Positions 1 through 64,000 of a stretch of 64,000 nucleotides of DNA are shown piece after piece. Each line of letters starts with the position of its first letter. The first letter of the stretch is position 1. The DNA is taken from assembly GCF_009756665.1 (NCBI RefSeq), contig NZ_CP037953.1, positions 2,170,001-2,234,000 of the forward strand, written 5' to 3'. A program made the position numbers and the translations under genes. Under the pieces are notes generated by a model. It was not told the DNA's origin. It was given only the letters and a program-made list of their open reading frames with translations, and ran no database searches. The stretch is from Permianibacter aggregans (GTDB lineage: Bacteria > Pseudomonadota > Gammaproteobacteria > Enterobacterales > Permianibacteraceae).

Positions 1-1262
1 AATGGATTCTCATAGCACTGGTCGCCGGCATTGTCTTCGGTTATGTGCTGAATAGGTTTTCTTCCGACACCGCTGTTTGGGTCGAGTATTTTTCGCTGAT
101 CACGACAATGTTCCTGCGTCTGATCAAAATGATTATCGCGCCGTTGGTGTTCGCGACCTTGACGGTTGGTATCGCCAAGATGGGTGATGTCAACACGGTA
201 GGCCGTATCGGATTTAAAGCCTTTGTTTGGTTTGTTGGTGCCTCACTGGTTTCACTGACGTTGGGCCTGATTCTGGTCAATCTCTTTCAGCCTGGCATCG
301 ACACCGGAATAGAATTACCAGACGCCGCTGCAACTAGCGGTTTGGCTACTCATTCGCTCAGCTTAAAAGAATTCATCACCCATTTGATTCCGACCAGCAT
401 CGCCGATGGCATGGCGAAAAATGAAATCCTGCAGATCGTGGTGTTCTCGGTGTTCTTTGGTGTTGCTTGTGCCGGTGTTGGCGAACGCGCCACGGTGCTG
501 GTCGATGCACTCGAAGGGCTTTCTTATGTGATGCTGAAATTCACGATGCTGGTCATGTGGTTCGCACCGGTCGCCGTGTTTGCGGCGGTGTCGGCGGCGC
601 TGGCAAAAAGTGGTTTGAGTGTGCTGGTCACTTACGGGACTTTCATGTTGGAGTTTTTCTTCGCGATTGGTCTGCTTTGGTTACTACTGTTCGTTGCTGC
701 CTGGGCCGTGCTGCGTAATCGCGCTTGGCGCTTATTCCGTTCAGTACGCGAACCAACGATGCTGGCATTCGCCACCGCCTCCAGCGAAGCAGCTTATCCG
801 AAAACGCTGGCTCAGTTGGAGAAGTTTGGTTGCAGCAACCGTGTCGCGTCATTCGTGTTGCCGCTCGGTTATTCATTCAACCTCGATGGTTCGATGATGT
901 ACTGCACCTTTGCGACGATGTTTATCGCGCAAGCTTATGGCATTGAGTTGTCGCTCGGCACGCAAATCACCATGCTGCTGGTGCTGATGGTCACCTCAAA
1001 AGGCATGGCCGGTGTGCCGCGCGCATCGCTGGTCGTTATCGCCGCAACGCTGGTGCAATTCAATATTCCGGAAGCCGGATTGCTGTTGTTACTCGGTATC
1101 GATCATTTCCTCGATATGGCGCGCTCGGCGACCAACGTCATTGGCAACAGCGTTGCCACAGCCGTTGTTTCAAAATGGGAAGGCCAGTTGAGGGAGGAAA
1201 ATGCGCTCAACCCTGAGTTACAACAGGCCATGGATCCGTCGGTGCCGCATAAAGACGCGTAA
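1..1262 (+). CDS. Dicarboxylate/amino acid:cation symporter (5' truncated by window edge)
   Basis: Inner-membrane secondary transporter of the DAACS family (DctA/GltP type), which takes up C4-dicarboxylates or acidic amino acids with protons or sodium. The frame is open to the left edge: the codons from position 3 encode a hydrophobic run (WILIALVAGIVFGYV) typical of the first helix, so the true start lies outside the window and the GTG at 45 is not the start. Family signatures are visible: a serine-rich re-entrant loop variant (TASSEAAYPKTL), the substrate/cation site GYSFNLDGSMMY, and near the C-terminus DHFLDMARSATNVIGN. Several other hydrophobic segments are present. The substrate cannot be decided from sequence alone. 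The next gene follows after 31 bases, so co-transcription is possible. Confidence 0.9.
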   Translation, partial: WILIALVAGIVFGYVLNRFSSDTAVWVEYFSLITTMFLRLIKMIIAPLVFATLTVGIAKMGDVNTVGRIGFKAFVWFVGASLVSLTLGLILVNLFQPGIDTGIELPDAAATSGLATHSLSLKEFITHLIPTSIADGMAKNEILQIVVFSVFFGVACAGVGERATVLVDALEGLSYVMLKFTMLVMWFAPVAVFAAVSAALAKSGLSVLVTYGTFMLEFFFAIGLLWLLLFVAAWAVLRNRAWRLFRSVREPTMLAFATASSEAAYPKTLAQLEKFGCSNRVASFVLPLGYSFNLDGSMMYCTFATMFIAQAYGIELSLGTQITMLLVLMVTSKGMAGVPRASLVVIAATLVQFNIPEAGLLLLLGIDHFLDMARSATNVIGNSVATAVVSKWEGQLREENALNPELQQAMDPSVPHKDA

Positions 1263-1293
1263 CACTGACGGAATCGATAGTTAAGGAGGCTTT

Positions 1294-2214
1294 ATGCCGG
1301 TCAGTCTCGATGGCAAATTGGTGGTCGCCGTGTCATCACGGGCGCTGTTCGATCTGGAAGAAGAAAACCAGCTATTCGAAACCACCGATGACCGCGCCTA
1401 CATGGAATTGCAGATGCAGCGCCTGGAGCAGCCAGCGAAACCCGGCGTTGCCTATCCGCTGATCCAAAAGTTGCTGCGCTTCAATGAACCAGAACAGCAG
1501 CGCGTCGAAGTGGTCATGGTGTCGCGCAACGATCCGGTGTCTGGCCTGCGTGTGTTCCGTTCTGCTGAACATCATGGCTTGAAAGTCGAGCGTGGGGTTT
1601 TTACTCGCGGCGCCCCACCTTATAAATATCTCGACTCATTGAACGCCAATCTGTTTTTATCGGCCAATGATGACGATGTCAGCGCCGCGCTGTGCACCGG
1701 CTTTCCGGCCGCACGGGTATTTCCCCAATCGATCAAAACCGCCGAACAGCATCCGGACGAAATCCGCATTGCGCTTGACGGTGACGCCGTGCTGTTCTCG
1801 GATGAGGCCGAACGGGTATTCCAGTCCTCCGGACTCGATGCCTTTGTCGATCACGAACGCAGCCACAGCCAAACGCCTTTGCCGCCGGGCCCTTTCCAAC
1901 CGCTACTGAAGGCGCTGCATGAACTGCAGCAAGCCAGCAGCCATCTGCCCATCCGGATTCGCACGGCCTTGGTCACGGCCCGCTCCGCCCCGGCCCATGA
2001 GCGCGCGATACGTACACTGATGAGCTGGAATATCGTCGTCGATGAGGCAATGTTCCTGGGCGGTCTGGAAAAAGGCCCATTCCTGAAAGCCTTCGCCCCG
2101 GATTTCTTCTTTGATGACCAGACCGGTCACTGTGAATCGGCGGCAACGGCCGGTCCGACTGGCCATGTGTTGAGCGGTATCAGTAATGAGCATCGGCTGA
2201 AGCGGGTACGATGA
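1294..2214 (+). CDS. Cytosolic 5'-nucleotidase family protein (PF06189-like)
   Basis: The 306-residue product resembles the 5'-nucleotidase family related to eukaryotic cytosolic 5'-nucleotidase 1, which dephosphorylates nucleoside monophosphates. Recognisable features are the N-terminal VVAVSSRALFDLEEE segment with its acidic residues, a central LFLSANDDDV stretch, and a late DFFFDDQTGH acidic motif in a HAD-like layout. No signal peptide or membrane segment is visible, so it should be cytoplasmic. The ATG is preceded by a strong AAGGAGG ribosome-binding site about six bases upstream. It follows the symporter closely on the same strand. The substrate is not determined; the family call rests on overall motif pattern. 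Confidence 0.75.
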   Translation: MPVSLDGKLVVAVSSRALFDLEEENQLFETTDDRAYMELQMQRLEQPAKPGVAYPLIQKLLRFNEPEQQRVEVVMVSRNDPVSGLRVFRSAEHHGLKVERGVFTRGAPPYKYLDSLNANLFLSANDDDVSAALCTGFPAARVFPQSIKTAEQHPDEIRIALDGDAVLFSDEAERVFQSSGLDAFVDHERSHSQTPLPPGPFQPLLKALHELQQASSHLPIRIRTALVTARSAPAHERAIRTLMSWNIVVDEAMFLGGLEKGPFLKAFAPDFFFDDQTGHCESAATAGPTGHVLSGISNEHRLKRVR

Positions 2215-2432
2215 ACGCTAGTGCTGCGTGGCAGCAAGGTGCCGCTGAAGATTTCAAATGAAGCTTTGATGATCAATAGATGGCGGCTTTGTTGCGGCAC
2301 GAAAAAAGCCAAGCAAGAAGCCCATTAGTGGCGGCCTCAAGGTCAGCCACTAGATGTTGTAGTGACGATAACTGATTGAATAACCGCCAGGTTTTCCCTC
2401 GATTTATTGCACGATTTATACCCAAACTCGCG

Positions 2433-2461
2433 TTGAATATTCACCCTGCTGACCTTATAAT
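2433..2461 (+). promoter_or_regulatory. Sigma70 promoter of the ATP synthase operon
   Basis: TTGAAT (2433-2438), a 17-base spacer and a perfect TATAAT (2456-2461) lie 85 bases upstream of the atpI start. Transcription would begin near 2468. The remainder of the 331-base gap after the nucleotidase gene (2215-2545) shows no coding potential that I can support. Confidence 0.8.
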
Positions 2462-2483
2462 GCCGCGCGTCGTCGCTGGGTCA

Positions 2484-2502
2484 AATGAGAACGATTCTCA
2501 TA
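2484..2502 (+). promoter_or_regulatory. Fur-box-like palindrome in the atp operon leader
   Basis: The 17-base sequence ATGAGAACGATTCTCAT (2485-2501) is a perfect 7-3-7 inverted repeat. It also fits the 7-1-7 Fur core TGAGAAT-n-ATTCTCA with one mismatch. It sits about 16-34 bases downstream of the predicted transcription start, between the promoter and atpI, where a bound repressor could block elongation. Fur binding is inferred from the motif only. Confidence 0.5.
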
Positions 2503-2545
2503 AACTCAGAACGCCTTCCACCTGAATCACAAGAGCACCCTTTAC

Positions 2546-3789
<1,244 letters not shown>

Positions 3790-3827
3790 GTTTTCAGCAG
3801 TACCGTTTTTTGTAGTTTTGTTTTTAA

Positions 3828-4088
<261 letters not shown>

Positions 4089-4140
4089 GCATTTTGTCGG
4101 CGCAAACGCGTCATCCGTTTTCACTTAGGAAGCACTAACC

Positions 4141-4611
4141 GTGGATATCAATAGCACACTGCTCGTACAGTCAGTCACGTTTATTGTGTTCGCGATTTTC
4201 ACGATGAAAGTCGTGTGGCCACCATTGGTGAAAGCCATCGACGAACGTCGTCAGAAAATTGCTGACGGTCTTGCTGCTGCTGAGCGTGGTCAACACGATA
4301 TCGAACTGGCGCAAAAGAAAGCGACTGAAATCCTGCGTGAAGCGCGGGAACAGGCGAATGACATTGTTGAGAAAGCCAACAAGCGCCATGCCGAAATCGT
4401 CGACGCCGCGGCCGGTGATGCCCGCAAAGAAGCGGAACGCATTATCCATGGCGCCAAGGCCGAAGTGACCCAGCAAGTTGAACAAGCCAAAGAAGCGCTG
4501 CGCGCACAAGTGGCCGCCTTGGCGGTTGCCGGTGCCGAGAAAATTCTGCAGCGCTCGGTCGACGCTTCGGCCCAGTCCGAGCTGATCAACAAGCTGGCGC
4601 AAGAACTGTAA
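4141..4611 (+). CDS. atpF: F0F1 ATP synthase subunit b
   Basis: Peripheral-stalk subunit of 156 residues, the same length as in E. coli. An N-terminal membrane helix (residues about 5-25, LLVQSVTFIVFAIFTMKVVWPP) is followed by a long charged helix rich in A, E, K and R that dimerises as a right-handed coiled coil and binds delta at its C-terminus. Translation starts at GTG, with an AGGAAG ribosome-binding site upstream. It lies between atpE and atpH in the standard order. Confidence 0.96.
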   Translation: MDINSTLLVQSVTFIVFAIFTMKVVWPPLVKAIDERRQKIADGLAAAERGQHDIELAQKKATEILREAREQANDIVEKANKRHAEIVDAAAGDARKEAERIIHGAKAEVTQQVEQAKEALRAQVAALAVAGAEKILQRSVDASAQSELINKLAQEL

Positions 4612-4631
4612 GTCAACATTAAGCGGACACC

Positions 4632-5168
4632 ATGAGCGAACTCACTACAGTTGCCCGTCCCTATGCCAAAGCCGCTTTCGAGTACGCACTCGAAAACAAG
4701 GCGTTGTCGGCTTGGGCAGACTTTCTGCAATTCCTCGCTGTCGCGGTGAATGACGAAAGCCTGTCCGCTTTGCTCGACAACCCGCGCGTGCCCAAGGAGA
4801 CCCGCCTCGCGGCGCTCCTCGCCGTATGCGAAGGCCGGCTCCCCGAAGGTGGCAAGGCATATATCGAGATGCTGGCGGAAAACGATCGCTTGAACACTGT
4901 GCCGGAAGTTTGCGCACTGTTCCTGATCGAAAAAGCTGCCCACGAAAAAACCGTGGAAGTGACCATCACTTCAGCAATGCCAATGGCCGACAGCGAAAAG
5001 AAAACGCTGGTCGAGTCCTTGGCCAAGAAATGGCAAAAGCAAGTGTTTGCTAAGTACGAAGTCGATGCCGATTTGATCGGTGGCGTCATCGTCCGTGGCA
5101 ACGATGTAGTGATCGACGGCTCTGTCCGCGGCAAGTTAAACCGTCTGGGCGAACGCCTCCGGGCCTAA
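4632..5168 (+). CDS. atpH: F0F1 ATP synthase subunit delta
   Basis: Delta links the peripheral stalk (b2) to the top of the alpha3beta3 hexamer. The 178-residue protein starts with the family hallmark VARPYAKAAFEYA. Its C-terminal domain ends in the characteristic DADLIGGVIVRGNDVVIDGSVRGKLNRL type segment. Length matches the E. coli subunit (177). It sits 20 bases after atpF and 15 bases before atpA. Confidence 0.96.
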   Translation: MSELTTVARPYAKAAFEYALENKALSAWADFLQFLAVAVNDESLSALLDNPRVPKETRLAALLAVCEGRLPEGGKAYIEMLAENDRLNTVPEVCALFLIEKAAHEKTVEVTITSAMPMADSEKKTLVESLAKKWQKQVFAKYEVDADLIGGVIVRGNDVVIDGSVRGKLNRLGERLRA

Positions 5169-5183
5169 TCAGGATTTGAAGCA

Positions 5184-6731
5184 ATGAGCACGCAACTCAA
5201 CCCTTCTGAAATCAGCGAGCTGATCAAGAACCGTATTGCACAATTCAAAGTGCAATCGGAAGCACGCAACGAAGGCACCGTAGTGTCGGTGTCCGACGGT
5301 ATTGTCCGTATTCATGGCCTTGCTGATGCCATGTACGGCGAAATGATCGAATTGCCAGGCAGCAAATTTGCTCTGGCTCTGAACCTTGAGCGTGACTCGG
5401 TCGGCGCCGTTATTCTCGGTGACTACTCCGGTGTTGCCGAAGGTCAAACCGCCAAGTGCACTGGCCGCATTCTGGAAGTGCCAGTCGGCGAAGCCCTGCT
5501 CGGCCGCGTGGTCGATGCGTTGGGTAACCCGATTGATGGCAAAGGCGCCATCAACGCCACCCGCATGGAGCCAATCGAGAAGGTTGCTCCGGGCGTTATT
5601 TGGCGTAAGTCGGTATCGCAGCCGGTGCAAACCGGTTACAAAGCCGTTGACTCGATGATTCCAATCGGCCGTGGTCAGCGTGAGTTGATCATCGGTGACC
5701 GTCAGACCGGTAAAACCGCGATGGCCATCGACGCGATCATCAATCAGAAAGGCACCGGCATTAAGTGTATTTACGTTGCCGTTGGTCAGAAAGCCTCGAC
5801 CATCGCCAACATTGTGCGCAAGCTCGAAGAGCACGGCGCATTGGCGCACACGATCATCGTTGCCGCTTCTGCTTCTGAAGCCGCTTCGATGCAATTTCTG
5901 GCACCGTTCTCCGGTTGCTCGATGGGCGAATACTTCCGCGACAAAGGCGAAGACGCGCTGATCGTGTATGACGATTTGACCAAGCAAGCGTGGGCCTACC
6001 GTCAGATTTCCCTGTTGCTGCGTCGTCCGCCAGGTCGCGAAGCTTACCCAGGCGACGTTTTCTATCTGCACTCACGTTTGCTTGAGCGTGCTGCTCGCGT
6101 CAACGAAGAGTACGTTGAGAAAATGACCGACGGCAAAGTCAAAGGCCAAACCGGTTCGTTGACGGCGCTGCCGATCATCGAAACCCAGGCCGGTGACGTG
6201 TCCGCGTTCGTTCCGACCAACGTTATTTCCATTACCGACGGTCAGATCTTCTTGGAAACCGACCTGTTCAACTCCGGTATCCGTCCGGCGATGAACGCTG
6301 GTATTTCGGTATCGCGTGTTGGTGGTGCCGCTCAGACCAAGATCATCAAGAAGCTCGGCGGCGGTGTCCGTCTGGCTCTGGCCCAGTACCGCGAACTGGC
6401 CGCGTTCTCGCAGTTTGCTTCTGACCTTGACGAAGCCACCCGTACTCAGCTCGAAGACGGCATGCGCGCCACCGAGATGATGAAGCAGGTGCAGTACTCG
6501 CCGATGTCGGTTGCTGAGCTGGCCATCGTGTTGTTCGTCATTGAGCACAAGCTGCACCGTGACGTAGCGGTTGCCAAGCTTGGCGATTTCGAGAAGAAAC
6601 TGTTGGCGTTCATGAACAACGAACACAAAGCGTTGATGGACCAAATCAACAGCACGTACGAGTACAACGACGCCATCGCCAAGCAGTTGCGCGATGCGAT
6701 CGAAACGTTCAAGCGGACTTCCGCTTGGTAA
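5184..6731 (+). CDS. atpA: F0F1 ATP synthase subunit alpha
   Basis: Non-catalytic nucleotide-binding subunit of the F1 head. The 515-residue product shows a beta-barrel N-terminus, a Walker A motif GDRQTGKT (residues about 170-177), a Walker B-like [12 protein letters not shown] segment, the [22 protein letters not shown] stretch and the alpha-specific arginine-finger region [10 protein letters not shown]. The C-terminal helical domain is complete. Length agrees with E. coli (513). The start is supported by an AGGA sequence ten bases upstream. Confidence 0.98.
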
Positions 6732-6786
6732 GGCTCTGGGCAGGGTGAACACCCTGCCCTGTTAACGCAGTTACCGGAACGAGATC

Positions 6787-9082
<2,296 letters not shown>

Positions 9083-9089
9083 TATGACT

Positions 9090-9114
9090 GCCCGGCAAGC
9101 TTCGCCTGCCGGGC
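9090..9114 (+). promoter_or_regulatory. GC-rich hairpin between atpD and atpC
   Basis: GCCCGGCA (9090-9097) pairs with TGCCGGGC (9107-9114) around a TTCG-containing loop. No T-run follows, so it is unlikely to be a full terminator. It may reduce read-through into atpC or mark an RNA-processing or stabilising point within the operon. Confidence 0.5.
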
Positions 9115-9168
9115 CTGACATCCAAAGCGCGGCAACGCGTTAGGATAAACACCTGAAAGGTTTAAGGT

Positions 9169-9594
9169 ATGTCAGCAGTGAGTGTACAACTGGACATCGT
9201 CAGCGCCGAAGGCCAACTGTTCTCAGGACTGGTTGAGCTGGTGGTTGCCAACGGTCTGCAAGGTGAATTGGGTATTCTTTATAACCACTCGCCACTGCTG
9301 ACCGCCCTGAAGCCAGGCGCTGTCAAAATTATCCGTCAGGGCGGCGAAGAAGATTTCTTCTACGTCTCCGGCGGCATGCTGGAAGTGCAGCCGAACAAAG
9401 TCACGATTCTAGCCGACACCGCTGTTCGCGCTAAGGACATTGACGAAGCAGCAGCTTTGGATGCTCAGAAACGGGCCTCGGAAGCCATCAGCGACCGCGA
9501 AGCCAAGATCGAGTACGCGAAAGCCGCGGCCGAATTGGCCGAAGCCGCTGCTCAGCTACGCGCTATTCAGCAACTGCGCCGCAAGGCCAAGTAA
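9169..9594 (+). CDS. atpC: F0F1 ATP synthase subunit epsilon
   Basis: Central-stalk subunit and inhibitor of ATP hydrolysis. The 141-residue product has the N-terminal beta-sandwich ([34 protein letters not shown]) and a C-terminal Ala/Glu-rich helical hairpin ending IQQLRRKAK. Length matches E. coli epsilon (139). It is the last gene of the operon. It is separated from atpD by 86 bases that hold a GC-rich hairpin, and it is followed by a strong terminator. Confidence 0.96.
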
Positions 9595-9620
9595 GCAGAA
9601 CGGCATTGTGAATACGACCG

Positions 9621-9646
9621 AAGGGCAGCCACTCGCTGCCCTTTTG
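9621..9646 (+). terminator. Rho-independent terminator of the atp operon
   Basis: AAGGGCAGC (9621-9629), a five-base loop and GCTGCCCTT (9635-9643) form a perfect stem running into a short T-rich tail. It lies 26 bases after the atpC stop and separates the operon from glmU. Confidence 0.85.
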
Positions 9647-9730
9647 TCTATCTGTCGTCAGTGTTAGGATTTTTGCCCCGCGACAATGAGCGTCGCTTCC
9701 CGATGTAACAAGAAGGATTTTTCAAACGCT

Positions 9731-11098
9731 ATGAGCCTTTCCGTGATCATTCTGGCCGCCGGCCAGGGCACCCGCATGAAATCCCGTTTACCGAAAGTCC
9801 TGCATGGACTCGGCGCCAAACCGCTGGTTCAGCATGTGATCGATAACGCCAAGGGGCTAAATGCGGAAGAAATCGTGCTGGTTTATGGCCACGGTGGCGA
9901 TCAGGTTAAAGTCACGATTCAGGACAGTCAGTTGAAATGGGCGCTGCAGGCCGAGCAACTCGGTACCGGCCATGCTGTGCAACAGGCAATGCCGCAGATC
10001 AACACCGCCAACCAAGTTTTGATTCTCTATGGTGATGTGCCGCTGACCCGGGCCGAAACCCTGGCCGAACTGTTACGCAAGCAACCAAAGAAAGGTATTG
10101 GCCTGTTGACCGTCAATCTGCCCGACCCGACCGGCTATGGCCGCATCCTGCGTAACAATGCCGGTGCTGTAACCGCGATTGTCGAGCAGAAAGACGCCAC
10201 TGATGAGCAGAAAAAGGTCAAGGAAGTGAATACCGGCATGCTCTGCTGCGCTGGTGAAGATCTGGCCCGTTGGCTCAATAACCTGAAGAACGACAACGCC
10301 CAGAACGAGTATTACCTGACCGACATCGTCGCGATGTGCGTCAACGAAGGTGGCGTTGTTGAAACCCATCAGCCGCTATCCAGCGATGAGGTTGAAGGCG
10401 TCAATAACCGTCTGCAACTGGCCGATCTGGAGCGCCGCTTTCAGCGTCGCCAGGCCGAGCAGCTGATGACTCAGGGCGTGACCCTGCGTGACCCGGCCCG
10501 GCTCGATATTCGCGGTCAGGTCAGCATTGCCCAGGACGTCATTATCGACGTCAACGTCGTCCTTGAAGGCAAAGTCAGCATCGGCTATGGCAGCCAGATT
10601 GGTGCCAACTGTGTAATTAAAGACTGCATCATCGGTGAAAATGTCCTGGTCCATCCGAATTCGCATCTGGAAGGCGCGCGCATTGGCGATGGCGCCTTGA
10701 TCGGGCCATTCGCCCGCCTGCGTCCCGGTGCCGATCTGGCCGATCAGGTGCATATCGGCAATTTCGTCGAAGTGAAGAAGGCCGTCATCGGCGTTGGTTC
10801 AAAAGCCAATCATCTGGCCTATATCGGCGATGCTGAAATTGGCGCCAACTGTAATATCGGCGCCGGCACGATTACCTGCAATTACGATGGCGCCAACAAG
10901 CACCTGACCAAGATAGAAGATGACGTGTTTATCGGTTCCGACACTCAGCTGGTGGCGCCGGTCACCGTCGGTAAAGGTGCCACGGTTGGTGCTGGTACCA
11001 CCGTTACCCGCAACGTCCCAGAACACACCCTGGTAATCTCGCGGGTCGCGCAGAAAGAGATTGAAGGCTGGCAGCGGCCGGTCAAGAAGAAATCCTGA
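9731..11098 (+). CDS. glmU: Bifunctional GlcN-1-P acetyltransferase / UDP-GlcNAc pyrophosphorylase
   Basis: Makes UDP-GlcNAc from glucosamine-1-phosphate, acetyl-CoA and UTP, for peptidoglycan and lipid A. The 455-residue protein has an N-terminal uridylyltransferase domain with [18 protein letters not shown]. Its C-terminal left-handed beta-helix of hexapeptide repeats (from about residue 250) includes [10 protein letters not shown] and [13 protein letters not shown], the acetyltransferase site. The start at 9731 ([11 protein letters not shown]) gives the usual family length; an upstream in-frame ATG at 9686 would add 15 unmatched residues. glmS follows on the same strand, as in many gammaproteobacteria. 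Confidence 0.97.
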
Positions 11099-11198
11099 AA
11101 CGAACAGCGTAATGAATTCAGCCGTGCTTCAGTGAAAGCTCGGCACACTGAACACAGTTTTAGCTGCGCAGGAAGCGCAGTAGTCAGCGGAGAAAATT

Positions 11199-13028
11199 AT
11201 GTGCGGAATTGTTGGCGCCATCGCCAAACAGAATGTTGTGCCGATGTTGGTTGATGGCCTGAAGCGTTTGGAATATCGCGGTTATGACTCATCGGGTATC
11301 GCGGTACTCGAAGGCGGCGACATCAAGCGCGCCCGTCGTACCGGCCGTGTCGCGGAAATGGAAGCGGCCGCGCAAGCGATGAACCTCAATGGTTTGCTTG
11401 GTATTGGCCACACCCGTTGGGCCACACACGGTGGTGTAACCGAGCCGAACGCGCACCCGCATATTTCTGGCGGCTTGGTTGCTGTTGTTCATAACGGCAT
11501 CATCGAAAACCACGATGAAAAGCGTGCCGAACTGAAACTGGCTGGTTATGCCTTTGAGTCGCAAACCGATACCGAAGTCATCGCCCATCTGATTCATCAT
11601 CATTACAAACAAAACGGCGACTTGCTGACCAGTGTCAAAGGCGCGGTCAAGGAGCTGGTCGGTGCTTACGCGATAGCCGTCATTGCCGTCGATAAGCCGG
11701 ATGAGTTGATCGTCGCCCGTATGGGTTGCCCACTGTTGATCGGTCTGGGCGAAGGCGAAAACTTTATCGCTTCGGATGTCTCGGCGGTGATTTCGCAAAC
11801 CCGCAAAGTGATGTACCTGGAAGAAGGCGATGTCGCGAAGCTGACCCGTTCTTCGGTGACGGTTTATGACGGCAAAGACAGCAAAGTCGAACGCGATGTC
11901 CACGTCTCCGATGTGTCGCTGGCATCATTGGAGCTTGGGCCGTTCTCGCATTTCATGCAGAAGGAAATTCACGAACAGCCGAAAGCGCTGGCCGATACCA
12001 TCGAGCCGATTCTGACGCACCGTTTTAAAGCGGAATTGTTCGGCGCCAACGCCGAGGAAGTGTTCAGCAACATCGACAGCGTGCAGATCATTGCCTGTGG
12101 CACCAGTTTCTATGCCGGTTCTGTTGCGCGTTACTGGATTGAAAGCATTGCCGGTATTCCCTGCAATGTCGATATCGCTTCCGAATATCGTTACCGCGAT
12201 GTTGCCGCCAATCCACGTCAGCTGATCGTCACCATTTCCCAATCCGGCGAAACGCTGGATACGATGGAAGCGCTGAAATACGCCAAGTCCTATGGTTGCG
12301 AACAAACGTTGTCGATTTGCAACGTCCGTGAAAGCGCGATTCCTCGAGCTTCGAAGCTGGTGTTCTACACCCGTGCTGGTGCTGAAATTGGCGTCGCGTC
12401 AACGAAAGCATTCACAACGCAATTGATCGCACTGTTTGCGCTGACCGGTGTGCTGGCCAAATTGCGCGGCCGCCTGAATGATGAAAAAGAGGCCGAGTAT
12501 CTGGATTCACTGCGCCATTTGCCAGGCAGCGTCCAACACGCCTTGAATCTTGAGCCGCAAATCCAGCGCTGGGCCAATAAATTTGCCGGCAAGGAACATG
12601 CTTTGTTCCTCGGTCGCGGTGTGCACTACCCGATTGCGCTCGAAGGCGCTTTGAAGCTGAAAGAAATTTCTTATATTCACGCCGAGGCTTATCCAGCGGG
12701 CGAACTGAAGCATGGCCCGCTGGCGCTGGTCGACAGCAATATGCCAGTGGTCGTCATCTCCCCGAATGACAATCTGCTGGAAAAAGTGAAGTCGAATATC
12801 CAGGAAGTGCGTGCCCGCGGGGGCGAAATTTTCGCGTTCGCCGATCTCGATTCGCATTTTGGTGAAAGCGATATCGTGCACGTCATTCGTACACCACGTC
12901 ACGTCGGCGTATTAAGCCCGGTCGTACACACGATACCGGTGCAGTTGCTGGCTTATCATGCGGCGTTGGCGCGCGGTACCGATGTCGACAAACCTCGCAA
13001 CCTGGCGAAATCGGTTACCGTCGAATAA
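11199..13028 (+). CDS. glmS: Glutamine--fructose-6-phosphate aminotransferase (isomerizing)
   Basis: Catalyses the first committed step of amino-sugar synthesis, producing glucosamine-6-phosphate from fructose-6-phosphate and glutamine. The 609 residues match E. coli GlmS. C2 in MCGIVGA is the class-II amidotransferase nucleophile after Met removal. GHTRWATHG and the N-terminal glutaminase domain (about 1-240) are followed by two SIS domains with ACGTSFYAG and [10 protein letters not shown], and the C-terminal [13 protein letters not shown]. The 100-base gap after glmU holds a small CTGCGC/GCGCAG hairpin near 11165-11181. No glmS ribozyme-like structure was evident. Confidence 0.97.
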
Positions 13029-13060
13029 TCAACACGAACATACTCGAAGGAGAAAACTCG

Positions 13061-13678
13061 ATGAATTGGTTGAGCAGGGTATTGTTGCTTGGCGTAGCCG
13101 CGATGTTATCCGTTTCCGGTTGCGAAGCAGCCAGCAACGCTCCGTACAAAGAAGGCGTACATTACAAAATCGCCAAGCCGGCCGGCAAAACCGATAAACC
13201 GCAAGTCATCGAGTTTTTTAATCATGGCTGTCCGCATTGCTATCATGCCGAAGTCACCGTTGCGGCGTTTCATCAACAACACCAGGAAATCGACTTCAAG
13301 CGTATTGCCGTCTATGAGTTCCAGCCAGCCTGGAATAATCTAAGCAAAGCCTATTACACCGCCGAAGTGCTCGGTATCGCCAACAAAGCTCATCCGGCGC
13401 TGTTTACGTTGGTGCACGAGAAACACCAGTTACTGCAGAACGATCAACAGATCATCGATTTTCTCAGTCAGCTTGGCGCGTCGCCAGATAGTATCAAAGG
13501 CACTTTGAACTCCTTTGCGGTAAAAACCTTGCTGAGTACAGCGCAACAGAAGCAACGCGAATTCCGTATTACGTCGGTACCGGCATTTATCGTCAATGAC
13601 AAATACTTCACGGATGTGACCATGGCCGGTGGTATTGAAGAACTACCGAAGGTATTGTTGTTCCTGACCCAGAAATAA
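13061..13678 (+). CDS. DsbA-like thiol:disulfide oxidoreductase, possible lipoprotein
   Basis: Periplasmic thioredoxin-fold protein of 205 residues. The active site is C57-P-H-C60, the exact E. coli DsbA dipeptide, inside VIEFFNHGCPHC. The cis-proline loop is TSVPAFIVNDKYF, and a helical insertion lies between them. The N-terminal hydrophobic segment ends in VSGC (C21), which matches a lipobox, so the protein may be anchored to a membrane by lipid rather than soluble. It is followed 57 bases later by a second DsbA-like gene and the two probably share a transcript. Specific substrates are unknown. Confidence 0.9.
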   Translation: MNWLSRVLLLGVAAMLSVSGCEAASNAPYKEGVHYKIAKPAGKTDKPQVIEFFNHGCPHCYHAEVTVAAFHQQHQEIDFKRIAVYEFQPAWNNLSKAYYTAEVLGIANKAHPALFTLVHEKHQLLQNDQQIIDFLSQLGASPDSIKGTLNSFAVKTLLSTAQQKQREFRITSVPAFIVNDKYFTDVTMAGGIEELPKVLLFLTQK

Positions 13679-13735
13679 TCGAACCATGACCGTGATTGGC
13701 AGTCGAAGCTGACTGCCGACTCTCAAGGAGACTTT

Positions 13736-14353
13736 ATGATCGCTGTAAAACTGCTATTGTCCGCCGCGCTGGCATTTGCCGCCTCGCAAGCTACCGTGGC
13801 AGCCACGACACCGTTAGTCGAAGGTACCCATTACAAGATCGTCGACCCTACCGGCAAAACCAAGCAGCCGACAGTCACCGAATTCTTTTCTTATGGCTGC
13901 CCGGCGTGCCGCGGTATGGAAGGTCATCTAGCCAACTGGAAAGCCAGCAAGCCACAAAACATCAAGTTTGAGTATGTGCATGTTTACGGCATGAACCCGC
14001 AGTGGGATTTGCTGGGCAAGCTCTACTACACCGCCGAAGCACTGGGCATTCTCGACAAAACCCATACCGCGACGTTCAACTATCTGCATCTGGAAAACAA
14101 ACGGATCAACAACGAAAACGATATCGTTGAGTTTCTGAGCAAGTTCGGCATTGAAGCCGACAAGATCCGCAGCACGATGAAATCATTCGCGGTGAATTCG
14201 CGTTTGAATTTTGCCAAACAGAAAGCCAAGACCTACAAGCTGACTGGCGTACCCTCGTTTATTGTCAACGACAAGTACTACCTCGATGTCAAAGAGCTCG
14301 GCACCATCGAGATGCTGGAAAAAGCGTTAACGGAAGTGTCGTTGAATAAATAA
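13736..14353 (+). CDS. DsbA-like thiol:disulfide oxidoreductase
   Basis: Second thioredoxin-fold oxidoreductase, also 205 residues and clearly paralogous to its upstream neighbour. Both share an EGxHYKI segment after the signal region, a YYTAE helix and a VPxFIVNDKY cis-Pro loop. The active site is C55-P-A-C58 in TEFFSYGCPACR. The N-terminus is a cleavable Sec-type signal (hydrophobic, ending about ATVA-A) without a lipobox, so it should be soluble in the periplasm. The different CxxC dipeptides (PHC versus PAC) suggest different redox potentials or partners. A good AAGGAGA ribosome-binding site and a downstream terminator bound the gene. Confidence 0.9.
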   Translation: MIAVKLLLSAALAFAASQATVAATTPLVEGTHYKIVDPTGKTKQPTVTEFFSYGCPACRGMEGHLANWKASKPQNIKFEYVHVYGMNPQWDLLGKLYYTAEALGILDKTHTATFNYLHLENKRINNENDIVEFLSKFGIEADKIRSTMKSFAVNSRLNFAKQKAKTYKLTGVPSFIVNDKYYLDVKELGTIEMLEKALTEVSLNK

Positions 14354-14358
14354 TAATA

Positions 14359-14383
14359 AAAGCCCGCTAAAGCGGGCTTTTTT
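14359..14383 (+). terminator. Rho-independent terminator after the DsbA-like pair
   Basis: AAAGCCCGCT (14359-14368), a two-base spacer and AGCGGGCTTT (14371-14380) are followed by TTT. The structure begins five bases after the stop codon of the second DsbA-like gene. Confidence 0.9.
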
Positions 14384-14425
14384 GTTTTCGATTCGGGATG
14401 AACTCTCCATAAGGAATGTAAATCG

Positions 14426-15361
14426 ATGTTACAGCGCCTTATTCTCTTGCTATGGGTACTTTGTGCCAGCGTTTCATCGGCGGCCGAGCAGCGCGCGCCA
14501 CTACTGTGGAAAATCGACGGGCCGCAAACGCATTACCTGTTTGGAACGATACATTTACCGGACCCACGAGTGACGACCTTAGCTGCGCCAGTGACCGAGG
14601 CATTGAAACAAAGCAAGCTTATTGTCACCGAACTGGAATTCAGTGCCGGCACCATCATGGCCATGAGCACGGCTGGCATGTTGCCGGTAGGTGAATCCTT
14701 GACCGAAAAGCTGCCGGAAGATTTACGTAACGCCTTGCAACTTGAACTGAAAGCTATTGATCCGAACTACCAACTGGCCATGTTCGACCGGATGAAAATC
14801 TGGACGATGGCGACCAATCTGGCGCTGTTGCCGATACAAAAAAAACATCGCGGTGTAGCGCCGCTGGATATGCAACTGGTTCAGTTGGCGGCCAAACACG
14901 GCGCGCGCAATATCGGTCTGGAGAAGCTACACGAACAGTTGGATATTTTCGATACGCTGACGCTCGATGAACAACTCAGCTTGTTGCGTGATGCCGTTGA
15001 GCTGCGCAAGAAAGCGCGTACTACAGGTCCGGATTTTCTCGAGCTGATGATTACCGCCTATGTCGACGGTAACGCGCAGGCGATTCTGCAATTGACCGAA
15101 GAAGGGCTGAGCGAAAACCCTGAACTCAGTGAGCGCTTACGCAAAACACTGATAGACGATCGCAATCACAACATGGCCGATCGCATCGATGCCCTGATTA
15201 AAACGCCCAAACAAAAACCGATGTTTATCGCCGTGGGTGCCGCGCATTTGATCGGCGAAAGCTCGGTGGTCGATTTATTGCGCAAAAAAGGCTATACCAT
15301 TACCCGTACCGGAGTCGAACAGGAACAGTACGATGAACGAACTGCTATCGCGTATCGCTGA
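14426..15361 (+). CDS. TraB/GumN family protein
   Basis: The 311-residue product belongs to the TraB/GumN family (PF01963), related to the erythromycin-esterase-like/Tiki fold of putative metal-dependent hydrolases. Seen here are an N-terminal signal peptide (about 1-20, ending SSA-A), the opening LWKIDGPQTHYLFGTIHLPD with the conserved GT-H motif, the middle GLEKLHEQLDIF motif, and the late RNHNMADRI and FIAVGAAHLIGE motifs. Its location should be periplasmic or envelope-attached. The biochemical role in bacteria is not established. The 3' end overlaps the glutaminase start by 29 bases. Confidence 0.85.
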   Translation: MLQRLILLLWVLCASVSSAAEQRAPLLWKIDGPQTHYLFGTIHLPDPRVTTLAAPVTEALKQSKLIVTELEFSAGTIMAMSTAGMLPVGESLTEKLPEDLRNALQLELKAIDPNYQLAMFDRMKIWTMATNLALLPIQKKHRGVAPLDMQLVQLAAKHGARNIGLEKLHEQLDIFDTLTLDEQLSLLRDAVELRKKARTTGPDFLELMITAYVDGNAQAILQLTEEGLSENPELSERLRKTLIDDRNHNMADRIDALIKTPKQKPMFIAVGAAHLIGESSVVDLLRKKGYTITRTGVEQEQYDERTAIAYR

Positions 15362-16238
15362 GCAGTGTCGAGCCGAAGCCGATAACGGAAAGGTCGCCAA
15401 CTATATTCCGGCATTAGCCAATGTACCGCCGGAAAAATTTGCGCTGGCGGTGCACACACTACAAGGTGAGCGCTACGCCGTAGGCGAAAGCGAAGAAGCG
15501 TTTTCCATTCAAAGCGTTTCGAAAACCTTTCTGCTGGCCTTGGCCCTGCAGGAAATGGGTGAGGCGTTGTGGCATCGGCTGGGGCGCGAGCCCTCGGGCA
15601 ATCCGTTCAACTCCCTGATGCAATTGGAGCGGGAGAACGGTGTACCGCGTAACCCGTTCATCAATGCCGGCGCATTGGTGGTCTGCGATGTACTGTTCGA
15701 TTTATATCAGGATCCGTTGTTAGCGCTGCAGCAATGGCTTAGCGAAGAAAGTGGCTCGATGGCACTGGTTGATCCGGAAACGGCGCAATCGGAACTGGAG
15801 CACGGGGATCGCAATGCCGCGCTGGTGCATTTCATGCGTTCCTATGGTCGCATCAATCATCGTGCCGAACGCGTGCTGGATTTTTATTGCCGCGCCTGCG
15901 CAATCAAAATGAGCACATCGCAACTGGCCAACACGATGCTAATCCTCGCCAATCATGGCGTTTCACCAGTCAGTGGTAAAAAACGCTTCACTCGTTCGGA
16001 GGCCAAACGCATCAATGCCGTAATGCTGACCTGCGGCACTTATGACGCCGCCGGCGAATTTGCTTATCGCGTTGGCCTGCCCTGCAAAAGCGGTGTCGGT
16101 GGCGGCATCGTTGCCGTCATTCCGAACAAAATGGGTTTGTGCGTATGGAGCCCGCCACTCGATCAAACTGGCAATAGTGCAGCCGGTTTGGCGGCGCTTG
16201 ATATGTTCACGACCGAAACCGGATTATCCATTTTCTAA
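15333..16238 (+). CDS. glsA: Glutaminase A
   Basis: Hydrolyses glutamine to glutamate and ammonia. The 301-residue protein has a serine-hydrolase-like fold with the S-x-x-K motif in FSIQSVSKTF, then NPFNSLMQLE, PRNPFINAGALVVCD and the C-terminal GVGGGIVAVIPNKMGLCVWSPPLD, all typical of the bacterial glutaminase family (E. coli YneH is 308). No signal peptide is present. The start lies 29 bases inside the TraB/GumN gene, so the two are probably translated from one mRNA. Confidence 0.95.
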   Translation: MNELLSRIAEQCRAEADNGKVANYIPALANVPPEKFALAVHTLQGERYAVGESEEAFSIQSVSKTFLLALALQEMGEALWHRLGREPSGNPFNSLMQLERENGVPRNPFINAGALVVCDVLFDLYQDPLLALQQWLSEESGSMALVDPETAQSELEHGDRNAALVHFMRSYGRINHRAERVLDFYCRACAIKMSTSQLANTMLILANHGVSPVSGKKRFTRSEAKRINAVMLTCGTYDAAGEFAYRVGLPCKSGVGGGIVAVIPNKMGLCVWSPPLDQTGNSAAGLAALDMFTTETGLSIF

Positions 16239-16301
16239 GTCGCATGCTGACATAAGCCTGTCAGCAGCGGATGTTCATGATCATTGCTCCCGATATCGTC
16301 C

Positions 16302-16700
16302 ATGAGCGAAAACATGAACACCAGCAACCCAAGCAGTACCGTAGCGAGCCTGGTCCAGGCCTTGAACGATGCTGATCTGCAGTCAGCGAAAGCGCTGTAT
16401 ACCGATGACGCGAAATTCATACCGGCACCTGGAACGGAAATATCCGGCATTGAAAACGTCATGGCAGCGCTAACGGAAATGTGCCAAATGCGACCGCAGC
16501 TTAAGACCTTGTCGACACATGTTATTGAATGCGGTGATATGGCCCTGTATCACGCCAATTGGCAGATGCAAATTCATAACGAAGATGGGAGCATTACAAC
16601 GGAACAAGGACTATCGGCCGATGTATTGCAAAAGCAGCCTGATGGCAGTTGGCGGATACGGATTGATAACCCGTGGGGAGCGGAGCTGACACACACCTGA
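16302..16700 (+). CDS. SnoaL-like / nuclear transport factor 2-fold protein
   Basis: Small cytoplasmic protein of about 132 residues with the pattern of an NTF2/SnoaL-like cone domain. The opening helix is SLVQALNDADLQSAKALYTDDAKFIPAPG. The closing WRIRIDNPW strand follows a DGSWRI turn typical of this fold. These proteins include isomerases and many orphans, so no reaction is proposed. The ATG at 16302 was chosen over a TTG at 16284 and an ATG at 16314; the ribosome-binding site is weak for all. It converges with cysK. Confidence 0.65.
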   Translation: MSENMNTSNPSSTVASLVQALNDADLQSAKALYTDDAKFIPAPGTEISGIENVMAALTEMCQMRPQLKTLSTHVIECGDMALYHANWQMQIHNEDGSITTEQGLSADVLQKQPDGSWRIRIDNPWGAELTHT

Positions 16701-16715
16701 ACTTGGCATGGCATT

Positions 16716-16748
16716 GATGTTCTCCAAACGTGGCGCTTGGAGAACATC
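16716..16748. repeat. Perfect 12-base inverted repeat between convergent genes
   Basis: GATGTTCTCCAA (16716-16727) and TTGGAGAACATC (16737-16748) flank a nine-base loop, between the 3' ends of the SnoaL-like gene and cysK. There is no T-run on either strand. It could act as a Rho-assisted bidirectional stop or simply stabilise the 3' ends. Confidence 0.5.
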
Positions 16749-16757
16749 GACAAAAGC

Positions 16758-17723
16758 TTATTGCACCAGCTCTTGTTCGCTGAACACGCCTTCAAACAGC
16801 GCCGATGACAAATAACGTTCACCGGAATCCGGCAGCACGACAACAATGGTTTTGTCTTTGAACTCCGGCAATTTGGCGAGTCGGATTGCGGCGGCGGCGG
16901 CCGCGCCGCAGGAAATACCGGCGAGGATGCCTTCCTGCAGCATCAACTGACGCGCGGTTTCGATCGCTTCTTCGTTGGACACGGTTTCGACCCGGTCGAT
17001 CATCTCCAGATCGAGATTTTTCGGAATGAAGTTGGCGCCGATACCTTGAATTTTATGCGGCGCTGGTTGAATGTTTTCGCCGCGTCGGATTTGGCTGATG
17101 ATCGGTGACGCGGCCGGTTCGACGGCGACGGTGGTGATCGCTTTGCCCTGCTTCAGTTTGACGTAGCGAGAAACGCCGGTCAGCGTGCCGCCGGTACCAA
17201 CGCCGGAAACGAACACATCGATTTGGCCGTCGGTGTCTTCCCAAATTTCCGGGCCGGTGGTGTCGAAATGGATCTGCGGGTTGGCTGGGTTGTCGAACTG
17301 CTTGGGCTGAAAATATTTGCCCGGACTGGCGGCGACCAGTTCTTCGGCTTTTTCGACGGCACCCTTCATGCCTTTGGCTGGCTCAGTCAACACCAGATTA
17401 GCACCAAGCGCTTTCAGCAGCTTGCGCCGCTCAAGGCTCATGCTCGAAGGCATGGTCAGCGTTAGTTTGTAACCACGGGCAGCGGCAACGAAAGCCAGTG
17501 CGATACCGGTATTGCCGGACGTGGCTTCGATGATTTCTATGCCCTCTTTCAATTCACCGCGGCGCTCGGCATCCCAAATCATCGCGGCGCCAATCCGGCA
17601 TTTGACCGAGAACGCCGGGTTTCGACTCTCCAGCTTGGCGTAAATCTTGCCGTCGGTGATGCGGTTCAGCTTCACCAGCGGGGTTTTGCCGATCGACAGC
17701 GAGTTGTCTGTGAATTGGGTCAT
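16758..17723 (-). CDS. cysK: Cysteine synthase A (O-acetylserine sulfhydrylase)
   Basis: PLP enzyme that makes cysteine from O-acetylserine and sulfide. The 321-residue protein has the PLP lysine in [19 protein letters not shown], the substrate loop [10 protein letters not shown], the phosphate-binding [10 protein letters not shown] loop, and the closing serine in [11 protein letters not shown]. These are close to E. coli CysK. The ATG at 17723 has a good AGGAGAAGG ribosome-binding site. It is transcribed divergently from the acyltransferase gene, with 219 bases between them. Confidence 0.96.
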
Positions 17724-17942
17724 CGACCTTCTCCTAATCCAAAATACTGGTAAAAATACGGTCCCGACCCGGGCGGGACATCTGCGTTAGAATGACAGTG
17801 TCTGCCGTTCCTGTCTGGTCAGCAAAGGCGCTAATTCCATATGCTTATGAGCTTTTACGTATGATGGTTATATCTGGCTGAACACCCCGATGAATTCACT
17901 GCTGAAACCGTTCCACGCTCCGAAGCCAAGCAGGTTCTCCAA

Positions 17943-18890
17943 TTGAGTCGCAAGAAAAACACGTGGTGGCATAAAACCCGCGAAACCATGGCCATTGGCC
18001 TGCTGAAACTGTTGGCCCGGCTGTCACTGCGCAACGCCCAGCGCCTGGGCCGTGGCGTTGGCTGGCTCCTGTACCGGTTTGATAACGTCAATCGACGCAC
18101 GGCACGCCTTAATCTGGAACGCGCGTTACCCGAACTGCCGGAAGCCGAACGCGAACGGCTGCTGCAACGCTGCATGCAGCATCTGGGCATGACGGTCATG
18201 GAGGCCGGTGTCGTCTGGCTCTGGCCGATTGAAAGGGTGCGCAATCTGGTTGTCGAAGTCGATGGTTTCGAACATTTCGAACGCGCTCGCGCCGAGAACA
18301 AAGGCTTGGTTCTGGTTGGTCCGCATATGGGTAACTGGGAAGTGCTCGGTACCTGGTGCGCGACCGTGGCGCCTATCACCGGTCTATACCGTCCGCCGAA
18401 AATGCCGTCGATGGACGTGCTGGTGCGTCGGGCTCGCGAACGCTTGCCGGCGGAAATGGCGGCGGCCGACCAGAGCGGTGTGCGCACGATGCTCAGTGCT
18501 CTGCGCAAAGATCGTTTGCTGTTCGCACTCAGTGACCATGAACCCAGCAAAGGCGGTGGCGTGTTCGCGCCATTTTTCAACGTCACAGCATTTACCCCGA
18601 CCTTTGTGCCTAAACTGGTCGAGCGCACCGAGTCGCCGGTGATCATCGCGTTTGCCGAACGGCTGCCAAACGGTGGTGGTTTCCGCATCAACCTGCGGCC
18701 TGGCCCGCGCTGGCCGGCAGAATGGACCGATATTGGCACCGCCACCGCGATGAACGACGCGCTGGAAGCGTTGATTCGGGAAAAGCCGGAGCAGTTCCTG
18801 TGGAACTACAAACGCTTCCGTACTCGCCCGGAAGGTGAGCCAATGTTCTATCCGAAACGACGCAAACGCGCGAAGGCGAAATCCGGATGA
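17943..18890 (+). CDS. LpxL/HtrB-type lipid A acyltransferase family protein
   Basis: Inner-membrane acyltransferase of the lysophospholipid acyltransferase superfamily (LpxL/LpxM/LpxP branch), which adds a secondary acyl chain to lipid A. The 315-residue product has an N-terminal hydrophobic anchor (about 14-45), the catalytic H-x4-E motif in GPHMGNWEVLG, the following ITGLYRPPKMPSMD and the late PEQFLWNYKRFRTRPEGE, typical of LpxL-like enzymes. The start appears to be TTG at 17943; no better in-frame ATG lies upstream. The gene overlaps DUF423 by four bases. Which acyl position or donor is used cannot be told. Confidence 0.85.
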   Translation: MSRKKNTWWHKTRETMAIGLLKLLARLSLRNAQRLGRGVGWLLYRFDNVNRRTARLNLERALPELPEAERERLLQRCMQHLGMTVMEAGVVWLWPIERVRNLVVEVDGFEHFERARAENKGLVLVGPHMGNWEVLGTWCATVAPITGLYRPPKMPSMDVLVRRARERLPAEMAAADQSGVRTMLSALRKDRLLFALSDHEPSKGGGVFAPFFNVTAFTPTFVPKLVERTESPVIIAFAERLPNGGGFRINLRPGPRWPAEWTDIGTATAMNDALEALIREKPEQFLWNYKRFRTRPEGEPMFYPKRRKRAKAKSG

Positions 18891-19270
18891 TCAAGCTCAG
18901 CTACTGGTTTGGACTGGGCGCGATATTCGCGGTGATCAGCGTGATCAGTGGCAGCCTCGCCTCGCACGCGCTGAAGCCATTGCTGACGGCCAACGAAACC
19001 ACCGAAATTTTCGCCATTGCCAAGGATTATCTTGGTTATCACGGTTTGGTGCTGATGGTCATTGCCATGGCCATTGAGCGCTGGCCGGAGCTGCGTATGC
19101 ATCGCCCTACTCGGTTAATTGCCACCGGAGCCATGGTGTTCAGCGCAGCGCTTTACCTGCTGGCGTTGACCGGTTGGCGGCCATACGCGCATTTCGCGCC
19201 GCTTGGCGGCGGCCTGATGATCATCGGCTGGTTGTGGTTAACCTGGATAAGTTTCCGGGCGGCAAGATAA
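18887..19270 (+). CDS. DUF423 family membrane protein
   Basis: Small integral membrane protein of 127 residues with four predicted helices. It fits the DUF423 pattern: an N-terminal GLGAIFAVISVISGSLASHALK (where relatives have GAFGAHxLK), LGYHGLVLMVIAMA, GAMVFSAALYLLALTG and the C-terminal GGGLMIIGWLWLTW. Its function is not known. Its start overlaps the stop of the acyltransferase gene (ATGA), so the two are translationally coupled. Confidence 0.85.
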   Translation: MIKLSYWFGLGAIFAVISVISGSLASHALKPLLTANETTEIFAIAKDYLGYHGLVLMVIAMAIERWPELRMHRPTRLIATGAMVFSAALYLLALTGWRPYAHFAPLGGGLMIIGWLWLTWISFRAAR

Positions 19271-19411
19271 CGCATTGCAGCATCAGTGACTGAGTGGCTC
19301 CCTAACGCTTCGCCGCCAACAAATCTTTTCGTTTCCAGCTTCACGATTACGACAATATGAAAGATGCGGGCTACACTGATCTTTTCGCAACTGGTGGAGC
19401 AAGGGACTGCC

Positions 19412-20404
19412 ATGTTCATCACGTTATCAACGCTGAGGCTGTTAATCGTCGACGACCAAGCACTTATTCGAACAGCTATGCGACACATGTTAATGACGCT
19501 GGGAGCCAAACACATCGACGAGGCGGTTAGTGGCGAACAGGCTATCGAGCGACTGCTCGGCACTCAATATGACTTGGTGGTTTCGGATATAGACATGTCA
19601 CCGGTCAATGGTTTGCAGCTGTTGCAACACATTCGAACCGGCGATTATGGCCTGAAACGCGAAACATTGTTCATCATGCTGACTGGTGTGGCGACCAAGG
19701 AATTTGTCACCACCTGCATTAATCTGGACGTGAACGCGTTTTTGACAAAACCCCCGAAAAAAGAACTGATCATGTCACGCCTGCAGTACGCATTGACAAC
19801 ACCATTCAAGATCAAGGAACCGCAAGAATATCAAAAATTGGTGCTGCCGGAATTGGCAGCGAGCGAACCCAATGGCAATAACGGGGGCATCAAAGCAGCC
19901 GCAGGTCCGACAGCAAGCCCCGCTCTCACATCGACAAAGCGAACGGCGACAACGAGAGATGACAAGCAACAACGCCAAGAGGATGATGAGAAAGCGCATG
20001 AGCCTGGCATGTTTTATATCATCTGGAGTGACAAATTAAGTACGGGCATCCCGTCGATCGATGAACTGTTAAAACGAAGCACGCAACTGATGAACAGAGC
20101 GTATTCCGGTCGTGGACAGGTGTTTCCGGATGGCGTACAGGACCAGTTTGTTCAGGAGTGTTTTATTTTTGCGACTGATTTGCTTCGCCAAATGGAAACA
20201 ACCGTCGCTCCCTGTGGCCAAGAACTGGTTAGAAAATTTGTCGAGAACCGTGTGGGATTATCGGCCTCATTGGCGAGAACCCGATTAGTCATGCAGATCT
20301 CGCCAGAACTGGTCAACTATGAGGTTTTTAATGCGATGAAGTTCTGGTGGCAGAACGTCTCCAAGCTGCTCGCCGAGCATCGGGAAAAGCTGACAAAGAC
20401 TTAA
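19412..20404 (+). CDS. Response regulator with a degenerate hemerythrin-like C-terminal domain
   Basis: The protein of about 330 residues has an N-terminal receiver domain (about 8-130) with acidic pocket VDD, phospho-acceptor D59 in VVSDIDM, the LTG and the FLTKP lysine. A low-complexity linker (about 145-198) follows. Residues 200-330 resemble a bacteriohemerythrin: IIWSDKLSTGIPSIDE is the family opening. However, the iron-ligand histidines appear replaced (IDELLKR where the family has IDEQHK; LLRQME where it has HF-EE). So it may be a non-metal signalling domain. The start at 19412 has a GGAGCAAGGG site; an upstream ATG at 19364 would add 16 residues. It is paired with the adjacent hybrid kinase. 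Confidence 0.8.
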   Translation: MFITLSTLRLLIVDDQALIRTAMRHMLMTLGAKHIDEAVSGEQAIERLLGTQYDLVVSDIDMSPVNGLQLLQHIRTGDYGLKRETLFIMLTGVATKEFVTTCINLDVNAFLTKPPKKELIMSRLQYALTTPFKIKEPQEYQKLVLPELAASEPNGNNGGIKAAAGPTASPALTSTKRTATTRDDKQQRQEDDEKAHEPGMFYIIWSDKLSTGIPSIDELLKRSTQLMNRAYSGRGQVFPDGVQDQFVQECFIFATDLLRQMETTVAPCGQELVRKFVENRVGLSASLARTRLVMQISPELVNYEVFNAMKFWWQNVSKLLAEHREKLTKT

Positions 20405-20416
20405 CGGACTGAGTTT

Positions 20417-23400
20417 ATGCCAGGCCACAATCCAACTGAACAAGAAAGCTTACCGGTAGATTCCAGTCATTTTGGCCTGGTTAGGATAAGCGCGGATGGA
20501 TACCTCCTGGAAACCAACCAGACTTTCAACCGGCTAATGCACTGGCAGACGTTTTTGCCGGCCAATTTTCGTCAGTTGGTGTATGCCGACGATCTGCCAC
20601 GTTTCGATCAGCTATTGCAGGCCACGCCTGAACAGGCGTCAGCGCAACCGATCCGTCTGCGTTTAATGACGGTGGATAATAATCCGGTCTGGTGTTCCTG
20701 CGTGCCGTTGGTGACCGGTAACGGCGATAACAATTCATGGCTTTTGCTGATTGAGAACATTCAAAAAACGCAATCCGAGATTCTCGGCTTGCGTGCGTCT
20801 AACAAGCGCTTCTATGACATGGCCAGGGTGATGCCGGTTGGTTTGTTTCAACTGGATCCGGAGCGCGGCTGCATGTATGTCAACGAGCGCTGGCCAACAA
20901 TTACTGGATTCAGTTTTGCCGAATCGGTAGGTTCAGGTTGGCAACAGATCCTACGAGGACTGAGCCAGCAGGAAATCGACCAGTATTTCCAACAGGCCGA
21001 TGCGGACCCGGCCAGCTCCGTGCAATTCGAATTGAGTTTCATTGACCGCGATAACCGGCAACGGTATTTATTGGTGCATCTGTGCCGGGAATCGCTCAGC
21101 GACCGCGAGTCGACCGGCTACCTCGGCGCGGTGACTGACTTAACCGACATCCGACAACAACAACGGGTGCTGAGCGACACCGAAAATCTGAATCGCGCCA
21201 TCATCGACAGCATTCACAGCTACCTGTTTGAACTGGATCAGGATGGCCGGATTCTCAGTTGCAACCAGGATGCCGAGTTATTTTCCGGTAAATCGGAACA
21301 GCAATTGTGCGGTGCCGATTTCTTTTCGCTTTTTCTGAACGAGCTGGAGCGGATGAGCTTTCTGCATGCAGTCAACCAGTTGATGGTCAGCGAACGCAGC
21401 GTCAGTATCGAAACGCTGGTCGAATTGCCGGACGGGCAAAAACGGTATGTGCAATGGGACCTCAGCGCAATAGTCAATCTGCAAATGCCGCGCTTGCTGG
21501 TCGTCGGTCGGGATATCACCGAGCACAAGATCGCTGAAGAAGCCGAGCGCAAGCAGGCAACAATTCTTGCCGCGGTCAACCGTCTGCAACAGCAGTTTGT
21601 GGTCAGTACCGATGCCAAACAGGACATCAGCTTTGCGCTGTCGATTGCGCTGGATATCGCGGTTTGCGAAACGGGTTTTGTATTCGAATGCCTACCAACG
21701 GCCGAGACGTATCCGAGGTTTCGACAACTCAGCTCCGGCAGCATGACGTTGAATGACTCGGAGTTGGAGCGACTTGGTGCCGAGCTGGTCGAGGCACAAA
21801 ATCGGCGACGCCTGCAGTTGATGCCAGTGATCGAGGATGAACACTCGATCACCGTTTGGACGCAACCGGATCCGATGCTGAGGCATTTGCCCTGGCCGGC
21901 AGTCTGTGGCGAGCTTGACAGCGTTGTGCTGGTGCCTTTGCTCAGTGGCACGCAACCGATTGGTTTGTTGATGATGTTCAATCGGCCATTTGGCTTTGAT
22001 CAGCAGTTTGCCGAATGGATTCAACCGATTACCAACAGCCTAACCAGCATGATTGCTGCGTTGCGTCTGCAACAGGCGCGAACCGAAGCCAATCAGAATC
22101 TGTACAAAGCCAAACAGGACGCCGAGCGCGCCAATCTGGCGAAAAGCGAATTTCTGGCGATGATGAGCCATGAAATCCGCACTCCGATGAATGCCATTAT
22201 CGGCATGTCGGAACTGCTTAATGAAACGGCGCTGAATGAACGCCAACGACATTATGCCAACACCATCTCCAGTTCGGCTGACGCGCTGCTGACGATCATC
22301 AATGATATTCTGGATTTCTCCAAAATCGAGGCGGGTAAATTCGAGCTGCATCCGGAACCGTTCCGGCTCGATCAATTGGTCAGCGACACCGTTGGGATGC
22401 TGTCACACCGATTGGCGAGTAATCAGGTGCAACTGGTCATGCGCATTGCGCCTGATGTGCCCATTCAGTTGGTCGGTGATGCCGTGCGTCTGCGCCAAAT
22501 ATTGGTAAATCTCGGTGGCAACGCCATCAAATTTACCGAAGCGGGTCATGTCAAAATCGATGTCTCAGTTCAGTCGCGTGATGAGGATTCGATCGAGTTG
22601 TACTGTCAGGTCGAAGACACCGGCATCGGCATTTCCGACGAAGCGCAAAGCAAACTGTTCCAGAGTTTCACTCAGGTTGATCAGTCGTTCAGCCGTCAAT
22701 ATGGCGGCACCGGTCTTGGTTTGGCGATCTGTCGCCAGTTGATCTCGATGATGGAAGGTCAGATCGGTGTGCGCAGTCAGCTACACGAGGGGTCGACTTT
22801 CTGGTTTACCGTGCCATTGCCGATTTCCGGCGAACGCAGCGGTATTGAACATATTGATTGGCGTGGCAAGGAGTTTTATCTGGTCGGTGGCTATCGCGAA
22901 TGGCAGCCGATCATCGCTGAACAAATTCAGCGCGTGGGTGCCGCCATTGAAGCGCTGACGTTGACGCCGGCCCGTATCGAAGCGCTAATCTCGCAGCTGT
23001 CAATGGTCGCCACCGAGGCCGTGTTGCTCCTCGACCTGGACGACCCGGCCATCGTCAAAATGATGAGTGGCATCAAAGATTCGTTGCGCAACCAGCGCAT
23101 GCCTTTAATTGTCGCGTTATCGTCCCAAGCGGCGATGGTCGACGAACATTTGGTGGCGCTGGTCTGTCAGAAATTTGCGGCGCCGGCTATCTGGCTGGAG
23201 CGCTTGAATCGGGCGATACAACTGAAACAACAGGGTTTGTCGCATCAACAAATATACCGGCGCCTACATGAGTCCAGTGAAGTACGGGGTGAGGACGCCC
23301 AGCACATTCGGTTCCAGGCAAATGCGTTGCTGGTCGACGATCATCCAGTCAACCAACAGCTGGGGCAAACGATTCTGACCCAACTCGGTTTGCAGGTGAC

Positions 23401-24160
23401 GTTAGCCAGCAATGGTATTGAAGCCGTAGAAAAATTCGAACATGGGCAATTCGATGTCATTTTCATGGATTGCCAAATGCCACAGATGGATGGCTTCGAG
23501 GCCACCGCCGAAATCCGTGCACGTGAGAATGGCCGTCCGCACACACCGATTATCGCGATGACAGCCAATGCTTTGGTGGGTGATCGTGAGCGCTGCCTGC
23601 AAGCGGGTATGGACGATTACATTGCCAAACCAGCGCGGCGCAAGGATATCGTTAGCTCCTTGCTGGCGATGATTCCGCATTGCGCCAATCAGATCGATCA
23701 ACGGTTACACGATTTTCGAGCGCTAGAAGAGCCCGCTTCGGTAACTGGCGTGGCAACCGAAGTGAGACCAGAACCTATCTCAACACCTAGTCCAGAACCT
23801 ACCCCATCACCAGAGCCAACGACTAACGCGGTCGATCTGGACATCATGCGTGAGCAAATCGGCGATGACGACGATCTGATCAATATGATGCTGGAGCAAT
23901 TCCGTCAGGCCAACAGCGCCGACCTGCAGGAGTTGGAACAAGGGTTACGGCAAAAAGATGCTGAACAGTTGCGCAAAGTTGCCCATCGCATCAAGGGCGC
24001 GTCGGCATTGATCGGTGCCCAATCGCTGTCGGAGGCGGCGAAAACGGTCGAATTTGCCGCGAAAGCGGCAGACTGGAGCCAGCAGCAGCAACAGGTAGAA
24101 CGGGTACTGAAACTGGGGGCGGAGGTGAATCAGTTTATTGCCGACCGGCTTTCGGCCTGA
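20417..24160 (+). CDS. Hybrid sensor histidine kinase with PAS, GAF, receiver and Hpt domains
   Basis: Large (1247-residue) multistep phosphorelay kinase without a clear membrane segment, so probably cytosolic. Order: about three PAS-type domains (roughly 10-380), a GAF-like domain (about 385-555), a coiled linker, HisKA with phospho-accepting H585 in [10 protein letters not shown], and HATPase_c with [15 protein letters not shown] and [10 protein letters not shown] degenerate receiver-like segment without a clear phospho-Asp (about 815-935) follows, then a complete receiver with D1018 in [12 protein letters not shown], a Pro/Ser/Thr-rich linker and a C-terminal Hpt with H1190 in [10 protein letters not shown]. 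It starts 13 bases after the response-regulator gene, its likely partner. Confidence 0.93.
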
Positions 24161-24165
24161 ATGGT

Positions 24166-25572
24166 TCAGAACAAGGATTTTTCTTCAAACAAGCGTTCAA
24201 CGGCTGGCACTTGTTTTTTGTCGGTCAAAAACAAAATCAAATGGTCGTTGCTTTGAATGACGGTATTGTCGTGCGCGATCAATACCTGATCTTCACGAAC
24301 GATAGCGCCGATTGAGCAGCCGGGTGGCAGCGGTACATCAGCAATCGTGCGTCCTACCAATTTCGAGCTGCGTTCATCGCCGACGACGGTCGCTTCTATC
24401 GCTTCAGCAGCACCGCGACGCAAGCTGTAAACCTGAGATACCAATCCGCGCCGCAAATGGGTCAATAGCGCACCAATTGTTACCTGCTCCGGCGAAATTG
24501 CCACATCGATATCGCGGCCCTGCACGATATCGACATACGAGGCTTGATTGATCAGTGCCATGGTCTTGCCGGCGCCCAAACGCTTCGCCAGCATTGCCGA
24601 CATGATATTGGCCTGATCGGAATTGGTGACGGCGATAAAGACATCGGCCATCTCGATATTCCAGTCGCGCAAGCGCTGCTCGTCGGTGGTATCGCCCTGG
24701 ACGACAATGGCTTTGCGCAGGCGTTCGGAAACAAATTCGGCGCGGCGCGGATTGCGTTCGATCAGTTTCACTTCGGCGTCGTACTGCAGCGCTTCGGCGA
24801 GACCAAAACCGATATGGCCGCCACCGGCGATCATGATCCGCTGATAAGGCCGCTCCAGTTTTTGCAGCTCGCCAATGACGGCGCGAATGTCTTTGCTGGC
24901 GGCGATAAAAAATACTTCGTCGTCGGCTTCGATAATGGTCGAACCGAGCGGTTTGATCGGTTTGCCACGGCGGAAAATTGCGGCGACGCGGGTATCGACT
25001 TTCGGCATGTGCTGACGCAATGTCGCAATCGCGCTGCCAACCAGCGGCCCGCCGTAATAGGCGCGCACGGCAACCAGACGCACTTTGCCGCCGGCGAAAT
25101 CGACGACCTGCAATGAACCCGGATATTCGATCAGGCCGAGAATACTATGGGTAACGAGTTGCTCTGGTGAAATGACGACGTCAACGGCAAAGCCTCGATG
25201 GCGATCGATATCGTCGTATTTGCTATCCGGGTCGCCGAACAATTCCTTGTCGTATTCAAAATATTCCGGTGCCCGTACCCGGGCGATTTTCAGCGGCGTT
25301 TTGAATAACGTATGAGCGATACGGCAGGCGACCATATTGACTTCATCGGAGTTGGTCACCGCGATCAAGACATCGGCCGAAGCGGCGCCGGCGCGTTGCA
25401 AAACGGCCGGGTAAGCGGCATTGCCGGACACCGTGCGCAAGTCATGATGCTGGGCCAGATCTTTCAAGCGGATATCGTCGACATCGACCAGCGTGATGTC
25501 ATTGTTTTCGCTGTTCAGGTGACTGGCCAGTGAGGTGCCGACCTGGCCGGCGCCGAGAATCAGAATTCGCAT
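24166..25572 (-). CDS. trkA: Trk potassium uptake system NAD-binding protein TrkA
   Basis: Peripheral, cytoplasmic regulatory subunit that gates Trk-type potassium channels. The 468-residue protein is a tandem RCK repeat. Each half has a Rossmann NAD(H) site (ILGAGQVGTSLASHL at the N-terminus; IAGGGHIGFGLAEAL near residue 235) followed by a TrkA-C domain. Length is close to E. coli TrkA (458). It is the last gene of def-fmt-rsmB-trkA, the usual order in gammaproteobacteria. The 66-base gap after rsmB shows no terminator. Confidence 0.96.
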   Translation of the reverse strand: MRILILGAGQVGTSLASHLNSENNDITLVDVDDIRLKDLAQHHDLRTVSGNAAYPAVLQRAGAASADVLIAVTNSDEVNMVACRIAHTLFKTPLKIARVRAPEYFEYDKELFGDPDSKYDDIDRHRGFAVDVVISPEQLVTHSILGLIEYPGSLQVVDFAGGKVRLVAVRAYYGGPLVGSAIATLRQHMPKVDTRVAAIFRRGKPIKPLGSTIIEADDEVFFIAASKDIRAVIGELQKLERPYQRIMIAGGGHIGFGLAEALQYDAEVKLIERNPRRAEFVSERLRKAIVVQGDTTDEQRLRDWNIEMADVFIAVTNSDQANIMSAMLAKRLGAGKTMALINQASYVDIVQGRDIDVAISPEQVTIGALLTHLRRGLVSQVYSLRRGAAEAIEATVVGDERSSKLVGRTIADVPLPPGCSIGAIVREDQVLIAHDNTVIQSNDHLILFLTDKKQVPAVERLFEEKSLF

Positions 25573-25638
25573 CGCGTTATCCGTTTTTTGCGCAGTGGTG
25601 CTGTTGGCCGCAATCGCGGTGAGACGCGTTCACAGCAC

Positions 25639-26928
25639 TCAGATTTTTTGCAGTAGCGCGTAGTAAAACCCGTCCATCTGTTGCTCACCGCAGCGAATGA
25701 CCCGACCGGTTTCGCCAGCGCGCTGGCCCGGCAAGGGTAGCAGTTTTGCGTGAGCTTGTTCAGCCAGGAAGCGTTCAACAACATCCGCATTCTCGGCGCG
25801 CAGCGCCGAACAGGTCGCGTACAGCAGTAGGCCGCCATCGGCCAACGTTGGCCATAGCGCGTTCAACAGTTGTAATTGTGTTGCCGCCAAGGCCGGGATA
25901 TCGCGTTCACGACGCAACCATTTGATGTCCGGATGACGGCGAATGACACCGGTGCCGGAACAAGGGGCGTCGAGCAGAATGCGATCAAACGCCTTGCCGT
26001 TCCACCAGCGCTTGTTATCACCGGCATCGGCGCAGAGAAGCTCGGCGTGCAATTGCAAACGGCTCAAGTTTTCCTGGACTCGCTGCAAGCGCGTTGCGTC
26101 ATTGTCGAGAGCCAGCACCTTCAAGGTGTTTTCCCGTTCCAGCATGTGCGCGGTCTTGCCGCCGGGTGCAGCGCAGGCATCGAGCACAGATAAACCGGGT
26201 TGTAATTGCAAATAATCGGCGCAAAGCTGGGCGGCCGCGTCTTGAACCGAGACTTCACCGTCGGCGAAACCGGGCAGTTGATTGACATCGAGCGGGTCTT
26301 GCAAGGTCAGCGCATCAGAGGCTTCCGGATGCGCTGTCGCGTTGATGCCGAGAGCATTCAGTTTGCTGAGATAAGCATCGCGATTCAGCTTGCGGCGGTT
26401 GACCCGCAGGGTCATTGGCGCCGGATGATTATTGGCTTCCAGAATCGCCAGCACCGAGGATTTGTCCTGTTGCTTCAGTGCTTCGATAAACCAGTCCGGA
26501 TGCGAATGCAACAGCTCCCAGTTGCGATCAATTTTGCTCAGCCGGCTTTCGCCTTCACGCTGGGCCCGGCGCAATATCGCGTTGACCAAACCGCGGGCGC
26601 GAGGCTCGTTGATGTCATCGACACCATCGACGGTGGCGGCGACCGCGGCGTGGCCAGGCACCCGGGTGTAAAACAATTGATAAAGCCCGACCACCAGCAA
26701 GCAACCCAAGGCGCCATTCGGCTCTTTCAGTTTTTGACTCAGCAATTGATCGCGCAGGGCTGACAAACGGCGGTAGTGACGCAGCACGCCGTAAACGATT
26801 TCTTTCAACAGCGCCTTGTCGCGGCTGTCGTCAAATTTTTGTTGGGCCAACGGCATCAATTCGGCCAGCGATTTGCCGTCATTGACCACCTGGCGAATGG
26901 TTTGCGCGGCCAGCGCGCGCAGGCTCAT
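25639..26928 (-). CDS. rsmB: 16S rRNA (cytosine-967-C5)-methyltransferase
   Basis: SAM-dependent enzyme that methylates C967 of 16S rRNA. The 429-residue protein has an N-terminal NusB-like RNA-binding domain (about 1-130). The catalytic domain carries the SAM site DACAAPGGKTAHML, motif IV DAPCSGTGVIRRHPDIKW with one catalytic cysteine, and motif VI LYATCSALRAEN with the second cysteine. Length is the family norm. It overlaps fmt by four bases. Confidence 0.96.
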   Translation of the reverse strand: MSLRALAAQTIRQVVNDGKSLAELMPLAQQKFDDSRDKALLKEIVYGVLRHYRRLSALRDQLLSQKLKEPNGALGCLLVVGLYQLFYTRVPGHAAVAATVDGVDDINEPRARGLVNAILRRAQREGESRLSKIDRNWELLHSHPDWFIEALKQQDKSSVLAILEANNHPAPMTLRVNRRKLNRDAYLSKLNALGINATAHPEASDALTLQDPLDVNQLPGFADGEVSVQDAAAQLCADYLQLQPGLSVLDACAAPGGKTAHMLERENTLKVLALDNDATRLQRVQENLSRLQLHAELLCADAGDNKRWWNGKAFDRILLDAPCSGTGVIRRHPDIKWLRRERDIPALAATQLQLLNALWPTLADGGLLLYATCSALRAENADVVERFLAEQAHAKLLPLPGQRAGETGRVIRCGEQQMDGFYYALLQKI

Positions 26929-27890
26929 GATGTCGCCCCCAGGATGGTTCCGGGCAGGAACAGCGCGCGACGGGCGTTCAGCAAGTCGCGAACGGGCAAA
27001 CGCTTGCCGCCGGCCAGTTGTGCTTCAGTAATTGCCAGCACGCCGCTGCCGCAGGCGACCAGCAGCCGCCCAGGATCAGCGAGCAGAATATTGCCGGCAG
27101 GTTGTCGGTAGGTTTCCGGTATTGGTTGTGCGGCCCAGACGCGCAGGGCTTGGCCGGCAACTGTCGTTTGCGCCACCGGCCAGGGATTGAACGCGCGGAT
27201 TTGCCGGTCGATTTGATCGGCGGTTTGTTGCCAGTTGATCTGGCTTTCCGCTTTTTCCAGTTTCTTGGCGTAAGTGACGTCGGTATCCGGTTGAATTCTC
27301 GGTTCAAGCTTGCCGGCCAGTAGAGCCGGCAATTGTTCGACCAACAATTTGGCGCCGAGTGCGGCCAGTTTGTCGTGCAGGCTGCCACCGGTATCGTTCG
27401 GTTCAATTTCCAGTCGTGCTTCGGCCAGCACCGGTCCGGTATCGAGCCCGGCTTCCATCTGCATCAAACCAACACCCGTTTCATGGTCACCAGCGAGAAT
27501 CGCCCGCTGAATCGGTGCCGCGCCACGCCAGCGTGGCAGCAGCGAGCCGTGAACATTGACGCAGCCGAGCTTTGGCGTGTCGAGCACCGCTTGCGGCAAC
27601 AGCAGGCCATAGGCGACGACAATGAGCAGATCGAGCTGATAGTCGGCCAGCTGCGCCTGCGCTTCCGGCAGCTTCAAGGACAATGGCTGTTCAACCGGAA
27701 TATTGTGAGTAAGCGCTAACTGCTTGACCGGCGAAGCCTGTAACTGCTGGCCGCGGCCGGCCGGCCGGTCCGGCTGGGTGTAGACGACGGCCGGCTCAAA
27801 GCCAGCGTCGAGCAGAGCCTGTAAATGAACGGCGGCGAATTCGGGGGTGCCGGCGAACGCGATTCGCGCCGCCGTGGGGTTGGAAGCCAT
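26925..27890 (-). CDS. fmt: Methionyl-tRNA formyltransferase
   Basis: Formylates initiator Met-tRNA using 10-formyl-tetrahydrofolate. The 321-residue protein has the N-terminal RIAFAGTPEFAAVHLQ, the catalytic HGSLLPRWRGAAPIQRAI segment (Asn-His-Asp system) and the C-terminal OB-like domain with RAFNPWPVA. It follows def on the minus strand and its stop overlaps the rsmB start, so the three form one operon. Confidence 0.97.
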   Translation of the reverse strand: MASNPTAARIAFAGTPEFAAVHLQALLDAGFEPAVVYTQPDRPAGRGQQLQASPVKQLALTHNIPVEQPLSLKLPEAQAQLADYQLDLLIVVAYGLLLPQAVLDTPKLGCVNVHGSLLPRWRGAAPIQRAILAGDHETGVGLMQMEAGLDTGPVLAEARLEIEPNDTGGSLHDKLAALGAKLLVEQLPALLAGKLEPRIQPDTDVTYAKKLEKAESQINWQQTADQIDRQIRAFNPWPVAQTTVAGQALRVWAAQPIPETYRQPAGNILLADPGRLLVACGSGVLAITEAQLAGGKRLPVRDLLNARRALFLPGTILGATS

Positions 27891-27938
27891 GCTGGGGCGG
27901 TGGTCCTTGCGATATTGCGAATGTGAGTAAGTGCTTGC

Positions 27939-28472
27939 TTACAGAGCCGGCGCTTCGGCTGCTTTCTCTTTCGCTTCGATGCGCTGCTTTTTCTCGAGCT
28001 GCTTGCGGATCCGGTCGCGCTTCAGCGGCGACAGGTAATCGACAAACAGCTTGCCTTCGATATGGTCCATCTCGTGCTGGATGCAGACGGCGAGCAGCTC
28101 GCCGGTATCGATTTCCTGCGCCTTGCCATGGCGGTCCTGGAATTTGATCCGGACTTCATTGGCGCGCTGGACTTTGGCATAGACGCCCGGGAACGACAGG
28201 CAGCCCTCTTCCATTTCCTCGACACCACGCTTTTCGACGAACTCGGGGTTGATCAGCACCAGTGGTTGGTCGTTGTCTTCGGAAACATCGATGACGATCA
28301 GCTGCTTGTGGATATTGACCTGGGTGGCAGCCAGACCAATGCCGGGGGCGGCATACATGGTCTCGAACATGTCGTCGATCTGCTTTTGCAGCTCGGCACC
28401 AAAGTCGGTGACCGGCTGCGCCTTGGTGCGCAAACGCGGGTCCGGGAATTCCAATATCGTCAGCTTTGCCAT
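27939..28472 (-). CDS. def: Peptide deformylase
   Basis: Removes the N-formyl group from nascent proteins; a metalloenzyme. The 177-residue product shows the three family motifs: [17 protein letters not shown] (metal-binding Cys) and QHEMDHIEG (HExxH). The start was set at 28472 ([15 protein letters not shown]), which gives normal length; a further in-frame ATG at 28496 would add eight residues. The C-terminus is Lys/Glu-rich and slightly longer than E. coli Def. It is first gene of def-fmt-rsmB-trkA, divergent from the lysM gene. Confidence 0.97.
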
Positions 28473-28590
28473 CTTTACCACACCTGGTCCTGTCACATCG
28501 TTTCAGTCACATCATTTCGGCTCTCGGCTTCTGGGACCGTGCGGTGGTCCAAAAATTCCGAAAAAAGCCCGTCAAACAGTACTTTAGCGC

Positions 28591-28618
28591 TTGAACTGCG
28601 ACTAACTTCTAGTATTCT
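28591..28618 (+). promoter_or_regulatory. Probable sigma70 promoter of the lysM-dprA unit
   Basis: TTGAAC (28591-28596), a 16-base spacer and TATTCT (28613-28618) lie about 125 bases before the LysM gene, in the region between divergent def and lysM. It was chosen by eye; spacing is acceptable. Confidence 0.5.
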
Positions 28619-28742
28619 GTGAAATTAGCCTGTTAGTATCGCCGATCATACAGGAACCTTGGGGTTCACTCGCGTAATTTCCAGATCTCCCGGGCGCTCC
28701 GCCACCGCGGCCAACGCGCTACGCGACAGAAGGATAGTAAGC

Positions 28743-29888
28743 ATGAAAAAGCTTGTCGTTGGATTTGCCGCTCTGGCCATGACTGCTGCCAGCCATTTGG
28801 CCGAAGCACTGGACATGGTGCCCAATCCTCCGGATGTCTACGTCGTGGTCAAGGGCGATACCCTTTGGGATATCTCTTCCCGCTACCTGCAAGACCCATG
28901 GCTGTGGCCGGAAATCTGGCAAGCCAACCCGCAAGTGGAAAATCCGCATCTGATTTACCCCGGCGACGTACTGACGCTGGTCTACCTCGATGGTCGGCCC
29001 CGCATCATTCGTGGCACGCCGACCGCCGATGGCACGATGATTCAAACCCGTTTGCCGGATGGCACGGTCAAGTTGACGCCGCGCGTGCGCGTCATTTCTG
29101 AAGGCGATGCCATTCCGACGCTGCCGCTGGATTTGATCGGTGCCTACCTGAACGAAGCCAAAGTTGTTGACGAAGAAACCCTGAACCGCGCTGGCTACGT
29201 GCTGGCCTTTGACGGCGACCGTGCAGTCGGCGGCGAAGGCGACAAAGTCTATGTCCGCGGCGTCAACGAGAACCTGAAAGCCTATTCAATTTTCCGCCCG
29301 GGCCCGGCCTATATTGACCCGGTTACCGAAGAAGTGCTCGGCTTTGAAGCGGTGCATGTCGGTGAAGGTGCCCTGCTGCGCGAAGGCGACCCGGCGACGT
29401 TCAAGCTGATGCGCACCCCACAGGAAGTGCGCAAGGCCGACCGGGTACTACCGGTCGACAACACCCACCTGAGCCCAACGTTCTTCCCGGCGCCGGCGCC
29501 GGAATCCGTTGAAGGCCAGATCCTCAGCGTCTATGGCGGTGTGTTCAACATCGGCCAGTGGGACGTCGTCGTGCTGAACCGCGGTGAGCGCGAAGGCGTG
29601 CGCAGCGGCCATGTATTCGATATCTGGGTGGGTGGCCGCATGGTCGCCGACGAAGTCGTGCGCGAGCGCGAAGGTCAGGATACCCGCAGCATCTGGCGTA
29701 AAACCGCTGACTTCTTCACCGGCGACAGCACCCATGAAATGGTCCAGCTGCCTTCAGAGGAAGCTGGCCAGTTGATGGTATTCCGCACCTTCGAAAAAGT
29801 TAGCCTGGCGCTGGTCATGAAGTCGGCCCGGCCGATCCACATTGGCGACGTCGTGCGCTCACCGAACGCCGTAGGCGTTCCGAAATAA
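28743..29888 (+). CDS. LysM domain-containing envelope protein
   Basis: The 381-residue protein has a Sec signal peptide (about 1-22, ending AEA) and then one LysM peptidoglycan-binding domain (about 32-82: YVVVKGDTLWDISSRYL ... NPHLIYPGDVLTLV). A long C-terminal region of unknown function follows, containing a conserved-looking GEREGVRSGHVFDIW turn. Proteins of this layout sit next to dprA in Pseudomonas-like genomes, divergent from def, as here. It probably acts at the periplasmic face of the cell wall. The start at 28743 has an AAGGAT ribosome-binding site; a longer frame from 28659 lacks support. Confidence 0.9.
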   Translation: MKKLVVGFAALAMTAASHLAEALDMVPNPPDVYVVVKGDTLWDISSRYLQDPWLWPEIWQANPQVENPHLIYPGDVLTLVYLDGRPRIIRGTPTADGTMIQTRLPDGTVKLTPRVRVISEGDAIPTLPLDLIGAYLNEAKVVDEETLNRAGYVLAFDGDRAVGGEGDKVYVRGVNENLKAYSIFRPGPAYIDPVTEEVLGFEAVHVGEGALLREGDPATFKLMRTPQEVRKADRVLPVDNTHLSPTFFPAPAPESVEGQILSVYGGVFNIGQWDVVVLNRGEREGVRSGHVFDIWVGGRMVADEVVREREGQDTRSIWRKTADFFTGDSTHEMVQLPSEEAGQLMVFRTFEKVSLALVMKSARPIHIGDVVRSPNAVGVPK

Positions 29889-29904
29889 CGAAAGCAGAAC
29901 ATCC

Positions 29905-29933
29905 AACGGGCCCCGAGCGGGCCCGTTTTGATT
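29905..29933 (+). terminator. Rho-independent terminator after the LysM gene
   Basis: AACGGGCCC (29905-29913) pairs with GGGCCCGTT (29919-29927) across a five-base loop and runs into TTGATTT. It sits between the lysM gene and dprA. Confidence 0.85.
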
Positions 29934-29983
29934 TAAGCGTCAGCCCGGCAGGAAGCCGATAAACACAAAAAAAGGAGGCAGTA

Positions 29984-31033
29984 ATGAGCAAGCATCTCGA
30001 AGCCTGGATTGCGCTGGGGTTACACAGCGCCTTATGCCGGCCGTGGTTTGAAGGGCCGGTGCCGGCGGATGATGTTGCACCAGGACCGCTTTTGGCGGCG
30101 CGCAAAGAAAAACTCGAGAACCTCGATGCCTATATCGAACAGACCTTGAACTGGCAGGCACCGAACCGCCATTTGCTGACCTGGGCATCGCCCCACTACC
30201 CCACTCTGTTGCGGCAAATTCCGGACCCCCCTCCGTTGCTCTACGTCACCGGTGACTTGCAAGCCCTGAGCGGCCCGCAACTGGCCATTGTCGGCTCCCG
30301 AAAACCAACCCCGACTGGCCGCGACAACGCCGAAGCCTTTGCCAAGGCGCTGGCTGAAATGGGTCTGGCTATCACTTCCGGCCTGGCGCTTGGTATTGAT
30401 GCTGCGGCTCATCAGGGAGCGCTGGCCGGCAAGGGAGTAACGATTGCCATTGCCGGCACCGGCGTTGACCGGGTCTACCCGGCTCAGCATCGCAAGCTTG
30501 CCCATCAAATCGTTGAGAGCGGCGGTTGTCTGGTCTCGGAATACCCGCTGGGCAGTCCACCGTTGCCGCATCAATTTCCGCGACGCAACCGCATCATATC
30601 CGGCTTGAGTGTTGGCACTTTGGTCGTCGAAGCGGCGCTTTCTTCCGGCTCCTTGATCACCGCCCGGCAGGCGTTGGAGCAGGGGCGCGAGGTGTTTGCG
30701 ATACCGGGTTCGATTCATAATCCGATGGCTAAAGGTTGCCACCAGTTGATCCGTCAAGGCGCGAAGCTGGTCGAGACAGCGCAGGATATTCTGGAAGAAC
30801 TGGCCGTATTGCTCGGTCAGCAATTGCAGCAGCTCGAACTGGTTCCAGTCTCCGAACCAGAATCCGAAACCGATGACCCGTTGTTGCAGCAAATGGGTTG
30901 GGATCCGGTCGATACCGATACGCTGATTGAGCGATTGGGTTGGCCGGCGGAACAGGTGGCCGAGCAGTTACTGGCGTTGGAGTTGGATGGTAGGGTGCAG
31001 GCGGTGCCGGGTGGGTTTCTGAGGCGACGTTGA
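29984..31033 (+). CDS. dprA: DNA-processing protein DprA
   Basis: DprA binds incoming single-stranded DNA during natural transformation and loads RecA. The 349-residue protein has an N-terminal helical region, the Rossmann-like core with GSRKPTPTGRDNA, SGLALGIDAAAHQGAL and the IAGTGVDRVYPA and PRRNRIISGLS motifs, and a C-terminal winged-helix-like domain (about 285-349) ending in GGFLRRR. An AAAGGAGG site precedes the ATG. Context (lysM upstream, hemF downstream) matches other gammaproteobacteria, although tsaC and qor, often found between dprA and hemF, are absent. Confidence 0.95.
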   Translation: MSKHLEAWIALGLHSALCRPWFEGPVPADDVAPGPLLAARKEKLENLDAYIEQTLNWQAPNRHLLTWASPHYPTLLRQIPDPPPLLYVTGDLQALSGPQLAIVGSRKPTPTGRDNAEAFAKALAEMGLAITSGLALGIDAAAHQGALAGKGVTIAIAGTGVDRVYPAQHRKLAHQIVESGGCLVSEYPLGSPPLPHQFPRRNRIISGLSVGTLVVEAALSSGSLITARQALEQGREVFAIPGSIHNPMAKGCHQLIRQGAKLVETAQDILEELAVLLGQQLQQLELVPVSEPESETDDPLLQQMGWDPVDTDTLIERLGWPAEQVAEQLLALELDGRVQAVPGGFLRRR

Positions 31034-31080
31034 TCTTCTGAGTTTTCTGCAAGGTTCGGTTGCTTTTGGCTTCGGGGCGT

Positions 31081-31320
31081 GTTTTTTTTCCTTTCTAGGT
31101 AAGCGGCTTCGTTCTTTTAGAAGCATTCAGTCGGCGTAGGGTGCGTCATGACGCACCGTTTATCCCTGACGAAAAGTCTATAACGGGTGAAAACTAACGG
31201 CGGGTCATGACCCGCCCTACGAACTGCGTTTGTACCCGACCTCCATCCAGTCGCTGCCGGCTGGCGCAGACGGGGACCCCGTTTTCTCTTTCGGTGGAAG
31301 TGACTTCGTTCTTTTGAAGG
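31081..31320. repeat. Degenerate direct repeats flanking a palindromic element
   Basis: Two related segments, about 31081-31126 and 31278-31320, share the core CTTCGTTCTTTT followed by a GAAG, plus a preceding T-rich and AAG-containing stretch. They bracket the REP-like element at 31135-31221. This accounts for most of the 387-base gap between dprA and hemF; no gene is visible in it. Confidence 0.5.
31135..31221. repeat. REP-like paired palindromes
   Basis: Two 18-base perfect palindromes, GGTGCGTCATGACGCACC (31140-31157) and GGCGGGTCATGACCCGCC (31199-31216), share the TCATGA centre. They are enclosed by inverted CGTAGGG (31135-31141) and CCCTACG (31215-31221). The layout is that of a bacterial interspersed palindromic element with two REP units in opposite orientation. 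Only one copy is visible in this window. Confidence 0.65.
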
Positions 31321-31387
31321 CTTTCCCGCTTCCGTAATGGTTGCTAAGGGAAACTCGAAAATATCTTTCTTGTCGCTCGCCGAATAA

Positions 31388-32329
<942 letters not shown>

Positions 32330-32353
32330 CCGTCTGATTAAAACGAGAACGCT

Positions 32354-34526
<2,173 letters not shown>

Positions 34527-34554
34527 GCGCCGGAAAACGGCGCCCGAGGAAACG

Positions 34555-36708
34555 ATGAGTGAAGACAATGTAGTGGCCTTGCACCGTATCGAAACGATGA
34601 ATGAGGTCAGCCTGCCGCCATCGGTGCCCGAAGGCGATCTGGAGCTGACTCATCCGAGTCTTTACATCAATCGCGAATTGTCTTTTCTGCGTTTCAACTG
34701 GCGCGTGCTGCAACAGGCGATGGATGAATCCTTGCCGCTACTCGAGCGCTTGAAATTCGTTTTTATCTGCTCCAGCAATCTCGATGAGTTTTTCGAAGTG
34801 CGCGTTTCGGAAATCGTCCAGCGCTCGCAGTTTGCCGGCGCGATGCGCGGTCCCGATGGCATGGCACCGCAAGATGTGCTGGAAAAAATTTCCGGCTTTG
34901 CCCATGAGTTGGTCGCCGAACAATACCGCATATTCAACGAAGTGCTGTTGCCGGCGCTGGCCGAGAAAAACATTCACTTCTTGCGCCGCTCGCAATGGAC
35001 CGATCAGCAAGCTGAGTGGGTCAGCCGTTACTTCCATGATGAAGTGGTGCCGGTGATCTCTCCGATTGGTTTGGATCCTTCGCATCCGTTTCCGCGCCTG
35101 GTCAATAAATCGCTGCATTTCATTATCTCGCTTGAAGGTCGCGATGCCTTTGGTCGCGAAGCCAGCTACGCCGTCATTCATGTGCCGCGTTCGCTGCCGC
35201 GTTTGATTCGTTTTCCCGATCACCTGTCGGAAAAAGGCGAGTCGCTGGTGTTTCTGTCTTCGGTCATTCATGCCCATGCCGGCGAGCTTTTTCCCGGCAT
35301 GCAAATCAAAGGCGTTTACCAGTTCCGGTTGACGCGCGACTCGGATCTGGATGTCGATGAAGATCGCGTTGACGATTTGGCCAAAGCGCTGAAAGATGAA
35401 TTGCTGTCACGCCACTTCGGTACCGCCGTGCGTTTGGAGGTCAGCGATCAATGCCCGGAACGGGTATCGAATTTTCTGCTGCAGAAATGCAATCTGAGCG
35501 AGCGTGATCTGTATCAGGTAAACGGCCCGGTCAACCTGAACCGTCTGATTGCGATCAGCGGTTTGCTGGAGCGGCCGGAACTGACCTTCCGGCCGTTGGT
35601 GCCGCGCACCTCGCCGCAGGTCATGGTCCATCACAACCATATTTTCGAAGCGATTTCCGAACGCGACATCATGATGCATCATCCGTTCGAATCGTTCGAA
35701 ACCGTCATTGAGTTTGTTCGTCAAGCCGCGAGCGATCCGGATGTGCTGGCGATCAAGCAAACGCTGTATCGCACCGGTAAACAATCGGAGATGGTGCGAG
35801 CGTTGATTGACGCTGCTCGTGCCGGCAAAGAAGTCACGGCTGTCGTTGAACTGCGGGCGCGATTTGATGAACAGGAAAATATCGATCTGGCAGCGCGCTT
35901 GCAGGAAGCCGGTGCTTTGGTCGTTTACGGCGTTGTCGGCCACAAGACTCATTCGAAAATGACGCTGGTTGTACGTCGGGAAAAGCGCGCACTGAAACGC
36001 TATGTGCATTTGGGCACCGGTAACTATCATGCCGGCACCGCCAAGCTTTACACCGATATTTCGTTGCTAACCTGTGATCAGGAAATTGGCCAGGATGTGC
36101 ACCAGGTTTTCCAGCAACTGACCGGTATGGGCAAATCACTAACGATGAGCCGTTTGCTGCAGGCGCCGTTTACATTGCATACCGAATTGCACCGGATGAT
36201 CGAAAACGAAATAGACAATGCCCGTCGGGGGAAAACCGCGGCGATCATGGCGAAAATGAATTCACTGACCGAAAGCTCGATGATTCGTGCGCTCTATGTC
36301 GCTTCACAGGCCGGCGTCAAAATTGATTTGATTGTTCGCGGCGTTTGCTGCTTGCGGCCCGGCATCAAAGGCATCAGCGACAATATCCGGGTGCGTTCAA
36401 TCATCGGGCGCTTTCTCGAGCACTCGCGGGTGTACTGGTTCAAGAACGGCGGTGAGGAAAAGATTTTCGCTTCCAGCGCCGACTGGATGGATCGCAATCT
36501 GCATTACCGCGTCGAGGTTTGCTTTCCGGTGCTCGACAAACGCTTGGCCAGACGCTTGAAACGCGAAGCGCTGCTTTGTTACCTGAAAGACAATTCGCAA
36601 GCCTGGCTGTTGCAATCCGATGGTACCTACAAGCGCGCGGTGCCGGGCAAGCGCCAATCATTCCGGGCGCAATCGGTGCTGTTGAATCAACTCGCGCATG
36701 ATGGTTGA
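34555..36708 (+). CDS. ppk1: Polyphosphate kinase 1
   Basis: Reversibly makes polyphosphate from ATP; membrane-associated. The 717-residue protein shows the N-terminal helical domain (YINRELSFLRFNWRVLQQA), the head domain, and the two phospholipase-D-like catalytic domains with the autophosphorylation region YGVVGHKTHSKMTLVVRRE and LGTGNYHAGTAKLYTD. The C-terminal SADWMDRNLHYRVEVCFPV matches the family. Length is normal (E. coli 688). It lies directly after hemB. Confidence 0.97.
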   Translation: MSEDNVVALHRIETMNEVSLPPSVPEGDLELTHPSLYINRELSFLRFNWRVLQQAMDESLPLLERLKFVFICSSNLDEFFEVRVSEIVQRSQFAGAMRGPDGMAPQDVLEKISGFAHELVAEQYRIFNEVLLPALAEKNIHFLRRSQWTDQQAEWVSRYFHDEVVPVISPIGLDPSHPFPRLVNKSLHFIISLEGRDAFGREASYAVIHVPRSLPRLIRFPDHLSEKGESLVFLSSVIHAHAGELFPGMQIKGVYQFRLTRDSDLDVDEDRVDDLAKALKDELLSRHFGTAVRLEVSDQCPERVSNFLLQKCNLSERDLYQVNGPVNLNRLIAISGLLERPELTFRPLVPRTSPQVMVHHNHIFEAISERDIMMHHPFESFETVIEFVRQAASDPDVLAIKQTLYRTGKQSEMVRALIDAARAGKEVTAVVELRARFDEQENIDLAARLQEAGALVVYGVVGHKTHSKMTLVVRREKRALKRYVHLGTGNYHAGTAKLYTDISLLTCDQEIGQDVHQVFQQLTGMGKSLTMSRLLQAPFTLHTELHRMIENEIDNARRGKTAAIMAKMNSLTESSMIRALYVASQAGVKIDLIVRGVCCLRPGIKGISDNIRVRSIIGRFLEHSRVYWFKNGGEEKIFASSADWMDRNLHYRVEVCFPVLDKRLARRLKREALLCYLKDNSQAWLLQSDGTYKRAVPGKRQSFRAQSVLLNQLAHDG

Positions 36709-36816
36709 TTCGCCTGCGTTTGATGCGTCTGTGTTGCTGTGAACAAGGGCCATCGTGTCCGTGTGGTGCTGAGATGCTAAACTTGCGGCATCTTTCCCTC
36801 ACCGAGCGCTCCCACC

Positions 36817-37299
36817 ATGGATCAGAACCTACCGGCCCGCGTTGCCGAAGAAATCGTTGCCTGGGATTTTGTTTTCCCGAATGACGCCAATCCCTATGGC
36901 TCAATGTTCGGTGGCAAATTGCTGGCGATCATGGATACCACCGCGGCGATTGCCGCGATTCGCTTTGCCGGCAAAACTGTTTCAACTGCGGCAGTAGAGG
37001 CTGTTGAATTTGTCCATCCAGTCGTGGTTGGCGATCGCTTGAAAACGACCGCTAAAGTGGTTTGGGTTGGCCGCAGTTCGATGATGGTTCGGGTCGATGT
37101 TTATGTCGATTTGGGCACGTCGTTCAAGCGCTGCACGCATGCACATTTTGCTATGGTGGCGTTTGATCAGCATCGCCGCCCGACCCCCGTGCCGGGCTTG
37201 CTGCGGGAAACGGCGGAAGATGAGAAAGCGTTTAAGCTGGCCGCATCGATTCGCGAGCAGGCGATCAAGCGCGCCAAGGATGAGAAGGCACAGTCGTAA
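36817..37299 (+). CDS. Acyl-CoA thioesterase (YciA-type hotdog fold)
   Basis: The 160-residue hotdog-fold protein hydrolyses acyl-CoA thioesters. The motif NPYGSMFGGKLLAIMDTTAAIAA contains the GG-K/D signature of the YciA/Acot family with its catalytic Asp. VEFVHPVVVGDRL and a late RPTPVPGL segment agree. It is cytoplasmic and probably multimeric. Chain-length preference is not predictable. The end converges with the diguanylate cyclase gene across a long hairpin. Confidence 0.88.
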   Translation: MDQNLPARVAEEIVAWDFVFPNDANPYGSMFGGKLLAIMDTTAAIAAIRFAGKTVSTAAVEAVEFVHPVVVGDRLKTTAKVVWVGRSSMMVRVDVYVDLGTSFKRCTHAHFAMVAFDQHRRPTPVPGLLRETAEDEKAFKLAASIREQAIKRAKDEKAQS

Positions 37300-37311
37300 C
37301 GTGTTTTAACC

Positions 37312-37350
37312 ACCCCCTGACCCCCTCCTTCCCAGGAGGGTTAGGGGGGT
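37312..37350. terminator. Probable bidirectional terminator hairpin
   Basis: ACCCCC (37312-37317) with GGGGGT (37345-37350) and CCCTCCT (37323-37329) with AGGAGGG (37334-37340) form a long hairpin with an internal loop and a TCCC apical loop. It lies between convergent thioesterase and diguanylate cyclase genes. T-rich stretches are short (AATTTT on plus; GTTAAAAC on minus). Confidence 0.5.
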
Positions 37351-37380
37351 AGAATTTTGAGAAATGCAATACAACGCGCA

Positions 37381-38907
37381 TCAATTGCCTGAGCTTTTCT
37401 CCGCCGGCCGCCGCTCAACCACCACGGTATTGCGCCCTTTGGTTTTCGCTTTGTACAGTGCGGTATCGGCGCGGGTATAAACGTCTCTTGGCACATCGTC
37501 GCTTTCGAATTCGGCGACACCAAACGAAATCGTCACCGGCAATGAATGCTTCTCGGCGAGCAGGGGTTGTGCCGCGATTTGTTCGCGCAATTTGTTGACG
37601 GTGATCTGCGCCTCCTGCAAACCGGTTTCCGGCATCAGCAGCACAAATTCTTCGCCGCCATGACGCGCGACGAAATCCGATTCACGAATGGCGCCAGTCA
37701 GGATTTGCGCGACCTGTTTCAGAATTGCGTCGCCGGCCATATGGCCATGCATATCGTTGATGCGTTTGAAGTGATCGATATCGCCGATGGCCAGCGCCAG
37801 CTTGTGCCGGTAACGGCGCCAACGGTTGTATTCCTGCGTCAATCGCTCGTGATAGGCATGGCGATTCGGCATGCGGGTCAGCGCATCGGTGTTGGCGCGG
37901 TGACGCTGTTCACTCAAGTTTTCGCGCAAGCGCGCGGCTTCATCTTCGGTGGCGCGCAGTTGTTCGCGCAGCAGCAGCAAATCCTGTTCATTCTGTTGCA
38001 GCCGCTGCTGTTGATTCAGCTGATAACTGTCGACCCGTTTGATGATGTTATCGATCTGCTGGTCGATGCCGACTTGCAATTCTTTCAAGTCCTTGGCGTC
38101 ACGCAACTGTACCCGCAAGGCGCTCATGTGCTGGTGCATGTCCTGCTGCAATTGCTGGCCATCGCTGCCCTCTTCCTGCTGTCGGTTTTGCGAGCTGTCG
38201 AGAAACAACTGCACCTTGCTCAGACGAGCATTCAATTGAGTCAGAAATTGTTCGAACTGAGCCTGTTCTATGCTGCTGGCATCAAGCAGCGTTTCGGCGA
38301 GCTGGCCAATCGCTTCCGGCAGCTCTTCAATATCATGCAATTGTTCCAGCCGGGCTTTGATTTGTTCCAGCGCGTCGCGATGTTGCTCCGGCAGCTTGAC
38401 GTTGGCCAGCACCCGCAACAGCGGCTCGGTCAAATCAGCGCCGGACATCGGCGCCATTGCGCCATTGCTGGCGCCATCGCTTTTACCGAACCAGCGGCCA
38501 AACAGCGATTGGCTTTTCGGCCACTTCATACAGGCTTTGACAATGCCGGCAGCCATCGCTTCGCTATTGTCCGGCGGCCGGCGTTGCAGCTGGGCAAATG
38601 CTTCAGCCACCGGTTCCGGCAGGCGCTGTCCGGCAAAGGCATTGAGCAATTCGGTCGGGTTCAGTGAGGCACGCAGACGCAAACTGGTTTCATCGCCAAT
38701 CTCGCGCAGAATATCGGTAACGGTTTCGACATCGGCCTGGACGGCCTCGATATCACCGCCCTCGCGGATGGTTTTGCGCAGCCGGTTCAAGGCTTCATCC
38801 AGCCGGGTATGCACCCCACTGGCGGCCAGGCTGACTTTGATCAGCGCCCGGCGCAGCAGCTCTTCGTGACCGCTGTTGGCCTCGGCGCCATTCCCCAAAC
38901 GATTCAT
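37381..38907 (-). CDS. Diguanylate cyclase (GGDEF domain)
   Basis: Makes cyclic di-GMP from two GTP. The 508-residue soluble protein has a helical N-terminal half with Gln/Leu-rich coiled-coil character (about 165-335) and a C-terminal GGDEF domain (about 340-500). The active-site motif is GGEEF (417-421). An R-x-x-D inhibitory site (RESD, 408-411) lies five residues before it, so product inhibition is expected. No membrane segment or known sensor domain was recognised at the N-terminus. It starts three bases after the EEP gene ends, so the pair is an operon. Confidence 0.92.
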   Translation of the reverse strand: MNRLGNGAEANSGHEELLRRALIKVSLAASGVHTRLDEALNRLRKTIREGGDIEAVQADVETVTDILREIGDETSLRLRASLNPTELLNAFAGQRLPEPVAEAFAQLQRRPPDNSEAMAAGIVKACMKWPKSQSLFGRWFGKSDGASNGAMAPMSGADLTEPLLRVLANVKLPEQHRDALEQIKARLEQLHDIEELPEAIGQLAETLLDASSIEQAQFEQFLTQLNARLSKVQLFLDSSQNRQQEEGSDGQQLQQDMHQHMSALRVQLRDAKDLKELQVGIDQQIDNIIKRVDSYQLNQQQRLQQNEQDLLLLREQLRATEDEAARLRENLSEQRHRANTDALTRMPNRHAYHERLTQEYNRWRRYRHKLALAIGDIDHFKRINDMHGHMAGDAILKQVAQILTGAIRESDFVARHGGEEFVLLMPETGLQEAQITVNKLREQIAAQPLLAEKHSLPVTISFGVAEFESDDVPRDVYTRADTALYKAKTKGRNTVVVERRPAEKSSGN

Positions 38908-38910
38908 TCC

Positions 38911-39723
38911 TCAGGCATTCCGGATTTTTGCAGCGACCGGTGCGAGCGGGCTTCTGTGGCTCGCTTCTCCTAATTGCACCAACGCCGGTACCTCGATTTC
39001 CATGGCAACGGGCAGGTGATCAGAATAGCAGTACGGCAGCACTTCTACGGCGGAAATGTTTAAATTTTCACCAACCAAAATGTGATCCAGTTGGCGATTT
39101 GGACGCCAACTGGGAAACGTCGACAAATCCGGCGGCAAACCTTTCAGCGGTCTGCCGATATGCTCGAAGCAGCGCGTGATCTCCTCGGCCTCACAATTGG
39201 TGTCGCCCATCAACACCAGATATTCCCTGTCCTTGACCTGGTCAGCCAGGTAGCGAAGCTGCTGCAAGCGCGCCCGTTTGCCCAGCGACAAATGCATCGC
39301 GACCACGGTAATGGTGTGCTCGCTACTGCCGATTTGCACTTCAATCGCGCCGCGACCCGGGATCAGGCCCGGCAGCCGATGCTCTTCAACCTTGGCCACC
39401 CGATGCCGGCTCAGCAGGCCATTGCCATGCTGACCGAGCTGGGCAAGATTACGAGTGCGCTGGCCATGCCAGTACGGAAAGCCGGCCATATCGGCCAGGT
39501 ATTCGACCTGGTTGAGAAAGCCGGAGCGCAAGGAGCCGCCGTCGGCTTCCTGAATGGCGACGACATCAAACGCCGTCATCAGGCCGGCAATGCGGCGCAG
39601 ATTCGACGGCGATGCCCGGTGTGGCAGCAAATGGCGCCAACCACGGGTCACGTAATCGGAGGCACTTTCGGTTTGAATGCCGCACTGAATATTCCAGCTC
39701 AGCAGGCGTAGGGTTTGATTCAT
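38911..39723 (-). CDS. Endonuclease/exonuclease/phosphatase family protein
   Basis: The 270-residue protein has the full set of EEP-fold catalytic motifs: RLLSWNIQCG, AIQEADGGS, GNGLLSRH, VVAMHLSLG, LMGDTNCEAEE, RQLDHILVG and YSDHLPVAMEI. These contain the Asn, Glu, Asp/Asn and His residues of Mg-dependent phosphodiesterases in this superfamily (DNase I, sphingomyelinase, phosphatases). No signal peptide is visible, so it should be cytoplasmic. The substrate is unknown. It is encoded directly upstream of the diguanylate cyclase. The 151-base region before it (39724-39874) shows nothing I can name. Confidence 0.88.
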   Translation of the reverse strand: MNQTLRLLSWNIQCGIQTESASDYVTRGWRHLLPHRASPSNLRRIAGLMTAFDVVAIQEADGGSLRSGFLNQVEYLADMAGFPYWHGQRTRNLAQLGQHGNGLLSRHRVAKVEEHRLPGLIPGRGAIEVQIGSSEHTITVVAMHLSLGKRARLQQLRYLADQVKDREYLVLMGDTNCEAEEITRCFEHIGRPLKGLPPDLSTFPSWRPNRQLDHILVGENLNISAVEVLPYCYSDHLPVAMEIEVPALVQLGEASHRSPLAPVAAKIRNA

Positions 39724-39874
39724 GCGTTACTACAGTGGCTTACGTTCGGGAACATACCGGTGTTCTCCCACAGCATAGTCATGCCAAGACCGCAAACAAT
39801 GTGAAAAGTGCAACAAACTACAATCAGAAACGCTTTTTTCATACCGAGTCCTGCTGATATTCGCCGGATCATCG

Positions 39875-41275
39875 TCATGGCTGGCGCGAATACCGGTAAA
39901 CCTGATCGTTGCTCTGCAACTGCAGGCGGGGCGGCTGGTTGCCGTCCGCTGTCATGAAGCGTAGTTCAACCGGAATCTCTTTGAAGTAAAACTCGGATGC
40001 GCTTTTGGCATAGACAAAGGTTTCCCGTATCCGCTCGCCATCCTGGTTCAGCTCCTGATAGAACAGCTTGCCTTCGCGAATACTGAAGCGCAGTCGATTG
40101 TCTTGCGGGTCGTCGTCATTCAGATAGGTGCCGACATAGCGCTGCAGAACCTCCGGCGCCAGGCTGACCGGTTTCGGCTGGCTGAAATCCGGCAGCGGCA
40201 GCCCGGTGCCAAGCAGGTGCAAGGCCACTTGCTGCAGTTCGTCTTCGGCCACCGCGTTGCTCAGCAATACCACGGCCAGTTTCGACTGGGGATTGAAGCC
40301 GACGAAAGCCTGATAACCAACGGCTTCACCGCCGTGGTAGTAAATTGGTTGCTGCTGATGCCAGCGAATTTTCCAGCCGAGGCCCGTGCCTTGTTGTTCG
40401 CTATCGGCGATTGGAAAAGGCTGCATCGTCAGCGCAAAAACATCGGCCATTGGCGAGCTTTCCGGATGCAGGTGTGCTTGCAGCCAGCGCACCAGATCGG
40501 CGGTGCTCGAATAAAGACCGCCAGCGCCGTAACGCCACGTCGGTGTCGACAACTGGGCGCCCGCAATCGGCGTCATGTCATGATGGGGCGTTGCCAAGGC
40601 CTGTTGCTGGGCCGGGCTCAGTTGATAGCCGGTGTCGGCCATCGCCAACGGTGCGGTCACTCGCTCGGCAATCAGCTGCGGAAAGGGCTGGCCGCTGTGT
40701 CGCTCCAGCAGCAGCGCCAGCAAGGTCATGCCGGCATTGGAGTACTGGTAATGCTGACCAAACGGGGTTTGGTAAGGGAAACTCGCCACTTGCTCCAGAA
40801 ACCGCGTTGGCGCGTTATCGCCATGAGCCTCAAGCCCGGCAAAATCGCGCGGTAAACCTGCTGTGTGGGTGGCCAGGTGGCGCAGCGTCATCGTGGTACC
40901 GGCCACATCGGGCACGCGAAACCCTTCCGGCAGCAGGGCGTTGACCGGCGTTTCCAATTTCAATTCGCCACGCAGCACCCGCTCGGCAAACAGGCTGGCG
41001 TTAAATAACTTGGTTAGCGAACCGACCGCGAACAGACTCTGGGGGTCGAGATGCTTATCAACCGACAAACGGCCGTAGCTGAAGTAATGGGCGCCGTGTT
41101 GATTGATCAGCGCTACCGAGATGCCGGGGCGATAGCCGTTGTCGACCGCATCGCGAACGTTCGCTTTGACCGGTTCCGGCAAGGATTCGACAGTGTTCAG
41201 ATCGTAACGGTCTTGGCAGGCGCTGATCAGCACCAGCAGTGGTAAAACAAAAATCCAGGGCGAGCGAACGGGCAT
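39875..41275 (-). CDS. Serine hydrolase, beta-lactamase (class C)/D-peptidase family, lipoprotein
   Basis: The 466-residue protein belongs to the penicillin-binding/class C beta-lactamase fold. The nucleophile motif is S-L-T-K in FAVGSLTKLF, the tyrosine motif is Y-S-N in YQYSNAGM, and the third motif is H-G-G in YYHGGEAVGYQ. A C-terminal domain with YVGTYLNDDD follows, common in LACTB-like and esterase members. The N-terminus ends in LISAC, a lipobox, so it is a lipoprotein. The start at 41275 has GGAG upstream; an upstream ATG at 41290 is possible. Activity could be esterase, D-aminopeptidase or other. Confidence 0.85.
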   Translation of the reverse strand: MPVRSPWIFVLPLLVLISACQDRYDLNTVESLPEPVKANVRDAVDNGYRPGISVALINQHGAHYFSYGRLSVDKHLDPQSLFAVGSLTKLFNASLFAERVLRGELKLETPVNALLPEGFRVPDVAGTTMTLRHLATHTAGLPRDFAGLEAHGDNAPTRFLEQVASFPYQTPFGQHYQYSNAGMTLLALLLERHSGQPFPQLIAERVTAPLAMADTGYQLSPAQQQALATPHHDMTPIAGAQLSTPTWRYGAGGLYSSTADLVRWLQAHLHPESSPMADVFALTMQPFPIADSEQQGTGLGWKIRWHQQQPIYYHGGEAVGYQAFVGFNPQSKLAVVLLSNAVAEDELQQVALHLLGTGLPLPDFSQPKPVSLAPEVLQRYVGTYLNDDDPQDNRLRFSIREGKLFYQELNQDGERIRETFVYAKSASEFYFKEIPVELRFMTADGNQPPRLQLQSNDQVYRYSRQP

Positions 41276-41333
41276 GGTGTTGGTCTCCATGAGGTCGGTG
41301 AAAAAAGGGAACTGGCGGGAAACTTAAGGCGCG

Positions 41334-41579
41334 CTACTCGAGCAGCACATCGTCATCGTCAGCGTTGGTGCCGTTATCGGCTTGAAAAGCGAGAATATCG
41401 CCGGGCTGGCATTGCAAGGCCAGACACAAAGCGCTCAGAGTTTGAAAACGAATGCCTTTGACCTTGCCGGTTTTCAGCAGCGACAGATTGGTCATCGAAA
41501 TGCCGACCTGTTCCGACAGCTCGGTCAGCGACATTTTGCGTTTGGCCATGACCACATCGAGGTTGACAATAATCGCCAT
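41334..41579 (-). CDS. XRE-type helix-turn-helix regulator (YozG-like)
   Basis: Small DNA-binding protein of about 81 residues. Pattern: MAIIVNLDVVMAKRKMSLTELSEQVGISMTNLSLLKTGKVKGIRFQTL-type Cro/C1 helix-turn-helix with the typical L-x2-L-x-Q-x-G-I-S turn, and an acidic C-terminal tail (DDDDVLLE). The start at 41579 has AGGTG upstream. It begins seven bases after the DUF2975 stop; that pairing of a DUF2975 membrane protein with an XRE regulator is common (YoaS/YozG in Bacillus). Confidence 0.85.
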   Translation of the reverse strand: MAIIVNLDVVMAKRKMSLTELSEQVGISMTNLSLLKTGKVKGIRFQTLSALCLALQCQPGDILAFQADNGTNADDDDVLLE

Positions 41580-41586
41580 GGCGCAC

Positions 41587-42249
41587 CTAAACAAACGATT
41601 CGTTTTCGGTCTTCAGCTGGCTGCCCAGCCGGAACACTTCCGCTATCGCCAGCAACAGCAAACCGAACCACAGCGGCATCAGGTCGACCGGCAACTGCAA
41701 CAGTACCGTCGGTAGCGAACCTTCCGGTGCCGACCAGGGCGCCGCCAGCAGCTGCGCGTTCGGCAGCTGCAGATGCTGCAAAATGAAGCGCTGATATAGC
41801 CAGCCTTGCAGCAGCTGGTAGGGCGTGACGGTCATCACCAGCAAGGCCAGATAACGCAGCCGCCGGTAATTGTCGGCGTTGAATGGCGTTGCCGTGCGCA
41901 CCGATGCCACCAGCGCGCGCAGCAACCACAGCACCGCGCCAATCAGCAACAACACGGCGAAGGCGTCGATGGTTTTCAGCACCAGATAATCAAATCGATC
42001 CGAGGCAAACTGAAGCTGTCCCTGATCGACCTGCAGCGTTACGTCTTGCAACCGAGGGTTTGTTACCTCGATGGCATAGTTTTCGGTGCCGGGGTCGATG
42101 GCAATCGGCCAGCTGCTGAGCAGCGGTTCATCGTCATAAGCGATAGTGACCAGCAGCGTCGCCGCAAAAAGCAGGCCGGTCGCCAAGGTCAGCAGCAAGC
42201 CGAGATTAATGCTCCAGGCCAGCACTCGGAGCGGGGTGTTTTGCAGCAC
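41587..42249 (-). CDS. DUF2975 family membrane protein
   Basis: Inner-membrane protein of 220 residues with about four hydrophobic segments (about 12-38, 90-115, 128-150, 185-205). The C-terminal LLLLAIAEVFRLGSQLKTENE matches the conserved end of DUF2975, a family of unknown function. It is encoded upstream of, and nearly touching, the XRE regulator, and the two probably work together in sensing or self-regulation. An AT-rich stretch (about 42300-42345) upstream is a likely promoter area. Confidence 0.82.
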   Translation of the reverse strand: MLQNTPLRVLAWSINLGLLLTLATGLLFAATLLVTIAYDDEPLLSSWPIAIDPGTENYAIEVTNPRLQDVTLQVDQGQLQFASDRFDYLVLKTIDAFAVLLLIGAVLWLLRALVASVRTATPFNADNYRRLRYLALLVMTVTPYQLLQGWLYQRFILQHLQLPNAQLLAAPWSAPEGSLPTVLLQLPVDLMPLWFGLLLLAIAEVFRLGSQLKTENESFV

Positions 42250-42368
42250 AGTGGAACCCAGTCAGGCAATCGTTGTGGTGAAAAGATAGCCAACCGGATA
42301 ACGCAAATCAATATATTTTTTACGTTTTACATAAAATAATGAATGCTGAGGGCAAATTCAGGGCGATA

Positions 42369-42394
42369 AAAAAGCGGCCTGAAGGCCGCTTTTT
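42369..42394 (-). terminator. Rho-independent terminator of the cytochrome c4 gene
   Basis: On the minus strand, AGCGGCC and GGCCGCT with a four-base loop, flanked by A5 and T5-6 runs, form a textbook terminator 14 bases after the cytochrome stop. The flanking A and T runs may allow it to act on both strands. Confidence 0.85.
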
Positions 42395-42407
42395 CGATGG
42401 CAGGCTT

Positions 42408-43031
42408 TTAGTGCAGGCCAACCAGATAATGCGCCAATGCTTCGATCTGGGCATCGGTCAGGTTTTTCGCCGCGCCGCGCATCATGCCGTTCGGGTCGTT
42501 CTGACGCTTGCCGTCGCGGAACGCCTTCAGCTGGGCAATGGTGTAGTCGACATGCTGGCCACCGAGAGCTGGAAACTTCGCTGAAGGCATGCCTTTGCCG
42601 TCCGGACCGTGGCAGGCGGTGCAGGCCGGCACGCCGGTCTTGACGTCGCCGCCGCGATAGAGCTTGCCACCGAGCTCGACATACTGCGGCTTGACGCCGG
42701 CGTATTGAATCGATTGGCTGGCGTAGTAAGCGGCCAAATCCGCCATATCGGCTTCGCTCAGCGGCGCCGCCATCGGCGACATCGACGGCTCGAAACGGCC
42801 GACTTTGCCCTGCGTTTCCATGCCTTTCTTGAATTCTTTCAGCTGCTTCAGCAGGTAGCTTTCATGTTGGCCAGCCAGCTTTGGCCACATGGCATTGACG
42901 CTATTGCCATCCGGACCATGGCAGGCGGCGCAGGTGGCGGCCTTGGATTTGCCGGCGGCGGCATCGCCCGCCAACACAGCACCGTTTCCGGCAAGAAGTA
43001 CAGCAGCCAGTACAAGCAATTTCTTCATCAT
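42408..43031 (-). CDS. Diheme cytochrome c4
   Basis: Periplasmic electron-transfer protein of 207 residues. A signal peptide (about 1-21, ending LAG) is followed by two homologous class I cytochrome c domains, each with a C-x2-C-H heme site (CAACH and CTACH), followed by conserved GPDG, and axial methionines in SPMAAP and NGMMRG regions. The layout matches cytochrome c4, which delivers electrons to terminal oxidases. It is divergent from engB, the same arrangement as in pseudomonads. Confidence 0.95.
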   Translation of the reverse strand: MMKKLLVLAAVLLAGNGAVLAGDAAAGKSKAATCAACHGPDGNSVNAMWPKLAGQHESYLLKQLKEFKKGMETQGKVGRFEPSMSPMAAPLSEADMADLAAYYASQSIQYAGVKPQYVELGGKLYRGGDVKTGVPACTACHGPDGKGMPSAKFPALGGQHVDYTIAQLKAFRDGKRQNDPNGMMRGAAKNLTDAQIEALAHYLVGLH

Positions 43032-43175
43032 GATTTCCCAAACTCGGGTGCGGCAACATTCAAGAGTAGCCGGTCGGCAGTGCTACACTGGCCGCCCGGC
43101 GAAAAAACCGCGCAATTATACATAGAATGTGCGGGAATCGCGCACCTTAAAAATCAACCGGAGTGCCCTCCCCGC

Positions 43176-43769
43176 ATGGATTACCGTCAGGCGCATTTTC
43201 AACTGAGCGCCCCGAACCGTCACCTGCTGCCGCCCGACAAGGGCATCGAAGTCGCCTTCTCCGGCCGCTCCAATGCCGGCAAAAGCTCGGCCCTGAACGC
43301 CCTGACCGGTCAGAGCAACCTGGCCCGCACCTCAAAAACGCCCGGTCGCACCCAGTTGATCAACCTGTTTGCCTTGGACGACGAACGCCGGCTCGTCGAT
43401 CTGCCCGGTTATGGCTATGCCAAGGTATCGCATACCCTGCGCGACGATTGGCAACAGAATCTCGCCGATTATCTGTTTCACCGCCAAGCGCTGAAAGGCA
43501 TCGTGCTGTTGATGGATATCCGCCACCCGTTCACCGAGCACGACGAGGTGCTGCTCGATTTGGCCGAGAAAACCAAAAAGCCGGTGCATTGCGTGCTGAC
43601 CAAAGCCGACAAACTGAAATTCGGCGCCCGCAAAACCGCACTGCTGACCGCCCAAAAGCAATTGGCCGGCAAGCCGGAATGCTCGGTGCAATTATTTTCC
43701 GCGACGGAAAAAATCGGCATTGAGGATCTGGCCGCAAAGCTCGATCAATGGTTCTTGCTTGCTGAGTGA
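43176..43769 (+). CDS. engB: Ribosome biogenesis GTP-binding protein EngB (YihA/YsxC)
   Basis: Small GTPase needed for 50S assembly, 197 residues. G1 is GRSNAGKSS, G2 region KTPGRTQ, G3 LVDLPGYGYAKV (D-x-P-G), G4 TKAD and G5 FSATEKIG, all typical of EngB. The start at 43176 gives normal length; an in-frame extension far upstream runs antisense to the cytochrome gene and is not coding. The Shine-Dalgarno (GGAG) is rather distant. Confidence 0.95.
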   Translation: MDYRQAHFQLSAPNRHLLPPDKGIEVAFSGRSNAGKSSALNALTGQSNLARTSKTPGRTQLINLFALDDERRLVDLPGYGYAKVSHTLRDDWQQNLADYLFHRQALKGIVLLMDIRHPFTEHDEVLLDLAEKTKKPVHCVLTKADKLKFGARKTALLTAQKQLAGKPECSVQLFSATEKIGIEDLAAKLDQWFLLAE

Positions 43770-43905
43770 ACGTTCGCGCTTTTCCTGAATCGGTCATTCA
43801 GCGGACGAAGCGCTAGTTCTGTCGCCAGTAACGATGATTCAAGTCCAGTGCTGATTGACAGTCGTAGCGCTGATCGCTAGTTTGCGAAACCTCGACATAC
43901 ATGGA

Positions 43906-44592
43906 ATGTACCCGCCAGTGATTAGCGTCAGCAGTCTGGTTAAACGGTATCGCATGGGTGACAGTGAAGTCACCGCTCTGGATGGCATCTCGCTCGACAT
44001 CGCCGCTGGCGAATACGTCGCCATCATGGGGCCGTCCGGTTCCGGCAAATCCACCTTGATGAATGTGCTCGGCTGTCTCGACAAGCCCGATGCTGGTATT
44101 TATCGCCTGGCCGACGCCGATGTCGCCGGTCTCGATGATGATGCGCTATCAGCGGTGCGCAATCGCGATATCGGTTTTGTTTTCCAGGGCTTCCATCTGC
44201 AGGCGCGGCGCAGCGCTGAAGAGAATGTTGCGCTGCCATTGCGTTACGCCAATATCGACAAAAACGAAGCGCAGAAGCGCGCTCGTGAAATGCTGGAACG
44301 GGTCGGTCTTGGTCACCGGTTGCATCATCGACCGAATGAATTATCCGGCGGCCAGCGTCAGCGCGTGGCGATTGCCCGGGCGCTGATCAATCAACCGAAA
44401 GTAATCTTCGCTGACGAGCCGACCGGCAACCTCGACAGTCGCACCTCCGAAGAAATCATGAACCTGTTTGATGAACTGAATGGGCAAGGCCAAACACTGG
44501 TGCTGGTCACCCATGAGGACGATATCGCGCGTCGAGCGGCGCGCATTATCCGGATGCGCGATGGTCGCATTCAGGAGGACCGCCGTGCGTAA
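43906..44592 (+). CDS. ABC transporter ATP-binding protein (MacB/LolD type)
   Basis: The 228-residue ATPase drives a MacB/FtsX-class permease. Walker A is GPSGSGKST, the Q-loop region is FVFQGFHLQ, the signature is LSGGQRQRVAIARAL and Walker B is VIFADEPTGNLD, followed by the H-loop VTHEDD. Close relatives are LolD and the ATPase part of MacB. The start was set at 43906; a GTG at 43918 is also possible. It is first of five overlapping genes. The cognate permease is the fifth (47735-48970), with three adaptors between them. Confidence 0.93.
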   Translation: MYPPVISVSSLVKRYRMGDSEVTALDGISLDIAAGEYVAIMGPSGSGKSTLMNVLGCLDKPDAGIYRLADADVAGLDDDALSAVRNRDIGFVFQGFHLQARRSAEENVALPLRYANIDKNEAQKRAREMLERVGLGHRLHHRPNELSGGQRQRVAIARALINQPKVIFADEPTGNLDSRTSEEIMNLFDELNGQGQTLVLVTHEDDIARRAARIIRMRDGRIQEDRRA

Positions 44593-45556
44593 ATTGCCGT
44601 TGTTATTGCTGGCATTACCATGCCTTGCCGAGCAGCCGAGTTTATTGATCACCGGTCAAGTGGCGGCCCGTGAAGCGCAGTATTTCATCGTGCCGCGCAG
44701 CGATAGCTGGCAGCAACAAATCAAGTGGTTGGCCGCCGAAGGGCAAGTGGTGCAGCCGGGTGAGCCAGTGCTGATTTTCGACGCCGCCAATTTGCAGGCC
44801 GATATTCGGCAAAAAGAAGCTGAGTTGCGCGCCGCTGAACAAAAAGCTCAGGAAGAAAATCTGAAACGAAATCAGGAATTATTGAAAGCCCAGCACGAGT
44901 TGACGCAAGCAAAACTCGCACAACAAAAAGCCGAAGTCGACGCCCGTGTGCCGGCTGAACATTTAAGCCGGTTCCAGTACGAGCAATATCAATTCGCCTT
45001 GCGCAAAGCCGAACACCTGGTGCAGCAAGCCGAATTGAATCTGCGTAACAAGGAAAAGGAAGTCGCCGTTGAGGCGCGCAAACAAAAACTGGATGTTCGG
45101 CGCATCGAAAGTGATTTGCAGCACAAGCGTGAGCAATTAGCCGGCATGGAGCTGAAAGCCGAGCGCGCTGGTGCCGTCATGCATGGCCGTCATCCCTGGA
45201 ACGGCACCAAGCTGACGCCGGGCGCCAATGTTCAACCTGGCTGGATCATCGCCGAAATTCCCAATCGCGACTCCTTGCAAGTGCAGGCCTGGGTGCACGA
45301 AGTCGATGCACCGAAGTTGATCAATAACGCTCCTGTCAGTTTGCGTCTCGACGCCAATCCGAACTTGCGCCTGCAGGGGCAAATTCGCCGTATCGGCCAG
45401 CAGGCAGAGAAGCGTCAGAACTGGGGTGATGCCAAGTATCTGGAGATCTGGGTGGAACTGGCGCCGGATACGCCGCTTGAACGGTTGACGCCGGGCATGA
45501 GTGTACTGGTCGATATGCCGCTCAATCGTGGTGAAGCACTTGGAGCAGCGCCATGA
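44585..45556 (+). CDS. HlyD/MacA-like periplasmic adaptor 1
   Basis: Membrane-fusion (adaptor) protein of 323 residues. It has a Sec signal (MRKLPLLLLALPCLA), a lipoyl half-motif (VVQPGEPVLIFDAANLQADI), a long coiled-coil hairpin rich in K, E, Q and A (about 65-205), the second lipoyl half, and a beta-barrel with VQAWVHEVDAPKLINN and a late LTPGMSVLVDMPL. The GTG start at 44585 has an excellent AGGAGG site and overlaps the ATPase gene by eight bases. It lacks the lipobox seen in the two following adaptors. The role would be to connect the inner-membrane ABC permease to the periplasm or an outer-membrane channel. Confidence 0.85.
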   Translation: MRKLPLLLLALPCLAEQPSLLITGQVAAREAQYFIVPRSDSWQQQIKWLAAEGQVVQPGEPVLIFDAANLQADIRQKEAELRAAEQKAQEENLKRNQELLKAQHELTQAKLAQQKAEVDARVPAEHLSRFQYEQYQFALRKAEHLVQQAELNLRNKEKEVAVEARKQKLDVRRIESDLQHKREQLAGMELKAERAGAVMHGRHPWNGTKLTPGANVQPGWIIAEIPNRDSLQVQAWVHEVDAPKLINNAPVSLRLDANPNLRLQGQIRRIGQQAEKRQNWGDAKYLEIWVELAPDTPLERLTPGMSVLVDMPLNRGEALGAAP

Positions 45557-46554
45557 AAAATATCGCACCGTTTGTTTTCGCTAGTTGTTTGTTGGGTTGC
45601 GCTGCAGAAAGTGATCAGCGCGCATTAGCCGACGCGCCGCTTTCTACGTCTTTGGTGCAGGCCAGTGGTGAACTGGCGTCAGCAGACACGGTATTGCTTG
45701 GCCCGCCGATGATTCAGCATGTCTGGCAGCACAAAATCACCTTGCTGGCACCGGAAGGATCGCAAACCAAAGCCGGTCAACCGGTGCTTGGTTTCGATGC
45801 CAGCAATCAGCAGCAGGAGTTGATCGTCAAAAGAAGTGAGCTGGCCACCGCCAAACAAAAACTCGACAACACGATCATGAGCGATAACGCGACGTTGCAG
45901 GAATTAAAACTGAAGCTGGCCGAAGCGCAGATGCAAAAAGAAAAAGCGGCGCGCAAGCTGGAGCAATCGGAAAGCCTGGTTGCTGCCAATGAATTGAAAA
46001 AACTGCGCATCGATCAAGCTATCGCCGACGACAAATTGATGGAAGCGGAAAAACTGCTGAAACAACACCAGCATGCCTCATCGGCGCGCAAGGAAATTGC
46101 TGCCGCCGAATTGGCCCGATTCGAAGCCGAGGTTGCGCGCTTGCAAGGTGAAATCCAGCGCATGACCGTATTGGCGCCCAAAGAGGGTTTGGTTGTCTAC
46201 AAAACCGATTGGCAAGGCAACAAATTTGGCGAAGGCGATACCGTTTACGTTGGTCAATCGGTCATGGAAATTCCTTCACTGGAAAACATGATCGTCAAGG
46301 CCGAGGTGCTGGAAGTTGATGCCGGTCGTCTGCGCGTAGGGCAACCAGTGCAGATTACTCTCGATGCACAACCGGACCGGCAATTTCATGGACAAGTGCG
46401 AACGCTCGGTCAGGTATTTCGCAGCAAATCGCACAAGGATCCGGCGGTGGTGTTCGATGCGGAAATCACCATCAGCAATCCCGATGCGGAGTTGATGCGA
46501 CCGGGAATGGCGGTGCGTTTGCGGGTTGATACCAGCAAAGAGGATGCGACATGA
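45553..46554 (+). CDS. HlyD/MacA-like periplasmic adaptor 2, lipoprotein
   Basis: Second adaptor in the row, 333 residues. The N-terminus ends in LLGC, a lipobox. TKAGQPVLGFDASNQQQEL is the lipoyl half-motif, followed by a long coiled coil (about 90-200) with Lys/Glu/Ala heptads, then MTVLAPKEGLVVYK, the beta-barrel (VKAEVLEVDAGRLRVGQPV) and an RPGMAVRLRVD C-terminus. It overlaps the first adaptor by four bases (ATGA). Sequence similarity to adaptors 1 and 3 is mainly in the domain signatures, so they are diverged paralogues rather than recent copies. Confidence 0.87.
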   Translation: MKNIAPFVFASCLLGCAAESDQRALADAPLSTSLVQASGELASADTVLLGPPMIQHVWQHKITLLAPEGSQTKAGQPVLGFDASNQQQELIVKRSELATAKQKLDNTIMSDNATLQELKLKLAEAQMQKEKAARKLEQSESLVAANELKKLRIDQAIADDKLMEAEKLLKQHQHASSARKEIAAAELARFEAEVARLQGEIQRMTVLAPKEGLVVYKTDWQGNKFGEGDTVYVGQSVMEIPSLENMIVKAEVLEVDAGRLRVGQPVQITLDAQPDRQFHGQVRTLGQVFRSKSHKDPAVVFDAEITISNPDAELMRPGMAVRLRVDTSKEDAT

Positions 46555-47738
46555 AAGGCGTTGCGTTGCTGTTGATGCTGGCGTTGAGTGCCTGTTCATC
46601 TCAAACCGAACAAAGCGCCGCTGAACTGGTTTTGCAACCCGCAGATTTCAGCATACGGGTGCAGGCCGAAGGCGAACTGGAAGCGTCAACCGCGACGCCG
46701 ATCACGATGCCGGCGGGCATTTCCGAGCCTCAAGTATTGGCCTGGATGCAGGAAGAAAACGTTCGGGTCAAGGCCGGCGACATCGTCGCGAAGCTCGATG
46801 AGAAACGCTTCCAACGTGAGGCCGAGCAGGAACGCCTGAAAATATCGCAGGCGGAATTGTCATTGAACAGTCGCGAGTTTGTGCTTGGCGGTGAACGACG
46901 CAGCATTGGCGCCGAACTGGATCTGGTGCGTGAAGAGCTGGACTTTGCCAGTCGTTTTGCGGTCGAGGATCTGCGTGTTTACTCGCGCATCGAGATAATC
47001 GACAAGCTCGCCAATGTCGATTACCTACAATCGCGCCAGGCTCATCAGCAATGGCGTAACGACCGTCATGACAACAAAACCGAGGCAGAGTTGGCGTTGC
47101 TGCAATTGCAACAGAAGCAACACCAAACCCGCTTGCAAAGCGTCGAACGGTCATTGGGACAAATGCTGATCCGGGCACCGCATGACGGCGTGCTGATCCA
47201 TGCCCGCGATTGGGGTGAACCATTGCGGGTCGGTGCAACGCTCTGGCCGGGCCGCAAAATCGCCGTTATTCCGGACATGAACAAGTTACAGGCGAAACTG
47301 CACGTGCTGGAGAGCGAAGCGCTTGGACTGGCCGCTGGACAATCGGTAACGTTGCGGGTCGATGCGCTGCCGGAATTGTCCTTGCGCGGTACAGTCACCC
47401 AAGTCGACAAGCTGGCAAAACCGCGTCAGCGCAATAACCCGGTGAAATATTTCGAGTTGATGGTGCAGATCGAACAGGCACCGGTTGAACGCTTGCGTCC
47501 CGGCATGGCGGTGCGTGCCGATATTCTCGTTATCGAAAAAAATAATGTATTGACGGTGCCGGTGCAGGCGCTCAGTCAACAAGAAGGCAAACACTGGGTC
47601 TGGCGTTATGACGGCGAACAATTTATTCAGCACGCTGTTGATGTCGGCGCCCGCAGCCAGAGCCGGGTAGAAATCATTGGTGGTGCGCAAGCCGGCGACA
47701 GAATTCTGCTGTTGCCACCGACTGGACACAACACATGA
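46551..47738 (+). CDS. HlyD/MacA-like periplasmic adaptor 3, lipoprotein
   Basis: Third adaptor, 395 residues and the longest. The signal ends in LSAC (lipobox). The lipoyl half reads RVKAGDIVAKLDEKRFQRE. A coiled-coil hairpin (about 85-200) is followed by MLIRAPHDGVLIHARDW, the beta-barrel region, RLRPGMAVRADILV, and an extra membrane-proximal domain (VLTVPVQALSQQEGKHWVWRYDG to the end), as in MacA and RND adaptors. This one is therefore the most complete MacA-like subunit. It overlaps both neighbours by four bases. Confidence 0.9.
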   Translation: MKGVALLLMLALSACSSQTEQSAAELVLQPADFSIRVQAEGELEASTATPITMPAGISEPQVLAWMQEENVRVKAGDIVAKLDEKRFQREAEQERLKISQAELSLNSREFVLGGERRSIGAELDLVREELDFASRFAVEDLRVYSRIEIIDKLANVDYLQSRQAHQQWRNDRHDNKTEAELALLQLQQKQHQTRLQSVERSLGQMLIRAPHDGVLIHARDWGEPLRVGATLWPGRKIAVIPDMNKLQAKLHVLESEALGLAAGQSVTLRVDALPELSLRGTVTQVDKLAKPRQRNNPVKYFELMVQIEQAPVERLRPGMAVRADILVIEKNNVLTVPVQALSQQEGKHWVWRYDGEQFIQHAVDVGARSQSRVEIIGGAQAGDRILLLPPTGHNT

Positions 47739-48970
47739 TCAGCTGGCAACACATACGCGAAGCGCTGGAAGAACAGCTGCATCACAAACTGCGCACCTTG
47801 TTGACCTTGCTTGGCATGATTTTCGGTGTCGGTGCCGTGATCGCCATGCTCAGCATCGGTGAAGGCGCTGAGCGCGAAGCATTACAGTTGATCGACGAGC
47901 TCGGTTTGCGCAACTTGATCGTCGAAGGCAAGCCGGTCGAGGAAGATCGGTTGCGGGAGCAGCGCAAACATTCGCTTGGCTTGAATCGGCGAGACATTGA
48001 AGTGGCAATGGACACGCTGCCATTTGTGCGCAACTGGAGCGCGGAAAAGCGGGTGAAAACCTACCTGTTGTTCAGTGAGCAAGGCCGTTCCGACGCTGCC
48101 GTTTTCGCGGTCAGTCCGAGTTATTTTCAGCTCAGCCATCTGCAGGTAGCGTCCGGTAGGTTGCTCAGCGAAGAAGATGATCGCCATTTCGCCCAGGTGG
48201 CGGTGCTGGGCCCGGAAACGGCCCGGCAGCTTTTTCCCGGCGGTGATGCCGTAGGCCAGCTGATTAAAATCAATCATGTCTGGCTGCGCGTCGTTGGTGT
48301 GCTGGCCGACAAACAACTGAGCAAATCGGAATTTCAGGGCGTCAAACTCGGCGGTGAAAAGAACCGGGTATTCATTTCACTGGACAATGCCCACCGCCGT
48401 TTCAAATTCGAGCCGCTGGAATCCACGCTCGACGCCTTCCGGCTTGAACTGGAACCGGGCGCCAACCCACTGGTGGCGGCGGAAAGTCTGCGTCATCTGT
48501 TGCAGCGTCGTCACAATGACATCGACGATTTCGACATCGTGGTACCGGCACAACTGATGGCTCAGCACCGGGAAACGCGCCGCATTTTCACCATTGTCAT
48601 GAGCTGCGTCGCCGGCATTTCGTTATTGGTCGGTGGCATTGGCATCATGAACATCATGCTGGCCAGTGTGCTTGAACGCACGCATGAAATCGGTTTGTTG
48701 CGTGCCATCGGCGCCCGCAGGAAAGACATCCTGACGCAATTTATGGTTGAGAGTTTTACCATTACGACGCTTGGTGGCTTGCTTGGTATTGTGCTCGGTT
48801 TTGCGCTGGCTGCAGTGATTGCCTGGTATGCCGGCTGGGCCGTCGGTTTCTCGCTGACTGCGATTCTTGTGTCGGTTGGTGTCTGCGCGTTAATTGGTAT
48901 GGTGTTTGGTTTGTATCCCGCCATGCAAGCCGCAAAACTCGATCCAATCGTCGCGCTGCAGCGCGAATAG
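47735..48970 (+). CDS. ABC transporter permease (MacB/FtsX family)
   Basis: The 411-residue inner-membrane permease has the MacB topology: a first helix with LHHKLRTLLTLLGMIFGVGAVIAMLSIGEGA, a large periplasmic MacB_PCD domain (about 50-275), then three helices beginning ETRRIFTIVMSCVAGISLLVGGIGIMNIMLASV with ERTHEIGLLRAIGA and the terminal AAKLDPIVALQRE. It pairs with the ATPase at 43906. MacB-class transporters act as mechanotransmission pumps with periplasmic adaptors and TolC-type channels; no outer-membrane channel gene is nearby. Peptide genes begin 161 bases downstream, suggesting peptide export or self-protection as a role (inference). Confidence 0.93.
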   Translation: MISWQHIREALEEQLHHKLRTLLTLLGMIFGVGAVIAMLSIGEGAEREALQLIDELGLRNLIVEGKPVEEDRLREQRKHSLGLNRRDIEVAMDTLPFVRNWSAEKRVKTYLLFSEQGRSDAAVFAVSPSYFQLSHLQVASGRLLSEEDDRHFAQVAVLGPETARQLFPGGDAVGQLIKINHVWLRVVGVLADKQLSKSEFQGVKLGGEKNRVFISLDNAHRRFKFEPLESTLDAFRLELEPGANPLVAAESLRHLLQRRHNDIDDFDIVVPAQLMAQHRETRRIFTIVMSCVAGISLLVGGIGIMNIMLASVLERTHEIGLLRAIGARRKDILTQFMVESFTITTLGGLLGIVLGFALAAVIAWYAGWAVGFSLTAILVSVGVCALIGMVFGLYPAMQAAKLDPIVALQRE

Positions 48971-49049
48971 ATAATGCGAAGTGGCTCAAGTGAGCATCGA
49001 GAATCAAGTCCCATATTCCCTTTGCTCCAGAGCGATATCCGAGTTGTCA

Positions 49050-49078
49050 TTGACGGTAGAAATCTCGCTTTCTATGGT
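49050..49078 (+). promoter_or_regulatory. Promoter of precursor peptide 1
   Basis: TTGACG (49050-49055), 17 bases, TATGGT (49073-49078). Transcription would start near 49085. It has the same -35 hexamer, preceded by CA, and the same spacing as the promoter of peptide 2. Confidence 0.7.
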
Positions 49079-49085
49079 CGATGCT

Positions 49086-49101
49086 GCCGTCAAATGACGG
49101 C
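49086..49101 (+). promoter_or_regulatory. Short dyad at the predicted transcript 5' end of peptide 1
   Basis: GCCGTCA and TGACGGC (49086-49092, 49095-49101) separated by two bases, placed at the expected +1. It could be an operator or a 5'-terminal stem. A dyad of unrelated sequence sits in the same place before peptide 2. Confidence 0.45.
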
Positions 49102-49131
49102 GAATACTCAAAACATCGCTAGGAGTCAGAA

Positions 49132-49320
49132 ATGGAAAACAAGCAAAAGCTTTTCGCCTTCAAAGTGATCGCCAAGGAGTCGCGGCAGGCAGTCAACAAG
49201 GATGGCAAGTGGTTGGCGCGCGAAGGCGTTGCCACTGCCGGTTGTACAGACCCGCGAGGTTGGGGTGCAGTGCGTTACTCGAACTGGTGGGGTGGTGTTG
49301 ACGCTGGCGCCTTCTGTTAA
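49132..49320 (+). CDS. Candidate RiPP precursor peptide 1 (62 residues)
   Basis: The 62-residue peptide shows no similarity I recognise outside its paralogue. The N-terminal part (1-30) is charged and begins MENKQKLFAFKV, with a likely recognition motif KLFAFKV, comparable in position to the leader helix motif in graspetide precursors. The C-terminal part (about 33-62) is Gly/Trp/Arg-rich, AGCTDPRGWGAVRY...WWGGVDAGAFC, with C38 and C-terminal C62. T39, D40 and D57 are the conserved side chains that an ATP-grasp enzyme could join. An AGGAG site lies upstream. It and peptide 2 align without gaps, 44 of 62 positions identical. The core/leader boundary is inferred. Confidence 0.75.
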   Translation: MENKQKLFAFKVIAKESRQAVNKDGKWLAREGVATAGCTDPRGWGAVRYSNWWGGVDAGAFC

Positions 49321-49773
49321 TTGATGCAATACAGCGGAGCGCAAGGTGGTAAACGCAGCTCTGCTCAAATTTATTTAGCAAGTGGCGTGAAAATGAGTGC
49401 AAGACTAGTTCGCGGAACAGAGCTAACGACCCGGCGCGGGTTCCTTAACAGCACTCTCCGCTGATCCGCACTGGCTCATTCCATTCCTGCACACCTGTCA
49501 GCCGGCTCCCGGCCCCTCGCTGAAATACTCCAAACGCAATGAAACGTTGACGATTTGTAGCTTTTTGTAGAATTTTGTATAGCAAGTTTCTTTACAAGTA
49601 CGTCATCAGAATTTACAACGGCGAAAAAAAACGTGAATTAACGCCCAGAGCATTTGCTATGTGATTGGCAAAAAGCGATTCAAAAACAGTCGGTTGTCCA
49701 CGCTTATCCGCGATATTGAACACGGATTAACTTCATTCAGTACGGACCGCAAATCCGACGTCTACTTTTAGCA
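49321..49773. other. Non-coding region between the two precursor peptide genes
   Basis: About 450 bases with no open frame that I can support and an AT-rich second half unlike the surrounding genes. It contains a short GC dyad ACCCG-GCG-CGGGT (49429-49441) that might weakly terminate the first peptide transcript, and helically phased TTTGTA repeats (listed separately). No third peptide copy was found. Confidence 0.6.
49554..49618. repeat. Phased TTTGTA repeats with inverted copies
   Basis: TTTGTA occurs at 49554, 49564 and 49574, exactly 10 bases apart, so all lie on the same DNA face. Inverted TACAA copies follow at 49593 and 49614. The pattern is suggestive of a regulator-binding array upstream of the second peptide promoter (its -35 is at 49774). 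Confidence 0.45.
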
Positions 49774-49802
49774 TTGACGTACAAATTCATGCTCCCTATA
49801 TT
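49774..49802 (+). promoter_or_regulatory. Promoter of precursor peptide 2 and the maturation operon
   Basis: TTGACG (49774-49779), 17 bases, TATATT (49797-49802); predicted start near 49809. It is stronger in its -10 than the peptide 1 promoter. Confidence 0.75.
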
Positions 49803-49809
49803 CGCTTCC

Positions 49810-49831
49810 ACCATCATCGGACGATGATGGT
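49810..49831 (+). promoter_or_regulatory. Dyad at the predicted transcript 5' end of peptide 2
   Basis: ACCATCATC (49810-49818), loop GGAC, GATGATGGT (49823-49831), followed by TTT. It begins at the expected +1 and ends 27 bases before the ATG. It could be an operator, a 5' stabilising stem, or an attenuator because T residues follow. Confidence 0.5.
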
Positions 49832-49858
49832 TTTACCAACGTTCAATAGGAGTCAGAA

Positions 49859-50047
49859 ATGGAAAACAAGCAAAAGCTTTTCGCCTTCAAAGTAGTCGCC
49901 AAGGAAAACGCCGTGGCAGTGAACAAGGACAACAAGTGGTCAGCGCGTGACGGCGTAGCTGCCGCTGGCTGCACCGACCCGCGCAATCTGGGCATGGTAC
50001 GTTACCCGAGTCGCTGGGGTGGCATCGATTCCGGCGTGTATTGCTGA
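49859..50047 (+). CDS. Candidate RiPP precursor peptide 2 (62 residues)
   Basis: Paralogue of the peptide at 49132. The first 12 residues are identical and the DNA around the start is nearly identical too (AGGAGTCAGAA before the ATG in both). The C-terminal part reads AGCTDPRNLGMVRYPS RWGGIDSGVYC, with C38, T39, D40, D57 and C62 conserved. Variation clusters in residues 17-19 and 43-52, a pattern expected if the leader is fixed and the core diversifies. No membrane segment. It is followed by a hairpin and then the ATP-grasp gene, so it is the proximal substrate of the maturation genes (inference). Confidence 0.78.
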   Translation: MENKQKLFAFKVVAKENAVAVNKDNKWSARDGVAAAGCTDPRNLGMVRYPSRWGGIDSGVYC

Positions 50048-50058
50048 TCGTTGCCGTC

Positions 50059-50087
50059 GGTGGAAGGCAATTTTCTCGCCTTCCACC
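50059..50087 (+). terminator. Hairpin between peptide 2 and the maturation genes
   Basis: GGTGGAAGGC (50059-50068), a nine-base loop and GCCTTCCACC (50078-50087) form a perfect 10-base stem. No T-run follows, so it probably acts as a partial terminator or mRNA-stabilising 3' end, giving more peptide than enzyme transcript. That role is known for other RiPP operons and inferred here. Confidence 0.6.
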
Positions 50088-50120
50088 AATGAAACGGACT
50101 GAGTCATAACAGGGTCAAGG

Positions 50121-51128
50121 ATGGACAAGAAAATCCTGATTGTAAGCAATAGTTACGATATCCACGCTGATCTGGTCATGGAAAAGCTGCAGGCCAGGGG
50201 AGTTGAAGTTTTCCGCCTGAATCAAGACAATTTTCCTCGTGATTATGGCATCGCTATTCAACATGGAGTCAGTAATGTCAGTTGTGAGCTTGGACAGCTC
50301 AAGTCGGGTCAATCGTTGAATCTGTTGGATGTCGGCGCAATTTGGACGCGAAAACCCGCACCGTTCCGGTTCATAAGCGATGATCTGCCAGCGCAAGAAC
50401 GGGCATTTGCCAACGCTGAAACCGCTCATCTGTTCAACAGCATATTATTCTCGCTCGACGGCTTCTGGATGAATCATCCGAAAGCCAATCGAACCGCCCT
50501 ATGGAAAGGTGAGCAACTGCAACGTGCGGCAAAGTTTGGTTTTCGGGTGCCGCGCACACTGATCAGCAACGACCCGGAGCAAGTACGACAATTCAAACAA
50601 GTGCTGCCAGGCGAAATGATCGTCAAAACGCTCTCTTCGGCCTCGCTGTCCGTTGAGGACGTTGAGCCGGAATTCAGGCAGGCTGGCAGTCTGATGACCA
50701 CGATCGTTGATGAACAGCATATGACGTCGATAGATGCCGTACGTGAGCTGCCTTGCTTGTTCCAGGAATACGTTCCCAAGCAGTACGAGCTGCGAGTAAC
50801 GATCATTGGCCAACAGGTCTTTGCCGCCCGTATCGACTCGCAACGAGATCAACGCACGGCAATTGATTATCGTGATTTCTCCGTCGATATTCCGTATCAA
50901 CCGGAACGCCTGTCAAGCGAACTGCAAACCCGCTGTCTCGGGTTTGTCGAGAGCTATGGACTCAGTTATGGCGCGATGGACCTGATCGTGACGCCAGATA
51001 ATGAATACGTTTTTCTTGAAAACAATCCTTCAGGCCAGTTTCTGTTCATTGAACAGCTGGTGCCTGAACTTTCCATGTCTGACGCCGTTACCGATCTGTT
51101 GATTAGACAGAGCCGGCAACGGCGCTGA
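50121..51128 (+). CDS. ATP-grasp peptide maturase (MvdD/graspetide synthetase-like)
   Basis: The 335-residue protein fits ATP-grasp ligases that make ester or amide cross-links in graspetides (microviridin-type MvdC/MvdD). Visible signatures: ILIVSNSYDIHADLV at the N-terminus, IWTRKPAPF, NHPKANRTALWKGEQLQRAAKFGF (substrate-binding family motif), VPRTLISNDP, QEYVPKQYELR (215-225) with K220 and R225, VFAARIDSQ, and the metal-binding E300-x-N302 in FLENNPSGQ. In this family ATP phosphorylates a peptide carboxylate, which is attacked by a Ser/Thr or Lys side chain. Here T39 and D57 of the neighbouring peptides are candidates. Starts 73 bases after peptide 2. Substrate and product are inferred. 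Confidence 0.85.
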   Translation: MDKKILIVSNSYDIHADLVMEKLQARGVEVFRLNQDNFPRDYGIAIQHGVSNVSCELGQLKSGQSLNLLDVGAIWTRKPAPFRFISDDLPAQERAFANAETAHLFNSILFSLDGFWMNHPKANRTALWKGEQLQRAAKFGFRVPRTLISNDPEQVRQFKQVLPGEMIVKTLSSASLSVEDVEPEFRQAGSLMTTIVDEQHMTSIDAVRELPCLFQEYVPKQYELRVTIIGQQVFAARIDSQRDQRTAIDYRDFSVDIPYQPERLSSELQTRCLGFVESYGLSYGAMDLIVTPDNEYVFLENNPSGQFLFIEQLVPELSMSDAVTDLLIRQSRQRR

Positions 51129-51132
51129 GAGC

Positions 51133-51996
51133 ATGTCCATGCAAAATATTATCGAATCATTGCAGCACTATCGACAAAGACCGGTACTGACTATCGCCGC
51201 CACGCAGCTTGATCTGGAGATTCTGCCGCCTTTGTACGAACTGTTGCGACAACAGCCTCGTCGTGAACGTCTTGATGTGCTGTTCTACAGTCGCGGCGGC
51301 ATTGTCAACGCTGCTCGGCGAGTGGCGTTGTTGCTGCGTGAATTTGCTGACGAGATCAGCTTTCTGGTGCCGCACTACTGCGAATCGGCCGGCACCGTCA
51401 CGGCGCTTTCCGCCAACGAAATCATCGCCGGGCCGCTAGCAATCTTTTCGCCGATTGATCCATTGTTGACCGCCGGTCAACCTGGTGAAGCGGGGCCGCT
51501 GGCGTTATCAGCCCAGGATCTGCGTTTGTTTAGTGAGATGAGTCGACAATGGTTCGGGCTCGAACAACACGAAGCCCAGCAACACGCCTTGCAAACGCTG
51601 GCCACCAATATCTTTCCGAGCACGCTGACCTCGTTTTACCGCTCAACATTAGAGATGCAATCTATTTGTCGAGAGCTATTGGCTTTGCATCGGCCGGATG
51701 AAGTCGAGCGTTGTAAACAAATCGCCGATCAGCTGATATTCGGTTATCACTCCCACACTTACGCATTGACCCGTGATGACATGAAGGCGCTGGGTTTGCC
51801 CGTGACGAGCGACCCGGAAATAGAGCCCTTGCTCTGGTCGGTGGCTCAGGCGCTGCATGAATCCGTCGGCGCCATTTCCCGCCGGGAAAGCGATTCGGGT
51901 TGGCAGGATGCGTTATTGGGCAGCGGTGAAGGCCGCTGGCTTCGTACCCGCTCGGAAGACATGCCGCCTCACTGGCAATTCGCTCGCTGGAGCTGA
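51133..51996 (+). CDS. ClpP-fold serine peptidase (SDH/SppA-like)
   Basis: The 287-residue soluble protein resembles the serine dehydrogenase proteinase (SDH_sah) branch of the ClpP/crotonase fold. It has an FYSRGG loop (S53-G56, oxyanion region) and the presumed nucleophile S85 in CESAGTVTALSANEIIAGP, followed by FSPIDPLL, which matches the family's GPIDPQ segment. There is no signal peptide, so cleavage would occur in the cytoplasm. Placed directly after the ATP-grasp gene (four-base gap), it is the best candidate for removing the precursor leader, because the exporter lacks a C39 peptidase domain. The function in RiPP maturation is inferred. Confidence 0.75.
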   Translation: MSMQNIIESLQHYRQRPVLTIAATQLDLEILPPLYELLRQQPRRERLDVLFYSRGGIVNAARRVALLLREFADEISFLVPHYCESAGTVTALSANEIIAGPLAIFSPIDPLLTAGQPGEAGPLALSAQDLRLFSEMSRQWFGLEQHEAQQHALQTLATNIFPSTLTSFYRSTLEMQSICRELLALHRPDEVERCKQIADQLIFGYHSHTYALTRDDMKALGLPVTSDPEIEPLLWSVAQALHESVGAISRRESDSGWQDALLGSGEGRWLRTRSEDMPPHWQFARWS

Positions 51997-51998
51997 GC

Positions 51999-52523
51999 AT
52001 GATCAGCGAAATGGGATCGGAAATTTGTCGGTTGTTGATTTTACTGACATTGCTGTTGTCGAGTTACCACAAACTCTGCGATTGGCGCGGGTTTGCCGCC
52101 AGCCTCGTTGAAGACTTTCGGGTTCCGAAGCAGTCCGGCATTGTTTCGGCCATCGTGATTATCGCCATCGAAGCCCTGACGGCTCTGATGATTCTCAGCG
52201 GTGAACCTTGGCAAATTGTCGGCCTGTATTTGGCGGCCGCTTTGTTTCTCTTGCTCAGTCTGGTACTGGCAAGGGTTTTGTATCACAAGCAGCGGGTTTT
52301 TTGCCAATGCTTCGGTCGCTCCCGTTACCCGATTTCCAGTCTGGATCTGCTTCGCAATGGTATTTATTTTTTTGTCGCCGTTTTTGCGGCGATCGTTGAT
52401 GCGGCGATCGCGCTGACTTGGTTGGAACAGGCGATGTTATTTCTGATCGCGCTGCCTATTTTTCTGCTAACCATTCATCTGAACGAACTGCAGTGGTTGC
52501 TGCAGGAGCAAACACATGAGTGA
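51999..52523 (+). CDS. MauE/DoxX-like redox membrane protein
   Basis: The 174-residue protein has four predicted helices (about 8-24, 46-66, 70-93, 118-160) and the MauE-like C-Q-C-F-G motif (FCQCFGRSRYPIS) between helices 3 and 4. MauE is needed with the thioredoxin-like MauD to form disulfides in methylamine dehydrogenase. Here the next gene encodes a thioredoxin-like protein that overlaps it by eight bases, recreating that pair. A likely role is moving electrons across the membrane for disulfide formation in the peptide; this is inferred. Confidence 0.8.
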   Translation: MISEMGSEICRLLILLTLLLSSYHKLCDWRGFAASLVEDFRVPKQSGIVSAIVIIAIEALTALMILSGEPWQIVGLYLAAALFLLLSLVLARVLYHKQRVFCQCFGRSRYPISSLDLLRNGIYFFVAVFAAIVDAAIALTWLEQAMLFLIALPIFLLTIHLNELQWLLQEQTHE

Positions 52524-53097
52524 AACACTGATCACCATGGCGTTGTTGCTGCTGTTATGTCTGGTCACATTGAATTTGTTTCTGAGCTTGCGCCTAGCCC
52601 GCCGGATGCGTCCAGCCGAGCGCGAACCGAAGTTACCGTTCACGGTGGTTTTGCAAGCCGAACTGCAGCCATTTTCCGCGCTTCGTCTGCAGAGCGAACA
52701 AACTCTAACGGCAGAGCAGTTGTTTGCCAAACCCAGCGTCTGGGTTTTTCTGTCGAGCAGTTGCGCGGATTGCCGCAAACGCCTGCCCGAACTGCTTGCC
52801 CTTTTGCCGGCGATGCAAACGGCGGATGTCGCACTATGGATAACCGGCTTTGAGACGGCCGACAAAATGCGTGGCTTGCTCGGCGAGACAGCATTGTTTC
52901 CGCATTTATTAACGCTCGAACCAGCTGTGCGCCAGCAACTCAATCCGCGCAATAGCGCCCCGTTTTACTTGTTTGTCGACGAAGCACGGATTGCTCAGGC
53001 CAGCAATTTTATTGGTGACCCGAACTGGCAGGCGTTCGTTGCCCAAATGCAGGAGTTTCAGCCGTTGCCAAAACAGGATGTCGTGCATGAATCATGA
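52516..53097 (+). CDS. MauD/TlpA-like membrane-anchored thioredoxin
   Basis: The 193-residue protein has one N-terminal membrane anchor (about 5-28) and a periplasmic thioredoxin-like domain with active site C83-A-D-C86 in VFLSSSCADCRKRLPEL and a cis-proline-like NSAPFYLFVDEA. This layout matches MauD. It partners the upstream MauE-like protein. The peptides have two conserved cysteines, so disulfide formation or isomerisation in them is the natural hypothesis. It overlaps the exporter gene by 11 bases. Confidence 0.82.
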   Translation: MSETLITMALLLLLCLVTLNLFLSLRLARRMRPAEREPKLPFTVVLQAELQPFSALRLQSEQTLTAEQLFAKPSVWVFLSSSCADCRKRLPELLALLPAMQTADVALWITGFETADKMRGLLGETALFPHLLTLEPAVRQQLNPRNSAPFYLFVDEARIAQASNFIGDPNWQAFVAQMQEFQPLPKQDVVHES

Positions 53098-54895
53098 GGC
53101 GGACCTTCGACAGGCGCTGCTACCGCGGCTGGCATTGCTGCGTCCCTATCGATGGCGATTGGCTGTCAGCTATCTGCTGCTGCTGATCACGGCCGGCTTT
53201 CAGCTCGCCTACCCAAGTGCGATTGCCTTGTTCATCGATCAGATGATCGCCGGTGCTGGTTGGTCATGGCTGGCATTGATGGCGGCGATCATGCTGGTGA
53301 TCATTGGCGTTCATGCTGTCGCCAATGCCTTAAGGCATTATCTTTTTGCGTCAACCGGTTCGCAGATTGTTGCCGGCCTGCGTAATCGTTTCTTCATGAC
53401 CATGTTACGACAGAACATCGCGTTTTTTGAACGGGAAAATGTCGGCGAGCTGACCAATCGCCTGACCACCGATATCGACCTGTTGCAGGAAACCCTGACT
53501 ACTGAACTGGCATCATTGCTACAAACAGCACTGATAGCGCTCGGCGGCGCGGTCATGCTGATATCAATTTCACCAGTCTTGAGTCTGCTGATGCTGGTGC
53601 TGGTGCCGGTGGTCATCTGGACCATGCGCAAAGTCGGCGGACAATCGCGCCAACTCGCCAACATGCGCCAGGAACGCCTTGCCTATTGCAGCCGCCTTGC
53701 CCAGGAAATGTTCGCCAATATCCGGTTGGTTCAGGCGTTTACCCAGGAGCGGCAGGCCACTAAACGTTTCACCGATACCACCACTGAAACATTGCAGTAT
53801 TCGCTTTCGGCTGATCTTCTATATGCCGGTCTGGAAGGCGCCGTAACGTTTATCCAAAGCGCCGCGCTTTTGGTGACGGTATTGGCTGGCGGAGTACTGG
53901 TCGCGCAGAAAAGTTTGAGCCTGGGCGAACTGACCAGCTTCATTCTGTATGCCGGCATGACTTCGGGCGCGGCGACGGCGCTGGGAGCGTTGTGGGGCGA
54001 ATGGATGCGTGCTATCGGCGGTACTGATCGGGTGTTCGAGCTGCTCGTCGAAGCAGGCACTGAGAATGCCTCTGAAGACGCGCGCTCATGTCCATCATTG
54101 CACCAGGAACTCCACTTTTCTGCGGTCAGCTTTACCTATCCAACTCGACCGGAACAGGCAGCGTTGAAGCAGTTTTGCTTGCGCATTGAACCAGGTGAAA
54201 AGATCGCGTTGGTCGGTGCCTCTGGTGCCGGCAAGTCCACCGTAATTAACCTGCTACTCGGCTTTTACGCACCTACTCAGGGTGAAATCCGTATAGGCGA
54301 CCGCAATATGCAGTCGGTCAATCTCAGAGAATTGCGTCAGCAGGTCGCCCTTGTTGAACAAGAGCCGGCGCTATTTTCCTGCAGCATCCTCGACAATATC
54401 CGCTACGGTGCACTCAGCGACGTGGACGAACAACAGATTTTGCGAGCTGCCAAAGACGCCAATATCCACGAGTTCGTCAACCAATTCCCTGCCGGCTATC
54501 AAACCGGGGTTGGTGCTCGGGGCGTGCAGTTGTCCGGCGGTCAGAAGCAGCGAGTCGCTATAGCAAGAGCGTTGATCCGCAACCCGAAGCTGCTGATTCT
54601 CGATGAGGCGACCAGCGCTCTGGATGCTGACAGCGAACAAAAACTGCAACAAGCGCTACAGAGGGTGATGGAAGGCCGTACCACCATAATCATTGCACAT
54701 CGGCTTTCGACCATCACGTTTGCGGATCGGATTGTTGTAATGCGGGATGGTTGTATCGTACAGATTGGGACGCATCAGGAACTGATCAAAAATCGCGAAG
54801 GGCACTATTACCAATTGATAGCGGGGCAAATGGCGGCCTGTGCTGATGGCTCCGATTCGACCAATCTTGCGATTGCCGAATCACTTCACGATTGA
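53087..54895 (+). CDS. ABC exporter, fused permease-ATPase (MsbA/peptide exporter type)
   Basis: Inner-membrane half-transporter of 602 residues. The membrane domain (about 20-320) has six helices. The ATPase has Walker A VGASGAGKST, Q-loop VEQEPALFS, signature QLSGGQKQRVAIARAL and Walker B LLILDEATSALD. There is no N-terminal C39 peptidase, unlike many bacteriocin exporters. The start at 53087 (MNHEADLRQ) gives normal length; an in-frame ATG at 52973 lies within the thioredoxin gene. As last gene of the cluster it probably exports the modified peptide. Confidence 0.93.
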   Translation: MNHEADLRQALLPRLALLRPYRWRLAVSYLLLLITAGFQLAYPSAIALFIDQMIAGAGWSWLALMAAIMLVIIGVHAVANALRHYLFASTGSQIVAGLRNRFFMTMLRQNIAFFERENVGELTNRLTTDIDLLQETLTTELASLLQTALIALGGAVMLISISPVLSLLMLVLVPVVIWTMRKVGGQSRQLANMRQERLAYCSRLAQEMFANIRLVQAFTQERQATKRFTDTTTETLQYSLSADLLYAGLEGAVTFIQSAALLVTVLAGGVLVAQKSLSLGELTSFILYAGMTSGAATALGALWGEWMRAIGGTDRVFELLVEAGTENASEDARSCPSLHQELHFSAVSFTYPTRPEQAALKQFCLRIEPGEKIALVGASGAGKSTVINLLLGFYAPTQGEIRIGDRNMQSVNLRELRQQVALVEQEPALFSCSILDNIRYGALSDVDEQQILRAAKDANIHEFVNQFPAGYQTGVGARGVQLSGGQKQRVAIARALIRNPKLLILDEATSALDADSEQKLQQALQRVMEGRTTIIIAHRLSTITFADRIVVMRDGCIVQIGTHQELIKNREGHYYQLIAGQMAACADGSDSTNLAIAESLHD

Positions 54896-54921
54896 TCGGC
54901 TATTGTCAAAGCGCCAAGCAC

Positions 54922-55575
54922 TTAAATGACCCAGTTAATCAATTGCAGGTAAGCAGCATTGGCAACTTGCGCCAATACCAGCGCACCAAGTGCCGCCAGC
55001 CAGCGGCGCCATACGGGACCAACGGCGACACTACTCCAAGCCCACAGTGTGTACATCATCATCATTAGTGTTACAACGATTAGGACGATGCGCTGTGCTG
55101 GAGCTAACGGTAACAGCAGAATCATCAGGGCGCCGAAAAAATTGATAAGGCCTTGCGTGTAGGCAAGAGTGACCAATGCATCGACGTAGCGAATCTGCAA
55201 ACCGAAAAAGCACAAGCGAAACACCAGTGCGATGATCGGCAAGATCAACAGCAACAACACCGCACTGTTTTCGATCAGAAAGTTATCCAGGTCAGCCGCT
55301 GGCGTAACCAAAGACCGCCAACCGAGTTGGCGATGCACCAGCCAGTCCATCAGGATCGTCACAGCCACACTGAGCAGCAGAAAGCGCAACGGCCTGGTGA
55401 AGCGACCGCTGCGTTGCCACAGGTAATGGCGAATCACCAGCGCCGGTTGGCGCAACAGCCAGTGCAGCGTGCCCGGCAAGCCGTGATCCCATTGCAATAC
55501 TTCGTCGCGGGTTTCCTGCAGAATTTCCCGCAAGGTCACCGGATTATTCGGTTGCTCAGGATCGGACATGTGCAT
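54922..55575 (-). CDS. DUF3667-like membrane protein
   Basis: The 217-residue protein has a soluble N-terminal section and four to five hydrophobic segments (about 62-80, 102-125, 137-160, 165-185, 195-212). The pattern VTLREILQETRDEVLQWDHGLPGTLHWLL, a large segment GRFTRPLRFLLLSVAV, and the downstream helices resemble DUF3667, a family of unknown function common in Bacteroidetes. Start uncertain: ATG at 55575 chosen, 55569 possible. It is convergent with the peptide exporter; only 26 bases separate them. Confidence 0.6.
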   Translation of the reverse strand: MHMSDPEQPNNPVTLREILQETRDEVLQWDHGLPGTLHWLLRQPALVIRHYLWQRSGRFTRPLRFLLLSVAVTILMDWLVHRQLGWRSLVTPAADLDNFLIENSAVLLLLILPIIALVFRLCFFGLQIRYVDALVTLAYTQGLINFFGALMILLLPLAPAQRIVLIVVTLMMMMYTLWAWSSVAVGPVWRRWLAALGALVLAQVANAAYLQLINWVI

Positions 55576-55711
55576 CACAAGTGTTGGCTCCCGCCCGACG
55601 TATGGCAAGTCGTGGAATTTGGGTTGTCTATACTGTCAACATGCTTAGTCACTTTACCAGTAATTCCCAGCCGCTAGTCAAAGCAAAATTTGTTGTCACC
55701 GGAGCGATGTC

Positions 55712-56920
55712 ATGAGCAACTTTTGGCAGCTCTGGCACCAGTCTGCTCTGACTTCGGTTGGCTTGTTCTGGATGGCATTCTGGGCGTTCGGGCTCGGTTA
55801 CGCCATCAGCGCGATGATTCAGGTGTTCGTCACCCGGGAAAAGATGCGGCAAACGATGGGTGAGTCGGGCGCCAAAAGTGTCGCACTCGGCACGCTGTTC
55901 GGTTTTATTTCCAGTTCCTGTTCGTTTGCGGCGCTGTCCGCCACTCGCGCGCTTTTTGCCAAAGGCGCCGGTTTGATCCCGGCTTTGGCATTTCTGCTCG
56001 CCTCGACCAATCTGGTCATTGAGCTCGGCATCGTTATCTCATTGTTTTTGAGTTGGCAGTTTGTTGTAGGTGAGTATGTTGGTGGCTTGTTGCTGATTTT
56101 GCTGATGTGGTTGCTGGTACATTTGACCGGTTCCGACAAGCTGATCCAGTCGGCGCGAGAAAAAGCCCGGGAGGCACAATCGGGGCCTGACCATGGTGAT
56201 CAGGAAAAGCCTTCACCTCTGACGGAGAAAGCAAGCTGGCGTAAGGTCGCGATGAAATACCTGATGGAATGGCAGATGGTCTGGAAGGATGTGACCATTG
56301 GTTTCACGGTTGCCGGCATCATCGCGGTGTTTGCACCGGACCGCTTTTTCCATGCATTGTTCCCGGGCGCAGGCAATAGCAGCGTCGGTTTTCTCGATAT
56401 TCTGCTGCAAGCATTGATCGGTCCGTTGGCGGCGTTTTTCACCTTTATCGGATCGATGGGCAATATTCCGCTGGCGGCGGTGCTGTTCAGCCACGGCGTC
56501 AGTTTTGCCGGGGTCATGGCCTTCATTTTTTCCGATCTGGTGGTGCTGCCAGTGCTGCGCATTCAAGCCCAGTATTACGGCTGGAAGTTCGCACTCTATG
56601 TGTTGGCGATCTTTCTGCTGGTGTTGGTGGTCAGTGCTTTATTGCTGCATTACGCATTCGATCTGCTCGGCTGGCTGCCATCGTCATCGCTGATTGGCGA
56701 GTTGAGCGAGCGCCAGTACTTCGCCATCGATTACACGCTGGCAATCAATTTGCTGCTCATCGGCGTGACGCTCCATTGTCTCTACTTGCATTGGCAGCAT
56801 GCCGACAGCCATTCCCATGATCACGGTGACAGCAGTTTAAGCGAGCGAATTTTGTGGTGGTTGTCGATGCTGGCGTATTGCTGGCTCGGCATTGGCTTAC
56901 TGCTGGGGCTGCTGCGATGA
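55712..56920 (+). CDS. Permease of the YraQ/ArsP (DUF318) family
   Basis: Integral membrane protein of 402 residues with about eight to nine helices. Family marks are FGLGYAISAMIQ, the FISSSCSFAALSATRALFAKGAG loop and the repeated GNIPLAAVLFSHGVSFAGVMAFIFSDLVVLPVL in the second half. A cytoplasmic acidic/basic linker (about 150-175) and a His/Asp-rich segment HADSHSHDHGD near the C-terminus, possibly metal-binding, are unusual. ArsP relatives export organic arsenicals; the substrate here is unknown. Confidence 0.85.
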   Translation: MSNFWQLWHQSALTSVGLFWMAFWAFGLGYAISAMIQVFVTREKMRQTMGESGAKSVALGTLFGFISSSCSFAALSATRALFAKGAGLIPALAFLLASTNLVIELGIVISLFLSWQFVVGEYVGGLLLILLMWLLVHLTGSDKLIQSAREKAREAQSGPDHGDQEKPSPLTEKASWRKVAMKYLMEWQMVWKDVTIGFTVAGIIAVFAPDRFFHALFPGAGNSSVGFLDILLQALIGPLAAFFTFIGSMGNIPLAAVLFSHGVSFAGVMAFIFSDLVVLPVLRIQAQYYGWKFALYVLAIFLLVLVVSALLLHYAFDLLGWLPSSSLIGELSERQYFAIDYTLAINLLLIGVTLHCLYLHWQHADSHSHDHGDSSLSERILWWLSMLAYCWLGIGLLLGLLR

Positions 56921-57052
56921 AACAAGCCAAAAACCTATTGCTTATATTGAAAATCGTATGTAAAGCGCGACGCTGATAGCGCCTTGACGTGATTTATCCG
57001 GTCCTTGTCAGTTTGCTATTACGCTGTCGAAAAAGGTCATGGAGAAGTGCTG

Positions 57053-57811
57053 ATGTTGGCCACGTGTCGGGCAGTTTTTTGCCGCTGGGCTCTACTCGCC
57101 ATCGGGACATTGCCGATTGTCGATGCTGGACTGTACGCCGACACCATGGCGGCACTGCGACAGCAGCTGGTGGCGGCGATTCGTGATGATGTTCAGCGCA
57201 CCCGATCCTATATCGGTCGCAGCGAATTATTGCCGACGGTCATGCGTGCGATCGCGACCGTGCCACGCGAGCATTTTGTGCCGCCGGGACAGCAATTTCG
57301 TGCCTACGAAAACCGGCCGCTGCCAATCGGTTACGGACAAACGATTTCGCAGCCGTATATCGTGGCGTTGATGACTGACCTGCTGGCACCTGAGCGCAAC
57401 GATGTCATGCTCGAAGTCGGTACTGGCTCCGGCTATCAGGCCGCCATACTGGCGCAACTGGTCGACAAGGTTTACACGATAGAAATCATTCCAGAGCTGG
57501 CGACGCCAGCGAAAATCCGTCTGCAACAACTGGAATACCAGAATGTCGAAACTCGCACTGGTGACGGTTACTTCGGTTGGCCAGAAGCAGCACCGTTCGA
57601 CGGCATCATCGTCACCGCTGCTGCCGACCATGTGCCGCCACCGCTGATAGAGCAATTGAAGCCGAATGGCAGGATGGTGATCCCGGTTGGTGATCGCTTC
57701 ACGGTGCAGGAGCTGCTCTTGATCCGCAAAGATGCGCAAGGCGTCATTCATGTTCAGCATATTCTGCCGGTGCGTTTTGTTCCGCTGACCGGTGATCATG
57801 AACTCGAATAA
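57053..57811 (+). CDS. Protein-L-isoaspartate O-methyltransferase, predicted exported
   Basis: SAM-dependent repair methyltransferase of 252 residues. The domain is complete: PREHFVPPGQQFRAYENRPLPIGYGQTISQPYIVALMTDLL, the SAM site VGTGSGYQAAIL, VYTIEIIPEL and the VTAAADHVPPPLIEQLKPNGRMVIPVG segment. It has an N-terminal hydrophobic stretch (about 10-30) that looks like a signal peptide, so it may act in the periplasm, unlike cytosolic PCM. The start at 57053 has a GGAGAAG site. It overlaps the next gene by 14 bases. Confidence 0.88.
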   Translation: MLATCRAVFCRWALLAIGTLPIVDAGLYADTMAALRQQLVAAIRDDVQRTRSYIGRSELLPTVMRAIATVPREHFVPPGQQFRAYENRPLPIGYGQTISQPYIVALMTDLLAPERNDVMLEVGTGSGYQAAILAQLVDKVYTIEIIPELATPAKIRLQQLEYQNVETRTGDGYFGWPEAAPFDGIIVTAAADHVPPPLIEQLKPNGRMVIPVGDRFTVQELLLIRKDAQGVIHVQHILPVRFVPLTGDHELE

Positions 57812-60173
57812 GCGCGCGCTGATCAGCACCCGATCATTGCGGCCGCCGTATGCTTTCATCGCGCTGATTTCAGCGGCAATGCTGGCTTATCAACTGCTGT
57901 TGATGCGCTTGCTGGCCATTGTTCACTGGCATCACTTTGCCGGCTTGGTGATCAGTTTGGCATTGCTGGGTTTTGCCGTCAGCGGCACTTTAATGAGCGT
58001 GCTCTCGAGGCGGCAGCTGAATTTTTCATCGTGGTTTTTTCTGGCGCAGATCAGCTTTGCGTTGACCGCGTTTGCCAGCTTTCTGATTGCCCAATCCTTG
58101 CCATTCAATGCGCTGGCCTTGTTATGGGATAACTGGCAGCTGGTTTACTGGCTGGCGATTTACGCGGCATTGGCATTACCTTTTCTGGCCGCCGGATTTG
58201 CCATCGTTTTGAGTCTGACGGCATTCCCGACAGACACCGGAAAACTCTACGCCGCGGATCTGATCGGTGCCGGTGTCGGCGCCATACTGCTGCTGTTCAG
58301 CCTGCAGCACTGGCTGCCGATGCAGGTGCTGTTGGGTTTGTCATTACTGGTTTTGCTTGCCGCTGCAGTGTTTGCTGCCAGCGCTCAACGCTGGGCTCAA
58401 TTATTGGCGGCGCTACTGATGGTCAGCGTGTTGCTGCTGCTTCCCGGCGAATGGAAAACGCGGCAGCTGAGTGAGTACAAACCCTTGCCGCAAACATTGC
58501 TGGTACCGGGAAGTCGTATTGTCAGTGAACGCAGCAATGCCCTGGCGCTGCTCAGTCTCGTGGACAGCGGAAAGATTCCGTTTCGTTACGCACCGGATTT
58601 AAGTCTGCTGAATACAGCGCCGATTCCGCAACAATTGGCGCTGTTCGCCGATGGCGAAATTGAAGGCGCCCTGAGCCATTACAACGGCGAAAAATCGACG
58701 CTGGATTTTCTCCAGCATATACCGGCGGCACTACCCTATTTCTTGCAACCGAAAGCGGTGCACCAAGTGCTGGTGCTCGGCTCGCCCGGCATCTACCTGT
58801 TGCTGGCCGAACGATTTGATGTGCCGATGATTTCGATCGTCAGCGCCAATCCGGCGCTGCGCGATTGGTATCAACACGAATTCGCCGAATTTGTTGGTCG
58901 GGCGCACTGGCAATCGCAAGTGCAATGGTCGAGCGAACACCCAAGAATTTTTTTGGCGCGCACGCCAACGCGCTTTGATCTGATCCAGTTTTCCGTTGAT
59001 CAGGCCAGCGGCATTGCCGAACATTATCTGTATACCCTCGAGGCCTTGAATACCGCCTGGCAACGGTTGCATGACAATGGCTGGTTATCGCTGCACTTAC
59101 CGCTGCGTCAGCCGCCTCTGGCATTGCTGAAAATGTTGGCGATGAGTCGCCAGATGCTGCGCGACAATGGCGTCGCCGATCCGGCGGCGCAGATCATCGT
59201 TGTTCAGGGCGTGCGCAGTGTGCAGCTGTTGATTGGCCGGCAGCCGCCGACAAGCGAGCAACTAAGCGCCTTGCAGCGCTTCACAGCAAGCAATGCCTTT
59301 CAGCTCTTGTGGCCGATGTTGAGCAAATCCACGCTGCCGTTGCAGACAGATATCGCCATGATGATGAGTGGCAACGCTGAAGCGTTTATCGAGCGCTATC
59401 CGTTTGAACTTCGTGCGGCCAGCGATGACCGCCCATATTTTTTTCATTTCTTTCAATACCAGAGCGCGTTATCACTTTTCGCACTGCGTGAACAAGGCGG
59501 TCTGGCCCTGCTCGACTGGGCTTATCCACTGCTGTGGCTGTCGTTGCTGCAAGCTTTGCTGCTGAGTGGCTTGCTGGTGTTGCTGCCGCTTTATTGCTTA
59601 AAGCCCAAGGTGAAACCGATCAGCCATGAAAACCGCTGGCCGCGCTGGCGGCAGAGTGGCTATTTTCTTTGCATCGGTCTGGCGTTCATGGCGCTGGAAA
59701 TCGCTTTCATCCAGAAATACCGGTTGCTGCTCGGCGAACCGCTTTACGCCGCGGCGGTGGTGCTGGCCAGCATTCTGATCGGTGCCGGAATCGGCAGTTA
59801 TTACAGCGCCGGTCGTGAACACAAACTGCGCGCCCAGGCCTTTGTCTGGTTGCTGTGCATAGCGCTGTTGCAACTCTGGCTGTGGCTCGCCGCCAGTGGC
59901 AGCTTGCTGGCCTTGCCGCTCGCCATGCGCTGGTTGCTGGCGATGGCGTTGATGCTGCCGCTGGCATTCTGGATGGGGGTGCCGATGCCGCTGGGTCTGG
60001 CCAAGGCCGCAGCGGTTTCGCCACACCGATTACCGATCGCTTGGGCCGTCAATGGCAGCGCCTCGGTTATCGGTGCGCTGGCCAGTAACCTGCTGGCGAT
60101 TGAAACCGGATTCACCGGCATTATTGTCGCGGCCTTGCTGCTGTATGCCGCGGCAGCCTGGTTGTATCGCTAG
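57798..60173 (+). CDS. Membrane protein with spermidine synthase-like domain
   Basis: Large (791-residue) protein: N-terminal helices (about 15-220, six to seven), a soluble middle region (about 225-570) like a spermidine synthase Rossmann domain, and a C-terminal set of about six helices. The layout matches the fused SpeE-like transporters or polyamine-synthase membrane family. The SAM/dcSAM glycine motif is degenerate (VLVLGSPGIYLLL), and no clear aminopropyltransferase catalytic Asp was seen, so enzyme activity is doubtful. The ATG at 57798 was chosen; a GTG at 57792 is possible. Confidence 0.75.
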   Translation: MNSNKRALISTRSLRPPYAFIALISAAMLAYQLLLMRLLAIVHWHHFAGLVISLALLGFAVSGTLMSVLSRRQLNFSSWFFLAQISFALTAFASFLIAQSLPFNALALLWDNWQLVYWLAIYAALALPFLAAGFAIVLSLTAFPTDTGKLYAADLIGAGVGAILLLFSLQHWLPMQVLLGLSLLVLLAAAVFAASAQRWAQLLAALLMVSVLLLLPGEWKTRQLSEYKPLPQTLLVPGSRIVSERSNALALLSLVDSGKIPFRYAPDLSLLNTAPIPQQLALFADGEIEGALSHYNGEKSTLDFLQHIPAALPYFLQPKAVHQVLVLGSPGIYLLLAERFDVPMISIVSANPALRDWYQHEFAEFVGRAHWQSQVQWSSEHPRIFLARTPTRFDLIQFSVDQASGIAEHYLYTLEALNTAWQRLHDNGWLSLHLPLRQPPLALLKMLAMSRQMLRDNGVADPAAQIIVVQGVRSVQLLIGRQPPTSEQLSALQRFTASNAFQLLWPMLSKSTLPLQTDIAMMMSGNAEAFIERYPFELRAASDDRPYFFHFFQYQSALSLFALREQGGLALLDWAYPLLWLSLLQALLLSGLLVLLPLYCLKPKVKPISHENRWPRWRQSGYFLCIGLAFMALEIAFIQKYRLLLGEPLYAAAVVLASILIGAGIGSYYSAGREHKLRAQAFVWLLCIALLQLWLWLAASGSLLALPLAMRWLLAMALMLPLAFWMGVPMPLGLAKAAAVSPHRLPIAWAVNGSASVIGALASNLLAIETGFTGIIVAALLLYAAAAWLYR

Positions 60174-60217
60174 TGGGGAAAGCCGATACAAGCGTAATGG
60201 TTCAGCGCCGAAAGCAG

Positions 60218-60242
60218 AAAGTTTCTGCTAAGAAACTTTATT
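60218..60242 (+). terminator. Possible AT-rich terminator hairpin
   Basis: AAAGTTTCT (60218-60226), GCTA loop, AGAAACTTT (60231-60239), then ATTTA. It lies 45 bases after the stop of the spermidine-synthase-like gene. The stem is weak, but perfect. Confidence 0.45.
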
Positions 60243-60313
60243 TAACTATATGAATAATAAAGAGAAAATCTGTCCGAATAGTGTAGCGGCGACAATCCGG
60301 ACCATTCTGGTAC

Positions 60314-60341
60314 TTGATCATTAAACGATAATCATTATCAT
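60314..60341 (+). promoter_or_regulatory. Probable promoter of the TonB receptor gene
   Basis: TTGATC (60314-60319), 16 bases, TATCAT (60336-60341). The -10 lies inside the Fur box, so bound Fur would exclude RNA polymerase. Confidence 0.5.
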
Positions 60342-60342
60342 T
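60324..60342 (+). promoter_or_regulatory. Fur box upstream of the TonB receptor
   Basis: ACGATAATCATTATCATT matches the Fur consensus GATAATCATTATC in its central 13 bases and the 7-1-7 form with one mismatch (60326-60340). Iron repression of the receptor is expected. Confidence 0.85.
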
Positions 60343-60390
60343 CGCATCGAATTCGGCCTAAACCGGGCACTGATTTTGGGGAATTTCAAG

Positions 60391-62715
60391 ATGCGCAGAA
60401 GTACCAGAATAATCACTCCGCCATCAAAGCCGCTGACAGCCGCGGTCCGACTGGCGCTGTTCGCGGGTGTTGGCATCACGATATTTGCACCACTGGTCGA
60501 GGCCGCTCCTGACGACGACGCCCGACCGCCGGTGGTTGCCGAGCGACCGGCTGAGCGCATCACCGTTACCGCCACCAAACAGCCGCGCCAAGTCAGTGAA
60601 GTGACCGGTGCGGTCGATGTCATCGGCGCTGAGCAGCTCGACCGCGAGTTGACCCGCGATATCAAGGACATGGTGCGCTACCTGCCAGGCGTGTCGGTGC
60701 AGCAAAACGCTGGCCGCTTCGGCTTGAGTGATTTCAACATCCGCGGCTTGTCCGGCAACCGGGTGCTGATTGAAATCGACGGCGTGCGGGTTTCCGACCG
60801 CTTCAGCATCGGCAGCTTTGCCAATGCCAACCGCAATTTCGTCGATCTCGATACCGTCAAAGCCGTCGAAATTCTGCGCGGCAGCGCTTCTTCGCTTTAT
60901 GGCAGCAACGCCATCGGTGGCGTCGTGACGTTCCTGACCAAAGATCCGGAAGACTATTTGAACGGCAGTCACGGTTACTTTCGCGTGAAAGCCGGTTATA
61001 GCGAAGTCGACCAAAGCCACACCGAAACGCTGACTGGCGCCTTCGGCGGCAGCCGCTTTTCGGCGATGGCGGTGCTGACGTTCGAACAAGGCAACGAACT
61101 GGAAAATCAAGGCAGCATCAACAGCACCGATGCCTCCCGCACCGCTGCCAACCCGCAAGATCGGCAAGCGCAATCGGCGCTGGCGAAACTGGTCTGGCAG
61201 TTGCGCGACAGTGACACGCTGCGCTTAATCGCCGATCAGTTTGATAGCGAAACGACGACGGAAAGTTTTTATTCGCGCAGCACCAGTATCATGCCGCTAT
61301 CGAATCCACCGGGTGCATCCATTACCACCCGGGTGCTGGATCTGGATGCCGACGACGAGCAACAACGTCAACGCCTGCAATTCGATTACGAATTCACCGA
61401 TCTGCTGCCCGGTATCAATGCCGGCTTGTTGCAAATCTATCAACAACATAGCGAAACCACGCAACAGACCAGCGAGTTCCGTGAGTCCGGTATGACCGGA
61501 ACACCGCTGACACCAAGTCAGCGCTGGCGTGAATTTCGTTTCGAACAGGAACTTTCCGGTTTGGAACTGACGCTGACCTCTCCCGCCACACTCGGCAACA
61601 GTCGTCACACATTCACTTATGGTTTTGAATACAGCAATGCCGAGACCGAGCAGTTGCGCGATGGCTACTCGCGCAACCTGATGACCGGTGCGGTAACCAA
61701 TGTCGTGATGCCTGACGTGTTCCCGGTGCGCGATTTTCCGTTGAGCGAAACCACTGAGTTCGGCGTCTATCTGCAGGATGAAATGGCGCTGCTTGATGGC
61801 CGCTTGTTGTTGGTGCCGGCGCTGCGTTACGACCGCTACCAACTGGACAGCCGTAGCGATGCGATTTTTGTCGAAGATAATCCAGGTATTGCGATTAGCG
61901 ATCTCGATCACTCGCATAGCTCACCGAAACTCGGCGTGCTGTACAAACTGAGTGAACAGCACTCGCTGTTCACTCAGTACACCGAAGGCTTCCGGGCGCC
62001 GCCCGTCAACGATGTCAATATCGGTTTTACCAACTTCGCATTCGGTTACACCGCGATTCCGAATCCTGATCTGAAGCCGGAGCAAAGTCGCAATGTCGAA
62101 TTCGGTTGGCGCACGCGCGGTGATTGGGGCTTTGCCGAACTGACCGCCTTTCATAATCAATACGATGATTTCATCGAATCGTTGTCGGTGGTCAGCATGC
62201 CGCCCGCGACCCCGCTGATGGTCTTTCAATCGCGCAATCTGACCGAAGTGAGCATCGAAGGTTATGAGCTACGTGCCGGTTTCGATTTGCAATCGCTGTG
62301 GCATTGGCCGGGTGTCAGCATCCGGCTCGCCTACGGTCATGCCGAAGGCACCGACGAAAGCCTTGACCAGCCGTTGAACAGTATCGATCCGGACAAGCTG
62401 GTGCTCGGTATCGCCTGGGATTCTGCTGGCGGTGATTGGGGTCTGGAACTGGTCACCACCGATGTCGCGAAAAAACACGCCAGCGATGTTGCCGGCAGCA
62501 ATGCGTTTATTCCTGACGGCTACACGACATTCGATTTGTTGGCGCGCTGGCGCTTTACGGATCACGTTCGCGTACAGGCTGGCGTGTTCAACCTCAGCGA
62601 CGAAAAATACTGGGAATGGGCCGATGTGCGAGGTCAAAGCGCCAGCAGTACCACACTGGACCGCTACACCCGTCCGGGCCGCAACGCCGCGGTCAACCTG
62701 ATCGTCAGTTTCTAA
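60391..62715 (+). CDS. TonB-dependent receptor, hemin/hemoglobin-type family
   Basis: Outer-membrane receptor of 774 residues. Signal peptide about 1-39 (ending EAA), TonB box RITVTA (56-61), plug domain (about 65-175: VIGAEQLDRELTRDIKDMVRYLPGVSVQQ ... LRGSASSLYGSNAIGGVV), then a 22-strand barrel. The barrel includes FRAPPVNDVN and NPDLKPEQS, motifs of heme/hemoglobin receptors. The stretch between FRAP and NPDL lacks a histidine, which HemR-type receptors use for heme, so the ligand is uncertain. It ends in a C-terminal phenylalanine (VNLIVSF). A Fur box lies upstream. The start at 60391 has a GGGGA site. Confidence 0.92.
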   Translation: MRRSTRIITPPSKPLTAAVRLALFAGVGITIFAPLVEAAPDDDARPPVVAERPAERITVTATKQPRQVSEVTGAVDVIGAEQLDRELTRDIKDMVRYLPGVSVQQNAGRFGLSDFNIRGLSGNRVLIEIDGVRVSDRFSIGSFANANRNFVDLDTVKAVEILRGSASSLYGSNAIGGVVTFLTKDPEDYLNGSHGYFRVKAGYSEVDQSHTETLTGAFGGSRFSAMAVLTFEQGNELENQGSINSTDASRTAANPQDRQAQSALAKLVWQLRDSDTLRLIADQFDSETTTESFYSRSTSIMPLSNPPGASITTRVLDLDADDEQQRQRLQFDYEFTDLLPGINAGLLQIYQQHSETTQQTSEFRESGMTGTPLTPSQRWREFRFEQELSGLELTLTSPATLGNSRHTFTYGFEYSNAETEQLRDGYSRNLMTGAVTNVVMPDVFPVRDFPLSETTEFGVYLQDEMALLDGRLLLVPALRYDRYQLDSRSDAIFVEDNPGIAISDLDHSHSSPKLGVLYKLSEQHSLFTQYTEGFRAPPVNDVNIGFTNFAFGYTAIPNPDLKPEQSRNVEFGWRTRGDWGFAELTAFHNQYDDFIESLSVVSMPPATPLMVFQSRNLTEVSIEGYELRAGFDLQSLWHWPGVSIRLAYGHAEGTDESLDQPLNSIDPDKLVLGIAWDSAGGDWGLELVTTDVAKKHASDVAGSNAFIPDGYTTFDLLARWRFTDHVRVQAGVFNLSDEKYWEWADVRGQSASSTTLDRYTRPGRNAAVNLIVSF

Positions 62716-62857
62716 ACCTTTATCGATGAATCCTTGTTCTGCGCCGGTCCATCCCTCCGTTGCCCGCGTGATACGGAACTTGCCGGGTTATCAACAAAAG
62801 ACCGGCGCGAACAAGGAACCAAACCCACGCCAATTTCAGCAAACGACGAGGTGCAAA

Positions 62858-63922
62858 ATGAATCGCGTTTTCCTTTCCATACTGAGTGCACTGATGCTCA
62901 GTGCCTGTCAGACCGCCACCGTAAAAAAAAACACGGATGTAGCCGCCGCCCCGGAAAAAGACAAAGCGGAAAAAACCTACCAGGTTGAGTATCCGTTGGT
63001 GACAACCAAGCTAGTGGGCTGCCAGCCGCACGAGAAAAAATTTGATTGCGACCGCCGTGCGATTCTGGCGATGACCGGCGAATATCAGGTGGACTTTCAT
63101 TTTGAGGAAGTCGCAGGTTATCGTGCTGAATATCAGACCAAAGCACCGTACAAATCGCGCGGCTTCGAGTTCGTTAAGCTGATCGAAGATGATGGCACGC
63201 GCATCGTGTTGCAACATGTACTGGTCAGCAAAGAAGGCCATGTCGTCAAACACTGGCGTCAGGACTGGGAATACGAACAAACCAGCACCTGGCAGTTTAC
63301 CGGCGATCGCAGCTGGGCCCGCCGTACGATACCGACTGAACAAGTCAAAGGCAGCTGGGTGCAAACTGTCTGGCAAGTTGATGACAGTCCGCGTTATGCC
63401 GGTGTCGGAGCGTGGCAACACCATAGCAATGTCTCGAGTTGGAATTCCGATGTCACCTGGCGGCCACTGCCACGGCGCGAGTTCACCAGTCGTAGCGATT
63501 ACGATGTGCTGGAAGCGCGCAACCGCCATGAAATTCACAGCAGCGGCTGGCTGCACCTGCAGGACAATCTGAAACGCGATCAACAGGCCGAAAGCGATCA
63601 GCGCTATATCGCTCGTGAAATCGGCATTGATCGCTATACCCGCATCAGCGGTTACGACTTTGCCAAAGGCTACGAATACTGGCAGAAAACCGCTGAATTC
63701 TGGCAGATCGTGCGCCAATCCTGGGCTGAACTGTTTGCCAGGCATCAACGTATTGCCCTGCACAACAAAGTCGATGATAAAACCCTGTGGATGGTGATGT
63801 TTGAGTTGGCCGACAAACCCTTGCCTAGCGATACGGTTGCACAGCGAAAGCAAGTCAATCAGGTTCTGCAGCGCTATCTGAAACAGCAAGAAATCGAGAT
63901 GCAGAAAACCGCAATACGTTAA
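62858..63922 (+). CDS. DUF6607-like lipoprotein
   Basis: The 354-residue protein has a lipoprotein signal (lipobox LSAC at about 17-20) and the body of a DUF6607-type protein: RRAILAMTGEYQVDFHFEEVAGY, IVLQHVLVSKEGHVVKHWRQDWEYE, VKGSWVQTVWQVDDSPRYAGVGAWQH, WRPLPRREFTSRSDYDVL and HSSGWLHLQDNLKRD. The function of the family is not known. It follows the receptor by 142 bases and, given the upstream Fur box, is probably iron-regulated with it. The ATG at 62858 was chosen because it starts the lipoprotein signal; longer frames from 62726 would precede it without support. Confidence 0.78.
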   Translation: MNRVFLSILSALMLSACQTATVKKNTDVAAAPEKDKAEKTYQVEYPLVTTKLVGCQPHEKKFDCDRRAILAMTGEYQVDFHFEEVAGYRAEYQTKAPYKSRGFEFVKLIEDDGTRIVLQHVLVSKEGHVVKHWRQDWEYEQTSTWQFTGDRSWARRTIPTEQVKGSWVQTVWQVDDSPRYAGVGAWQHHSNVSSWNSDVTWRPLPRREFTSRSDYDVLEARNRHEIHSSGWLHLQDNLKRDQQAESDQRYIAREIGIDRYTRISGYDFAKGYEYWQKTAEFWQIVRQSWAELFARHQRIALHNKVDDKTLWMVMFELADKPLPSDTVAQRKQVNQVLQRYLKQQEIEMQKTAIR

Positions 63923-63960
63923 CCATTTTCGCTGTACAAGTTGAGTCGCCAATGCGTTGG

Positions 63961-63994
63961 TCGCGGTAGCGAGGGTTGCCGCGATCCTTTTTTT
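63961..63994 (+). terminator. Rho-independent terminator after the DUF6607-like gene
   Basis: TCGCGG (63961-63966) pairs with CCGCGA (63979-63984), followed by TCC and a run of seven T residues. It would close the TonB receptor-lipoprotein unit. Confidence 0.75.
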
Positions 63995-64000
63995 GATTTT

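Follow-up and report, generated by a model that had tools for sequence, protein, structure and literature searches.

A mobile cassette in Permianibacter aggregans probably directs the synthesis of graspetides that share a fixed frame around a variable loop, each predicted to carry an ester and an end-to-end disulfide, the latter formed at the cytoplasmic face of the membrane. The cassette lies in a window (the whole stretch of DNA analysed, 64,000 nucleotides) and encodes two precursor peptides, an ATP-grasp ligase, an SDH-type protease, a MauE/MauD-like pair and an ABC exporter (Table 1). Judged by its ligase and precursors, the system is classed as a graspetide system, and its set of maturation genes, together with the signs of an intracellular disulfide, is unusual.

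Gene layout and occurrence

An earlier sequence-only reading had described seven plus-strand genes in close succession. All seven were found, at 49132-54895, with two peptide genes preceding five tightly packed genes; the spacing within these five (gaps of 4 and 2 bases, then overlaps of 8 and 11 bases) bears out the packing described, and the residue numbers C38 and C62 given for the peptides were right. The two peptides are 71% identical, and a 59-nt repeat is read as the mark of a precursor gene duplication. The hairpin between precursor 2 and the ligase gene could set the ratio of peptide to enzyme. A promoter and terminator scan of 48900-50200 returned two promoter-like sites (1.1 expected) and one terminator-like site (1.6 expected), none above chance.

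Table 1. Features of the cassette in window coordinates.
Feature	Position	Strand	Details or basis
Precursor peptide 1, 62 aa	49132..49320	+	predicted leader, residues 1-37, 49132-49242; core CTDPRGWGAVRYSNWWGGVDAGAFC, 49243-49317
Precursor peptide 2, 62 aa	49859..50047	+	predicted leader 49859-49969; core CTDPRNLGMVRYPSRWGGIDSGVYC, 49970-50044
ATP-grasp ligase, graspetide-synthetase type, 335 aa	50121..51128	+	PF21068, solved relatives, tree
SDH-type ClpP/SppA-fold serine protease, 287 aa, predicted leader peptidase	51133..51996	+	PF01972, model, conserved residues
MauE-family membrane protein, 174 aa	51999..52523	+	PF07291; 5 predicted TM segments; C-x-C at 102/104
Membrane-anchored thioredoxin-like (MauD-like) protein, 193 aa	52516..53097	+	C83-x-x-C86, fold, family Pfam matches
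Fused ABC exporter (permease + ATPase), 602 aa	53087..54895	+	PF00664, PF00005; without C39 peptidase domain
59-nt repeat (ribosome-binding region and leader start)	49120..49178	+	second copy 49847-49905, 97% identity
9-bp hairpin before precursor 2	49810..49831	+	76-nt stretch, z = -2.71; 2/200 shuffles equally stable
10-bp hairpin without T run, between precursor 2 and ligase gene	50059..50087	+	z = -3.85; 0/200 shuffles equally stable

The cassette is common to distantly related bacteria. Complete or partial copies occur at 29 loci in 26 genomes (Pseudomonadota, Myxococcota and Bacteroidota), and such recurrence of the arrangement far exceeds what chance would give. In the co-occurrence check suggested by the sequence-only reading, precursors, ligase and maturation genes recur together: among the 27 loci uncut by contig ends (L017 and L018, which are cut, were left out), the SDH gene is in cis in 26, MauE and MauD in 24, a co-directional ABC exporter in 23 and all six parts in 21, although these counts are not all independent, since near-duplicate ligases are present (22 groups at 90% identity, 18 at 70%). 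Before counting, three of 22 loci had been removed: L011, which comes from the genome of L005; L028, at 34% identity and lacking a cassette; and L029, a broken remnant. SDH, MauE and MauD are each present at least once in all 24 genomes with uncut loci. Three intact loci lack MauE/MauD (L012, L015 and L016), and their genomes carry a second cassette with the pair (L066, L068 and L067, respectively). The exporter is absent from the locus DNA examined at L010 and L015 and lies on the opposite strand at L026 and L068; at L015 the SDH gene is not in cis.

The tie between peptides and ligase that the sequence-only reading had assumed held in an order-level search, in which precursor matches were found in 8 of 394 genomes, seven with a ligase adjoining; the eighth (L037, E=0.0035), with no ligase in its 3 kb, was taken for a chance match. 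At phylum level, where at most 16 first-look candidates were scored per genome and rare misses are possible, at least one of 398 genomes matched, the window's own. A plasmid search returned 35 records with a top identity of 40.7%, in a Deinococcus plasmid that holds the nearest outside ligase. In this record, the one whose gene neighbors were inspected, the ligase is preceded by an NLFAF-type small protein without Cys, and no SDH, MauE or MauD is annotated beside it.

Neighboring genes were considered as further parts. A MacB-like block at 43855-48970 (ATPase, three HlyD-like proteins and a MacB/FtsX permease) was dropped because in L005-L029 the ATPase query alone matched, with none for the HlyD-like and permease queries. 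An isoaspartyl methyltransferase at 57005-57811 (Pfam PCMT, 201.3 bits), considered as a tailoring enzyme, was set aside because none of the other loci searched contained a match. In genomes G001 and G002 the upstream permease matches at best 36% and 33%, respectively, and the downstream permease has no match. Elsewhere in the window lie genes for two DsbA-family proteins, at 13061-13678 and 13736-14353 (Pfam DSBA, 57.3 and 62.4 bits).

The redox pair and its predicted membrane orientation

The MauE protein belongs to its Pfam family (PF07291, 72.7 bits against a cut-off of 27), and its C102 and C104 are conserved in 18/18 proteins. The label MauD-like, given by the sequence-only reading, stands for the family, in which AhpC-TSA matches 16/18 and Redoxin 12/18 members at E<=0.01, the window's own protein not being among the matches; for the window protein alone the Pfam evidence is weak (AhpC-TSA, E=0.16). 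A CxxC motif is present in 18/18 of these proteins, and the window protein, when modeled with AlphaFold2 (pLDDT 92), resembles thioredoxins of the TlpA/ResA/CcmG type, so that an anchored thioredoxin fold with CxxC, as in MauD and TlpA, is present. The likeness to methylamine utilization lies in PF07291 and a membrane-anchored thioredoxin; the difference is that the pair is proposed to act on peptide cores of 19-29 residues, and no other Mau genes were seen in the cassette.

Membrane orientation was examined in 18 of the 24 MauE/MauD cassettes, the rows for L010 and L014 being parts of fused chains. The 18 MauD-like proteins have one K/R before the anchor and 59 after it, whereas control redoxins (7 passing the filter, from 30 loci) have 14 before and 10 after. 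In 18/18 MauE proteins the C-x-C sits on the side rich in K/R, and by charge bias, which rests on the positive-inside rule and is statistical, the redox centers are predicted to lie on the cytoplasmic face in 18/18 rows examined. In the fused MauE-MauD of L010, two TM segments separate the C-x-C loop from the thioredoxin domain, so both would face one side. In glutaredoxin-MauE fusions with no visible signal peptide, the C-x-C loop would share a side with the glutaredoxin, provided that a weak third TM segment, judged by eye, is included. From the statistical rule and the fusions, the redox centers of the pair are predicted to face the cytoplasm, which makes a disulfide before export likelier than a periplasmic step; the order given by the sequence-only reading (oxidation, then leader removal and export) agrees with this topology. 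Of 18 MauE loci chosen from a set of 30, 17 (the window's own included) were inspected by eye as a further control. One such MauE (L069) resembles that of the cassette in having a C-x-C in a K/R-rich loop, and the pattern C-x-C-[FWYH]-[GA] matched none of 29 outside MauE loci.

Gram-negative thiol oxidases are usually assumed to act in the periplasm. A reading that matches this expectation has the same cassette forming its disulfide in the periplasm after export, with the MauD thioredoxin domain facing outward; we consider it rather unlikely, given that the charge bias of both proteins is opposite to that of the control redoxins and that the L010 fusion and, if the weak third segment is counted, the glutaredoxin fusions speak for the other side. 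The two DsbA-family proteins of the window nevertheless favor it, as does a passage of PMC7794033 in which MauE is speculated to aid the disulfides of the methylamine dehydrogenase beta-subunit, and a disulfide in the reducing cytosol would demand a strong dedicated oxidant. Tentatively, and with somewhat less than even confidence, the MauE/MauD-like pair is taken as a cytoplasm-facing, membrane-bound disulfide maker that would close the peptide ends before leader cleavage and export. If so, it would explain why a dedicated oxidase persists in a genome with DsbA, and how one MauE/MauD-like pair may serve two cassettes of one genome.

The ligase and the predicted peptide frame

The ligase matches the MvdD pre-ATP-grasp domain (PF21068) at 57.6 bits, above the cut-off of 27. 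Six solved relatives were found at E<=1e-5, namely CdnC (8.7e-56), 5ig9 (5.2e-55), 5ig8 (8.5e-46), AMdnB, 9bou and 7drm, all of which we take to be graspetide synthetases or their near kin; the ligase thus does not appear to belong to a non-peptide family, an outcome that the sequence-only reading had named as counting against it. The cassette ligases form one clade of 26 (support 96/95), in a tree with several long outgroup branches flagged by the program's warning. A ligase of the synthetase family hence adjoins the precursor, as expected of graspetides.

All 52 precursors found in the loci fit one pattern, a leader with F[AT]F that ends in AG, followed by C-[TS]-X(11-21)-[DE]-X-[GR]-X-X-C, and all 52 have the short length, conserved leader, Ser/Thr/Lys donors and Asp/Glu acceptors of graspetide precursors. 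Because A-G before the Cys is invariant, the core is placed as starting at this Cys. Cores are 19-29 residues long, the loop of 11-21 residues varies freely, and up to nine precursors occur in one locus. The leader motif is typically KLFAFK, with KPFAF in the precursors of L025 and L036. The collection profile was built from six precursors, and a divergent core could escape it; this is partly answered by a scan of the 29 loci with the leader motif alone, which gave 57 tails (the 52 precursors and five chance-like ones). NCBIfam returned zero models at E<=1 for the two window peptides and four single-member matches (E 0.058-0.099) for 29 family members, no model naming the precursors, and literature searches with leader strings gave nothing fitting.

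The best prediction from this conservation is one ester, linking residue 2 with the Asp/Glu at -6, within a disulfide joining first and last Cys. The cross-link left unplaced by the sequence-only reading can thereby be placed, as a prediction, at T39-D57; its proposed C38-C62 pair has Cys at both positions in 52/52 precursors, the disulfide itself being predicted.

Further links between loop S/T/K and D/E, giving several rings, appear improbable. More than one S/T/K is present in 36/52 cores, which could thus form extra rings, and characterized synthetases typically install several linkages according to PMC13097080; yet residue 2 is the sole Ser/Thr/Lys in 16/52 cores, where a second such link is impossible, and the ligases group in a single clade. 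Conservation as donor and acceptor is confined to residue 2 and -6, and -6 is the sole D/E in 3/52 cores. Somewhat more doubtful still is another ATP-grasp bond, such as a thioester from Cys to Asp/Glu or something else ligated to the peptide: the Thr/Ser and Asp/Glu are no more invariant than the two Cys, and non-native thioesters are within the reach of graspetide synthetases (PMC13097080), but the strict T/S at residue 2 would be left unexplained, and the CxxC and CxC redox pair in 24/24 genomes with intact loci argues for oxidized Cys. That the precursors are lipoproteins, as the A-G-C present in 52/52 and the lipobox-like [V/T]-A-G-C might suggest, is hardly credible, since inspection by eye shows charged residues in the N-terminal part (KLFAFK..KK..KW.ARD) but no long hydrophobic signal segment, and position -3 includes Q and R.

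Proposed maturation, known relatives and significance

In the proposed pathway, which includes the single ester and the cytoplasmic disulfide, the ligase would bind the leader motif K-L-F-A-F-K, as its counterpart binds PFFARFL in microviridins, and would then link core residue 2 and the Asp/Glu at -6 through an ester, closing a ring of 13-23 residues. The MauE/MauD-like pair would oxidize C38-C62 before export, the SDH/ClpP-fold protease would cut behind the invariant A-G, leaving Cys as the first core residue, and the ABC exporter would release the finished bicyclic peptide. The predicted neutral monoisotopic masses of the two window products are 2710.159 and 2781.257 (linear mass - 18.011 - 2.016).

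The candidate leader protease matches SDH_protease (PF01972) at 67.1 bits (cut-off 31.3), and its S85, D109 and H208, the putative catalytic residues, are identical in 20/20 family members. It had no match among PDB sequences at E<=0.01, so fold comparison was used instead: Foldseek relates its predicted model (pLDDT 83) to the SppA/ClpP fold. Score, fold and residues together identify an SDH/ClpP-fold protease, although at 71.5 bits it lies far below the cut-off of 250 for the NCBIfam equivalog NF047768; it is best read as a divergent branch bound to the cassette. The exporter matches ABC_membrane (PF00664) and ABC_tran (PF00005) above cut-off, and no peptidase family is among its 24 Pfam matches at E<=1.

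With microviridins, chryseoviridins and other graspetides the system shares a homologous ligase and a small precursor that has an aromatic motif early in its leader and conserved Thr/Ser and Asp/Glu in its core. It differs from them in having one conserved donor/acceptor pair rather than several, in adding two invariant Cys, the SDH protease and MauE/MauD, and in a leader of KLFAFK rather than PFFARFL. Its ligase also falls below the NCBIfam cut-offs for the SAV_5884-type (TIGR04187, 247.9 bits against 350), MvdD (219.5 against 475) and MvdC (191.4 against 425) families. The survey of Carter et al. 2026 (PMC13097080) resembles it in reporting protease genes adjoining graspetide synthetases, in passages where group 9 has a "serine proteinase" in more than half and groups 26, 30, 32 and 40 neighbor proteases, and the window family may be an unnamed member group of it; a word search of its main text gave zero hits for MauE, thioredoxin, ClpP, SDH and disulfide. 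Passages of PMC8939145 place group 9 motifs in its cluster 2, tied to an actinobacterial ligase branch, which argues against identity with group 9. In the decRiPPter Streptomyces families (PMC7794033), MauE (three families) and MauD (one of these) lie near candidate Cys-containing precursors, but those have at least eight Cys, and the relevant passages do not describe them as ATP-grasp cassettes.

Since the loops vary and a locus can hold as many as nine precursors, the product may be a secreted peptide used in competition or a protease inhibitor. The 52 natural variants predict one exact bicyclic frame, an ester within an end-to-end disulfide, with a free loop of 11-21 residues; such a frame would be a natural display scaffold and, because characterized synthetases typically make several links (PMC13097080), a simple test bed for synthetase chemistry. 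The SDH protein is a candidate leader protease for graspetides, where such an enzyme is said in passages of PMC8939145 to be unknown. With so small a peptide substrate, the function and orientation of MauE/MauD become open to test, and if other MauE proteins share the orientation, a cytoplasmic face would be a general property of the MauE family.

The window cassette and its neighbours

The reading that best explains the findings as a whole is that the cassette probably makes a graspetide carrying both an ester and an end-to-end disulfide. The seven genes of the sequence-only reading were all found where it had placed them, and the last five overlap or are separated by at most four bases, as it had described. 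Curated Pfam cut-offs are exceeded in the window by the matches for the MvdD pre-ATP-grasp domain, SDH protease, MauE, and ABC exporter. The thioredoxin-like protein is matched weakly by its own sequence; its family assignment is clear from the AhpC-TSA matches of 16 of 18 family members, and its predicted model (pLDDT 92) has a TlpA/ResA/CcmG-type fold. Structural matches of the SDH model (pLDDT 83; stretches 112-127 and 156-162 poorly predicted) are SppA and ClpP chains, with modest TM-scores of about 0.4 by query length. Two stable RNA hairpins, one on each side of the precursor 2 gene, may balance the amounts of peptide and enzyme.

The MacB-type block directly upstream is a possible second export step in the window genome; it was not found with the cassette at the other loci searched. 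A protein-L-isoaspartate methyltransferase gene lies 2 kb downstream, and no homologue was found beside the other cassettes searched. Two DsbA-family genes indicate that the Permianibacter aggregans genome has a thiol oxidase of the ordinary type.

Coordinates of features in the window and in loci of other genomes
Feature	Source	Position	Remark
Cassette	window	49132-54895	+ strand
MacB-type ATPase, three consecutive HlyD-like adaptors, MacB/FtsX permease	window	43855-48970	same strand as cassette
Protein-L-isoaspartate methyltransferase	window	57005-57811	Pfam PCMT
DsbA-family genes	window	13061-13678; 13736-14353	tandem; Pfam DSBA
Nine tandem precursor genes	Pseudoduganella violacea (L008)	6928-8944	one ligase
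Precursor with third core Cys	Flavobacteriaceae (L019)	8758-8937	only one of 52
Ligase, SDH, and ABC gene fragments	Oxalobacteraceae bacterium AB_14 (L029)	9061-10765	in order
Nearest outside ligase	Deinococcus wulumuqiensis plasmid pDrdI (L061)	7675-8888	40.7% identity

Distribution and composition of the cassette

The cassette is genuine and mobile. Its gene order recurs in three genomes from the window's order, each with one or two related precursors. A genome contig scan gave 22 loci, of which 19 were kept (one duplicate, one distant lone ligase, and one broken remnant were dropped); a precursor search across 394 genomes of the same order added three, and a MauD search in four of the genomes revealed three second cassettes. 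Including the window, there are 29 loci in 26 genomes, all from Pseudomonadota except one Pyxidicoccus (Myxococcota) and one Flavobacteriaceae (Bacteroidota), and their ligases form 22 groups when clustered at 90% identity and 18 when clustered at 70%. In a tree built without the second cassettes, for which the program flagged long branches in the outgroup, 26 cassette ligases are separated from 8 other ligases by a branch with support 96/95. The Pyxidicoccus ligase pairs with that of a Brevundimonas genome (100/98), a grouping that suggests transfer of the cassette between phyla. No flanking family occurs in more than five of the 23 loci compared, so the unit was taken to run from the precursor(s) through the ABC exporter. 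The Oxalobacteraceae fragments look like a decayed cassette.

Among the 27 loci that no contig end interrupts, SDH is present in cis in 26, MauE and MauD in 24 (fused in L010 and L014), and a co-directional ABC exporter in 23; all six parts are co-directional in 21. The exporter lies on the opposite strand at two loci (L026 and L068), and none was found in the locus DNA examined for L010. MauE and MauD are absent in cis from three loci (L012, L015, and L016), and the second cassette of each of these genomes has both; thus, all 24 genomes that have intact loci contain SDH, MauE, and MauD. Their presence is the best indication that the redox pair is required, and the pair may act on the other locus's peptide in trans.

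The precursor profile, run against 398 genomes of the phylum, matched only the window's own genome, and the ligase profile matched seven genomes of an equal-sized sample of that phylum, six besides the window's own. At the five of those six loci that were opened, one of which (L058) ends about 700 bases past the ligase, the cassette profiles found no SDH, MauE, MauD, or precursor. Preceding the Deinococcus plasmid ligase is a gene for a hypothetical protein of 71 residues, which begins with MKNLFAF, is rich in Thr, Ser, and Asp, and is Cys-free; no SDH, MauE, or MauD is annotated beside it. This protein is probably another, unnamed graspetide, a single case that fits the idea of a leader motif serving the ligase and cysteines serving the redox pair.

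Precursor peptides and predicted modifications

All 52 distinct precursors have F-A-F or F-T-F in the leader and A-G before the first Cys. Core residue 2 is Thr (29) or Ser (23), position -6 is Asp (50) or Glu (2), position -4 is Gly in all but one (Arg), and the last residue is Cys, except that two of the nine Pseudoduganella violacea precursors have one Ala more and end in CA. The loop between the conserved ends has 11-21 residues, with 40 distinct loops among the first 47 precursors, and is less similar than the leader at each of the 11 multi-precursor loci. As six precursors had gone into the profile, the 29 loci were also scanned with the leader motif only; the 57 tails recovered comprise the 52 precursors and five that look like chance frames. 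Residue 2 is the sole Ser/Thr/Lys in 16 of the 52 cores and the -6 residue the sole Asp/Glu in three; none of the first 47 has both. With the ligases forming a single clade, these counts point to an ester between residue 2 and the -6 residue as the one probably common to the family.

By the design of its ligase and precursor, the product is assigned to the graspetides; the system differs from characterised members in its single conserved pair of predicted ester residues, its pair of Cys at the two ends of the core, its ClpP-fold protease, and its redox pair. In the portions consulted, Carter et al. 2026 (PMC13097080) mention few secondary modifications of graspetides, do not use the word "disulfide" in the main text, and describe 43 numbered groups, some with proteases, among which this family may fall. 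The consulted main text of Makarova et al. 2022 (PMC8939145) contains no ClpP, SDH, Mau, DoxX, thioredoxin, or disulfide. Streptomyces RiPP candidates with MauE and MauD nearby were reported in 2020 (PMC7794033, as far as consulted).

Predicted site of disulfide formation

The main rival explanation has the disulfide made on the periplasmic side, and membrane topology bears on the choice. The 18 MauD-like proteins compared (two of them fused chains), from the 24 cassettes having one, together contain 1 K/R and 18 D/E in the flank preceding the anchor against 59 K/R and 14 D/E in the flank following it, and the following flank is the richer in K/R in every row; by the positive-inside rule, this K/R-rich flank predicts a cytoplasmic thioredoxin domain. 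Seven control redoxins, which passed a filter for an N-terminal hydrophobic segment and CxxC among 30 redoxin loci of related genomes, and some of which possibly have cleaved signal peptides, hold 14 K/R and 2 D/E before the anchor and 10 K/R and 17 D/E after it. The invariant C-x-C of MauE stands in the third loop and is on the K/R-rich side in all 18 proteins (segments from a simple hydropathy window, which missed one in a few rows). In the fused MauE-MauD chain of L010, two intervening segments put C-x-C and the thioredoxin domain on the same side. The two fused rows and the possible signal peptides among the controls slightly lower the confidence in the overall reading.

Other proteobacterial MauE proteins, many of those of L072-L086 among them, are fused to an N-terminal glutaredoxin (14 of 17 loci read by eye, the window's own being one of the 17), and four of five proteins tested exceed the Pfam Glutaredoxin cut-off. 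These fusions show no visible signal sequence, a K/R-flanked C-x-C loop (CACVGG), and, if a weak third segment is counted by eye, an even number of segments between the domains; a plain MauE (L069) likewise has a K/R-rich C-x-C loop. The fusions hint at the orientation of the whole MauE family. That the redox centres face the cytoplasm is, on these sequence features, a tentative reading with slightly under an even chance.

From the genes, their order, conservation, predicted folds, and the ligase clade, a mechanism can be proposed in which the precursor leader would be bound, an ester would join T39 to D57, and a disulfide would join C38 to C62 by oxidation on the cytoplasmic side; the precursor would be cut between G37 and C38 and the peptide exported. 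If the cytoplasmic placement is true, the redox pair would oxidise the peptide before export.
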